DNA of 64,000 nt from Actinostola sp. cb2023. Taxonomy: Eukaryota > Cnidaria > Anthozoa > Actiniaria > Actinostolidae. Positions within the stretch are counted from its first letter, which is position 1. The number at the start of each line of letters is the position of its first letter. The stretch is from the NCBI GenBank assembly GCA_033675265.1, contig JAUJYZ010000301.1:1-64000 (forward strand), read 5' to 3'. The notes under the pieces were generated by a model, which was not told where the DNA came from, made no database searches, and was given only the letters and a program-made list of their open reading frames with translations. A program made the translations under genes and the position numbers. Positions 1 to 64,000 of the stretch are shown here, piece after piece.

Positions 1-289
1 TCAAGGTACACGGTTTTTTTTTTATTTTCTGGGCGTTTAAATAAATATTTTCACAAAACAAATCCCACCACGTTTCTAAGACTATGATAGGGTATTTTTT
101 TGGACAAAATATGAAAGACTTTTAATTTTTCGTCATGTGCCATATATTTTTGATTTCGCTTGGTATTAGTGGACATTCCCTCTTAACATAGTGAATGGAT
201 TCTCGTTTCTTTTCCACATTTATAAATTACAAGAGGGTTAGACCAAAGATAACTGTTGTATTACTTAGTTTCAGTAAAAGTAGTAAACA
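1..289. other. AT-rich flank, no gene seen
   Basis: No convincing exon, RNA gene or element end is visible. The short reading frames here show no recognisable domain. Confidence 0.5.
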
Positions 290-353
290 ATGATTTTTTC
301 ACGTGCTCACACATCATGTGTCAATCAAAATGTCTGAAACATAACATTCTCAC
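290..353 (+). repeat. Left half of a dispersed core repeat, split by a LINE
   Basis: This segment (CACGTGCT..CATGTGTCAATCAA..AACATTCTCAC) matches 28590-28645 and, inverted, about 34150-34220. In the 28-kb copy it runs straight on into the sequence found here at 10088-10275. The copy is therefore one repeat interrupted by the 354-10076 insertion. Confidence 0.75.
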
Positions 354-469
354 AGGTGATGGTGCACATGATCTTCGGGCAATGGCAGCCACGAATTCAT
401 AAGCTCCGCCAAAGGGGAGATTTAGATAGGAAATGTAATACAAAGTCTCTGTAAATAAGTCGAAATAAG

Positions 470-1314
470 ATGGGTAAAAACAAGAAACGTTCTCGACAAT
501 CAAACTCCGATAATACCGGCATAGAAAATGATCAATTTCAAGAACAAGCTCAACATCCAAGCTCCGAGGAGAACGGCCAAGACAGTCATCAAGAACAAGT
601 CGGTAAATGCTCGTTTTGATAACATGGAGAAGATGCTGCAAGAATATTTTGCGAATATAAGTGCAGAAATTAACTCTGTTAAGAACGATCTAGTGACAAT
701 GGTCAAAGAGCTGAAGAGCGATCTCTAGAAGCTATTAAATCCATCGAGATTGTATGGGCGGAGATCGAGGAGATTAAGGACAAAAGCAAAATCAAGAGCG
801 ACCAAATCGACAGCCTAATAGAAGAAAAATAACCAGCTCAAGGAAAAGAATTACCAACCTAGAAGATTATTCTCATAGAGAAAACGTTAGAGTTTATAAT
901 GTGCCGGAAGATAAGGATGAAGACTGCATCGCATTCGCCAGGGAACTGTCCGAAGCAGTTGGAAACGAATCCGGACCCATACAAATACATGCTGCTCACC
1001 GAATCGGGCCATTCAACAGAAATCAATCGCGCTCGAGGCCAATTATAATACGGTTCGTCAATCAGCAAGATAGAAATTTTTCTCTGGATGAACATTTAGC
1101 AAAACTAAGGAATGCTGAGGGCTACGAGAGAGTGTATATCGACGAAGATCTTTGGCCAACATCGGCGAAAAGAAGAGCAAAGCTTCGTGCAGCGATGAAG
1201 AATGCCAAACAGATGATGGCCCCTGGCAAAAAAGTCTACATACGGGGCAATTACCTGCACCTAGGATCAGATAAGTACAGCGTTAAAAACCTGCCTAGCC
1301 ATTTAATGGAATAA
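470..1314 (+). pseudogene. LINE ORF1 (L1 ORF1p-like RNA-binding protein), frameshifted
   Basis: In L1 elements ORF1p is a trimeric coiled-coil RNA chaperone that coats the element RNA. Here a basic start (MGKNKKRSRQ, from 470) is followed by a charged, coiled-coil-like stretch spread over several frames (528-830). The hallmark LEDYSHRENVR.Y.VPE region lies around 865-910, and an RRM/C-terminal domain is open from 901 to 1314 (HRIGPFN..RPIIIRFV). At least three frame changes and stops break it, so it is a relic. It sits upstream of ORF2 as in L1/Tx1 elements. Confidence 0.8.
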
Positions 1315-1639
1315 GAGAACTATTTCTATTTATTTAAGATATCAATGGTTTAACTTAATTTATCCATATTGACATCTCAGCCCGCACTTTTGAAGCTTAT
1401 TGCATGTCATTTACGGAGACCCGAAGATTGTACTTCAATCTCCCATCGTGCGCCAATGATGATAACTGTAGTTTTTCTCTTTAATACTTTCTCTAATCTT
1501 ACGAACCTTAATCACTGTTCCACTTTATAGTAGTTTTTTTAGTGTTATTTATTTATAAAGAGTATTTCAACAGCCATTTCAAACAATATGCACAGCACAT
1601 TTAAATTTCAAATTTTATACTTGAACATACGAAGCCTGG

Positions 1640-2303
1640 GGGAATACAAGGAAAAACAAAAAGATACTTAATTGGCTCTCTAAGCATAATGGTGTGCCTT
1701 TATGCAAGAAACCCATAGTACACAAGAAACAATGATTCAGTGGGCAAAAAGAACAAAAGGGTCATTGATAATGTCTCACGGGACATCTTGTAGCAGAGGC
1801 GTAGCAATCCTAATGGGTTGTAGACTGAATTTCAAAATTAAAGAACAAGTCATAGATCAAAATGGCAGATATATCATTGTCTTGAGTGAAATTGAAGGGA
1901 ATACTTTTTTGCTTGTTAATTCCTATCTGCCTAACTATGAAAACCAGCAAGTCTCAGTTTTAAAGGAAATTATTGAAAAAATCAGTTCTATCGACATTCC
2001 GGTTGAATCATATATTATTTGGGGTGGTCATCTCAACTTCGTTTTCGATACGACCTCGAAGCTTCAGGGGACAATCCTGAGAAAAAAATCAAATCGATTG
2101 AAACAATGGAAACCATTATGACAGAGTACGATCTTTGCGATATATGGAGAATTCGAAATCCAAGCAGTAAACGGTTCACCTGGAGGGGTAAAGCCAAGGT
2201 AGAAGTAGCACGACTTAAACGTTACATCGGTGACTTGACTACTTTCTTGTTTCTAATGAACTACAACCTTTTGTTGAAAAGTGTGATATTATACCTGCCC
2301 CTT
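1640..2303 (+). pseudogene. LINE ORF2, apurinic-like endonuclease domain, broken
   Basis: The endonuclease nicks target DNA for LINE insertion. Visible pieces are the N-terminal NIR.LG motif near 1625-1645, QETHST at 1705, CSRGVAIL and SYLPNY. IIWGGHLNF is the counterpart of the usual GGDFN, so the conserved Asp is His here. A frameshift near 2090-2110 moves the frame to a region reading DLCDIWR..KRFTWRG. Translation stops where a gypsy LTR begins at 2304, and the same protein resumes after the gypsy element at 6735. The catalytic change plus frameshifts mean it is dead. Confidence 0.85.
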
Positions 2304-2430
2304 TGTTAGGTATTGAGCAATTATGTATGCAACCTCGTTGTGATGTATGCAGCCTCGTTTAGGAGTTCATGGTTCAATAAAAGATGTCGGCCATGTGCTC
2401 GGTTGAGTGTCTTCTATGTTAAGTTATAAC
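2304..2430 (+). repeat. 5' LTR of the young gypsy element
   Basis: It begins TGTTAGG and ends TTATAAC. An AATAAA polyadenylation signal lies inside (TTCAATAAAAGATG). It is identical to 6608-6734. Confidence 0.95.
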
Positions 2431-2434
2431 ATAT

Positions 2435-2447
2435 TGGCGACGAGGAT
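2435..2447 (+). other. Primer binding site matching tRNA-Ser(GCT)
   Basis: TGGCGACGAGGAT begins four bases after the LTR. It is the complement of the 3' end of animal tRNA-Ser(GCT) including CCA (ATCCTCGTCGCCA) as I know it. Thirteen bases match before divergence. Confidence 0.75.
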
Positions 2448-2479
2448 TTCGGAAACGAAAACCCCACACAAAAACAGTC

Positions 2480-3797
2480 ATGGCTGCAGTCTATGGTAAA
2501 GTCGATAAATTCGACGCGAAAAGTCAGTCATGGGAAGACTACATCGAAGTCATGGGCCATTATTTCGTGGCGAACGGAATCGAGGATCAGCCACAGAGGA
2601 AGGCCATCCTTTTGGCTTCGGTGGGAGAAAAAACATACGCTTTGATCAAGAGTATCTGTCAGCCGTCCCGTCCGGCGGAAAAGTCATTCAATGAGTTGGT
2701 CAAGTTAGTTCAGGACCATCATACACCTAAACCATCTGAGATTGTACAACGCTACAAATTTCACACTCGAAGCAGAAAAGATGGCGAGACGATTCACGAG
2801 TTCGTGGCGGAGCTCCGGAGCCTAAGTAAGTACTGTAACTTCGGTGACACACTAAATAATATGCTTCGGGATCGCCTAGTAGTGGGTGTCAATGATGGAC
2901 ATATTCAAAGAAAAACTTTTGAATGAAACGACCTTGTCTTTTGATAAGGCAATGGAGATAGCCGTTGTCATGGAAACCACGCGTACAAATCTACAGGAAT
3001 TGCAAAAAGGTAGTCCAGAACCAGATAGTGTTGGTTTAAGTACCCCAGTAAATAAGATTCAGCATGGGTCTAACAGTAGAAGTCAACAGTATAGGGGGGG
3101 TCACACACAAAGCCCTACAAGAAACTACCCAACTACTAATAAAGCCCAAGCTGAGAGCAAAAATGAATGCTATCGTTGTGGGGGACTCCATAATTCCAAC
3201 AATTGTAAATTCAAGGATGAACGTTGCTTTGCTTGCAATAAACTAGGGCACATCAAAGCAATGTGCAAAGGGAGGAAAAAGCCTGCAGCATGCAATTCTG
3301 TAGAAGAGGAGGAGCCGGGAGAGGGGGATCCAGTGATGACAGTCTATCATGTGGGAAGCAAGGGTAAAGAACCCCCTATAATAATACCCTTGGAAATGGG
3401 AAACAAATCTATGCAGTTTGAGCTAGACACCGGTTGCCCAGTAACTCTGGTTAGTGAAGAATCTCTAAGGGATTGGTTGGGAGGAAAATCACTCCAGTTA
3501 CAGCCCAACAAAACCAGGCTGAAGACCTACACAGGAGAGCCCTTGAGGGTTCTAGGAACACTAGAGACAGAGATTAGTTACAAAGGTCAAGAAAAAAAGG
3601 CACAGATTGTAGTGGTAGAGGGTTCCGGCCCTAACCTCCTGGGGCGGGACCTGTTAAAGCAACTACCCATAATGTCAGTAAACCAAGTGACAGCAGCGTC
3701 AGATAAAGGGCTTGGGGAGGTACTCCAAAGACACCTCGAAGTTTTCAAGGATGAGTTAGGCACTCTCAAAGGAACTAAGGCAAAAAAATATATGTAA
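2480..3797 (+). CDS. Gypsy Gag plus aspartic protease, frames shifted in homopolymers
   Basis: Gag packages the element RNA and the protease matures the polyprotein. The start ATG at 2480 follows the primer site closely. The capsid-like part is open to 2926, then shifts frame at an A5 run (2911-2915) and continues to 3797. Two zinc knuckles are seen: CYRCGGLHNSNNC and CFACNKLGHIKAMC. The protease shows the active-site ELDTGCPVTLV and later GPNLLGRDLL. The frame closes at an A7 run (3782-3788), and a T7 run (3818-3824) separates it from pol. All three breaks are homopolymer length changes, so either the copy is only just inactivated or these are sequencing errors. Confidence 0.9.
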
Positions 3798-3836
3798 AGC
3801 CAGAGGCAACCCCAAGGTTTTTTTAAGCCCAGACAT

Positions 3837-6521
3837 TTGCCATATGCAATGAAGAGTAAAGTAGATGCTGAGTTAGATAGGCTAGTCAAGGCGGACATCC
3901 TAAAGCCAGTTAAATTTGCAGAATGGGCAGCGCCAATCGTGCCAGTCCTAAAACCAGATGGGTCCTTAAGGATTTGTGGGGATTACAAGGTGACAGTCAA
4001 TCAAGTATCCCAACTAGAGCAGTACCCCTTGCCCACCTTTGAGGATATATCTGCCAAGCTCGCAGGAGGTCAAAAGTTCTCAAAATTGGACCTCAGTCAT
4101 GCGTACCAACAATTAGTCTTAGATGAAGAATCCTCCAAGTATGTCACTATTAACACTCACAAGGGCTTGTTCACCTATACCAGACTCCCTTTTGGTATTA
4201 GTAGTGCCCCCGCTATATTTCAGAGAACAATAGAGAACGTTCTACAAGGTATCCTCAAGGTAGCAGTCTATATAGATGACATACTCATAACTGGCAACAG
4301 TGATGAGGAACATGTACAAACACTAGATAAGGTATTATCTAGACTAGAGGAGGCAGGTCTAAGATTGAAGAAAGGAAAATGTGTGTTTATGGCTGAAAGT
4401 GTTACGTATTTAGGTCATGTTATAGATTCAACAGGAGTCCACCCAGTGCAGGAGAAGGTCCAAGCTTTGCAGGAGGCCAGAGCCCCAACCAATGTGTCAG
4501 AGTTGAAGTCGTACCTTGGATTGCTAAACTACTACAACCGGTTCCTTCCCAACCTGTCAACAGCCCTCGCACCCTTACACAGGTTACTACGAAAGGGCGA
4601 ACCTTGGCAATGGAAAGACCAGGAACAGGCAAGCTTCGACAAATCTAAGCAGCTCATACTGTCTGCAGATGTTCTAGTACATTACTGCACAGAAAGGGAG
4701 CTCATATTGCAGTGTGATGCCTCACCCTATGGCGTTGGGGCGGTACTATCCCATCGCATGCCTGATGGTACAGACAAACCAATCAGTTTCGCGTCCAGGA
4801 CACTGAACCCAGCAGAACGTAACTACGCGCAACTGGATAAAGAGGGTTTAAGTGTGATGTTTGGCATCAAGAAATTTCACAAGTATCTGTATGGTCGTCC
4901 CTTTACCATACACACAGATCACAAGCCATTGGTGTCCCTCTTCAATGAGAAGAAACAAGTACCCACCACTGCGTCCCCAAGAGTCCAACGGTGGTCTGTG
5001 ACCTTACGAGGCTACGAGTACAGTATCAAGTTTAGAGCTGGTTCCGAGAATGGGAATGCCGATGCATTCAGCCGGTTGCCCTTACCCGTAACGGAAGAGA
5101 TGCAACCCACAGACCGAGTGTTGATGGTACAGGAGCTAGATAGCTTTCCCTTAACAGCAGAACAGTTACGTGCATGGACAGCAAAAGATCCGGTATTGGC
5201 TAACGTCAAGGAATACTTATTGCGAGGCTGGCCGGATGACACAGTAACGGTAGACCCCAAGCTGGCCACATACAAAGCGAAGAAGCTTGAGCTTAGTGTG
5301 CAAGATGGTTGTGTGCTGTGGGGGGCGCGCGTAGTTATTCCCCCGCAAGGAAGAAAGCTTGTTCTGGAAGAGTTACATCGAGCACACCCAGGAAACAACA
5401 GGATGAAGAGGTTAGCACGTTCGTACGTTTGGTGGCCATTAAAGGACAGGGACATAGAAGCAGTCGTGAAGCAGTGTGTTAATTGTCAAGTGCATGGGAA
5501 GTCCCCAGCAGTGGCCCCATTACACCCCTGGGAGTGGCCGGGGGAACCTTGGAAGAGACTTCACATGGACTATGCAGGCCCATTCATGGGTAAGATGTTG
5601 TTCATAGTAGTAGATGCCCACTCAAAGTGGGTAGAAGCGGAGATCATGAATTCCACAACTTCATCAGCTACAATAAGCAAGCTGCGCTCTATGTTTGCAA
5701 CCCATGGCTTGCCGGAGGTGTTGGTCTCGGACAACGCATCCAACTTTGTCAGTAGTGAGATGGAGGAATTTCTAAGTCAAAATGGTGTAGTCCACATCAC
5801 CTCAGCGCCTTACCATCCATCCACAAATGGTCTTGCAGAACGGACGGTGCAAACAATAAAGGAAGGATTAAAGAAGATGTCAGGAGAGACCATGGAAACC
5901 AAGCTGCAACGTGTCTTGTTCAATTACAGGATAACTCCGCACTCAACAACAGAGAAGTCACCAGCAGAGATGTTGATGGGACGGAAATTACGATGTAGGC
6001 TTGATCTGTTACATCCTAATCTGCAAGGCAAGATCCACGTCAAACAGATGAAGATGAAACAACTCCATGATCAACACGCAAAGCTTCGAGAGTTCTCTAC
6101 CGGTGATCCAGTTTACATGAAGAATTTTGGTCCAGGTCCACACTGGATTCCGGCAGTAGTGCAAGAAGTCACGGGTCCGCTGTCGTATACAGTGCTTCTT
6201 GGGGATGGTCGTATTCAGAGAAGGCATGTTGATCATCTGCGTGCTAAATGGGAACCTCAAGCTGACTTGCCAGTACTTCCACAACCAGAGGAACCCAGGG
6301 CTGTGGTTGTTGCCCCTTACCCCAATGATGATGTTCCTGTTTTTAAAGAGCAAGGGGTCTCGATGGAAGAGCAAGCTCCAATGCAAGATGACGCCCCTCC
6401 TAAGGAATGGATTGGAGAGAGCCCAGAGAAGATAGAGGTGCCACACACCCCACAGCAGTTAGAGCGATGCTCCAAGAGAGAAAGGAAGCCACCTGCTTAC
6501 CTGAAAGACTTTGTTACTTAG
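3837..6521 (+). CDS. Gypsy Pol: reverse transcriptase, RNase H, integrase
   Basis: This makes and integrates the cDNA copy. In the 894-residue frame the RT has LDLSHAYQQ (84-92), LPFG (117-120) and the catalytic YIDD (145-148). RNase H carries D294, E336 and D361 (TDHKPL). The integrase has the HHCC zinc site (H514, H518, C547, C550) and the D578, D632, E668 triad with 35 residues between the last two. A GPY/F-like module (GPLSY, about 780) precedes the C-terminal tail. The first ATG is probably not a true start, because RT sequence continues upstream across the T7 run, so Pol is normally fused to Gag-PR. All key residues are present. Confidence 0.95.
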   Translation: MPYAMKSKVDAELDRLVKADILKPVKFAEWAAPIVPVLKPDGSLRICGDYKVTVNQVSQLEQYPLPTFEDISAKLAGGQKFSKLDLSHAYQQLVLDEESSKYVTINTHKGLFTYTRLPFGISSAPAIFQRTIENVLQGILKVAVYIDDILITGNSDEEHVQTLDKVLSRLEEAGLRLKKGKCVFMAESVTYLGHVIDSTGVHPVQEKVQALQEARAPTNVSELKSYLGLLNYYNRFLPNLSTALAPLHRLLRKGEPWQWKDQEQASFDKSKQLILSADVLVHYCTERELILQCDASPYGVGAVLSHRMPDGTDKPISFASRTLNPAERNYAQLDKEGLSVMFGIKKFHKYLYGRPFTIHTDHKPLVSLFNEKKQVPTTASPRVQRWSVTLRGYEYSIKFRAGSENGNADAFSRLPLPVTEEMQPTDRVLMVQELDSFPLTAEQLRAWTAKDPVLANVKEYLLRGWPDDTVTVDPKLATYKAKKLELSVQDGCVLWGARVVIPPQGRKLVLEELHRAHPGNNRMKRLARSYVWWPLKDRDIEAVVKQCVNCQVHGKSPAVAPLHPWEWPGEPWKRLHMDYAGPFMGKMLFIVVDAHSKWVEAEIMNSTTSSATISKLRSMFATHGLPEVLVSDNASNFVSSEMEEFLSQNGVVHITSAPYHPSTNGLAERTVQTIKEGLKKMSGETMETKLQRVLFNYRITPHSTTEKSPAEMLMGRKLRCRLDLLHPNLQGKIHVKQMKMKQLHDQHAKLREFSTGDPVYMKNFGPGPHWIPAVVQEVTGPLSYTVLLGDGRIQRRHVDHLRAKWEPQADLPVLPQPEEPRAVVVAPYPNDDVPVFKEQGVSMEEQAPMQDDAPPKEWIGESPEKIEVPHTPQQLERCSKRERKPPAYLKDFVT

Positions 6522-6595
6522 AACAGTAATCATACACCATGTTACGAACCACATTGAGTTCCTTAGTTTTCTGTCTGTTATGTAAGGACAAACTT

Positions 6596-6607
6596 AAGGA
6601 AAGGGAG
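6596..6607 (+). other. Polypurine tract
   Basis: AAGGAAAGGGAG lies directly before the 3' LTR, the expected place for the plus-strand primer. Confidence 0.8.
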
Positions 6608-6734
6608 TGTTAGGTATTGAGCAATTATGTATGCAACCTCGTTGTGATGTATGCAGCCTCGTTTAGGAGTTCATGGTTCAATAAAAGATGTCGGCCATGT
6701 GCTCGGTTGAGTGTCTTCTATGTTAAGTTATAAC
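6608..6734 (+). repeat. 3' LTR of the young gypsy element
   Basis: Identical to the 5' LTR and followed by CCTT, the second copy of the target duplication. Confidence 0.95.
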
Positions 6735-7440
6735 CCTTCGACAGACCATTTGGCCATAACTTTAAAGCTAAGAGCTTTTCAAGATAATAACAGAGGACCT
6801 GCCTTCTGGAAGTTGAACAACTCCCTTGTTGACAATGAAGAATTGGTAATAGGTTTCAAACAGGAATTAAAAAAGTTAAAAGAGTCCATGAAAAAGGAAA
6901 ACATAAACGATCCACAATTAAGATGGGAACTAATCAAATATGAAGCAAAACTTATCAAAGTGTCGAAGGTCAAAATATAAAGAACTTGAGGATCACATCA
7001 AATCAATAGAAAACATAAGTGGATGGGAAAAAAAGGATGACCTAATTGTTAAACATGATGCATTAATGAAAGCGTTTGAAGAAAAAAGTAATTATATAAC
7101 AGAGGGAATAATCGTTCGATCAAGAACTACGTGGTATGAATTTGGAGAGAAAAAATTATAAATATTTTTTGACCCTGGAAAAGCGGAACAAAGCAAAAAC
7201 ACACATTAGGAAACTAATTGATGAGAATTCAAAAGAAACAACTAGACCTAATGAAATCCTTGTAAACATTTATCAACACTTTAGTAAAATATTTCAAACC
7301 AAATCAAGGAAAACAGTGTCTGAATGCAAAGTTTTTCTTTCGGAGCTTCAAGTTCCTTCTTTATCTTGGAAGAGAGAGAACGCTGCGAAGGGGTGCTATC
7401 AATAGAGGAATGCTGTAAAGCTTTAATGTACCAGGGGACC
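6735..7440 (+). pseudogene. LINE ORF2, region between endonuclease and RT
   Basis: Continues the protein interrupted at 2303. The endonuclease C-terminus (TDHLAITL, then GPAFWKLNNSL) is followed by a lysine-rich linker typical of L1 ORF2 (TWYEFGEK, then FLTLEKRNKAKTHI). There are frame changes near 6965, 7145 and 7370. It is cut at about 7440 by a foldback element. Confidence 0.85.
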
Positions 7441-7443
7441 TTT

Positions 7444-8099
7444 GTGACCACTGTTCACTGAAAGCCGCGTAGCGCGCTAACCACTCGTCCAACATGTATA
7501 AAAGTATACATTTTCTTAAAGCTGAATAAATGTAGATTCTAAATATGCTTGAGGTTATTTCCTATTTTGTAAATATTTTTTGTTATTGCACATTTTAGAA
7601 AATTCGACCGGCCTTGTTCAAAGAGAATTGTGCACGCGGGAATTCACTCGATTTTTAAACGGGAAGTGCCATTGTAATGAGCACACTTTGTTCTAAAAAA
7701 CCGTGTCTCCTATTTCCGATAAACGCTTTTGTTGAGGAGATATTTGCTGTCAAAATTCATTAATGTGTTTTTTAAGCGATTTACACATAAATCATCAAAT
7801 AACTTTTAAACGAGGCAACGTATCAAAAATCGGAGACACGGTTTTTTAGAACAAAGTGTGCTCATTACAATGGCACTTTCCGTTTAGAAATCGATTGAAT
7901 TCCCGCGTGCACAATTCTCTTTGAACAAGGCCGGTCGAATTTTCTAAAATGTGCAATAACAAAAAAATATTTACAAAATAGGAAATAATCTCAAGCATAT
8001 TTAGAATCTGCAATTATTCAGCTTTAAGAAAATGTATACTTTTATACATGTTGGACGAGTGGTTAGAGCGCTACGCGGCTTTCAGTGAACAGTAGTCAC
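7444..8099. mobile_element. Foldback/MITE with about 280-bp inverted arms
   Basis: GTGACCACTGTTCACTGAAA at the left pairs with its near-perfect complement ending at 8099. Arms run about 7444-7720 and 7830-8099 around a loop of about 110 bp. The outermost 60 bp hold a tRNA-like segment (GGACGAGTGGTTAGAGCGC on the + strand at 8053). LINE coding resumes on the far side at 8101. I could not settle a target duplication. Confidence 0.85.
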
Positions 8100-8100
8100 T

Positions 8101-8389
8101 GTGGGAAGACATTAAAGACGACCTGGTAGGTTGTTTGAACTGTGGTTTTAGGAACTCATCGTTTACTACCTCACAAAGACAAATTATTATAAACCGGGCA
8201 AAGATGGTAGATACCTCGATTCGTGAAGACCTATAAGCCTAATCAACGTAGACGTCAAAAGTAAAGCATTAAGCAATAGGATAATTAACATATTACCAGG
8301 TCTGATCAGTGAAGATCAATTTGCATTTGTTAAAAGAAGAACAATTGACGAACTGGTTAGAATTATTGAAGACGTCATGGACTACATTA
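8101..8389 (+). pseudogene. LINE ORF2, start of reverse transcriptase
   Basis: The reading shows WEDIKDDL, then a region equal to the L1 RT motif RPISL.NVD..KALSNRI and ISEDQFAFVKRRTI. A stop falls inside the RPISL block. The domain is cut before the catalytic motif by the hAT-like element at 8390. Confidence 0.85.
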
Positions 8390-9184
8390 CAGGGGCGGAT
8401 CCATTTTTTTTTAAAACAGGGGGTTGTGTTATCTGAGCGGCGAAAAGCCGCGAACTACTAGGGGGGTTTGGGGGCATGCCCCCCCAGAAAATTTTGAAAT
8501 CTACAAGCTCTGAAATGCAATTTTTAGAGATCTGGAGTTGTTTTATTACAGTAACACAACAAAACTCAATTTTCAGTAAAATTGTGAGTTTATTGGACAT
8601 CCAACAAAGATGCTTGGAAGAGTCTTCTTGGGTGAGCTAGTGTGTAAAACTAAGTTTCGAAAAGCGAAGAAATTTAAAAAGCACCTTCAAGTTAGTAAAC
8701 AATCTCAGTTCGTACATTCTCAGCGCTGTGCACGTGTTCCACTTGTGACGTCACATCACGTGACTTTACGAAAACAACCCGAACAGTCGAATCACTTTTT
8801 CGCGGATTTTTTCGAGTTAGAGATAACTTTTGGCAACATTTTCTCGATTTCAACAACAAGTGTAGTCTTTAAATTTGCTTTGGGTGTTTTTCCGGATTTG
8901 TTAAATTATTTTCCAAAAAATGTCATATTTACGTGAGACCTTGCCTTGAACTTTTGCCGCTAAAAAAAGGCAGGTTCTTTCAGTTATCAGTCAAACCGAC
9001 CTCGAAGTTGAACGGTCGTGCAAACAGTATAGGAATTAATTATATTAATTATATTATTCTTACGAGGGAGAGAGCTGAAAGGCAAGAGGGACCTACGGAC
9101 AGACATATACAAGTATTTAAAAAATATCCATAGGGGGGGGGGGGGGGTTGCAACCCCCAGAACCCTCCCCTGGATCCGCCCCTG
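8390..9184. mobile_element. Non-autonomous hAT-like element, 795 bp, 5-bp TSD
   Basis: Terminal inverted repeats CAGGGGCGGATCCA and TGGATCCGCCCCTG are flanked by CATTA on both sides (8385-8389, 9185-9189). CAGGGGCGG-type ends with 5-8 bp duplications fit the hAT group. No transposase frame is visible. Confidence 0.85.
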
Positions 9185-9189
9185 CATTA

Positions 9190-9649
9190 ACAGTGTTTGT
9201 TTTTACGCAGGAAAACCATTAACATACATGTATACAGTACCGCTCAAATGTTTCCGCACTTACGTATATTTCTCGTTTATTATTGTTGGTTTGACAAAGG
9301 ATGATGTAACTTGGTCCCTTTGGGCATTTTCCCCTAGTGATTGGTTACATCATCCTTTGTTTTCCTTAGCGTATATATCCTTGTAACACAGTAGGTAATC
9401 TTTACATTTTTATCATTTTTATCCTGTACATATTCATGATTATATTTTTTTTCTGAAGAAGGCTGAATTGCCGAAACGTTAATATATTATTTGGAACAGT
9501 CAGAGGTTGCCTGCGTCTCTTCTTCTTTGTTACATTTAATCTAGAAATATATAATATATATATATGTATTGTAATAATAATATCTATTGATATTGACATA
9601 CCTTGTACATAAACTGAGATATATACTATTACTTGCATATCCAGATATA
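9190..9649. repeat. Repeat-derived stretch with hairpin, origin unclear
   Basis: Begins soon after the hAT-like element. At about 9232 it has CAGTACCGCTCAAA, the same end as the TA element at 36633, but no partner end is nearby. A 17-bp inverted repeat (ACAAAGGATGATGTAAC at 9292, complement ending 9360) forms a hairpin. A short motif with a hammerhead-like core lies at 9453-9477. No gene is seen. Confidence 0.5.
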
Positions 9650-9998
9650 CAGTCAATTGCAAAAATTCTGGCCGCTACGAAGTATCAGTATATCAATAAA
9701 TAGTATCAGTATATCAATAAATAAAGTTATATCAGTATATCAATAAATAAAGTTTATGTATGTATGTATGTATGTATGTATAATATATCAGGTGCATTAT
9801 AGGTAATTATTACATAATCGAAAATTCCCCTTAAAGTGGGTTGACGCCAGCAAAGTTGGTAGAAATATTTAGTATAATATTTATTTTAGTCTTACGTTTG
9901 TTGTTTGTAAATTTTGCTTCATTTAATAGTATTAGTGATGCACCCGATATATTGATATATTGATATACTGTGGCGGCCAGAATTTTTGCAAATGACTG
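9650..9998. mobile_element. TA-flanked MITE, 349 bp
   Basis: Ends CAGTCAATTGCAAAAATTCT and its near complement, each bordered by TA (9648-9649, 9999-10000), as in Tc1/mariner insertions. The interior has repeated TATCAGTATATCAATAAATA units and a (GTAT)n run at about 9756-9781. It is non-coding. Confidence 0.85.
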
Positions 9999-10087
9999 TA
10001 TTATGTAAAGAATTATAATACTTGAATAATTATAATAATTATAATAAAAATAATAAAAATAATAAAATATAAAATAAACATTCTCAC

Positions 10088-10275
10088 GGGTACGAATGAA
10101 CCTTAGATTTTAGAACTGATAATGCTGAAAGTTGGTGGGAAAGATGCTTTGAATCAGTCGTAGGATTGCATTGGATCGTGATTTCAAGAGTTCATTTAAA
10201 CTTTTGGGGTCTTTATCACCTTATTGTAAAATTAAGATACAAGAAGCTACAAGTTTGATTTCTTCTAATTAATTC
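10088..10275 (+). repeat. Right half of the dispersed core repeat
   Basis: GAATGAACCTTAGATTTTAG and the following sequence match 28655-28830 and, inverted, about 33990-34150. It continues the segment that ends at 353. Confidence 0.75.
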
Positions 10276-10350
10276 AATACCAGACCGTCTCAACGAGAAG
10301 TCTTTCAACGACAATCGTATTTCAGAAATTACGACTTTCCGAATAATTAA

Positions 10351-13300
10351 GAGGCTGTCTGCCTAAGGATCAACCACTCAATTTGAGCCAAAGCTCGGAT
10401 TTCCTTTACATTTTCCACACAAAACAAGGTTGATATACAACTTAAGAAAATATATATATTATTTGTCTCTGCTCTCAAAATTTGTCGAGATATAGGGTTG
10501 GAAGTCCTCCGTACCCAAACCCCTGAAAATCGGTCTTTGACAGAATCAAAATTGGACCATGTTTAGGAGTCTGTCATATAGCGAATATTGATCTGAGGAA
10601 ACTCAAGTTCACACCAGCAATAAACTGTTCAAAGGTCTTTATAGAAATGGTAAAACGAGATCAGTTTATGAAAAAATACTTTGATGATAACAGTTGAAAG
10701 AGGCGTACTATGATAGGTAGTCTAGAAAGTAAGAAAAGCACGTAGCGAAAATTGATAATTTCTAAAAATTCTGACTTGTTCTGAGAATTTGTAGGATTTT
10801 TCTGAAAAGCACTAAGATAGTTCTGTTAAGTCATGGAAAAATATTTACTGGATCTCTAACACTGGAGAAGTTATGGCCGTCTCGATTACTGCTAATTTGC
10901 ATAAATTTGCTCGTTTTAAAAGAGACAAAATGCCTTTTGACATACAAACATTAGTTTAGTGGAAGTCGCTTGCAAATTATATTTTACAAGGTAATTCTAA
11001 TAAAGCGCTTGCCTAAACATACATTTTCGGTTAAAGATAAACATATAAAAGTGAAATTTGACCAGTTGGATTCAAAACAGTAATTTCTCAAATTTGTTCA
11101 TTTTCGCCATTTATTCAAACTTCACCGATTTTCGCCTGATAAATCTATATGCAAGTAAACTCACCACTATTACACCAATTATTACCTAAGACAATATATT
11201 AGATTTGTTAAAGGTTCTGTCAACAACATCAAGTGGCAGATTTGTATAGTGTTTTGGAATGTAATGCCGCTGACCACAAGACAAGTAGTCTTTATGTTGC
11301 AGTCTTTGACTTTATCTCCGTTAATTTTTCATTATGCAGTCCTTACTGTTGTAATGTTACGAAACAAATTCAATGGCTAATATAATACAATAGTGGACAG
11401 CTTTACGAGTTCCTAGTTTCGTACCATCATCGCGAGTCACGCAGATGGTAATACCAATATGTAAATATGTAAATAAATACTTTTTTTCGAAGCTACAATC
11501 GGCGCCAATTTACTTTGAAACACTAACGCTTTGAAAATCATCGATAATGGTATTTTGTGGCACACGCAAAAGGTATTTTTACCCCCCTCCCCCTACGTAA
11601 ATGTTGATTAATTAGTGGTGCGAACCAAATCACACTAAAATGTGTGTTACACTCTGTAAACGTCTTCAAGTAGTCGTAAATGCATATTATAATGAATACC
11701 GTAGAATCCCGGTTATATACGCCTCATCATTTCTCTGCTGCGTATTAAACACAACTGCTTCTCTCTCGATACATACAGCAAGAGCTTCTACACAGTACTT
11801 CTAGTCGATAATCGTGGAACGATGAGTTAGCACTTCTATTAACGATGACCCAGCACTTCTAGTCTTCGAACCTAGAGTGAACAATACTTCGGATTTAGTT
11901 TGATATACGCTCAAAAACTATTTCACCCGTTTGAGCGAATCATACTTTCGGAATTACTTCAATAGGCGTTCCGATATCATCGCCCCCGTTTTCAGCCAAT
12001 CGAAACCCTGAAACAGACATTCCTGGCATTTTGGAAACGGAAAAGTATAAATAAAAATAAGAAAGCTCATTTTATAACTCGGGCTTCCTCTGGAAGTACC
12101 CGAGTAATTAAAAACAAAACTTTTTAAATGACTGTAGTCCCCCACCCCGGTCTCACTCCTTACATTATGAATCCGCGCGGTAAAGACTGGATCCGATACC
12201 GTGACGTCAACGTATTCAAAAATATACGGATTCGACCGTCCCCACGAGGCCGTATTCACAGCGTATTCAAAAAAATCCACTCTGCAGAGCGTATTCAAAA
12301 AGATGCTGATTCATCGACCGTATTCACCAGATACGTGTGTACGAGAGGCCAATCCGCATTGAAAAAGTTGCGGATTCAAAGATATCTGGATATGTGTGGA
12401 CGGGGCCTAATTAACATTGTCGTTGGGGGGAGGGGGGTAAAAAGACCTTTTGCGTGCCCCACAAAATACCATTATCAATGATTTTCAAAGCGTTAGTGTT
12501 TCAAAGTAAATTGGCGCCGATTGTAGCTTCGAAAAAAGTATTAATTTACATATTTACATATTGGGATTACCATCTGCGTGACTCGTGATGATATTAGCCA
12601 TTGAATTTGTTTCGTAACATTACAACAGTAAGGACTGCATAATGAAAAATTAACGGAGATAAAGTCAAAGACTGCAACATAAAGACTACTTGTCTTGTGG
12701 TCAGCGGCATTACATTCCAAAACACTATACAAATCTGCCACTTGATGTTGTTGACAGAACCTTTAACAAATCTAATATATTGTCTTAGGTAATGATTGGT
12801 GTAATAAGATAAGATTACTTGCATATAGATTTATCAGGCGAAAATCGGTGAAGTTTGAATAAATGGCGAAAATGAACAAATTTGAGAAATTACTGTTTTG
12901 AATCCAACTGGTCAAATTTCACTTTTATATGTTTATCTTTAACCAAAAATGTATGTTTAGGCAAACGCTTTATTAGAATTACCTTGTAAAATATAATTTG
13001 CAAGCGACTTTTTTGTCTCTTAACGAGCGAATTTATGCAAATTAGCAGTAATCGAGACGGCCATAACTTCTCCAGTGTTAGAGATCCAGTAAATATTTTT
13101 CCATGACTTAACAGAACTATCTTAGTGCTTTTCAGAAAAATCCTACAAATTCTCAGAAGTCAGAATTTTTAGGAATTATCAATTTTCGCTACATGCTTTT
13201 CTTACTTTCTAGACTACCTATCACAGTACGCCTCTTTCAACTGTTACCATCAAAGTATTTTTTCATAAACTGATCTCGTTTTACCGTTTCTATAAAGACC

Positions 13301-13581
13301 TTTGAACAGTTTATTGCTGGTGTGAACTTGAGTTTCCTCAGATCAATATTCGCTATATGACAGACTCCTCAACATGGTCCAAGTTTGATTCTGTCAAATA
13401 CCGATTTTCAGGGGTTTGGGTACGGAGGACTTCCAACCCTATATCTCGACAAATTTTGAGAGCAGAGACAAATAATATATATTTTCTTAAGTTGTGTATC
13501 TACCTTGTTTTGTGTGGAAAATGTAAAGGAAATCCGAGCTTTGGCTCAAATTGAGTGGTCGATCCTTAGGCGGACAGCCTC
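10351..13581. mobile_element. TTAA-flanked element with 1.2-kb inverted arms
   Basis: TTAA at 10347-10350 and 13582-13585 borders ends GAGGCTGTCTGCCTAAGGAT and the near complement. Inverted arms run about 10351-11613 and 12404-13581, with scattered differences between them. The centre (11614-12403) contains short imperfect repeats of GTATTC..CCG type. TTAA targets suggest the piggyBac or Kolobok groups; the ends do not start CCC, so Kolobok-like is the better guess. No transposase is present. Confidence 0.8.
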
Positions 13582-13762
13582 TTAATCCCCTTGTTGATGA
13601 AGAGAAAAGAAATCTTTATTATATGCAATGAAATATAACAAAGGAAAACTACACACAGTGGAAGAAAATTACACTCAATTACAGGCAGTTTAATGCGTGG
13701 AGTTTACACGCACTGCTTCAAAGCTTGGCAGAAAGTGTGTGTAGTACACTCGATTTACATGC

Positions 13763-16213
13763 GTGTATATGTTAAAGATACATCCGAGGTGTACTGTAAG
13801 AGAGCAATTATTTGACGTTGGAGCAGATCTTACACTAGATAACGCCATAAACATTGCTAGATCCTACGAAACATCTCAAGCACAGCTTAAAACCATGTCT
13901 AACGAAGTAAAGAAGGAAAATTTACATGCTATTTCACATCAAACGAAATCCTCAGCGAAGAAATCTACAAAATTCCAAGGCACGTGCCAAACAGGTGTCT
14001 AGACCACAGGGTGACCAAGCACAGCGTAAACCGCCACAGGGTGACCAAACACAGCGTAAACCGCCACAGGGTAACCAAAACCAGGCACGTCAGCAACAAG
14101 CGAGCTGTGATACTGTGGCCGCACACACGACAGACGAGAGGAATGTCCTGCAAGGGGACAAACTTGTCATTACTGTAAACAGAAAAACCATTTTGCACAA
14201 GTATGTAGATCAAAAGGAGCAAGACACCAGATTCACAGTTTGCAGAATGAAGAAGAAGAGTTCGAGACCATGACTTTTGAGTCAATCCACATTGAGAACA
14301 ATAAAAGACAACCAATCTACTGGGAAGAAAGAGATTTACACGACGATCAGCATAGACCTGCCGAGAACTAGCAACAAGGCTAAGACAGCACTAAAAGGAA
14401 AGCTTGACACTGGGGCCCAGGGCAATATACTGCCCCTTCGACTGTATCAAGAGATGTACCCACACGACATTGATAACAATGGTCTACCCAAACACGCAGC
14501 ACTGAAACAATCCCACACCATCCTCATAGCTTACGGAGGCACACAAATCAAGCATCGTGGAACAGTCACAATACCTTGTTCTGTCAGAGATAAGAAAGTA
14601 GCAGCGACCTTCTACATCACCAACACACCTGGCCCAGCTATCCTAGGACTACAGATTGCTACTGAGCTAAATCTCCTCAAATTCAACTTAGAAGTTAAAG
14701 AACAACCTATGCTCAACCCAGCAAGACACCGACTCCGGTTCCTGAGCAAACAAAAGCCAAGATCGCAAACAAGCAAGACACTATCACACAATATCCAGAT
14801 TGCTTCAACGGCATAGGAAAATTCCAAGGAGAGTACCACATCACACTTGATCCATCGGTACCACCCACAGTCCACCCTCAACGTCGAGTCCCGATAAGCT
14901 TAAAAGAAGACATCAAGAAAGAGCTAGATGAGATGGTAGCCAACGATATAATCACCAAGATACAAGAGGGTGAGCCCACAGCTTGGGTGAATAGTCTAGT
15001 CTATTGAAGAAAGCCTAATGGTAGACTGAGGCTATGCCTTGATCCGAAAGATCTCAACGCCACAATACAGCGAGAATATCACGTGACACCAACACTAGAA
15101 GAAATTCTGCCAAAGCTCAGCAGTGCGAATATATTTTCCATAGTCGACACAAAATGCAGCTATTGGAACGTCATATTGAATGAAGAATCGAGCTCTCTCA
15201 CAACATTCAATTCTCCCCTTGGGAGATATCACTTTAAGCGTATGCCCTTTGAACTGAAAATGTTGCAAGATATTTTCCAAACCAGAATAGACCAGACCTT
15301 TGAAGGATGCACAGGAGTGATAGGAATTGCAGACGACATTGTGGTTTTCGGCCAGAACGAAGAAGAACATGACGCTAACATGCACGGAATGCTCGAAAGA
15401 TGCAAACCCTGACAAGTGTCATATCAGGCAAGACAAAATAAAGTTCTACATAATTATCTGTAGCAGCGATGGAATCAAACCAGACCCTGACAAGGTGTCC
15501 GCTCTCAAACAAATGGGTCCGCCCACTAACAGCCAAGAACTCCAAACATTCATAGGCCTGGCCAACTATATGGGACAGTTCATCCCAAACCTCAGCACCT
15601 TAACAGCGCCACTACGAGAACTAGTAAAACAGAAGTATTCGTTCACCTGGAACGCAACATACCAAGAGGCCCTGGACAAGATTAAGGACTCTATAAGCAA
15701 TGAGATAACCTTGACTTACTTTGACCCTAAGAAGGAAACAGTCCTCCAAGTCAATGCGTCCACCAAAGGCCTAGGCGCAGCTTTACTACAGGACAATAAA
15801 CCTGTAGCTTTTGCTAGCAAAGCGCTGACAGACGTAGAAACGCGATACGCGAACATTGAACGTGAATTGCTTGCCATTGTATACGGCTGTGAGAGATTTA
15901 ACACTTACTTATTTGGACACCCCTTCACAGTCAACAGTGACCACAAGCCTTAGAAAGTATCCACTTAAAGCACTTAACATCTGCCCCACCACGATTACAA
16001 AGGATGCTTCTACGGTTGCAGCCATATGACGTTGTCATACAGTATCGGCCAGGGAAACAAATGGAACTCGCCGATGCCTTATCGCGACTATCACCTGAAG
16101 AAAAGTACCCCATCCCTGAGATGAATGTCCAAATACATGAAGTATGCAGCCAGTTCAGCGAAGACATCTTATGCAGAATCAGAGAGAACACTAACAAAGA
16201 TCCCGAAAATTGA
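13763..16213 (+). pseudogene. Degraded gypsy element (gag, protease, RT, RNase H pieces)
   Basis: Order: a gag fragment (TVREQLFDVGADLTLDNAI, from 13790); a repeated QRKPPQG/VTKHSVNRH segment (three units, 14008-14085); a frameshifted zinc-knuckle region (CHYCKQKNHFAQVC, about 14160-14205); a protease frame 14277-14816 (KLDTGAQGNILP, ILGLQIA). RT follows in two frames with a stop at 15005, ADDIVVFG replacing the usual YxDD at about 15330, and a deletion near 15408. RNase H and connection come next (LQVNAS has N for the catalytic D; NSDHKP then stop at 15951). It is a different lineage from the 2304-6734 element and clearly inactive. Confidence 0.9.
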
Positions 16214-16475
16214 TGCCAAGAGAGGAAAAACTGAGCACTACCGAAAAGGAATGTCTTGGAATCGTATGGGCAGTAGAGGTGTTTCGTTATTACCTTTATG
16301 GAAGACCGTTTGTACTGCAAACCGACCACAACCCCCTTGTTTGGCTTAGAAGAGTTAAAGACAAGAACACCAAACTTCTATGATGGAGTCTAACCTTACA
16401 AGAGTTTGAAATGACGATACAACACAAGAAAGGGTGCACTCATCGTAACGCTGATGCGCTGAGCCGAGCTTTCTA
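16214..16475 (+). pseudogene. RNase H end of a second, unrelated gypsy element
   Basis: Shortly after the first element breaks off, a new RNase H C-terminal half appears: REEKLSTTEKECLGIVWAVE, then LYGRPFVLQTDHNPL, and it ends in NADALSR. A stop (TGA) interrupts it at about 16381. This repeats a domain already seen at 15700-15950, so it cannot belong to the same polyprotein. No integrase follows. Confidence 0.85.
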
Positions 16476-16593
16476 AAATACCATAAGTATAAATTATTCT
16501 GATTTTTTTCTTCTTCTGATTTTCGTTATATATATTAGGTTTCATGGAATTAGTCCATTACTTTTTCTATTTTTGCCCTTCGGAAAAATAGTT

Positions 16594-16865
16594 TCTTAAG
16601 GGGGAGGGGTTACAAATTCCGTTTAGATCCATTGTATTTCTTGAATTGTTTCACATTGTTTCTCTCTCATCGGATAGTTATTGTTCGTTAGTCATTAATT
16701 TATGTAAATTCACATGTGATTATGTAAACATAGTAGAAGTATAAATACGCCCAGTTGTTGTGTCAAGTAGTCAGTCAGAGTCGACAGTCATATCAAGTGA
16801 ATCAACTGAACTCATCAAGGAAGATTTTAATCCAAAGAATCGTCTGGTATCCCATCCAGAAGGAA
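16594..16865 (+). repeat. Probable polypurine tract and LTR start of the second element
   Basis: A purine run AAGGGGGAGGGG (about 16599) is followed by a sequence beginning GTTACAAATTCC. A TATA-like AGTATAAATACGCCC lies at about 16737. This is the layout of a 3' LTR with promoter. No second copy is in the window to prove it. Confidence 0.5.
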
Positions 16866-17184
16866 AAAGTAAAAGTACAAGTGAAGTACGGCTTAAAAGT
16901 ACAAGTGAAGTATGGCTTAAAAGTACAAGTGAAGTACGGCTTAAAAGTACAAGTGAAGTATGGCTTAAAAGTACAAGTGAAGTATGGCTTAAAAGTACAA
17001 GTGAAGTACGGCTTAAAAGTACAAGTGAAGTATGGCTTAAAAGTACAAGTGAAGTACGGCTTAAAAGTACAAGTGAAGTACGGTTTAAAAGTACAAGTGA
17101 AGTACGGCTTAAAAGTACAAGTGAAGTACGGCTTAAAAGTACAAGTGAAGTACGGCTTAAAAGTACAAGTGAAGTACGACTTAA
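16866..17184 (+). repeat. 24-bp minisatellite, about 13 copies
   Basis: Unit AAGTACAAGTGAAGTACGGC plus TTAA. It varies mainly at CGG/TGG and one C/T site. Because 24 is a multiple of 3 it stays open in several frames on both strands, but I see no sign of real coding. Each unit holds a TTAA, and the array is cut at one by the MITE at 17185. Confidence 0.95.
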
Positions 17185-18010
17185 AGTGCATATGACATGA
17201 AAATTTTTATTGGTCTCAATTATGCCGATTATTGGTAGTATCAAAGAAAACATAATCAATTTTCTGTGAAATGATTGCTTTGAAAGATATTTTCGAAAAA
17301 TACATCAGCTGTTATGACGTCACTTTGTTTGAAGAGGCTCAAAAATAACCAAAATAGTCATACTTTTGTCGAACCATAAAACAAAAACATAAACGGGTAA
17401 AGCTTGTAACTTTTTTGGTGTTTAAATAGAGGATATTACATGGGCGCGCGGAGATACGAATTTTATCTTCGAGTGTTGATGATATCTCTCACGAGTGAGC
17501 GCAGCGAACGAGTGAGAGATATTCAACACGAGAAGATAAAATTCGTATCTCCAAGCAACCATGTAATATTCTGTTTATTATATAATTATCGATGAAACAT
17601 TTTTTTGTTTTGAAATAATTTTTTCTTTACGATATGATATCTTCACATGTGAAGATAACATGTTATCTTGTTATCTTCACGTGTTCACGTGTGAAGATAT
17701 CAATTTTTCGAAGGAGAGAAATATAGATATTTCATCGATAATTATATAATAAAGTATTATATCTGTACTTTTAATCTACTTCAAATTGTTTGTTGTTCTT
17801 TTCGTTTTCTAGCACAAAAAGCGATCGATATTTGCCATGATTTCAATGAAACCAGGGTGCTATCAAACAACGTGACGTCACACTTTGCGACATGTTTTTC
17901 ACAAATATCCCTAAAAGCAATAACTTAATCAAAAATTCTTTGTGATATTATTTTTTCCATCACTAATCTATGTTATAAAATTAAATTTAAAAAATTGTGT
18001 CATATGCACT
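17185..18010. mobile_element. TTAA-flanked palindromic MITE, 826 bp
   Basis: Ends AGTGCATATGACA and its complement, flanked by TTAA (17181-17184, 18011-18014). The inner palindrome (about 17437-17570) centres on CTCACGAGTGAGCGCAGCGA; it resembles a dispersed palindrome I recall from anthozoan genomes. A related fragment is at about 32438-32475. The minisatellite resumes briefly after it (18015-18060). Confidence 0.85.
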
Positions 18011-18060
18011 TTAAAATACAAGTGAAGTACAAGTTATCGTACAAGCTACAAGTACAAGTC

Positions 18061-18500
18061 TGAAGTATACGACGTTTACAGTCAAGTACAACTACAAGAA
18101 GGCCACAAGAAACTATTTTGGACAGCGACAGAAGAACACTTCAACGTAAGACAAATTGTAAAAAAAATAATCTTAGTTAGTATCGTATCTTTACTCGTTT
18201 AATTTAACTTTAGTAATTGTTTTTTCTATGTTACCTTTAGTCGTTCAATCAAGCTTTAACTTTAGGATTTTTTCGTTAGTCATTTAACATTAAGTCAATA
18301 CTTTGTTTATTTAATTTAAGTTAGTAGTAGCATAATTAAGACACTAATAAATTCATTGATTGCAGATGGTCCCAGAATTGTTTTGTTTTGTTTGGTATTG
18401 TTTTGGACAACATGGGCCCTGTCATGTGATTGATATTGTCACACACCCCCCCGGCTACACGCACGGTGTTGGTGACCACCAGCTTTGCATAAAATTTGCA
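18061..18500. other. AT-rich spacer, no gene seen
   Basis: Probably the rest of the LTR or leader of the second gypsy element, then a short GTTTTGTTTGG-rich stretch. No coding evidence. Confidence 0.4.
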
Positions 18501-18503
18501 ACT

Positions 18504-18970
18504 ACATCGAGCATCGAGACCGTGCATCAAACGTGCACCATTATCGAGCATCGAGGCACGCTCCGATCATCGTGCACAGACCGTGCATGTTTCAAATTAG
18601 ATCAAGCCTTGATCGTGCCTACATCGAGCCTACATCGAGCCTACATCGAGCCTTGATCATGCTTACATCGAGCATTGCATCGAGCCTTCAGATCGAGCCT
18701 ACATCGAGCCTCCATCGAACCTTGATCGTGCTTACATCGAGCCTACATCGAGCATTGCATCGAGCCTTCAGATCGAGCCTACATCGAGCCTCCATTGAGC
18801 CTTGATCGTGCTCACATCGAGCCTACTTTCCGCCTACATCGAGCATTGCATCGAGCCTTCAGATCGAGCATTCATCGAGCCTTGATCGTGCCTCGTTCAT
18901 GCCATTTTTTAATTCCAGCCAACCGTGCCGAGCATCGAGCCTGCCAGACCGAGCATCGGGCCTTCATATC
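18504..18970 (+). repeat. CATCGAGC-type irregular tandem repeat
   Basis: The 10-11 bp word ACATCGAGCCT recurs dozens of times with higher-order units (..TTGATCGTGCTTACATCGAG..). Two further words occur at about 24000-24055, beyond the DIRS-like element. Open frames with IEPTSSLHRA-type repeats are by-products. Confidence 0.9.
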
Positions 18971-19560
18971 AAGCATAACCATTAAATCAAAGCTTTCTGT
19001 TGTTTATTTTATAAACAAATGTGTTTTGCAGTCGAATCCTCATCTGGAATGGTATTTTACCGGCGAATCGGAAAGATTAGAACACTGAATGCAAAAGTAA
19101 ACAGGTAGTTTTCAAACTTGCCTTCTGAACGAACGATTATAAAAAAATGAAAGACAACAAAGACCAAAACAATTTCCCGCCGAGTACGCAGGCACGGTGG
19201 CCATCTTGATAACTATACCACAGGAAGCCCAGGGAATTTAAACTTTGAAACATAATAGTTGAAATTTTATTGGATAAGGCTGGGGTACACTGGGTATACT
19301 GTTTTAGGAGATAATAAATAATAATAATAATCAAACATTTCTATAGTTCCATTGCCTTTTTAACCCATGAAACAAAATATAATAGTTATTGTCACTTCTC
19401 GCAGTATTTAACAACCACCCATTATTACGCATCAAAAAACAGTACACATATTTGTGGCGTATAATTGGGGGAATGAGCTCAACTGATGGCGTGGCAAGCC
19501 TGGCGTGACGACTCCCTTAGTGCAAAACATAACAACAACATGACCTTTTAAAGCCTCACT
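18971..19560. other. No gene seen
   Basis: Contains a short (AAT)n run (about 19312-19333) and one copy of the recurrent word CACAGGAAGCCC (about 19211). Confidence 0.5.
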
Positions 19561-19745
19561 CATCTCCCCCCCCACTCCGCGTGCTGGATCGGACAAGGGT
19601 ATTGGCAGGTCGAACGCAATGACGTACCAATGACGTCACTATAGCATGCTAACCAGCTAGCAAAATACGCTTGGGAAAGTCGCCAGACAGACTTAACCGC
19701 CACAGATGCAGACATGCATCCCCCCAAGCGAAATAAATGTTTTCT

Positions 19746-20633
19746 CTAAGAGGGGTGAAGCGCCATTGGACTAACGCAAGCCATTTGTGGTGCATCTGAC
19801 AGAAGGGCGTTCTGCGGAGTTCGTATGTATAACTGATAGCAGTCTGATGACCAACGACCTAGAACCTTAATAAGCCAATCGGGTAAGCCTGCAGCAGCTG
19901 CTGCGCTTGCTGCGCCAATTCTGAAACTGTGCCCTTTGAGGCTTTTATAGGGGAGACCCGCTGCCAGCACTGCATCCCTGAGTAGGTTAGCGACGGAAGA
20001 TCGGGTCAGGAATCGACCTGAGCGGAAAACGAAAAGTGGGCCGTTACGCTGTGTTGCCCCGAAGTTGGCGCGCATGGTCTGCACCGCGCACAGTTCGCGT
20101 GAGGAACTAGCTATTGTTAGAACTGAGCCCTGACGAAATGTGTCAGTTTTAGAAGCCTTAATCACCACTCTCATGTACCTCGGGTTGTGAAAATTAGGGT
20201 GAAAGCCTATGTCGTCCCGGGCAAGGTGAAAGTGAGGATTAAAGCTACCAACCGAAGGACAGGTAAACTCACTACAACGCAAGAACCCGAAGTAGGCTAA
20301 CGTGAAAGCTGCCCAAATCATTAAAAAATCGTGCTCTGAAAGCCAACTGCGCAGCAGAGGTTTTATAGCCAGCAAAAGCTGAGGCGAAACAGGCTGTCTT
20401 AACGCGCGTGATGCTCCTTGACAACGGCGTATGCCTCTGAGCACCTTTTGCAAAACTAGTTTACCATGCGTGGGGTCTCCGTAGCCGTTAACGATATGCA
20501 TATTCCGCACTGCCGCTAGATAATTACGAATTGTCGCGTGTTTGACCGTGCGAGCTAAAAATGAGGCAAAATATATCAACGTGCCTTCAGAGGCTGGCAG
20601 AATTTCTCCAGCATCGTTATATAGTCTATTCAT
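19746..20633 (-). CDS. Tyrosine recombinase of the DIRS/Ngaro-like element
   Basis: This would catalyse strand exchange to insert the element. The 295-residue frame has the full tyrosine recombinase set: R119 (FGFLRCSEF), a possible K162 (KTDTFR), H235 and R238 (HSFRIG), W261 (LGRWSSDCYQ) and the nucleophile Y269 (YIRT). The N-terminal part (about 15-75) looks like a SAM-like DNA-binding domain. It is the only uninterrupted frame of the element. The ATG at 20633 is plausible but not proven. Confidence 0.92.
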   Translation of the reverse strand: MNRLYNDAGEILPASEGTLIYFASFLARTVKHATIRNYLAAVRNMHIVNGYGDPTHGKLVLQKVLRGIRRCQGASRALRQPVSPQLLLAIKPLLRSWLSEHDFLMIWAAFTLAYFGFLRCSEFTCPSVGSFNPHFHLARDDIGFHPNFHNPRYMRVVIKASKTDTFRQGSVLTIASSSRELCAVQTMRANFGATQRNGPLFVFRSGRFLTRSSVANLLRDAVLAAGLPYKSLKGHSFRIGAASAAAAAGLPDWLIKVLGRWSSDCYQLYIRTPQNALLSDAPQMACVSPMALHPS

Positions 20634-20685
20634 TAAACAGAAATCAACGTAATGTTTTTCGCCTGACTGGTAGGTGCGCTTGGTG

Positions 20686-22366
20686 TCAAAGGGTCAAAAG
20701 CGAAGGCGGGATGGTGCAAGGGGTTTTGCTTGCCTCTGGCGCCAATTGCCTGAAACGGTCGCCCTGAAAACGAGAGATGCCGTCAGCGATACTGTTATAT
20801 TTGCCACTTATATGCTTGCAACGAACTAAGAAGTTAGATTGCATTGTAGTTAGCGTTAAGTAGCGCAATAGCGACATGATCCTAGGGCTCTTAGAGTGAC
20901 CTGAGTTAACAATGTGCACGATTGATTCGTTGTCACACCAGAATTGAAGGCATTTACCAATAAAATTGGTTTTCCAAATAACGCATGCGACAACAATGGG
21001 AAAAAGCTCCTGCCATTCGATGCTAATGCCGGTCGCCTTGCTAAGGCCAAGATGAGGAGGCCAGCGGCCCTGGAACCACTGACCGGCGAAATAGCCGCCA
21101 AAACCTAATGTACCGGACGCGTCAGTAAAAAGTTGCAAGTCAGGGCTAGCGGACACCTGATCCTCGAGGGAAAACGATTTCCCGTTCCAATTGTCAACAA
21201 AGTAACGCCACATGGCTATGTCACGAAAGAACTCAGCGTTTAGGCGAATGTCATGAAAACGGCTAGTGACGCCCCTGGTGAGGTTAATGATGCGCTGCAA
21301 AAAGGTACGACCAGGAATAACCACCCTGCAGGCAAACTGGAGAGTACCGATGAGGGATTGCAACTGCACGAGCCGTGCTGGTCGATGTGAGGAAAATGAA
21401 TTAAGCGTTACCCTCAAGCGTTCCTGTTTGTCTGCGGGGAGGCGAGCTTCCATTTTGAGGGAATCGATTTCGATGCCCATGAATTCCAAAACCGTATAGG
21501 GTCCCAGGGTTTTAGAGGCGACTACTGGCGCGCCAACAGAAATAAAGAACTTAAGTAGTTTGCAAAAACTCGTGAGGCAGGCTGCTTTTGACGACTCGGC
21601 TACGAAGAAATCGTCAAGGATGTGAATGAAATTCTGCAGACCGTAATTATGCTTCAGAGACCACTCGAGCGCTTCTGAAAGTTGGTTGAAGATGTACGGA
21701 GCGCTGCGCAAACCAAATGGCAAGTACATATCAACGTAATAGCGTGAATTCCAGCAGACCCCTAGAAGATTCTAGTCATTCGGGTAGATAGGGATAATAC
21801 GAAAGGCGGATTTCAAGTCAGTTTTGGCCATGTAAGAGCCACGACCGAGGCGCTGGACAATGCGAATGGCGTCGTCCACCCGAACGTACTGAAGGGAGTA
21901 GAGATCCTTTGGAATACCGTCATTAATGCTATCCCCTTCGGGATAAGATAAATAAATGATATATAGTACGCCACTCCGTGGAGTGTTTCTTAGGTACTAC
22001 GCCAACCGGATGACATTGCAAATTAGGCAGCGTGGGTTCTAAGTGGATTTCCTTAGAGATATTTTTGCTAACGATTTCTGGGTGCTCGGACCCAGAAATT
22101 AAATTTGGTGGTAGCCGAGATTGTTGAATGCCGGTAAAGCCTATGCGAGCGCCAAAACGCAGAGAATCAATTAATTGCGTTACGAAAACTTTGTCCGGAT
22201 GGTACTGCAATTCCATTTCTAACTTAGCGACATTAATTGGTGTATGCACTATTGTACTTTGCTGCCAGGGCGAGTGCCGTCTTTGGTTCGGCACTGGAAG
22301 GCTGGATGGCCGGTGGTTGAACAGCGTTGGCAAGCATGGCTGTAGACGCAGGCGGTTCTTGAACAA
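20686..22366 (-). pseudogene. RT-RNase H of the DIRS/Ngaro-like element, broken
   Basis: The RT N-terminal part lies at 22260-21950 (PINVAKLEMELQYHP; QCHPVGVVPKK; WRTIYHL). After a frameshift near 21950 and a stop near 21775 the long frame 21729-20686 holds LPFGLRSAPYIFN, the catalytic FIHILDDFF (residues about 38-46) and an RNase H domain (LFTDASG, IEWQELFPI, CDNESIVHIVN, then ADGISR). The usual acidic residues are present. The two breaks inactivate it. Confidence 0.9.
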
Positions 22367-23432
22367 CCAGTTGGTTTGTTGTAGTCGTAGCAGACTTGTT
22401 TTGGCCTGGCTGTGTTGCTGTGAGGGCTTCGGCGATCACCAGACGGGCAGTCTTCCTGCTTGTGGTAGGGGCTAGAACAAACCGTGCAGTGAGGTTTTGC
22501 GAGGCAAGCAAAAGTCACCGTCCAAAGTTCCAGGTCAATTCTATCTCAGGGGATAGTGCGGTCGTGGGCTGCATGGTGGCGGAAACTTTTGTCATATGTA
22601 AGCCACGCAAAGCCTTTGTATGTGGCAAAACCGTGGCAGATGATCGCCTGGTACCTCACCATCTCAAGCACTCTTCGCGGGAAGGTATTGATGATGATGG
22701 ACATGTATCGCGTGTAGGCGTCAATCCACTTGTAAAATGAGTCAATTATTGTTTTTTTGGTACGCAGTAATTTGACCGCTGAGCCTGGCACCGAGTCATC
22801 TACGCCAAATTTGTATTGCGAGTCGTCGCGTACTTGCAAGCTATCGGGGAGTAACAGAGCAAGATCTATATACTCACCACGAATTAGTTTTTCTTGGAGA
22901 GCTTCATCCAGGGGCCTGTCCAAGCCAATGGGTGAGGCAGTACCCGCATGTGTTGGTGGATTTGCTGACCGAGCATGTGCCAGTTGTGGTAGTTGGTAGG
23001 CCGGCTGTTGAGCTTGTGGTGGCTGCCATGCTGCAAGGCTGGCTTGAATAGTTTCTTGAATTACCGCTACCTGTTCTGGACTAAAGGCGGCTTGTGCATC
23101 CGACCGAGCTTCTGGCTCAGATTCGGGATCGGAAATTTCGGAATTATCTTGCTCGTCGTCCAGGGGCGCTGATGTAGACGCTGTGGTCGATCTTCGCGAT
23201 CGTTTGGGTTGTTTGCGAGACGACTTCGAAGCCTTGCTGACGTTACGTGGTGCCACTCCTCGAAGGTGTGCCAACATTCGAAGGCGTGCCAACATTTGCT
23301 GGCGACATCCATGCAGGAAAGGTTATTCGCCTGCAAACGTAGAAGGAGCACTTCTGTGGACAAGTTTGCCAGAGAATCCTGCTCGGGTTGTGCAGAGGAA
23401 GATGATGAACGGCGCTTGGAAGCACGAGGCAT
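22249..23432 (-). pseudogene. Gag of the DIRS/Ngaro-like element, broken
   Basis: The start ATG at 23432 follows a TATA box by about 100 bp. The first 45 codons are Ser-rich, then a SAP-like helix region (LSTEVLLLRLQANNL). A frameshift near 23290 is needed to enter the long frame 23295-22546, which has an acidic and Gln/Pro-rich linker and a conserved-looking core (FYKWIDAYTRYM..INTFPRR). A stop at about 22545 precedes an in-frame cysteine-rich end (HCTVCSSPYHKQEDC; CQRCSTTGHPAFQC). Together these fit Gag with nucleic-acid-binding zinc motifs. Confidence 0.8.
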
Positions 23433-23528
23433 GATCGAGGATTGAAAGTATTACGGAAAATTATTTGAACTATATTGTTACTGTGCAGCAAGGCTTGCAG
23501 ATATGAATATTTATTCTATATTGACTTG

Positions 23529-23538
23529 CTTTTATAGC
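23529..23538 (-). promoter_or_regulatory. TATA box upstream of the DIRS-like gag
   Basis: GGCTATAAAAGC on the minus strand, about 100 bp before the gag ATG. Position and sequence fit a core promoter. Function is not shown. Confidence 0.5.
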
Positions 23539-23830
23539 CAGACAGTTGCTCAACAGGTGCAAAGACCTAGCCAATGCTAAAGCCTGTACTAAAGTAAACC
23601 TAGACGGCACGTGTGCTATCAGAGAGACATGAATGCTTTATAGTTTATAAACGCAAATCACTGACCAATGCAAGGTAGTGATAGAAGTTGGGAAAACCCG
23701 AAAGCCAGACAAGAATAGGATAATGAAAGTGACCTTGATCAACCTTTGAACGTGTGCGCTTAGCCCGAACCCCGGGAGACGTAACCCGTGACCTGCTGGC
23801 TTGGGTACCATTAACTATATTTTACTATGC

Positions 23831-24275
23831 CCATGGAGGAGAGTAAAATAGACATCAATGTCTAATAGTCAATACCAAACAAAAGAAAACAATGGAATAA
23901 TAATTAGTGTCTACTAAGGTGTATTAGACTAATATCTATTTCACGGGTTAAATGAAACCACTCTAGCCCAATGGCACTTTTAATGCTAGATCAGTGTGTA
24001 TCGTGCTTGCATCGAGCCGACAATCGCTAGATGTGTATCGTGCTCGCATCGAGTTTAGAACTTTAATATTATTATATACGGCTCTCTGGAAGAGAGAATT
24101 AAGAATTAAGCTTATTCCCATTTATATTCAAAAAATTGTGGAGCTTGATGTAGCGTTCAGATACGGCTTCCAGAACACTTAAAGACACATAAAAACAAAA
24201 CAGTTAATCTTACGAAATTTTTTTTAGAGGAAAAGGGATGTAATTAATGTCATGTAATATTTGCATAATAATCAT
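23831..24275. other. No gene seen
   Basis: Includes two isolated CATCGAGC words (24003-24055). Otherwise AT-rich. Confidence 0.5.
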
Positions 24276-24567
24276 ATGCCACAGGGTGACCAAACCACCA
24301 ATTCCACCATCGGACACCATCGGATAATGAGATGTACCATGGTACCATCCGTCACCACTCGTATCCGATGGTGACCATCCAGCCGGCCCTGTGGTGAAGC
24401 TTGTAATATATGCAATATGCCACAGGGTAACCAAACCACCAATTTCACCATCGGACACTGGTCATCCTGTGGATATCGCATATATTACAAGCTTTGCCAC
24501 AGGGCCGGCTGGATGATCACCATCGGATATGAGTGGTGACGGATGGTACCATGGTGCATCTCATCAT
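24276..24567. repeat. Direct and inverted GGTGACCATC-type repeats
   Basis: ATATGCCACAGGGT.ACCAAA occurs at about 24276 and 24415. A segment with CCGTCACCACTCGTATCCGA (24346) returns inverted at about 24521-24541. The same motifs form the tandem array at 26055-26410. Confidence 0.8.
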
Positions 24568-25089
24568 GCGATTTAAAATCAAAGGCACCATTTGGTGAAC
24601 TCGTGGATTCCCGTATGTGAGTGACGAGGAACGCCTTGAAGAATACGTTACGGCATGTTTGAGCATGGAACCAGCACATGTATATTTGTTATCTTTCGTG
24701 ATCAATGTGTCATATGTTTTACATTTCGTTCTTAGAGCGAAAACGTTTTTGAACATTAAGTAAATGTATTCAAGAAGTAAAGCTTAATGATCGTTTAACA
24801 TCTGTGTTTTGTCTACTTTTCATCTAGACTTCGAAATAAAGTGTTTTGAAGGCGATCGAGTTGTTCACAGGTAATAGCTTTTACAAAGGAATACCAAACG
24901 AACAAAAAAAAACAATAAATCATATAATGACACATAATAAACTACTACTACTACTACATAGTTAGTTGAGTACATGCAGAGAGTGAAATAATGATATGAA
25001 ACACTTTATACCCGATAATTCGCTTCAGCGGAAGGCATCCAAACACGGCTTAGTTAGCCCCACTAATAAACTGAACTCCGCCGACATTA
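24568..25089. other. No gene seen
   Basis: Contains one AACTCGTGGATTC word (24598) and an (ACT)n run at about 24940-24956. No coding evidence. Confidence 0.5.
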
Positions 25090-25526
25090 CAGTAAAAACC
25101 CGCGAGTAAGAACCTAGTTTCCCAAGTTAGCCTAAACAGGTTCTTATATAAATGGTACTTAGCACAAATTGAGGCTATTTAGGTTCTTAAATAGGTTCTT
25201 ACTTTCTAAAGAAAAAAAATACATTGTAGCTAATAGAATTTAGTGGTATTCAGTCTGTATTCCTTATAATATAACATCTGCATACCATCAAACATTGGCA
25301 TTTACATTGTATTGAATTGGAGTACTGTAATAAGGCACCTGTGTCTCCAAAAATGTTGATCTATCTTATTCACCCAAGTGTACACATCTTTTTATATAGA
25401 TTTTAGAAAATAAGAACCTGTTTCAAATTTTAGGCTAAACAGGTTCTTGTATAGAGGGGGTATAACTGGCAAATTTTAGCCTAACAGGTTCTTAAAAACT
25501 AGGTTCTTACTCGCGGGTTTTTACTG
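25090..25526. mobile_element. TA-flanked MITE, 437 bp
   Basis: Ends CAGTAAAAACCCGCGAGTAA and the complement ending at 25526, with TA on each side (25088-25089, 25527-25528). The interior repeats AACAGGTTCTTA several times. Non-coding. Confidence 0.9.
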
Positions 25527-25899
25527 TATATCTTCTTCTTCTTTCTCGAAGACGAGGAAGAAAACTGCCATGTGATTCAAGTCAGTAACACTGACAAGAC
25601 CATAGGTTAATATTCCATACTCGATCGAAATGCTTTGTAAACTTGGCTTTCTTCACTATCTACATGTACAGTGTACTTGGACTTCAATCCTTCAATCCCG
25701 GGACTCGTGCATGGTTTGTTTAGAGTATCTGAGACACTGGCGATACAGTAATTGGTTCTCAGGGGTATTTCCAGGGTATTTCCAGGGTTGAATGTCATTG
25801 AAATCCGATAAAATACCGTACAGGTCATGCAATGGCCGCCGTTTTGTATGAAATGAGAGAGCCCTGGAAACAAGTTTACAATGTTGGAGTGGAATTTTT

Positions 25900-25987
25900 G
25901 CAGTACTTCATGTAAGCCCACTTGAAATGGACTCTATTCGTTCTATCCGATAGAGTCCATTTCAAGTGGGCTTACATGAAGTACTGC
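25900..25987. repeat. Perfect hairpin, 38-bp arms
   Basis: GCAGTACTTCATGTAAGCCC (25900) and onward pairs perfectly with 25950-25987 around a 12-base loop. It could be a foldback tip or remnant of an inverted duplication. Confidence 0.9.
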
Positions 25988-26054
25988 CCGGAATGGCTCC
26001 CCATCTCATCCCAATAACTTGTGGATTGCTACGCAAATCCACGAGTTAAAAATG

Positions 26055-26410
26055 AATGGCAACTATTGTAAACTATGAAGGTCTTTGCCACAGGGCCTGT
26101 TGGATGGTCACCATCAGATACGAGTGGTGATGGATGGTATCATGCGATAAAAAAAACTTAACAGCAACTATCATAAACTATGAAGGTCTTTGCCACAGGT
26201 CCAGTTGGATAATCACCATCGGATACGAGTGGTGATGGATGGTACCACAGTGTATCTCATCATGCGATTAAAAAAATTAATGGCAACTATCATAAACTAT
26301 GAAGGTCTTTGCCACAGGTCCAGTTGGATGGTCACCATCAGATACGAGTGGTGACGGATGGTACCACGGTGCATCTCAATATCCGCTAAAAAAAATAACT
26401 GCAACTATCG
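26055..26410 (+). repeat. Tandem repeat, about 115-bp unit, three copies
   Basis: GCAACTAT..AAACTATGAAGG starts near 26059, 26165 and 26284. Each unit continues with GCCACAGG.CC.GTTGGAT and GATACGAGTGGTGA.GGATGG and a poly-A run. Related to 24276-24567. Confidence 0.9.
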
Positions 26411-27695
26411 TACAGTCCTCAGTCTCCTCACAATGATGCCATAAAGGCTATGACATCATATTAATATGCATTATGACCATAAAGTCTATGTCATATTAAT
26501 TGGCATTATCATTTTATGTCATGTACGTTTTGTGCATACTAATGACTTCACCATTTGATACCGTGGTAAACAACTTTCACCATCCGTATCAGGTCGTGTG
26601 TATTGGACAACCCTCTCATTTCAACGAATAATTTCATCGACGAATGACCGATGTGAAGTGAAGATAAACATCTTATAAACAAAGCACTCTAAATGAGGAA
26701 AAGTCCTATTTCTTCTCATAATAGCCAACATTTCTTGAAAAAAATACAAGATGAACGATGAGAATAGTGACTACTAGGGGAGGGCTGGGAAAATTTGTCT
26801 ATCGCGACTTTCGAATTGCTAGAATATATAACTTTTGACGACAATAACTTTTTTAAATGCATGGATACCCAATTTTTAACTCGTGGATTGAAAATCCTCG
26901 AGTTATTGGTGTGGGTCTGAATATGCTAATGTGTCACTCACTAGAGTAACATTGTAAACTTCTGAGCCTTAGAATTATTGACCAGAGTAAGCATAAAGTG
27001 CCAGGGAGATTGAGGCGAGTGGAATGGGAGAGGGTTGGGGATAGCTTAGGGGGAGGCCAAGGGGAGAAAGGATTGGAATGCTTAGTACCTATAAATTGTA
27101 TGTCTTTGTACCATTTATATACAAAAATATATCTTTCCCCCAATCAATGTGGGACATTGTCAAATCAAAACACTACGCATGACCACTAATTATTTGCACA
27201 ATCGTCAGATTATAGAGCGAATGGGATGTCTTTACAAAATGATATTATCAAACCTGGTGTGTGTCTGCTTAGCGGGGTTTTGACGGCCGAATAGATTTCC
27301 AAAAAGTATGATACATCAGAAAGTGAATTTTTCATGAGGGGGGCTCCCGGGATTAACGATCGATTGCTGCTCTGTTTACAAAGGAAAACAATCCACGAGT
27401 TAGCCATAGGGCGCCTTTGATTTCTTCTTTTTAATGTCTTCAATGAGGTTTATGGTATTGTCCGGAAAAAAATTGACACAGAACATAGACTAAGCCATTA
27501 TTAATTATTATTAATTATTATTATTGGTCTATTTACTCAGGCCGTGACGCTAACGTATTCTCGGACAGCTGAAGGTATTCAATGAAATCTGGCACATCGA
27601 TGGAAGTTTGTGCATGTGGGAATTTTACCTTTTACCTCGTTCATTTTGCCTTTGTTTTTTTCTTGAGGGTTTTGCCATTTTACATTAATAGGATA
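26411..27695. other. No gene seen
   Basis: The word AATCCACGAGTT or its complement occurs at about 26036, 26877 and 27391, suggesting ends of an unresolved element. Short reading frames lack recognisable domains. Confidence 0.4.
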
Positions 27696-27697
27696 TA

Positions 27698-29753
27698 CAG
27701 TACAGCCCAAAAGTTTTTCCCGCTATTGCGGTAGCCGTTATTGCGGTTGTAAATGCGTTTCAACCGCAATTGCGGTTTGTAACTTCAACCACAAATGCGA
27801 TTTGTAACTTCAACCGCAAACGCAATTGCGTTTAGACCAAACGCAATTGCGTTTGAGGCCAAACGCAATGCGGTTTAAGCAACCGCAATTGTGGTTTGAA
27901 CCGTCTGATATTTAATTTAGTCAAAACGCAATTGCGGTTAAAGATCTCACACAATGAACGGCTGACAGTGAGTGTTGTGTTGATTCAGTCAAAATGCAAA
28001 ACCAAAAGAATCCTAAGCCCGAAATAATGTAAAATTACTAAAGATGATTAGGAGCATTTTATAGTCTAGTGTGAAGCGTCCTTTCACTTCTTTTTGAATG
28101 TGAAGCCGGCAAACTTGAACGTGAAGCCGGAAAACTTGAACGTGAAGCCGGAAAACAACAAATCACAAACGCATTACATTTCTTCGGTTCCGGTCTTCGG
28201 TTCTAGTTAACGTACATGCACGAAACTTAGCTCGTTTTTAAGCTAAATACTAAAGGAAAGTTTTATAGTATTTTGACTGGTGTGAAATTATATCTAATTT
28301 GTTTTTATACAAGAAAACGAACAACCGGCGAATGAAGCGTCCTTGCACTTTGTCTCAACAACACCATAGTGATGATCGTAACCCAGGTCGTAAACAAACC
28401 TGTTGAATCACCGTTTCTAAAGCTTACTGTAGGAGAAAATACACACATTACGATAATATGATATAAATCTGATTTTATATAGTAAAATAAGAAATCACCG
28501 TATCTCTTAGATTCACCATTAAAAAGTAACGAGTAAAAAGAGCGGATCGGTAAAGTTCCCGCCAAAGTGCCCTGGTTCCCGTAGACTTTTTTCACGTGCT
28601 AACACACCATGTGTCAATCAAGTGTCTCAAACATAACATTCTCACGTGTACGCTTAATGAACCTTAGATTTTAGAACTGATAATACCGAAAGTTGGGAAA
28701 GACGTGAATGAATGTTGTTTATAAATTGTAGGATTATCATTTCAAGAGTTCATTTAAACTTTTTGCGGCCTTTGTCGTCTTACTGTAAAGTGAAGATACA
28801 TGAAGCTTCTTGAGCTTGCATGATGTTCTAAATTTGCGGTAAGGTTCCGACAGAAATTTAAGAGCGCGTAATGTTTCAGACATTTCAATAAAAATGGCAC
28901 AAGCTGATAAAAATAATAGCTAAGTTGATTCAACATCGTTCGTATAATTTCTAGACATACGCAGTTTCTTTCGGAAATGCAAAATAACGGCTGCATGTAA
29001 AAGTCAATCAAGCCTGTAATGAGGTAAAAAGTTGAGTGTAGTGAGTGTATACACGCAGACTACACTCAGACTACACTCAGACTACACAAACTCTTTTGAG
29101 AACTCATTGAGAACTGTTTTGAGACCTTTGCATCGAGATAACTATTCCTTCATCATTACAATATCACCATATTATATTATAAGCAAGACAAGTGATCGTA
29201 AAGAATATGATGACTACATTTGTATGTTGTGTTATGACGATCGAACTGCAGTATAACGATCGTTAAACGCAATTGCCCCTAACCGCAATTGCCCCTAACC
29301 GCAATTGCCCCTAACCGCAATTCCATTTAGACCAAACGCGCAATTTTGATTAGCCACAATTGAGGCACAATTGCTGCTGTGGCGACCAAATGCAATAGTC
29401 CCTTTTCGCATTCACGGATCCCGCTGTAAAACCGCTGTAATTATTGACATCAGACGCATTTGTACAGGGTTAGCCTCGAGTTGGTGTAAATTATTCACAA
29501 ATATCAACAAGAACACGAACAAATGTCGACATGCAACAATGGAAACATTTTTGAATTGCACGGACTGTTTTCTGAATCGAAGCTAAGCCTGTACAAATGC
29601 GTCTTTTGTCATGGACAGCGAGCGGTCATCTCTAAACAACGCGAAACTGGAGTATTGCGGTTGTTCAAGGTGCAATTGCATTTGGGGTACCGCAATTGCA
29701 GTAACGCAAGCGCAATTGCGCCGCAATGCGGGGGAAACTTTTGGGCTGTACTG
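27698..29753. mobile_element. TA-flanked element A, 2056 bp, with ACCGCAATTGCG repeats
   Basis: Ends CAGTACAGCCCAAAAGTTTT and the complement ending at 29753, TA on both sides (27696-27697, 29754-29755). Subterminal blocks are packed with the palindromic word ACCGCAATTGCGGTT (27730-27930; 29265-29350; 29680-29720). The middle (about 28310-29030) is an inverted relative of 33840-34500 in element B. At 29050-29085 it has the ACTACACTCAG repeats typical of B. No transposase. Confidence 0.9.
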
Positions 29754-29755
29754 TA

Positions 29756-31217
29756 AACAAACAATAAATATAATTGAAAAGGTAAGTTATTGAATGTTTG
29801 TTTACGGGCATCCAAGAATATGTCAAGCCGTCCGAGGATGTACTTAGTGGGAGGATTGAACTGTCTTCGGAAAAACTAATTGTCCATTGATTTCTCAACG
29901 CCAATAAGTTAATAAAAATACTTCGAAAGGCTTGAAAATCATCATCAAGGAAAGAAAAAATATATAAATGATTGAATCACACAAACATTATTATTTTTTC
30001 CATGGTGGCCGAGAATAGGTGCTTCTGCCTTACTTCCTGTCAGGATTCCATACAAGTGGTAAAGGAGGAAAATACAGCTATAAATAAAACGATTATATTT
30101 TTCCTTTTCTCTTGAAAGAACTTTCTAATTATTGTAAGCCGAACTAGACGCTCATTGAGCATTAACTCGACATGTGGGATGATCAGCTGGAACTCTGGGC
30201 AATCTCTAGCCCCACAGGCTTTCCATCCTCTAATTTTGTCTTAACAATGTTTTGGGCATCCTGTGGTCATGTATTTTGTAAATGTTGGGCTTCCTGTGGT
30301 ACGCTCAACTGTATTTTGTATACATATGTAGTTCGATTTTCCCTTCAGGAATGGGTTTTAAGAATATCGAACTCCTAATTATACTCAAGAAATAAAGATT
30401 AGTAGTTGTTTGAGTGCTGTGAGGTGTTTAATTTAGGATAAGAGGACTATTTAGTGTGTTTTGGGATCTATTTTAAGTACTCGCTCCTAGGCAAGGCAAC
30501 AAGTCCTGTAATCAATCACAAAGACTTGGTTTCAGCCGAAAATAAAATAGTTTCTCGATTCGTTCAAACAAGAGCTTTTGATATGTAATAGAATGGCAAT
30601 CGATCAGTGTCCTGACCTGCTTTCAGGTCGTTTACTCCACTGTAAGACGGACCAGAAAGTCAATTTTTTTGAATGACATGCTTCTCTCGCTCTTCCAGGG
30701 TTTCCTGTGGCCGGGATGGACTGGAATCTCTGACCCCCAAAAAACAGCCCATTTAAGACTCCCCACAGTCAACCCATGCCAAGTAAAAACTGCATTTATG
30801 GAAATTGTTTATGAATTTAGAGTGCTAAAAAAATATTTCAATGTAAATGTTGAAAATTGCTGGTCAGCGGTTATTTACGATTCGTCGTTAATTATCTCCG
30901 CTAAATGCATGGATATCCCCAATTTTCCCCCCGAAAATCAATAGCCCTAAACATGCTTCACAGGACATATGTAAAAATTTCAAAAAAAAAGCAGGCACCG
31001 TCCTTACTGGCTTACAGTTACATGCAAGCTTATTATTACAGCCCGTCGAGTCGAGTATGCGCTCTAAGAGCGTCTTGCTATTATCACATTTTAACAACGT
31101 CAAGAAAACTTGTGGAAACTTTGTACCAAGATTGGCAATAATTACAGTAAGTTAACTTGAGTTTATTGTGAAGTGCAGCGCCGGGAATTAAGCTTAAGAG
31201 TTAAGTTCGACGTTTTG
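29756..31217. other. No confident gene
   Basis: One GGGCTTCCTGTGG word lies near 30290. About 30390-30480 resembles the middle of element C (GTAGTTGTTTGA..GGTGTTTAAT). No exon with a recognisable product was found. Confidence 0.4.
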
Positions 31218-31226
31218 TTTGGCGCC
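31218..31226 (+). promoter_or_regulatory. E2F-like site upstream of fizzy-related
   Basis: TTTGGCGCC fits the E2F consensus TTTSGCGC. It lies about 1.45 kb before the fizzy-related ATG, in a stretch free of obvious transposons. A link to that cell-cycle gene is speculative. Confidence 0.25.
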
Positions 31227-31528
31227 ATTTTTGACTCGGCTTCAACTCATATCGTCAAGAAAAGAGTCCAGTTCAATTCGTCTTATGCCAGTTATACCGC
31301 ATTACTATCGTACATACACAAAACTAACGAAGTTATTTACATCCACTGACCTGGATTTCCACGCAGAGAGCCTGAAATCCTGAAACGAATCTTCTTCTGT
31401 CTGTTCACATACCGAGCTCATGGCATGATGCATTTGTGGGTAATTTCCAAATGTATAGCACAGGAAGCCCAACGTTGATTTGGGTATTGTTTGGGACAAT
31501 GTGGGGGGGGTCCACTTTTTGAGTCCCT

Positions 31529-31541
31529 GAATAATAATAAC

Positions 31542-31600
<59 letters not shown>
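31529..31600 (+). repeat. (AAT)n microsatellite
   Basis: About 23 uninterrupted AAT units after an initial CAAT variation. It yields meaningless poly-Ile/Tyr/Leu frames on the minus strand. A CACAGGAAGCCC word precedes it at about 31459. Confidence 0.95.
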
Positions 31601-31602
<2 letters not shown>

Positions 31603-31639
31603 CAAAATGGTAAAGCCCTGTCACTCCCTGTCACGGGGG

Positions 31640-32655
31640 ACCGGGAACCGAGTGTATTAAACTTAGTTCATTTCAAACTGATAATAATGTGTCAGAACTT
31701 CTGATGTCCAGCAGTTTTTTTTTTGTTGAAACAAAGAATGGAGTAAATTTAAAGAGTCGTCAATCCATGTTCTCAACTGAATAATTATATTCGCAACAAA
31801 AATGCCGAAAATGTTTCAATAAAATGCAGTTTGGGTTGCCTGTGCTAGTGCTATCTCAATCGTCTTCACCTCAGTCTTTCTCGGAATTAAAGAATATCCC
31901 GGATGTAGAGGCGTCAAAAACATCCGTTGGATTTGAAAAAAAAAACTCAAAGAAATAACAAATACTGCACGTGGATCATTCAATTATCACACTTTTAGCG
32001 ATCTGTCGGACCTTAAAAACCTGTCTTAGCAGCTGTGGTTGCTGTGGTGATTATAACTTTGAATAGAACAGCTACATGTGGATTTCCCAAGCGATGAATG
32101 GATAAACAAATGCAGTGACTTGAAAGACACGAAACTCTTCTTCAACAACCAAACACTGGATTGAATTCACCCGTTTAAAGCATTTAGTAGAAGAACATTG
32201 GAACTATATTTACAAAGATTTACAAACAGATTTGGCTGGGTATGCTGTTTATTTGGACTTCTTCTTGTTGACTTCTAAAGTTATTCCAGACGTACATATC
32301 ACAGTATCGAATGCCATTGTCATTGATAGAGGAAAACATCTCTTCTGCTCTATGACTATGAGTCTATGACTATGAGTCTATACTTTGGTTTGTTCTACGT
32401 TCTCTAAGGAAAGGTGAATATTATTTGAGAATATATAGAGGATATTACACGGTGGCGCGAAGATATGAAGTTTATAGTCAAGTGGAAAAATCACACAGTA
32501 TTTTACAAGCTAAAGAGCTCACACTGAACTGAACTCTGAAGGCGAAGCAAATTTCCTGCTAGTATAAAGCCTATTTTGTATAATTTTACTTACTAAACTA
32601 AACGAGCCACTTCGAAAATGTTGTAAGACAAAATTAACGTTTGTTGTCATTTTAG
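31640..32655. other. Likely 5' flank or 5' UTR intron of fizzy-related
   Basis: No coding signal. 32438-32475 is a fragment of the dispersed palindrome also seen in the MITE at 17185. A pyrimidine-rich stretch ending TTGTCATTTTAG at 32655 looks like a 3' splice site just before the first coding exon, so an upstream non-coding exon is possible. Confidence 0.4.
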
Positions 32656-32670
32656 TTGCTTGAGTAAAAC

Positions 32671-32730
32671 ATGGATCCAGAATACGAACGAAGGTTGTTA
32701 AGAAGTCCAGGAGTATCACCTATAGCATCG
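32671..32730 (+). CDS. fzr1: fizzy-related coding exon 1
   Basis: ATG at 32671 with an in-frame TAA six bases upstream. It encodes MDPEYERRLL followed by a Ser-Pro motif, matching the conserved start of animal Cdh1 (MDxxYERRLL). It ends at a strong donor, GTAAGT (32731), in phase 0. Confidence 0.9.
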
Positions 32731-33586
32731 GTAAGTTGACATATAGGCCCATTTATACGAGACCAAATAAGTTGTGGCTTCACTAAGCCTTGGTTTAGGA
32801 AAGTCGTGAAGACTGTTATAAAACGGATCAAAACCTCCTAACTGTCCTAAGCCACAGCTTATTGGTTAGACAAGCTGAAACCCCTAGGCTTATAGCTGTG
32901 ACTTGGTTGTAATTAGGCTGTTTTGACCCAGTTATACGAGTTATTCACAACTTAGTTACACTGGTAGTAAACCGACAAAGGACTAACATCCAAAACATCA
33001 GTAAAGTGCCTTTTTACATGGTGTCAAAGTTTTATTCTACACACTTGTTGACTATCCAATGACAAGCCAGGAAAAATGAACTTTGACACTTGGTATATTT
33101 AGTAAGTAAACCCCTTCTGGTGACTGGTATATCAGCTGATAATGCCCATGGCTGAGAGATGGACCGAAAACAGTTGGCCGAGAAGCGAAGCTTGTTTTCA
33201 TGTATATTATTACTTAGGATACCGTTAGGACCAGTAGACTGGCTTTCCATTACCAAATGAGAATATGGGAAAATATGAGTGACAGTGGAGATGTTCCTTG
33301 TTTTTCTCTGTTGCTGAGCCTGGATCTCCTTTCCTACTATTGTGTATATATATATGATATTTGCCACAAAGTTCCATCTTATTCCCCACGGATTCAAAAG
33401 CAAATTTTATACTTCTGTAGTAGTGGAATTCTGAGAGTGATGCATTCATATTTTTGCATTGTCTGTACTCTTGTTGATCATAGAAATGACGTCATAAAAT
33501 GTCCAAAACTTGTCCAAGAATGTCAATAAGAGTACAGCCAATGCAAAATTGTGTGCAATTTGTTAAATTTGGGAAGCAAGGGTGGT

Positions 33587-33729
33587 CGAGTGGTGAGAGC
33601 CTTGGTCTGTCACCTGTGAGAGCCTTGGTCTGTCACCTGTGAGAGCCTTGGTCTGTCACCTGTGAGAGCCTTGGTCTGTCACCTGTGAGAGCCTTGGTCT
33701 GTCACCTGTGAGAGCCTTGGTCTGTCACC
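33587..33729 (+). repeat. 23-bp tandem repeat, about six copies
   Basis: Unit AGAGCCTTGGTCTGTCACCT plus GTG. It expands the part of the SINE just after the A box. Units look identical. Confidence 0.95.
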
Positions 33730-33731
33730 TA

Positions 33732-35594
33732 CAGTACTGCTTAGAAGTATGTTAACATTTTATGCATGTAGTACACTCAAACTACACTCAAACTACACTC
33801 AGATTACACTCAAACTACACTCAACTTTTTGCTCATTACAAGCTTGACTGACTTTTACACGCAGCCGTTAATTTGCATTTCTGAAAGAAACGGCGAATGT
33901 CTAGAAATACACGTACGATGTTGCTGGTGTCATATTTATTGAAGTGTCTGAAACATTACATTTCCGTCTGAACCTTACCGTAAAGTAGAACATCATGCAA
34001 GCAAAATACTGTAAATAAAGCTTGAAGAAGCTTTGAGTTTCTTCACTTTACCATAAGCCGATAAATGACACAAAAAGTTTATCTAGAAACAACATTCATT
34101 CAGAACGTCTTTCCCACCAACTTTCAGTGTTATCAGTTCTAAAATCTAGGTTCATTAGCGTGCACGTGAGAATGTTATGTTTGAGACACTTGATTGACAC
34201 ATGTTGTGTTAGCACGTGAAACAAGTCTACGGGAACTTTAACCAACCCGCTCTTTTAACTGACAGTAAAATACATTCTTTTAATGGCGAATCTCCAAGAT
34301 ACGATGATTTCTTGTGAAGAGAACTTTACTATAAATCACATTTACCATATCATGTTGTCATAATGTCAGTATTTTCTCCTACAAAAGGCTTTAGAAACAA
34401 TGATTCAACAAGTTTGTTTACGATCATCAACTGCTGTTGTCATTGTCATGTTGTGGAGATGAAGTGCAAGGACGCTTCGTTCGTCGGTTGTTCGATTTCT
34501 TGTAAAGGATAGATATTAGGATAGATATTTATAATATATATATTTTTTAAGATTATATTTATATTTTTAGATTAGAAGGGCCATAAGTTTTTCAGCTCAA
34601 GCTGTAATATGTTTTTTCCCTTGTAAAATAAAGTTTATTATTATTATTATTATTTTTTTAAATTTAGATATAATTTAACACAAGTCAAAATACTACAAAA
34701 CTTCCCCTTGCTGTTTAAGCTAAACTAGACGCTCTTCTAGCGTGAAGTCGGGCTTCTAAATGAAATGTAACCTATTTGAACTAAATATAGATATTTTATA
34801 GTGCGATTGAAACAGTTTTTGGTTGCTCGTCGTTGCGTGACTCGAGCTCGATAGAACATGCTTTCCTTGCAATTTCAGTACTGCGAACTTTACAGTTATC
34901 AGTAAATGAAATGTAACCTATTTGAACTAAATATAGATATCGCAGTGCGATTAAAACAGAGCAATCTGATTTGTTTGTGAAGAAAGAGGCCAACTGATGT
35001 CTCGTGTTGAAGAAGCCATTCCTCTCGCCCCAATCCCCGCGCCAACAAACAAGGAACGCCTGTAATGTGACATGTCGATTTGAAGCCTAAGAAGACGAAC
35101 AAACTGCATTTTTAGAGTCGGGGCTTCCACAGGAAGCCCGACTAAAAAGAGTTAAGTTTCGTGCATGTATGTAAACTATAGACCCGAATACATGTCATAC
35201 GTTGGTGTGTTTGTTGTTTGCCGGCTTTGACTTCATGTTCAATGTCACGCTCGCTTCGATCGCACTGGACTATGAAATGTTCCTAATCATTTACAGTATT
35301 TATTTTTGAGAGACACATTGTATCGGGATTATAATTATTTTGGTTTTGAACCACGATTCTTGATAAAATTACACGTATATTACGAAGTAACATGAATGTC
35401 TCGTCGTCCAACAGTTTGGTCGCCGTTGGATTCAATTTATTTGCACTACACTCAAACTACACTCAGCCTGCGTGTAACGTAAACAAAAGACTGTATAACA
35501 AAGGCGAAACTACACTCAGACTACATGCAGATTACACTCAGATTACACGCAGACTCCACGCAAAACGATGTTAACATACTTCTAAGCAGTACTG
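33732..35594. mobile_element. TA-flanked element B, 1863 bp, with ACTACACTCAA repeats
   Basis: Ends CAGTACTGCTTAGAAGTATG and the complement ending at 35594; TA at 33730-33731 and 35595-35596. Subterminal repeats of ACTACACTCAA lie at 33775-33825 and 35447-35560. The core is an inverted relative of element A and of the split core repeat at 290/10088. Also contains an (ATT)n run near 34636-34652 and a GGGCTTCCACAGGAAGCCC palindrome near 35120. Non-coding. Confidence 0.9.
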
Positions 35595-35768
35595 TATGTG
35601 TTCCGTGTTCGATTCCCATTCGATGGTTTTTCTCTGGGTACTCTGGTTTTCCTCCCTCAGTAAAAACGAACTAGTGAGCTGAAAGTTGTATGCATGGAAT
35701 ATTAGAATGTAGTGGTAGTGTGTGTACAGTGTCTCCCAATTAGTGCGCAAGTGCTAAAATACAACATA

Positions 35769-36034
35769 CAGTCAATGTCATTAAGGTTCTCCACTTCGGA
35801 AAAGCACATTTACACCTTTACAAGTGCTGAAATACAACTCTCCACCTGAAATCTTCTGTATAAGGCCGCAGCATTCTTATGGCAGTATACTTCTACTGAA
35901 TCTATTGACTCTGGGTTCCACATGCGCAAAACGAATATATACACGTGATGCTGTGAATGTGTAAATTTAATTTGCAAATGCCTAAATTTATGTGCTTTAA
36001 TTTCCGAGGTGGACAACCTTAATGACATTGAGTG
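35769..36034. mobile_element. TA-flanked MITE, 266 bp, in intron 1
   Basis: Ends CAGTCAATGTCATTAAGGTT and near complement ending 36034 (one mismatch), with TA at 35767-35768 and 36035-36036. Non-coding. Confidence 0.8.
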
Positions 36035-36139
36035 TATTTGGGATAATGGTAAAGCATTGTGTCGGTTATGTTTCCTACAATGTTATTTGTGTGACTGTAT
36101 AAATCATTGCTGATCCACTCATTTGATGTTTTATTTTAG

Positions 36140-36198
36140 CCATTGTGTGTTAGACATAGTCCTGGTATTTCTCCAATCAAAGACAGACACGGTGATAG
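36140..36198 (+). CDS. fzr1: fizzy-related coding exon 2
   Basis: Acceptor TTTTATTTTAG before 36140, donor GTTAGT at 36199. Encodes PLCVRHSPGISPIKDRHGD and the first two bases of the C-box Arg codon. The second Ser-Pro block echoes that of exon 1. Phase 2 exit agrees with exon 3. Confidence 0.88.
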
Positions 36199-36230
36199 GT
36201 TAGTAGTTATACTGTTAGCGCCACCAAATA

Positions 36231-36333
36231 ACGATTGATCACATTTTGGTTTACTCACATGACCATTTGTACTGTAGATTTCCAAATGGTCACGTGAGTT
36301 AACCAAAATTCAAAATGCGATTGATCATCTTTT
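36231..36333. repeat. Hairpin repeat in intron 2
   Basis: TTGATCACATTTTGGTTTAC and ATGACCATTTG at the left pair with CAAATGGTCACGTGAGTTAA and the following AAATGCGATTGATCA at the right. It makes up much of this 253-bp intron and looks like a small MITE. Confidence 0.7.
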
Positions 36334-36451
36334 TGGCTGTGCTAACAGTTCAGTGATTTCGGTAGTACTATAAATATGGTCAGCTGATTGATTGGTGATA
36401 GCTGGTATTCCATATTTGTAATGCTCATTAATATATGGCTTGATTTCTTAG

Positions 36452-36567
36452 GTTCATCCCTAGCCGTATGGGATCATTCTGGCAAGGAAATCATAATTTT
36501 GTACAAGAAAATAATGATCCTAGTAGCCCAAAGAGTATTACTAGGGAGACTGGGACAGACACTAAAG
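36452..36567 (+). CDS. fzr1: fizzy-related coding exon 3 (C-box)
   Basis: Acceptor TTTCTTAG before 36452, donor GTTTGT at 36568 (weaker than usual). With exon 2 it completes DRFIPSR, the C-box by which Cdh1 docks on the APC/C, followed by MGSFWQGNHNFVQEN, like the RAGANWSVNFHRINEN region of vertebrate Cdh1. The rest is a Ser/Thr-rich linker. Exit phase 1 fits exon 4. Confidence 0.92.
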
Positions 36568-36632
36568 GTTTGTAACACTGCTTAGATTAATAACCATTGA
36601 CCAATGATATTGGTGTTGTTCACAGGTTGCTA

Positions 36633-37789
36633 CAGTACCGCTCAAAAGTAACTTACCAGGTCTCGTATCGTTTCTCGCGATACGAGTTTATCGTCTCGCG
36701 ATATACGAGTTTGTCGTCTCGCGATACGAGTTTATCGTATCGCGATACGAGTTTATCGTATCGCGATACGAGTTTATCGTATCGCGATACGAGTTTATCG
36801 ACTGGTGATGCAAGTTTCTCGTATCGCAATACGATAAACTCGTATCGCGATACGATAAACTCGCATCACAATGCTTAATCTGCAATGTACATTTTTGCAA
36901 GGTCATTCTGTTCTACAAGCATTATCACAAGGCTAATTCAACTTTTATAAGGTAATCAATTATAAACAGGCAACGCTTCAGTGTTTGTTTTTACGCCGTT
37001 ATCTTTTCAATCTTAATTAAAACATAAAGTGCCACTGCTGGTGCACGTGAGAATGTTGCTTTGACGTGTTGTTTTTATTGCTCTCATTTGCATTATCTCA
37101 GTTTAAAACAACACGTTATGGTCCGTTATCAGTTTCTTACTTCAAGTCAGATGAATTATATAACTGGTTTCATATAAATAGATATTTCGCTTCAAACTTT
37201 ACTCTTTTTGGGAGTTGTAATAAAGATCCATGGGATAGCTGTTAAAGCACAGGCATACCATCGCAACTCAATTGATTTCTCCGAGTCCGGGCCTGAGGGC
37301 GCTTGGGCTCCCTGTGCTATTCATCAAATTCTTCGACATGAGTTACTATTTCGCTTCTAAAATGTTTATTCTATAATATTGAGCTCTAAATAGACCTAAC
37401 ACATACAGTTTGGTAGTTGTTTGAATGTCGAATGGTGTTTAATTCACTAAAGGAGCCGTATTTAACGTGTTTTGGAGCGAATTTTTACTGATACTCAAAA
37501 TATATTTTCCGAATGAAAGCCGTTGCGTGACTTCCGCCTCAGCTTTATTCACTCAATTTACAAACAACACACAAGGTTCTCGGCAATGAATCATAGTACT
37601 AACGGTTTGAATCTTGTATCGAGGATAATGTGCATGTACAGTTGTATAAGCCATACGAGTTTATCGTCTCGCGATACGAGTTTATCGTCTCGCGATACAA
37701 GTTTATCGTCTCGCGATACGAGTTTATCGTCTCGCGATACGAGTTTATCACATCGCGAGAGCCTGGTAAGTTACTTTTGAGCGGTACTG
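36633..37789. mobile_element. TA-flanked element C, 1157 bp, with 21-bp repeats
   Basis: Ends CAGTACCGCTCAAAAGTAAC and complement ending 37789; TA at 36631-36632 and 37790-37791. Subterminal 21-bp units (ACGAGTTTATCGTCTCGCGA plus T) occur at 36680-36860, with two inverted, and at 37653-37760. The core shares GTGCACGTGAGAATGTT with element B. Lies in intron 3. Confidence 0.9.
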
Positions 37790-38242
37790 TATGATCGATC
37801 CCCAGTTCATTTCTTATTTAAAGACTCTCCATCGACCAACATGCTTTGCAGGCGTTTGTTATTGTTTTGATTGCGTTGACTTGACTCATCTTCGTCTGGA
37901 TGAAAGCTTAGTAAGCTTTGAATTCCATTACCTCTTTCTTCTGGGCGGTTAGCTGGACTGAGTTAGGAGCTGAAAAAAGCATTATTTATTGGACATTTAA
38001 TTTGAGATCGAAAATACATGTATCGCCAGAAATTCAGGGTCAGCACAGAACCAATATTACTGCAGCAAAATTTCAGCAAATTCACTATCCATCAGTTTGG
38101 AACTAACCTTGACTATTTGTTCTACTTCTCCACTGTTCTCGGAGAGATTCACTTAATAGGTATATCACTGGTCTTTTGAGCTTACCTCATGTAGGTTTGG
38201 CCGCCATCTTGACTAGATTCTAAGATAATCGGCTCTTATTAA

Positions 38243-41200
38243 GGTATCAGGGTACCCCAAACGACCATCATGCACGCAACACGCTCTAGCGCGTACTCGT
38301 TACGTTAAAACCTCTATAAAGTACATTAACACAGGCCAAAAGCAATATGGAGAGAACCAAATCAATATGGAGATAAAAGCTTACTAGTCTTACTCTAAGA
38401 ATTACCAACTCTTAGCCAATCAGCATCTTTCATTTTGAGACATGTTTGACCTCAGTAACATTACCGTAAATCAACGAATGGCTCATGACCTTTGTGGTAA
38501 GAATTACCACTAGCAGTAATGTTACCACTAGAGGACGCCACATGTTTACAAGATATTGTTTCAAATGAGTAGAACAATGCACGAAACGTAAACGATATCA
38601 CTAAAATAGCACAGGAATTCAAACTAAGTCGATTTTGGCGTAAAAATCAAATATCGTGGATTTGCTCTTCTCTCCGCTGCGGTTTTACGTTAATTGCCGT
38701 TACCAAGAACGTTTCCGTTTATCTGTCATTACACTGACAAACCAAACATGCAGGTCTGATAATCATGTAAATGTTGATAAAAAGAAATATTTGCAAGTCA
38801 TATCGATCGAATATGTTTATTCCAACAAATGTGTTTGCATATACACATTTGCATACATACTTAACGATTTAATTTCAAAAATTATTATCAGAAACGAAGA
38901 AACGTAAATCGATCCCCGCGCCATTTATTTTCGCGCCATTTTAGTTATTTTGGTAATTTTAATACATGGAAAATTAATCATAAAATTTTAACGATAAGCG
39001 ATTTATTCTTTGAACATTCGAGTTCCGTCAATGCTCTAGTCACTTTTACTAATGTACGTACCTACCGCCGATTAATCGAAATGTTCGTTCCAAAATATTG
39101 TGCACGTGGACCTCCTTGTGAACGTCTAACAAGTACACCAAATTAAGATGCTTTATTCCATGTAAGAGTTTTAGAGATACAAATACCTTGCTGCTTTTCA
39201 AATCGTCTTTTTCTCCATCTGCAACACGTGCTCGATGAAAAGTACGTATGTGTTTGTTATTAAATACATCTAGTTGACTTTCACTGGAAAACTTGGCTCT
39301 TCATTCCAAAGGCACAACAAAAACATCGACTTAAAGAGCGATATCATTATACGACCAGCAATAATTATTTCAAGGAATGATTAAAACACTTAAATTGGCG
39401 CTTTGTGTGTTGCCACATAAACCATATGCATAAACCATCTCAAGTCAGTCCGTATTGCAGTGTCGAATTTCACATTTACCCGTGCAGTGTGTCACGCTCG
39501 ATGTCATGAAGTTAATATATTTTGTGTCTCATACCTGAAATAATGTTTCCATGTGCCCAGAATCTTTCTTATTCAATAATCGGTTAAGTTCCTATATTTC
39601 TGTACTACTTAGTACCATTATTAGTCGATTTTGTCACCAACGCAAATTAAGACGGTGTCACGCGGCTAGTGTTTGTCGAAAGTATAAAGTAAGCCTTACT
39701 GTGAAGACATCTTCTTATTGGATGCTTTGTAGTAAGGTTACTACTAAATCCGTATCTGTTTGTTCCCTTCGATCTGACAAGAGTAACTATGTATATTCCA
39801 ATCTAAATAATTATTTTATTAGTCTTCGTGCGATGCTATTTCCTATATCGTTACATTTATGCACAGTGGAAGGCAAATTGTCTTTATTCTGCCGACACGC
39901 CTGGTAACATTACTTTAAAAGCGTGCTTGTACCGAGATGCGCTTTGAAAACGATTGCCAGTAGCGCTCTGAAGGAAAGACGTTAAGCATTGTAGGTTAGA
40001 ACAGGTATATCAGTCGCAATAAAGAGCTCAAGGTTTTTGTCATTAGTAGTGATAGTTGAAGTATTTACACACTTGCAGCATTTTAGTAGACTATGCTTGA
40101 AGTAACCGTTTTACTGGTCTTTAGTAATTCTTACTGTCAAGACCTTTTCTGATTCGACGGTCGACAGTAACATTACCCAACTTGAAAGCTAATTAATATC
40201 GGTAAGCGAAACAAAATGGTGACTATTTATTATTCTCGGCATTTATTAGAGAAATTGGTGGATTATATTCTGAAATATCTCAAGGATCGTAGCGTTCGAA
40301 GAAAAAAGTGTTCTGCAATCCTTGCAATCGTTTTCAAAGCGCATCTCGGTACAAGCACGCTTTTAAAGTAATGTTACCAGGCGTGTCGGCAGAATAAAGA
40401 CAATTTGCCTTCCACTGTGCATAAATGTAACGATATAGGAAATAGCATCGCACGAAGACTAATAAAATAATTATTTAGATTGGAATATACATAGTTACTC
40501 TTGTCAGATCGAAGGGAACAAACAGATACGGATTTAGTAGTAACCTTACTACAAAGCATCCAATAAGAAGATGTCTTCACAGTAAGGCTGACTTTATACT
40601 TTCGACAAACACTAGCCGCGTGACACCGTCTTAATTTGCGTTGGTGACAAAATCGACTAATAATGGTACTAAGTAGTACAGAAATATAGGAACTTAACCG
40701 ATTATTGAATAAGAAAGATTCTGGGCACATGGAAACATTATTTCAGGTATGAGACACAAAAATATATTAACTTCATGACATCGAGCGTGACACACTGCAC
40801 GGGTAAATGTGAAATTCGACACTGCAATACGGACTGACTTGAGATGGTTTATGCATATGGTTTATGTGGCAACACACAAAGCGCCAATTTAAGTGTTTTA
40901 ATCATTCCTTGAAATAATTATTGCTGGTCGTATAATGATATCGCTCTTTAAGTCGATGTTTTTGTTGTGCCTTTGGAATGAAGAGCCAAGTTTTCCAGTG
41001 AAAGTCAACTAGATGTATTTAATAACAAACACATACGTACTTTTCATCGAGCACGTGTTGCAGATGGAGAAAAAGACGATTTGAAAAGCAGCAAGGTATT
41101 TGTATCTCTAAAACTCTTACATGGAATAAAGCATCTTAATTTGGTGTACTTGTTAGACGTTCACAAGGAGGTCCACGTGCACAATATTTTGGAACGAACA

Positions 41201-42910
41201 TTTCGATTAATCGGCGGTAGGTACGTACATTAGTAAAAGTGACTAGAGCATTGACGGAACTCGAATGTTCAAAGAATAAATCGCTTATCGTTAAAATTTT
41301 ATGATTAATTTTCCATGTATTAAAATTACCAAAATAACTAAAATGGCGCGAAAATAAATGGCGCGGGGATCGATTTACGTTTCTTCGTTTCTGATAATAA
41401 TTTTTGAAATTAAATCGTTAAGTATGCAAATGTTTATATGCAAACACATTTGTTGGAATAAACATATTCGATCGATATGACTTGCAAATATTTCTTTTTA
41501 TCAACATTTACATGATTATCAGACCTGCATGTTTAGTTTGTCAGTGTAATGACAGATAAACGGAAACGTTCTTGGTAACGGCAATTAACGTAAAACCGCA
41601 GCGGAGAGAAGAGCAAATCCACGATATTTGATTTTTACGCCAAAATCGACTTAGCTTGAATTCCTGTGCTATTTTAGTGATATCGTTTACGTTTCGTGCA
41701 TTGTTCTACTCATTTGAAACAATATCTTGTAAACATGTGGCGTCCTCTAGTGGTAACATTACTGCTAGTGGTAATTCTTACCACAAAGGTCATGAGCCAT
41801 TGGTTGATTTACGGTAATGTTACTGAGGTCAAACTCGTCTCAAAATGAAAGATGCTGATTGGCTAAGAGCTGGTAATTCTTAGAGTAAGACTAGTAAGCT
41901 TTTATCTCCATATTGATTTGGTTCTCTCCATATTGCTTTTGGCCTGTGTTGACATACATTTTCTGAAAGCTGAATATATGCAGAATTCAATAAAACAATT
42001 AGTTTTTAGAACAAAAACAGTATATTTGAAATAGGTAAAAAAGTTCAGATTTTCACATCACTATCATCGCCGAGGTCCCATACAGCCGCAATTTATCGGA
42101 AATCCTCGACTAATATCTTTATAAGCTCATGAGATATAGCTTACAAAAAAGGTGTCTCCGTTTATCAATAAATTAACCCATTGCGTTTTTATACGGTCTT
42201 AAACTTCGAGCTCTGCAAAAACTGGAAAACACTTTACAAAACAAGTTATACCGGTAACTTTCGAAGGAAATTGAATATTAAAATTTGGAGACACCTTTTT
42301 GAAGACTATTTATTTGACAAAGTGTCTACCAAATTTCAGCTAAATCGAATAAAATCCCTTTGACCCGGAACTCAAAATGTGCGCTTGATTCATGGCTATT
42401 TTGTTTCTGAAATAAAGGCAAAAGAGTTTTCAAGTCAAGTGGCGCCTTTGTTTACACATGCGTCCATAATCCACCACAAGTATGTGATCCAATACCTGAT
42501 GACATACATGTATGAATGGCATTCAAAAGAAGATCGCCTTACAGTACGTAACACAACGTGGCAGGAAAACAAAGTTACTGCTGGCGGAAAATACGAGCAT
42601 TTTGACCGTGAGTGGTTTGGCATCGTTATTCAAGGATATTTTGAGTGAGCAGTTACGATTTTTGGATACTTTCTTCGCATCTGAATCTCTGTCGAAAGTC
42701 TGTTGCGTGAGTGTTGTTGACAGCTTGCTTGTCAACATCTTTTTGCATCAAATGAAACCAAAAAATTCGTTTTTTGATTCTAACTTTTTAGGGGAAAAAT
42801 ATTTTTAAATTCTGTTTTTTGGAGATGATAGATAATATTCAATTAGATTTGATTGTCAAAAAAAATTCAAAACCGGTGGTTTGAAAGGTTTTTTGGGATA
42901 CCCTGATACC
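38243..42910. mobile_element. TTAA-flanked element, 4.7 kb, Kolobok-like ends
   Basis: Ends GGTATCAGGGTACCCCAAA and GGGATACCCTGATACC. TTAA lies at 38239-38242; on the right the TTAA reads T-TA then a TA MITE then TA-A, showing that the MITE landed inside the duplicated TTAA. The uninterrupted relative at about 48592 has a single TTAA. It holds a 3.6-kb foldback and about 960 bp (41951-42910) without clear coding. No transposase. Confidence 0.85.
38328..41950. repeat. Long foldback, two 1.63-kb arms
   Basis: Arms 38328-39957 and 40324-41950 are nearly identical inverted copies around a 366-bp spacer. Ends read AACACAGGCCAAAAGCAATA. An identical 118-residue frame occurs in each arm but has no recognisable domain and is taken as chance. 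E2F-like CGCGCCATTT words occur in both arms. Confidence 0.9.
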
Positions 42911-42913
42911 TTA

Positions 42914-43193
42914 CAGCGAAAATCCTTGTATCGCGACCTTTCGTTTTGAAAACTTCAGTTGGATTTTGGGTTTTTCTGTTCCGACAATCACTATATATGT
43001 CCATTTCTTGAGTACAAAGTTAACTCAGCATAAACATCATTAATTAAAGTACTAAATAGTGACATTTCTATTGTTTTGTATTGTATTTAGTACTAATTAG
43101 TGCAAAAAATATATTATTTGGCGGAACAGAAAAACCCAAAATCCAGCTGAAGTTTATACAAAACGAAAGGTCGCGATACAAGGATTTTCGCAG
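42914..43193. mobile_element. TA-flanked MITE, 280 bp
   Basis: Ends CAGCGAAAATCCTTGTATCG and near complement with arms of about 70 bp. TA at 42912-42913 and 43194-43195 is the middle of the TTAA that bounded the older element. Confidence 0.85.
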
Positions 43194-43436
43194 TAACAGG
43201 CTGGATCTCCCACTCAAAACCATTATTTCAAACAAATAGAAGAATCAAAGCTTATAGACAATACTTTAGAGAATGTTCTTTGAGAACGAAAGTGATAAGA
43301 ACTTCACAGATGAAGTGGATTCGAAAACATTATAACTTGATACCTTCCATACCGAGAAAAGGATGAATTGCGTATCATACGAAATTACGATGAGCGCCCG
43401 CAAAGCATGTCGGTCGACGGAGAGTCTTTAATTGGT

Positions 43437-44525
43437 TAGAATGAAGTCATGTCTACTATTATAGTCTGTAGTACATGTAGGGTAGATACTCAGTGTATTG
43501 GTTCTTTGTGTTTGAATAAAGTCATGTCTACTATGATCATAGTTTGTAGTACATGTAGTGTAGATACTCAGTGTATTGGTTCTTTGTGTTAGAATAAAGT
43601 CATGTCTACTATGATCATAGTCTGTAGTACATGTAGTGTAGATACTCAGTGTATTGGTTCTTTGTGTTAGAATAAAGTCATGTCTACTATGATCATAGTC
43701 TGTAGTACATGTAGTGTAGATACTCAGTGTATTGGTTCTTTGTGTTTGAATAAAGTCATGTCTACTATGATCATAGTCTGTAGTACATGTAGGGTAGATA
43801 CTCAGTGTATTGGTTCTTTGTGTTTGAATAAAGTCATGTCTACTATGATCATAGTCTGTAGTACATGTAGGGTAGATACTCAGTGTATTGGTTCTTTGTG
43901 TTAGAATAAAGTCATGTCTACTATGATCATAGTCTGTAGTACATGTAGTGTAGATACTCAGTGTATTGGTTCTTTGTGTTTGAATAAAATCATGTCTACT
44001 ATGATCATAGTCTGTAGTGCATGTAGTGTAGATACTCAGTGTATTGGTTCTTTGTGTTAGAATAAAGTCATGTCTACTATGATCATAGTCTGTAGTACAT
44101 GTAGTGTAGATACTCAGTGTATTGGTTCTTTGTGTTTGAATAAAGTCATGTCTACTATGATCATAGTTTGTAGTACATGTAGTGTAGATACTCAGTGTAT
44201 TGGTTCTTTGTGTTAGAATAAAGTCATGTCTACTATGATCATAGTCTGTAGTACATGTAGTGTAGATACTCAGTGTATTGGTTCTTTGTGTTAGAATAAA
44301 GTCATGTCTACTATGATCATAGTCTGTAGTACATGTAGTGTAGATACTCAGTGTATTGGTTCTTTGTGTTAGAATAAAGTCATGTCTACTATGATCATAG
44401 TCTGTAGTACATGTAGTGTAGATACTCAGTGTATTGGTTCTTTGTGTTTGAATAAAGTCATGTCTACTATTTATAGTCTGTAGTATATGTGTAGGGTAGA
44501 TACAGTCATGTACTAAGTGTATTGG
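43437..44525 (+). repeat. 78-bp satellite abutting fizzy-related exon 4
   Basis: CATGTCTACT recurs at 43449, 43523 and then every 78 bp to 44459, giving 14 copies. Each unit contains TGTATTGGTTCTTTGTGTT, the same pyrimidine-rich sequence that ends in the true splice acceptor TTCTAG at 44540. Seven of thirteen internal units read GTGTTAGAAT, a potential AG acceptor; six read GTGTTTGAAT. Because 78 is a multiple of 3, a 410-residue repetitive frame exists on the minus strand, judged spurious. Confidence 0.95.
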
Positions 44526-44540
44526 TTCTTTGTGTTCTAG

Positions 44541-44605
44541 AGGGTATAGCTTATCAGTGTCTACTAAAGAATGAATTGTTAGGAGCAGGAATAGAAGATC
44601 TAAAG
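44541..44605 (+). CDS. fzr1: fizzy-related coding exon 4
   Basis: Acceptor TTTGTGTTCTAG before 44541, donor GTACAT at 44606. Encodes (E)GIAYQCLLKNELLGAGIEDLK, aligned with DGLAYSALLKNELLGAGIEKV of vertebrate Cdh1. Entry phase matches exon 3 and it exits in phase 0. Confidence 0.93.
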
Positions 44606-45726
44606 GTACATTATCAGTGAGAATACTAAGTCTTACATTAAGTCTTACAGTTGTTTTCACATTACTTTACCGCGCCATTTTGCGAAGTTGGTTGTGAAAT
44701 TCCGAAGTACGTTGTGTAGTTCGCAACTACGTTGCCAATTAGTCAATCAACTTGCGAAGTTCAATAGCTAGTTCCCAACTTGCTTGCGACAGAACTTCAG
44801 AACTTCGATCAAACACGAAGTTTGAGAATCTTGACAGAACTCGAAAATTGTACTACTATTTGCAATCAACTGTATAACGTAAACTATTTTGATGGTTGTT
44901 CGTTTCTAGTTTCAAACCGCCGCGGCAGCTTCGTTTGACATCGGATTTTCGACGTTTGACAGGTCTATTATTAGCATTTTGGCATGGGAAACTACACGTT
45001 TAGAACTTATTTCAGCTTTTAGTATTAGTCAGGGCTTGTTGTTTGATGCGCGGATGCGGAACCGCATAATTTGGCTTGCTTCGCATAATCTGGCAATTCT
45101 CGCATAATTTGGAGAAATTTGGAGAAAATCATAAAACTGGTATCTATTTTCACTATTTCTCAAAGATTCTTCACTAATTAATCAAAGTTATCAGTAGATT
45201 TCCTTCGATTCCTAGATTCCTAAATCGTCGAAATGTACGATTCACACTGGAATGACAAGCCGTTCTATGTTAAAAACCGTGGGGGCTAGTCTCCTCCGCA
45301 GGCAACGCCGAAAAGCGAGGCCGAAGGCCGAGAATGGGATCCCTGTGCGAGGCCGAAGGCCGAGAGGGACTGAGCCCCTAGGAAAGAAAAGAAGGAGTTG
45401 CCTGCCAAATCCAGACAAGGTTATGTCTTTCTGCGCAAGTGACCATGTGCATGTAAATCCAATTCGTGTAGGGGACAGTGGGGGAATTGTGTGCGATAAA
45501 AATGATTATTACCAGGACGTGAATGTTTGTCAACGTCTAGTGACAGCATATTGATTCAAGCACTCGAACTCACCAAAAACTCATCCAGATTTCTTCCTCT
45601 GGTCCAGAAAACTCCAATAATTTCGGAGCTTCTAGTTTCGAAGCTGACCTAATTTTTTTTGAGATCTTTAACTGGTCTACATTCCATCGAGCAAGAGTTC
45701 AACGGTCGAAGTTTGTACGGATGTCC

Positions 45727-47269
45727 CAGTGATTGGGAAGGCTGAAAACAGTGGTGGGCCAATGGCCCATCAATTGCTACATTTATGGGCCATAAATTTT
45801 CTAAAGGGGCCATCACTCAAAAATAATGGGCCATTTTAGTGTTGATATTTAACCCTTTGACTCCCACAGCGCCCGAAACCGCCCGTAAAAATCGATACTG
45901 CTTTGAAAAATTCTAACTTTCTGAATTTTCGTAACATCGATCTCATACAGTTATTAGTGACAGCTAGATAACTCTTCATATTTTAACCTCAAGTAAACTG
46001 ACTTACAGGTCCGATTTCTGGGCATTAGTTCAATTTGTTTGCCATAAAAATCAAAAATGCGTGTTTTTGACGCAATTTTACACCTCGAAAATGAACGACA
46101 TTTGACTTGGATTTTCTTCCAAAATACATCCTTGCGAAACAAAACGCCACTTTCTCAGCAAACTTCCATCTCTCTTCTTGATATAGTCGTGAATTTTGCC
46201 CTCTCTTTTCCTTAACTCGCCGAACAATAGCCATTTCCTTAGGCCCACTTTCGCTAACACGTGTTTTCCTTCTGCACGCCCGAAAAGGATGCCGGGAAAC
46301 ATCCGGGAATTTCGGCATAGATCTCCCCCGAAAATCCCTCTTTTAAGAATATATAGAGTGTCGAGCCACTCGGTCCTACAGGCAAAATATTGCACCAGTT
46401 GCATTCTTTACAAGTCCAAAGTCGCCAAAAATGCCTTTGTAGGTCCTGGAATCCACCACAGAAAGACCAGAGAGACGATTTCACAATTGAGTCCGCCATT
46501 TTGAATTTCCAAACGGCAAAGTCGAAATCTGTTCGTGAATTCGTATCTAAACTCCTGAGTTCTTCCAGGAGAACGGTCTCTACCACACCAGTCAAGCTTA
46601 ATGATGCTGTCCTGGGGGCTTCTGTGGTGAATAATGGCTATAAACACTCTAAAAATGCAAAATTGACCGCTCCTAGTAGCTACGAGATGCCGTTCCTCGA
46701 GGAGATTCACCAAAAGAGAAAGATTACGTCAGAACCTGAGCCCGTGGGCTTTCAGAACTGTCAAGATTTCCATGGAAACCCCTTATATGGAATCGAAATT
46801 TCCTATGGCGTGATTAGGTCCAGAAAATTGCTAAAAAACTCAAAAATCTCTGGGTGTCAAAGGGTTAATTAGTCTTATTATGCACAATCGCGCGCGCTCT
46901 TAAAACCGCAAGTCAAAATGGCCAAAAAACATTTTTTTCAAAATAGTATCCATGTTTTCCTTTTTTGATATCTAAAATAGCTTTCTGAACATGTTTTCGA
47001 TTTTCAACTGCTTTTTGATGTTGAAAAACGCAAAAAGCAGCGGTTTTTAAAGAAACGAACTCTCATTATAGTACCCAGTCTCCCCTGGGAATTCAAAATG
47101 GCGGCCAAATTTTCGATTTTTACGGCAAAATATCTCCGAAACGAAGAAGTGGACCCACTTTTTTTTGAAATTGTAATGCGCCCCTAAGGCCCCAAAGAAA
47201 ATATTTTTTTGCGCCGTACGATCTAAAAACGTGCCAATGGCGCATGGCGCACGTCCTTCCCTATCACTG
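45727..47269. mobile_element. hAT-like element, 1543 bp, 6-bp TSD
   Basis: Ends CAGTGATTGGGAAGG and CCTTCCCTATCACTG, flanked by ATGTCC (45721-45726, 47270-47275). Interior words include GGGCCAT repeats. It hosts a TTAA element. Confidence 0.8.
45853..46864. mobile_element. piggyBac-like MITE, 1012 bp
   Basis: TTAA-CCCTTTGACTCCCA at the left and TGGGTGTCAAAGGG-TTAA at the right (TTAA 45849-45852 and 46865-46868). CCC-starting ends and TTAA targets match piggyBac. The 160-residue frame at 46390-46872 has no transposase features. Confidence 0.85.
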
Positions 47270-48354
47270 ATGTCCGGCAGCCGATCAGGGTTTTGAAAAT
47301 CTAGATGTTCAGCAGTCGATTTTTATGTATTTAATTTGAAGCTTAAGCATAAGCAAATTTAACCGATTCAAACTACGATACCCTAGCTTTGTTTGGGCTT
47401 CGAAAATATACCTTTGTGACGGAACTTCATCACAGTTCAAATCAGCACAACATGGCACACATTGTGAACTGCCGAATATACTACAGTAGAGTGTTCGGCA
47501 GTTGATTTTGAAGCGTAAGCAATTAATTAAACCGATTCACAAACTATCCTAGCTTTCAATATGTTGTTGTACGTAGGTGCCACGTTATAATAAGATACGT
47601 ATCTTTATTATATCCTAGCTTTGTTTGGGCTACGATAATACCGCCGTATACCTCAGTTGTGACCGGCGCCTTGTGACGGCACATTTTACATCGCGAATTT
47701 AACCGATTCAAACTATTCTAGCTTTGTTTGGTCTTCGAAATACCTTGTGACAAGCGCCATAGAGTTTGAATTTCGAAAATATCAAATCAACACAACACAT
47801 AATTTGCCTTAGGGGACTATACCTGTTATATCCAATGTGACAAATACCCCCCAGGGGACCTGGGGTGACGGACAAAGTCCATCAGGTCCAGGACGCGGTC
47901 CATGTATGTCTGGATTTGGCAGGCAACTCCTTCTTTTCTTTCCTAGGGGCCCAGTCCCTCTCGTCCTTCGGCCTCGCACAGGGATCCCATTCTTGGCCTT
48001 GCTTTCCGGCGTTGCCTGCGGAGGAGGCTATGTGGGGGCCTGTTGTCTAAATTTCGTGTTTATGTTTTCCCGGAAAAACAAGCTGAATTATTTTCAGATC
48101 GAGTTCCTCCATAGCATTTTGCGAGTTCAATTATGGTTTAAAAACATGGATAATTATGTTGTAAAAGAATCAACAGAGGAAATTAGATGGAAATGAAATG
48201 TCACGAAGCGATATAAAATGTTTCAGCTCGACCGAATAAATCATTACCCACATGCAATCTTGTACGGAATACTTTATAGGTTCAGTTGAAGTTTAATGTA
48301 GACTTTCTAGTACATAGATTTGAAAATTTGAGATAATCAACCATTTCTCTTTAA

Positions 48355-49013
48355 AGACTCTTCGTCGACCGACATGCTTTGCGGGCGCTCATCGTAATTT
48401 CGTATGATACGCAATATCCTTTTCGCGGTATGGAAGGTATCAAGTTATAATCTGTTCGAATCCTCTTCATCTGTGAAGTTCTTATCACTTTCGTTCTCCG
48501 AGAACATTCTCTAAAGTATCGTCTAAGTTTTGATTACCGTATTCTATTTGTTTGAAATAATGGTTTTGAGTGTCCCGAGATCCAGCCTGTTAATAAGAGC
48601 CGATTATCTTAGAATCTAGTCAAGATGGCGGCCAAACCTACAAGATGAGGTAGGCTCAAAAGACCTGTGATGGTATACCTAAGGGAATCTCTCCGAGAAC
48701 AGTGGAGAAGTAGAACAAATAGTCAAGGTTAGTTCCAAACTGACGGATAGTAAATTTGCTGAAATTTTGCTGCAGTAATATTGGTTCTGTGCTGACCCTG
48801 AATTTCTGGCGATACATGTATTTTCGATCTCAAATTAAATGTCCAATAAATAATGCTTTTTTCAGCTCCTCACTCAGTCCAGCTAACCGCCCAGAAGAAA
48901 GAGGTAATGGAATTCAAAGCTTACTAAGCTTTCATCCAGACGAAGATGAGTCAAGTCAACGCAATCGAAACAATAACAAATGCCTGCAAAGCATGTCAGT
49001 CGACGGAGAGTCT
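48355..49013. mobile_element. TTAA MITE copy 2, intact, 659 bp
   Basis: Ends AGACTCTTCGTCGACCGACA and near complement, TTAA on both sides (48351-48354, 49014-49017). It is the uninterrupted, inverted sister of 37822-43427 and so defines what was inserted there. Confidence 0.9.
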
Positions 49014-49407
49014 TTAATACTGATCAACAACCAGCTTTTTATTTCGGGCCTTATCGCGTTTCTGAGGATATGCAAATTACCGTGAGAACGGCTCTCTCTG
49101 ATTGGTCGGAAACAGCCCTTATAATCTTTACAATCAAATTGAAGAAATCGTTCATTTCAAGTTTCAATTCAGTTTCAAAAGGACAGGAACGAAGCATGCA
49201 AGAGAAATTGTCTCTAATTTGAAGCAATATAAGCTTGTTTGAAGTGAAACACGATAAAACAATTTTATTTCTGCTTTACAATGTATGACGTCATCCCGCA
49301 TAATTTCCTGCATAATTCGCGATTTTTCCCACATAATTCGCCAAAATATCCCGCATAATTTTGATTTTTTTTTTTCCCGCATCCTACCATAAGCCATGAT
49401 TAGTGTA

Positions 49408-49896
49408 CAGTGAACTCTCTCTAAGACGGACACCCTCGGGACCAGCACCAACTGTCCATCTTAGAGAGGTGTCCGTCTTATGGAGAGTTTATGCAATTTG
49501 ACACCATTAACTAAAGCAACATAGAGGTACAAGTCAAAGCTGACAGACAATTTTTTACTCAAGCAGTCAATGGGACAAGAACATTTTTGCGTGCAATTCT
49601 AGATATTAAAAGTAGTTTACATTTACTGTATGACACGCTATACGTGATCTGTTTGTTTTCTGTCATTACTTTTAGTATCAAACATCCGACTAGTGTCCGT
49701 CTTACAGGGAGTTTTTTTACCTATTTTTATCCAAAATTAATTTAAAAAGAGTCCGGTGTCCGTCTTAGAGAGGTGTCCGTCTTATAGAGGGTTTAGATAC
49801 AGTGAAAGAACGGGTTTTCGGCAGGGACCAGCAAATGGTGTCCGTTATAGAGAGGTGTCCGTTTTATTGAGGTGTCCATTAGGAGAGAGTTCACTG
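49408..49896. mobile_element. TA-flanked MITE with GTGTCCGTCTTA repeats, 489 bp
   Basis: Ends CAGTGAACTCTCTCTAAGAC and GAGAGAGTTCACTG, TA at 49406-49407 and 49897-49898. The word AGAGAGGTGTCCGTCTTA recurs through it. Confidence 0.85.
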
Positions 49897-49945
49897 TATT
49901 CCTAATTGTACTAAATGTCAAATTTTCGAGTTCTGTCAACATAGT

Positions 49946-50386
49946 AGGGCCTCTGATATGGTGCGGGGGGAAACGGAAATTGTGCGGAAAAACCACGGAA
50001 ATTGTGCGGAAAATTATGTGATTTTTCCAATGGTTAATTTAGCCTTTTTATAAAGGAATGTAATATTATTTTGTTTATTATAAAATGCTCTTTCTTTTTA
50101 AGCATATTTATGATTCAGTCAAAAAAAAAAAATCGGCCTTTTCTCGGACAATTTTTCCCTGCGCCATTTTATAACTCGGTCATTCCACAGGAAGCCCAAA
50201 TAACTAGTGCCAGGCCTCCAAGACAATCTATGCATAGAACGCCTGGTACATTCTAGTACGTACGTTGTTTGATTCATTACACATCTCGAACGTGTTGTAG
50301 AGGGTTTCTAAGGTGTTTTCAAAGGAAAATCACGATTTGAGGGCCAAATGTGCGAAATCGCACCATCGCGTAATATCAGAGGCCCT
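49946..50386. mobile_element. hAT-like MITE, 441 bp
   Basis: Ends AGGGCCTCTGATAT and complement. A degenerate 8-bp duplication (AACATAGT, GGCATACT) is possible. It interrupts the inverted end of the TA element at 44648-50577. Confidence 0.65.
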
Positions 50387-50642
50387 GGCATACTGAAACC
50401 TCGTGTTGGATCGAAGTTCTGAACTTCGTTCGGGAGCAAGTTGGGAACTAGGATTTGAACTTCGCAAGTTGATTGACTAATTGGCAACGTACATGTAGTT
50501 GCAAACTTCGCAACGTACTTCGGAATTTGATAACCAACTTCGCAACATGGCACGGTAACCATTTGTGAAAACGACTGTAATGTACAAAATTTATATCTAT
50601 TGCATAATTGATTGATAAAACATGTGTTTTTGTGATGACCAG

Positions 50643-50708
50643 GACTATCAAACTGAGGATCGCAAAGTACTTTCCAGCAATAGTAATTATGTTCATAATG
50701 TATTTCAG
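50643..50708 (+). CDS. fzr1: fizzy-related coding exon 5
   Basis: Acceptor GATGACCAG before 50643 (weak pyrimidine tract), donor GTGAGT at 50709. Encodes DYQTEDRKVLSSNSNYVHNV and two more residues, in line with DPQTEDRRLQPSTPEKKG of vertebrate Cdh1, just before the linker to the WD40 domain. Both ends are phase 0. An identical copy lies inverted at 63700-63765. Confidence 0.88.
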
Positions 50709-50720
50709 GTGAGTTATAAT

Positions 50721-51030
50721 AATAATAATGATAATAATAATAATAATGATAATAACTTTATTTGAGTGCCTAGTCCTCTATCAGAGCAGAAGTGCTCCAC
50801 TAATCGGGGACACTTGGTAGTATACATGTAGGTCAGGCCACACACTCTGAGAACTTTGTGCCCTACCTAATATTTGAACAGTGGTGTGGGTTCTTTTACA
50901 TCCCTCCGGTGCATTGTAATGGAGTGTGGAGATATGGGACCACCATTTTACATGATCATCCGAGCCACCTGAAGGTCTAACCATTTGTAGATGTAATTAC
51001 AATGGATGGCGGTCTCAGTATTGTGACATT
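50721..51030 (-). repeat. (AAT)n tail plus dispersed SINE-like repeat
   Basis: An ATAATAATAATG run is followed by a non-coding block (AGTGCCTAGTCCTCTATCAG..TGTGGGTTCTTTTACATCCC). The A/T tail and the lack of inverted ends suggest a retroposed repeat on the minus strand. Its mirror is at 63370-63690. Confidence 0.5.
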
Positions 51031-51632
51031 AGACGAATGAATCAGTCATCAATAAGCAACAATACCAAATGAATCAATCATCAATAAGCAACAATACCAA
51101 ATGAATCAATCATCAATAAGCAACAATACCAAATGAATCAATCATCAATAAGCAACAATACCAAATGAATCAATCATCAATAAGCAACAATACCAAATGA
51201 ATCAGTCATCAATAAGCAACAATACCAAATGAATCAGTCATCAATAAGCAACAATACCAAATGAATCAGTCATCAATAAGCAACAATACCAAATGAATCA
51301 GTCATCAATAAGCAACAATACCAAATGAATCAGTCATCAATAAGCAACAATACCAAATGAATCAGTCATCAATAAGCAACAATACCAAATGAATCAGTCA
51401 TCAATAAGCAACAATACCAAATGAATCAATCATCAATAAGCAACAATACCAAATGAATCAGTCATCAATAAGCAACAATACCAAATGAATCAGTCATCAA
51501 TAAGCAACAATACCAAATGAATCAGTCATCAATAAGCAACAATACCAAATGAATCAATAAGCAACAATACCAAATGAATCAGTCATCAATAAGCAACAAT
51601 ACCAAATGAATCAATAAGCAACAATACCAGAG
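51031..51632 (+). repeat. 32-bp satellite, about 19 copies
   Basis: Unit AATCAATCATCAATAAGCAA plus CAATACCAAATG, alternating CAATCATC and CAGTCATC; two units near the end lack the CAGTCATC part. Intronic, after exon 5. Confidence 0.95.
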
Positions 51633-51925
51633 ATTTTGTTTGCCAAGCTGTCCACGTATTCTTCGTGTGAAGTCTCAAGTTCAACAAAACGAGTTTCAGT
51701 CATAATTGTTATCCTTTGAGAGATAGAAAAGCTTTGAAATCTATTTCAATCACAACACTAAATGAGTCAGCTTCTTGTCGCTAAAAAAGCCAATTGAAAG
51801 CTAGAGGAAAACTTCATGTGGCTTCTGATTGGACATATCATTTTTGTCACACATGATCATGAAGAAACGATACGCGGCATCTGCTTGGCTAGCAATAGTG
51901 AGCGTACGACAATTTACTACACAGA

Positions 51926-52477
51926 GGGTGTGTTTTCACTGGGACAATTTAGACTAGTTTAACTCGGAAACTCCGGAATTACAGTGAAAACAGCCTAGAA
52001 AAAGTTAAGCAAGTTAAAAATGCAGAGTGTTTTCACTTAGAAAAAACGGAAATCACACCAAAGTTAGTTTCCTTAGCAAGATGGTTTAACTTGTCCAAGT
52101 AAACACAGCAGCCACTCACAGGCCAACCGGTTGACAGATATCTGTCAGTTTATTTTTGTAATCTCTCGTAGCACACAACAGACGTTCGTAAAGGACTATC
52201 AAAAAGATCGAAATAGCAGGGTTTTGAAGAAATTCCCTTCGTTTTTGAAATAAAATACTGTAACCTGACTAACAATTAAGAGTAGCGATGTAAAGACAAG
52301 CGTTTTCTCTCCGGGCATTTCTTCGAAGAGACCGTTTGTAATCAGATATGTTCTTCATAACGTTACAAAAAGTTCTCAGTGAAAACAGTCAGCAAATTAT
52401 ACTAGTCTAAAGTTAGTCTGCAAGCAAACACCTAAAGGAATTTTAGGCAACCTAAAATGCGTAGTGAAAACACAGCC
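51926..52477. mobile_element. MITE with GGGTGTGTTTTCACT ends, 552 bp
   Basis: Ends GGGTGTGTTTTCACT and AGTGAAAACACAGCC, with AGA on each side (3-bp duplication possible). The words CAGTGAAAAC and TTAGACTAG recur inside. A PIF/Harbinger-type or hAT-type assignment is open. Confidence 0.7.
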
Positions 52478-52480
52478 AGA

Positions 52481-53330
52481 ATCTATGTATGTAAACAATT
52501 CCTAATGAATTCTAAAACTCAACTTAAATAACTTTTGTTGGCTTGACAACTTTTACATCAGGGCCATTTAGAATTGAACCACAAGTACATGTAGATACAC
52601 GTCGTTTGTTTTGCCTAAGTTCCCAACATTGTTTGAACGTTTGCAGAACATTGTACTGTGAGAACTTACAATTGAACTGTTTACACACCAAAATGTTAAA
52701 ACTAAGCAAAGGAGGTCAAAGCTTTAAAAGCAGTCGTCCTTTGTGTATATATATTATTAAGATATTCATGGGAGAGCAACAATTTCAAAAATATCATTAT
52801 TGATGAAATTGTTGTTCTTGGTGCCACCAGACATTGAGGTGCATAGTGTGAAATACATGGCAATCAAAAGACCAAGGCCGCTGCAGAAGGAAATCCTTGT
52901 AATATCTTTCTGCAAAAGAATCTCAAAGCTAATTGAATGAGCAGCTCCCAACTATCGGCTGTTTTGTCCCTTCAACAACATTTATATTTTTCATATTCAA
53001 CTGCACTATTATTGGTGAATATGTCTCTATGTCGGTCTAAGTTAGTTGTCGATATCAACTGACAATGCCTTAAAATTGCTCTTACCAGTTTGGAACATGA
53101 AAAATCTGATTACTGTATTCACCGGCGAATAAGCCACACTTTTTTTTCTGAAAATTGCGATCCAAAGTTGGGGGTGCGGCTTAACTTGGAGAACATTGGG
53201 AATTGGTACCAGAAATTCACATATAATTAACATAAAAGAATAATAAACACAACATTTGTGTGTATAACTATTACTATTAGTTACCCCTAAAAACATTGAC
53301 CATTTGGTTAGATGTTAAACAGGCAAATTA
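52481..53330. other. Intronic sequence, no gene seen
   Basis: Contains a small hairpin around 52780-52815 (CAACAATTTCA / TGAAATTGTTG) and a CACCGGCGAATAAGCC stretch near 53120 that resembles a MITE end. Short frames are mirrored in the right arm and have no domain. Confidence 0.5.
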
Positions 53331-56300
53331 ACGGATGTTGTTTATTGTGTATTGTAGTACCAAGTAACTAACCTTTGATTGTTGTTTATTGTGTATTGTA
53401 GTACCAAGTAACTAACCTTTGATTGTTGTTTATGGTGTATTGTAGTACCAAGTAACTAACCTTTGATTGTTGTTTATTGTGTATTGTAGTACCAAGTAAC
53501 TAACCTTTGATTGTTGTTTATTGTGTATTGTAGTACCAAGTAACTAACCTTTGATTGTTGTTTATTGTGTATTGTAGTACCAAGTAACTAACCTTTGATT
53601 GTTGTTTATTGTGTATTGTAGTACCAAGTAACTAACCTTTGATTGTTGTTTATTGTGTATTGTAGTACCAAGTAACTAACCTTTGATTGTTGTTTATTGT
53701 GTATTGTAGTACCAAGTAACTAACCTTTGATTGTTGTTTATTGTGTATTGTAGTACCAAGTAACTAACCTTTGATTGTTGTTTATTGTGTATTGTAGTAC
53801 CAAGTAACTAACCTTTGATTGTTGTTTATGGTGTATTGTAGTACCAAGTAACTAACCTTTGATTGTTGTTTATTGTGTATTGTAGTACCAAGTAACTAAC
53901 CTTTGATTGTTGTTTATTGTGTATTGTAGTACCAAGTAACTAACCTTTGATTGTTGTTTATTGTGTATTGTAGTACCAAGTAACTAACCTTGGATTGTTG
54001 TTTATTGTGTATTGTAGTACCAAGTAACTAACCTTTGATTGTTGTTTATTGTGTATTGTAGTACCAAGTAACTAACCTTCGATTGTTGTTTATTGTGTAT
54101 TGTAGTACCAAGTAACTAACCTTCGATTGTTGTTTATTGTGTATTGTAGTACCAAGTAACTAACCTTTGATTGTTGTTTATTGTGTATTGTAGTACCAAG
54201 TAACTAACCTTTGATTGTTGTTTATTGTGTATTGTAGTACCAAGTAACTAACCTTTGATTGTTGTTTATTGTGTATTGTAGTACCAAGTAACTAACCTTT
54301 GATTGTTGTTTATTGTGTATTGTAGTACCAAGTAACTAACCTTTGATTGTTGTTTATTGTGTATTGTAGTACCAAGTAACTAACCTTTGATTGTTGTTTA
54401 TTGTGTATTGTAGTACCAAGTAACTAACCTTGGATTGTTGTTTATTGTGTATTGTAGTACCAAGTAACTAACCTTTGATTGTTGTTTATTGTGTATTGTA
54501 GTACCAAGTAACTAACCTTTGATTGTTGTTTATTGTGTATTGTAGTACCAAGTAACTAACCTTTGATTGTTGTTTATTGTGTATTGTAGTACCAAGTAAC
54601 TAACCTTTGATTGTTGTTTATTGTGTATTGTAGTACCAAGTAACTAACCTTTGATTGTTGTTTATTGTGTATTGTAGTACCAAGTAACTAACCTTGGATT
54701 GTTGTTTATTGTGTATTGTAGTACCAAGTAACTAACCTTTGATTGTTGTTTATTGTGTATTGTAGTACCAAGTAACTAACCTTGGATTGTTGTTTATTGT
54801 GTATTGTAGTACCAAGTAACTAACCTTTGATTGTTGTTTATTGTGTATTGTAGTACCAAGTAACTAACCTTTGATTGTTGTTTATTGTGTATTGTAGTAC
54901 CAAGTAACTAACCTTTGATTGTTGTTTATTGTGTATTGTAGTACCAAGTAACTAACCTTTGATTGTTGTTTATTGTGTATTGTAGTACCAAGTAACTAAC
55001 CTTTGATTGTTGTTTATTGTGTATTGTAGTACCAAGTAACTAACCTTTGATTGTTGTTTATTGTGTATTGTAGTACCAAGTAACTAACCTTGGATTGTTG
55101 TTTATTGTGTATTGTAGTACCAAGTAACTAACCTTTGATTGTTGTTTATTGTGTATTGTAGTACCAAGTAACTAACCTTTGATTGTTGTTTATTGTGTAT
55201 TGTAGTACCAAGTAACTAACCTTTGATTGTTGTTTATTGTGTATTGTAGTACCAAGTAACTAACCTTTGATTGTTGTTTATTGTGTATTGTAGTACCAAG
55301 TAACTAACCTTTGATTGTTGTTTATTGTGTATTGTAGTACCAAGTAACTAACCTTTGATTGTTGTTTATTGTGTATTGTAGTACCAAGTAACTAACCTTT
55401 GATTGTTGTTTATTGTGTATTGTAGTACCAAGTAACTAACCTTTGATTGTTGTTTATTGTGTATTGTAGTACCAAGTAACTAACCTTTGATTGTTGTTTA
55501 TTGTGTATTGTAGTACCAAGTAACTAACCTTTGATTGTTGTTTATTGTGTATTGTAGTACCAAGTAACTAACCTTTGATTGTTGTTTATTGTGTATTGTA
55601 GTACCAAGTAACTAACCTTTGATTGTTGTTTATTGTGTATTGTAGTACCAAGTAACTAACCTTGGATTGTTGTTTATTGTGTATTGTAGTACCAAGTAAC
55701 TAACCTTTGATTGTTGTTTATTGTGTATTGTAGTACCAAGTAACTAACCTTTGATTGTTGTTTATTGTGTATTGTAGTACCAAGTAACTAACCTTGGATT
55801 GTTGTTTATTGTGTATTGTAGTACCAAGTAACTAACCTTGGATTGTTGTTTATTGTGTATTGTAGTACCAAGTAACTAACCTTTGATTGTTGTTTATTGT
55901 GTATTGTAGTACCAAGTAACTAACCTTTGATTGTTGTTTATTGTGTATTGTAGTACCAAGTAACTAACCTTTGATTGTTGTTTATTGTGTATTGTAGTAC
56001 CAAGTAACTAACCTTTGATTGTTGTTTATTGTGTATTGTAGTACCAAGTAACTAACCTTCGATTGTTGTTTATTGTGTATTGTAGTACCAAGTAACTAAC
56101 CTTTGATTGTTGTTTATTGTGTATTGTAGTACCAAGTAACTAACCTTTGATTGTTGTTTATTGTGTATTGTAGTACCAAGTAACTAACCTTTGATTGTTG
56201 TTTATTGTGTATTGTAGTACCAAGTAACTAACCTTGGATTGTTGTTTATTGTGTATTGTAGTACCAAGTAACTAACCTTTGATTGTTGTTTATTGTGTAT

Positions 56301-56535
56301 TGTAGTACCAAGTAACTAACCTTTGATTGTTGTTTATTGTGTATTGTAGTACCAAGTAACTAACCTTTGATTGTTGTTTATTGTGTATTGTAGTACCAAG
56401 TAACTAACCTTTGATTGTTGTTTATTGTGTATTGTAGTACCAAGTAACTAACCTTTGATTGTTGTTTATTGTGTATTGTAGTACCAAGTAACTAACCTTT
56501 GATTGTTGTTTATTGTGTATTGTAGTACCAAGTAA
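53331..56535 (+). repeat. 44-bp satellite, about 73 copies (left arm)
   Basis: Unit TTGTAGTACCAAGTAACTAA plus the remaining 24 bases of CCTTTGATTG..GTGTA type. Period is exactly 44 with only point variants (TTTGATT / TTGGATT / TTCGATT; one TTTATGG form near each end) and essentially no indels. Confidence 0.95.
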
Positions 56536-56776
56536 GAAGAAGTCATAAAGAAGAAGCACAATCATCTGCTGCTTATTCATTATCACCAGTGGGAAAGAAA
56601 AGGTACAATAAGTAGCCTAGTATGTAGTTCTCACTACATGAAAGTAGCCATCTGTTCTGGCAAGAACATTTCCTTTTGTGTTTTGAACAACTACATGTAC
56701 TATGCAAAATAATGTCATTAATTAAGAGGACAGACGCATAAAAAAGTGATGTCAATTTTTTTTACAATAGCAAATA

Positions 56777-56974
56777 TTATTCAAACATGTTTACACACCA
56801 TCTTGTATTTTCTCTTACGAAATTCTTGACTATTTCGAGCAGTTCGTAGTCATTTAGTGTCTCAAAGCAAACGCTATCATTTACTTTCTGTTCGGACTCA
56901 ACTTCCTCCAGAGACAAGCAGAGTTTTTCATCTGAAATTTCCTCAAGAAAGTCTACTTGGAACGAATCGTCCAT
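56777..56974 (-). CDS. Small acidic open frame, unknown function
   Basis: 65 codons from an ATG at 56974: MDDSFQVDFLEEISDEKLC, then an acidic stretch and ENTRWCVNMFE at the end. The last block faintly recalls the N-terminal domain of Crypton/KIAA1958-type tyrosine recombinases (NT..W...F), where the protein would continue, but it stops. The palindromic copy (about 57445-57655) is frameshifted. It may be a gene fragment carried by an element or chance. Confidence 0.25.
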   Translation of the reverse strand: MDDSFQVDFLEEISDEKLCLSLEEVESEQKVNDSVCFETLNDYELLEIVKNFVRENTRWCVNMFE

Positions 56975-57147
56975 TGATGAATTTTTCTCCGTCAATCTTC
57001 AGCTTTGTACGCACCATTTTGTTATTATTGTAAGTTATAGTGAGAACGCTCTTGTTCAAAGTTTTGGGCCAGCTGTTTAAATAACCCTACACATTACGCC
57101 TACAAAATGGTAGTTCTGGACCCAGAGATATCTTGTACAGGGTCCGG

Positions 57148-57274
57148 TTGTTCGAAAGCGGGTTAGCACTAACCTGGGGTTAAATATGGCTAACCTAGGG
57201 TAAAATCTTAAGATTTACCCTAGGTTAGCGATATTTAACCCCAGGTTAGCGTTAACCCGCTTTCGAACAACCGG
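57148..57274. repeat. Near-perfect hairpin at the centre of the giant palindrome
   Basis: CCGGTTGTTCGAAAGCGGGT (57149) pairs with the complement ending at 57274; the axis lies at CTTAAG near 57210. Words GGGTTAGC and CTAACCTGGGGTTAAAT flank it. It looks like a complete small palindromic MITE. Confidence 0.9.
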
Positions 57275-57896
57275 AAAAAAAAAAAAAAAAAAAACCCTGT
57301 ACAAGATATCTCTGGGTCCAGAACTACCATTTTGTAGGCGTAATGTGTAGGGTTATTTAAACAGCTGGCCCAAAACTTTGAACAAGAGCGTTCTCACTAT
57401 AACTTACAATAATAAACAAAATGGTGCGTACAAAGCTGAAGATTGACGGAGAAAAATTCATCATGGACGATTCGTTCCAAGTAGACTTTCTTGAGGAAAT
57501 TTCAGATGAAAAACTCTGCTTGTCTCTGAGAGGAAGTTTGAGTCCGAACAGAAGTAAATGATAGCGTTTGCTTTGAGACACTAAATGACTACGAACTGCT
57601 CGAAATAGTCAGAATTCGTAAGAGAAATACAAGATGGTGTGTAAACATGTTTGAATAATATTTGCTATTGTAAAAAAAATTGACATCACTTTTTTATGCG
57701 TCTGTCCTCTTAATTAATGACATTATTTTGCATAGTACATGTAGTTGTTCAAAACACAAGGGAAATGTTCTTGCCAGAAACAGATGGCTACTTTCATGTA
57801 GTGAGAACTACATACTAGGCTACTTATTGTACCTTTTCTTTCCCACTGGTGATAATGAATAAGCAGCAGATGATTGTGCTTCTTCTTTATGACTTC

Positions 57897-60800
57897 TCTT
57901 ACTTGGTACTACCAATACACAAATAAACAACAATCAAAGGTTAGTTACTTGGTACTACAATACACAATAAACAACAATCAAAGGTTAGTTACTTGGTACT
58001 ACAATACACAATAAACAACAATCAAAGGTTAGTTACTTGGTACTACAATACACAATAAACAACAATCAAAGGTTAGTTTACTTGGTACTACAATACACAA
58101 TAAACAACAATCAAGGTTAGTTACTTGGTACTACAATACACAATAAACAACAATCAAAGGTTAGTTACTTGGTACTACAATACACAATAAACAACAATCC
58201 AAGGTTAGTTACTTGGTACTACAATACACAATAAACAACAATCAAAGGTTAGTTACTTGGTACTACAATACACAATAAACAACAATCAAAGGTTAGTTAC
58301 TTGGTACTACAATACACAATAAACAACAATCAAGGTTAGTTACTTTGGTACTACAATACACAATAAACAACATCGAAGGTTAGTTACTTGGTACTACAAT
58401 ACACAATAAACACAATCAAAGGTTAGTTACTTGGTTACTACAATACACAATAAACAACAATCAAAGGTTAGTTACTTGGTACTACAATACACAATAAACA
58501 ACAATCAAAGGTTAGTTACTTGGTACTACAATACACAATAAAACAACAATCAAAGGTTAGTTACTTGGTACTACAATACACAATAAACAACAATCCAAGG
58601 TTAGTTACTTGGTACTACAATACACAATAACAAACAATCCAAGGTTAGTTACTTGGTACTACAATACACAATAAACAACAATCAAGGTTAGTTACTTGGT
58701 ACTACAATACACAATAAACAACAATCAAAGGTTAGTTACTTGTACTACAATACACAATAAACACAACATCCAAGGTTAGTTACTTGGTACTACAATACAC
58801 AATAAACAACAATCAAAGGTTAGTTACTTGGTACTACAATACACAATAAACAACAATCAAAGGTTGAGTTACTTGGTACTACAATACACAATAAACAACA
58901 ATCAAAGGTTAGTTACTTGGGTACTACAATACACAATAAACAACAATCAAAGGTTAGTTACTTGGTACTACAATACACAATAAACAACAATCAAAGGTTA
59001 GTTACTTGGTACTACAATACACAATAAACAACAATCAAAGGTTAGTTACTTGGTACTACAATACACATAAACAACAATCAAGGTTAGTTACTTGGTACTA
59101 CAATACACAATAAACAACAATCAAAGGTTAGTTACTTGGTACTACAATACACAATAAACAACAATCAAAGGTTAGTTACTTGGTACTACAATACACAATA
59201 AACAACAATCAAAGGTTAGTTACTTGGTACTACAATACACAATAAACAACAATCAAAGGTTAGTTACTTGGTACTACAATACACAATAAACAACAATCAA
59301 AGGTTAGTTTTACTTGGTACTACAATACACAATAAACAACAATCCAAGGTTAGTTTACTTGGTACTACAATACACAATAAACAACAATCAAAGGTTAGTT
59401 ACTTGGTACTACAATACACAATAAACAACAATCAAAGGTTAGTTACTTGGTACTACAATACACATAAACAACAATCAAAGGTTAGTTACTTGGTACTACA
59501 ATACACAATAAACAACAATCAAAGGTTAGTTACTTGGTACTACAATACACAATAAACAACAATCAAAGGTTAGTTACTTGGTACTACAATACACATAAAC
59601 AACAATCAAATGTTAGTTACTTGGTACTACAATACACAATAAACAACAATCCAAGGTTAGTTACTTGGTACTACAATACACATAAACAACAATCAAAGGT
59701 TAGTTACTTGGTACTACAATACACAATAAACAACAATCCAAGGTTAGTTACTTGGTACTACAATACACAATAAACAACAATCAAAGGTTAGTTTACTTGG
59801 TACTACAATACACAATAAACAACAATCAAAGGTTAGTTACTTGGTACTACAATACACAATAAACAACAATCAAAGGTTAGTTACTTGGTACTACAATACA
59901 CAATAAACAACAATCAAAGGTTAGTTACTTGGTACTACAATACACAATAAACAACAATCAAAGGTTAGTTACTTGGTACTACAATACACAATAAACAACA
60001 ATCCAAGGTTAGTTACTTGGTACTACAATACACAATAAACAACAATCAAAGGTTAGTTACTTGGTACTACAATACACAATAAACAACAATCAAGGTTAGT
60101 TACTTGGTACTACAATACACAATAAACAACAATCAAAGGTTAGTTACTTGGTACTACAATACACAATAAACAACAATCAAAGGTTAGTTACTTGGTACTA
60201 CAATACACAATAAACAACAATCAAAGGTTAGTTACTTGGTACTACAATACACAATAAACAACAATCAAAGGTTAGTTACTTGGTACTACAATACACAATA
60301 AACAACAATCGAAGGTTAGTTACTTGGTACTACAATACACAATAAACAACAATCGAAGGTTAGTTACTTGGTACTACAATACACAATAAAACAACAATCA
60401 AAGGTTAGTTTACTTGGTACTACAATACACAATAAACAACAATCCAAGGTTAGTTACTTGGTACTACAATACACAATAAACAACAATCAAAGGTTAGTTA
60501 CTTGGTACTACAATACACAATAAACAACAATCAAAGGTTAGTTTTTACTTGGTACTACAATACACAATAAACAACAATCAAAGGTTAGTTACTTGGTACT
60601 ACAATACACCATAAACACAATCAAAGGTTAGTTACTTGGTACTACAATACACAATAACAACAATCAAAGGTTAGTTACTTGGTACTACAATACACAATAA
60701 ACAACAATCAAAGGTTAGTTACTTGGTACTACAATACACAATAAACAACAATCAAAGGTTAGTTTACTTGGTACTACAATACACAATAAACAACAATCAA

Positions 60801-61105
60801 AGGTTAGTTACTTGGTACTACAATACACAATAAACAACAATCAAAGGTTAGTTACTTGGTACTACAATACACAATAAACAACAATCAAAGGTTAGTTACT
60901 TGGTACTACAATACACAATAAAACAACAATCAAAGGTTAGTTACTTGGTACTACAATACACAATAAACAACAATCAAAGGTTAGTTACTTGGTACTACAA
61001 TACACCATAAACAACAATCAAAGGTTAGTTACTTGGTACTACAATACACAATAAACAACAATCAAAGGTTAGTTACTTGGTACTACAATACACAATAAAC
61101 AACAT
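57897..61105 (-). repeat. 44-bp satellite, right arm, indel-rich
   Basis: Reverse complement of 53331-56535, about 73 units. Unlike the left array, many units lose or gain one base (e.g. CACATAAAC, AGTTTACTT, CTTGGGTAC). Confidence 0.95.
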
Positions 61106-62811
61106 CCGTTAATTTGCCTGTTTTAACATCTAACCAAATGGTCAATGTTTTTAGGGGTAACTAAATAGTAATAGTTATACACACAAATGTTGTGTTTATT
61201 ATTCTTTTATGTTAATTATATGTGAATTTCTGGTACCAATTCCCAATGTTCTCCAAGTTAAGCCGCACCCCCAACTTTGGATCGCAATTTTCAGAAAAAA
61301 AAGTGTGGCTTATTCGCCGGTGAATACAGTAATCAGATTTTTCATGTTCCAAACTGGTAAGAGCAATTTTAAGGCATTGTCAGTTGATATCGACAACTAA
61401 CTTAGACCGACATAGAGACATATTCACCAATAATAGTGCAGTTTGAATATGAAAAATATAAATGTTGTTGAAGGGACAAAACAGCCGATAGTTGGAGCTG
61501 CTCATTCAATTAGCTTTGAGATTCTTTTGCAGAAAGATATTACAAGGATTTCCTTCTGCAGCGGCCTTGGTCTTTTGATTGCCATGTATTTCACACTATG
61601 CACCTCAATGTCTGGTGGCACCAAGAAACAACAATTTCATCAATAATGATATTTTTGAAATTGTTGCTCTCCCATGAATATCTTAATAATATATATACAC
61701 AAAGGACGACTGCTTTTAAAGCTTTGACCTCCTTTGCTTAGTTTTAACATTTTGGTGTGTAAACAGTTCAATTGTAAGTTCTCACAGTACAATGTTCTGC
61801 AAACGTTCAAACAATGTTGGGAACTTAGGCAAAACAAACGACGTGTATCTACATGTACTTGTGGTTCAATTCTAAATGGCCCTGATGTAAAAGTTGTCAA
61901 GCCAACAAAAGTTATTTAAGTTGAGTTTTAGAATTCATTAGGAATTGTTTACATACATAGATTCTGGCTGTGTTTTCACTACGCATTTTAGGTTGCCTAA
62001 AATTCCTTTAGGTGTTTGCTTGCAGACTAACTTTAGACTAGTATAATTTGCTGACTGTTTTCACTGAGAACTTTTTGTAACGTTATGAAGAACATATCTG
62101 ATTACAAACGGTCTCTTCGAAGAAATGCCCGGAGAGAAAACGCTTGTCTTTACATCGCTACTCTTAATTGTTAGTCAGGTTACAGTATTTTATTTCAAAA
62201 ACGAAGGGAATTTCTTCAAAACCCTGCTATTTCGATCTTTTTGATAGTCCTTTACGAACGTCTGTTGTGTGCTACGAGAGATTACAAAAATAAACTGACA
62301 GATATCTGTCAACCGGTTGGCCTGTGAGTGGCTGCTGTGTTTACTTGGACAAGTTAAACCATCTTGCTAAGGAAACTAACTTTGGTGTGATTTCCGTTTT
62401 TTCTAAGTGAAAACACTCTGCATTTTTAACTTGCTTAACTTTTTCTAGGCTGTTTTCACTGTAATTCCGGAGTTTCCGAGTTAAACTAGTCTAAATTGTC
62501 CCAGTGAAAACACACCCTCTGTGTAGTAAATTGTCGTACGCTCACTATTGCTAGCCAAGCAGATGCCGCGTATCGTTTCTTCATGATCATGTGTGACAAA
62601 AATGATATGTCCAATCAGAAGCCACATGAAGTTTTCCTCTAGCTTTCAATTGGCTTTTTTAGCGACAAGAAGCTGACTCATTTAGTGTTGTGATTGAAAT
62701 AGATTTCAAAGCTTTTCTATCTCTCAAAGGATAACAATTATGACTGAAACTCGTTTTGTTGAACTTGAGACTTCACACGAAGAATACGTGGACAGCTTGG
62801 CAAACAAATCT

Positions 62812-63375
62812 CTGGTATTGTTGCTTATTGATTCATTTGGTATTGTTGCTTATTGATGACTGATTCATTTGGTATTGTTGCTTATTGATTCATTTTGGTA
62901 TTGTTGCTTATTGATGACTGATTCATTTGGTATTGTTGCTTATTGATGACTGATTCATTTGGTATTGTTGCTTATTGATGACTGATTCATTTGGTATTGT
63001 TGCTTATTGATGATTGATTCATTTGGTATTGTTGCTTATTGATGACTGATTCATTTGGTATTGTTGCTTATTGATGACTGATTCATTTGGTATTGTTGCT
63101 TATTGATGACTGATTCATTTGGTATTGTTGCTTATTGATGACTGATTCATTTGGTATTGTTGCTTATTGATGACTGATTCATTTGGTATTGTTGCTTATT
63201 GATGACTGATTCATTTGGTATTGTTGCTTATTGATGACTGATTCATTTGGTATTGTTGCTTATTGATGATTGATTCATTTGGTATTGTTGCTTATTGATG
63301 ATTGATTCATTTGGTGTTGCTTATTGATGATTGATTCATTTGGTATTGTTGCTTATTGATGACTGATTCATTCGT
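62812..63375 (-). repeat. 32-bp satellite, right arm
   Basis: Reverse complement of 51031-51632, with about one unit fewer and small indels (e.g. a TTTT at about 62894, a shortened unit at about 63311). Confidence 0.95.
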
Positions 63376-63699
63376 CTAATGTCACAATACTGAGACCGCC
63401 ATCCATTGTAATTACATCTACAAATGGTTAGACCTTCAGGTGGCTCGGATGATCATGTAAAATGGTGGTCCCATATCTCCACACTCCATTACAATGCACC
63501 GGAGGGATGTAAAAGAACCCACACCACTGTTCAAATATTAGGTAGGGCACAAAGTTCTCAGAGTGTGTGGCCTGACCTACATGTATACTACCAAGTGTCC
63601 CCGATTAGTGGAGCACTTCTGCTCTGATAGAGGACTAGGCACTCAAATAAAGTTATTATCATTATTATTATTATTATCATTATTATTATTATAACTCAC

Positions 63700-63765
63700 C
63701 TGAAATACATTATGAACATAATTACTATTGCTGGAAAGTACTTTGCGATCCTCAGTTTGATAGTC
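63700..63765 (-). pseudogene. fzr1: Inverted copy of fizzy-related exon 5
   Basis: All 66 bases equal the reverse complement of 50643-50708, with the same donor and acceptor. It cannot follow exon 5 in a normal transcript because it lies on the opposite strand. It is either an assembly artefact or the end of a real inverted duplication. Confidence 0.9.
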
Positions 63766-64000
63766 CTGGTCATCACAAAAAACACATGTTTTATCAATCA
63801 ATTATGCAATAGATATAAATTTTGTACATTACAGTCGTTTTCACAAATGGTTACCGTGCCATGTTGCGAAGTTGGTTATCAAATTCCGAAGTACGTTGCG
63901 AAGTTTGCAACTACATGTACGTTGCCAATTAGTCAATCAACTTGCGAAGTTCAAATCCTAGTTCCCAACTTGCTCCCGAACGAAGTTCAGAACTTCGATC

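Follow-up and report, generated by a model that had tools for sequence, protein, structure and literature searches.

Does the palindrome that closes this contig stretch belong to the animal's chromosome, or did it arise while the contig was being made? The window, by which we mean the whole 64,000-nucleotide stretch that was analysed, ends in 13.6 kb of sequence whose two halves are inverted copies of each other. If the palindrome were an artefact, this assembly of an animal genome would have a false end here, with the fizzy-related gene (FZR/Cdh1) looking cut and the downstream chromosome hidden, and two satellite arrays and two FZR exons would look duplicated. We therefore examined how the two arms differ, which of them carries the differences, and what lies at the point where the sequence turns back.

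Extent of the palindrome and the differences between its arms

Comparison of the window with itself produced a single main inverted match, between 50409-63372 and 64000-51068, and at the sequence level the palindrome divides into a left arm at 50409-57204 and a right arm at 57205-64000. The initial annotation had described a 13.6-kb palindrome at 50411..64000 with its centre at 57210. The self-match confirms the palindrome and moves its left boundary to 50409, an outer border fixed solely by the end of the window at 64000, which lies inside the right arm. The centre is now placed not at one position but at a turn formed by a hairpin and a run of A, with the copy starting at the foot of the hairpin, which divides the structure into the following features:

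50409..57143, plus strand: left arm, holding FZR exons 5 and 6 and the 32-bp and 44-bp arrays (inverted self-match)
57144..57274, no strand assigned: imperfect palindromic hairpin with a stem of ~60 bp, MITE-like by form only (DNA folding)
57275..57294, plus strand: run of 20 A at the right foot of the hairpin (alignment and sequence)
57295..64000, minus strand: right arm, repeating the left arm in inverted orientation with many indels (self-match, global alignment and the frameshifted copy of exon 6)

The arms were aligned globally, with 50409-57204 as the left input and 57214-64000 as the right. They matched in 6731 of 6847 columns, and relative to the left arm the right arm carried 29 insertions, 26 deletions and 5 substitutions. 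The central hairpin or its edge held three of the five substitutions, together with a 19-base A/T insertion, and the arms outside the hairpin differed by 54 indels and 2 substitutions in ~6.7 kb. BLAST, which scores alignments differently and counted every difference in the palindrome twice, gave 22 mismatches and 105 gap openings, at an arm identity of 98.4%. Nearly all single-base indels in the arm alignment (48 of 50) altered a run of at least two equal bases; ~52% of the bases of the left arm sit in such runs. Leftover single-base indels in a poorly covered arm would suit the PacBio type of error.

As controls, we used the inverted-repeat pairs of the window that do not belong to the palindrome, are 93% or more identical and are 150 bp or longer. 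Five pairs were obtained, three of which are pieces of a single repeat (10346-13586). When these were aligned in the same way as the palindrome arms, they showed 48 substitutions and 15 gaps, and the contrast in indels to substitutions between the palindrome (54:2) and the controls (15:48) gave a Fisher p of 2e-17. The BLAST counts for the five pairs (52 mismatches, 12 gap openings) point the same way, with the palindrome indel-heavy and the controls substitution-heavy. The window's other copies diverge chiefly by substitutions and the arms of the palindrome chiefly by indels. The earlier expectation that a real inverted duplication should show mainly substitutions is upheld by the five pairs, and this pattern of natural change, expected of a genomic palindrome, was absent from the ~6.7 kb outside the hairpin.

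These counts bear on two ways in which the palindrome could be real. The first is an old inverted duplication with arms homogenised by gene conversion, which would be in line with the high BLAST identity of the arms but would predict mainly substitutions, in both arms, as seen in the window's other inverted repeats. We rejected it on the ratio of indels to substitutions, and regard it as extremely improbable. The second is a real palindrome of very recent germline or somatic origin, perhaps present in one haplotype, that was born at the hairpin, truncates one FZR allele and has one unpolished arm. Against it stands the scarcity of substitutions when the arms are aligned outside the hairpin, although few might have accumulated in a palindrome so recent. 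Near-identical arms are hard to polish, and poor polishing would equally hit the second arm if the palindrome were real, a point that speaks against the artefact. We consider a young palindrome unlikely.

Array register and reading frame in the two arms

Two independent yardsticks were used to assign indels to an arm, namely the 44-bp array's own register and the reading frame of the conserved exon 6 of FZR. The array occurs in both arms:

53336..56535, plus strand: 44-bp tandem array of the left arm, 72.7 copies (Tandem Repeats Finder)
57899..61104, minus strand: right-arm copy of the 44-bp array, with indels (Tandem Repeats Finder and unit pairing)

When the left array was cut mechanically every 44 bp, it stayed in register over 72 units, 58 of them identical and the other 14 each with a single altered base. 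Tandem Repeats Finder reported an indel rate of 0% on the left and of 2% on the right. Units were then paired between the arms, a procedure that fixes the left lengths at 44 by construction, so that the register rests on the mechanical cut and on Tandem Repeats Finder. The 44-bp length was kept in 46 of the 72 right-arm partner units, the rest being 42, 43, 45, 46 or 47 bp long, and 43 of the 72 pairs were identical. In all 14 variant units the variant base was retained in the right arm, in agreement with the earlier remark that the arms are alike down to rare satellite variants. Since the left array is in register and 14 of 14 variants are kept, the two 44-bp arrays are one array, and the irregularities are on the right side. 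The 32-bp array had 18.3 copies on the left and 17.3 on the right (Tandem Repeats Finder), with a gap of 35 bases in the arm alignment; the right arm's deficit of about one unit could be genuine or an error, and real arrays change likewise.

The second yardstick was provided by tblastn with the fizzy-related protein homolog of the sea anemone Actinia tenebrosa (query P0121), which gave six matches, collinear on the plus strand and all before the fold. In the numbering of the A. tenebrosa protein they are:

32671..56602, plus strand: FZR/Cdh1 exons 1-6, residues 1-152 of 488 (tblastn)
from 32671, plus strand: residues 1-20 (tblastn)
from 36140, plus strand: residues 21-45, the exon itself at about 36158-36199 (tblastn)
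from 36450, plus strand: residues 43-83 (tblastn)
from 44540, plus strand: residues 84-105 (tblastn)
from 50634, plus strand: residues 103-127 (tblastn)
from 56508, plus strand: residues 122-152, with exon 6 from 56526 (tblastn)
56526..56602, plus strand: exon 6, left copy, with an open frame (tblastn and translation)
57833..57908, minus strand: exon 6, right-arm copy, with a one-base frameshift (alignment and translation)

The left copy of exon 6 aligns in frame with the query (YQVRRSHKEEAQSSAAYSLSPVGKK), and the right-arm copy, in which one base is missing, loses the frame after YQVR. On its minus strand the left arm also has a 65-aa open frame, which is broken in the right arm. The indels of the 44-bp array, of FZR exon 6 and of this one small open frame belong to the right arm, an assignment that is limited to these three elements and covers a minority of the non-array indels. 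The initial annotation had reported single-base, mostly homopolymer indels in the right arm only. The homopolymer character stands, as does the right-sided position in the array, the exon and the small frame; the remaining indels fall outside the assignment, and the density of indels was found to be uneven. Unique sequence on the outer side had 7 indels over 2333 bp, and that on the inner side 11 over 607 bp (p 2e-4); the 44-bp array had 11 in its outer half and 23 in its inner half (p 0.06). Indel density thus climbs toward the centre of the palindrome, which a single evenly noisy read would not predict. Our guess is that the outer part was perhaps mended by reads common to both arms.

The WD40 part of FZR (residues 153-488) was not found in the window by tblastn with the same query. 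At E values up to 5, this part gave solely three weak matches (0.64 to 2.4). One lies upstream, in minus orientation; the other two are the arm copies of one stop-containing stretch. The gene, as mapped by the six collinear matches, ends at the fold, at residue 152 of 488. An earlier description had it cut after exon 5, where WD40 exons are expected; the lack of a WD40 part after the fold agrees with this, and the number of exons preceding the fold is corrected from five to six. Relatives of FZR occur across animals (protein search, 290 matches), and no Actinostola FZR protein was among the named matches listed (120 of 290). A real young palindrome would sever this widely occurring gene ahead of its WD40 part, which counts further against that reading.

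The central hairpin and the origin of the turn

When folded as single-stranded DNA, the segment 57137-57305 had a predicted energy of -71.8 kcal/mol, against a mean of -17.5 for 200 shuffles (z -17.6). Substitutions numbered 3 in the 61 aligned columns of the hairpin and 2 in the 6735 columns elsewhere (Fisher p 7e-6; the test was picked post hoc, with the data in view). The data suggest a hairpin of native DNA in both its halves, with a copy that starts only beyond it; the hairpin is probably a native genomic element. Opposite the 20 A, the left side has a single T at 57143, and in the predicted fold 19 A bulge out and the last A pairs with this T. Plain copying of the left flank gives no explanation for 20 A against one T. 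We infer that the hairpin and the predicted A bulge would correspond to a 3' end that turned back on itself and then primed on, or was joined to, its own complement.

The native right flank of the hairpin, and hence any target-site duplication, is hidden, because the A run and then the folded-back copy adjoin it. Within the window, a 20-base hairpin pattern with up to 3 mismatches found no copies beyond the hairpin's own two halves, and a 20-base pattern had 0 exact matches in viral contigs, a set from which records near the window's genome may be excluded. A 13-base sequence from the hairpin end had no match in the searched literature texts, and an Rfam scan of the window at gathering thresholds was negative.

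Sequencing artefacts of related form have been described. Passages of the Breakinator paper report fold-back reads at consistent rates for nanopore data and, in K562 samples, homopolymer A and AC repeat as the commonest sequences between the fold-back halves (PMC12870357). The present locus resembles the reads described in those passages in that its two halves map to one place on opposite strands, no more than 200 bp apart at the turn, the left flank stopping at 57143 and the copy beyond the hairpin and the A run starting at 57295, and in that homopolymer A lies between the halves (PMC12870357). The differences are of the sequencing-error type, at 54 indels to 2 substitutions, and those of the array and of exon 6 are assigned to the right half. 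Unlike those reads, the structure is here in an assembled contig and not in a single read, and the same passages mention virtually no fold-back reads in the PacBio HiFi data examined, which counts against the artefact (PMC12870357). Excerpts of the Pacasus paper give palindromes in 0.5% of reads of non-amplified PacBio controls, ascribed by its authors to false positives and to missed or missing adapters (PMC6218980). The locus is like the palindromic PacBio reads that these excerpts attribute to SMRTbell adapter loss or whole-genome amplification, with their long palindromes and inverted duplications in assemblies, and unlike them in that the turn coincides with a genomic hairpin (PMC6218980). 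The published Actinostola sp. genome, whose assembly may differ from that of the window, is described in parts of its report as based on PacBio reads from a 20-kb insert library plus Illumina reads, with LoRDEC correction, DBG2OLC assembly, and polishing by Racon and Pilon (PMC10803348).

The hairpin also provides the best argument for a young palindrome in the chromosome. In this scheme a broken end folds at the hairpin, is sealed and is then copied, and the central hairpin is what a hairpin-capped break would leave. Inverted repeats have been described as setting off rearrangement (PMC10164571), and the locus shares with in vivo inverted-repeat rearrangement and inverted amplification a palindrome centred on an inverted repeat (PMC10164571, PMC4689423). 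Such rearrangement would not by itself give the one-armed, indel-dominated pattern seen here.

A bioinformatic misjoin was also considered, in which the end of the contig was joined to an unpolished reverse copy of itself and no fold-back molecule existed. The hairpin is itself an inverted repeat, and assemblers can turn back at inverted repeats. Nevertheless, the 20 A between the hairpin and the copy suggest a physical molecule, and the ~60-bp stem offers a short overlap; we judge a misjoin very unlikely.

The reading we favour is an assembly artefact that arose at a genomic hairpin, with a fold-back read built into the contig and barely polished, and we assign it a probability of roughly 0.92. 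It is favoured because the differences are dominated by indels, because two independent yardsticks assign indels to the right arm, because the turn lies at a strong hairpin and because the gene is cut, and on the same evidence the initial annotation's view of the right arm as an unpolished fold-back read is supported. The palindrome is almost certainly not a real genomic feature.

In the fold-back reading, the left arm is taken as true genomic sequence, and the true locus would consist of the left arm, then the hairpin at 57144-57274, perhaps the A run, and then further real DNA, in which the FZR WD40 exons would be expected. During library preparation or sequencing, one strand would have folded at the hairpin and been copied or joined into its own complement, giving a read that runs backward over the left arm. 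The assembler would then have extended the contig with this read, and the left arm would have been corrected by other reads, with the right arm retaining most of the fold-back read's indels. Three points are inferred: that the folding took place in a read and not in the chromosome, how the turn came about chemically, and that polishing was missing.

An artefact of this kind may be recognised without reads, as an array and a conserved exon present in both arms reveal which copy bears the errors. As the turn sits at a genomic hairpin, elements of this sort may be hotspots of fold-back joins, and these could be counted in read sets.

Outside the palindrome, a Gypsy-type polyprotein frame of 907 aa at 3798-6521 points to a host that is probably a sea anemone close or equal to Actinostola sp. 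cb2023, as far as a single transposon protein can tell. It shares 97% identity across 79% of its length with a protein from that species, and it has Pfam reverse transcriptase, RNase H and integrase domains.

Tandem arrays beside FZR splice acceptors

Two tandem arrays adjoin exons of the fizzy-related gene (FZR/Cdh1):

53336-56535, 44-bp tandem array, reaching into FZR exon 6, which starts at 56526
43435-44503, 78-bp tandem array of 13.7 copies, ending just before FZR exon 4 (44540)

Each consensus unit of the 44-bp array contains TATTGTAG followed by TACCAAGTAA, which together copy the exon 6 splice acceptor along with the bases that open that exon. Judged from its sequence, the 44-bp array looks like exon 6's own 3' splice site, tandemly copied ∼73 times. 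The 78-bp array is a second one adjoining a splice acceptor within this gene, and the end of its unit shares TATTGGTTCTTTGT with the stretch preceding exon 4.

Gypsy-type and possible DIRS-like sequences

19746-20693, minus strand, long open frame
20686-21771, minus strand, long open frame
2304-6734, Gypsy-type element whose open frames lie at 2423-6521

Of the two minus-strand frames, the first resembles a tyrosine recombinase and the second a reverse transcriptase/RNase H, so that the pair (19746-21771) looks DIRS-like. A Pfam search of the putative recombinase frame gave no match at E 0.001. For the Gypsy-type element, the Pfam scan covered the third open frame only. Its open frames are flanked by two identical 127-bp direct repeats (2304-2430 and 6608-6734), an arrangement suggesting that the element inserted recently and that its terminal repeats are very short.

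Inverted repeats

Between the arms of the terminal palindrome (50409-57142 vs 57295-64000), indel density is about 2-3.5 per kb in the outermost part and climbs to 18 per kb beside the central hairpin. Another inverted repeat lies between FZR exons 3 and 4:

38328-41950, inverted repeat, arms of 1.63 kb, spacer of ∼360 bp

Its arms are 99% identical, with 7 substitutions and 4 gaps (9 and 2, respectively, as counted by BLAST), and this repeat looks natural.
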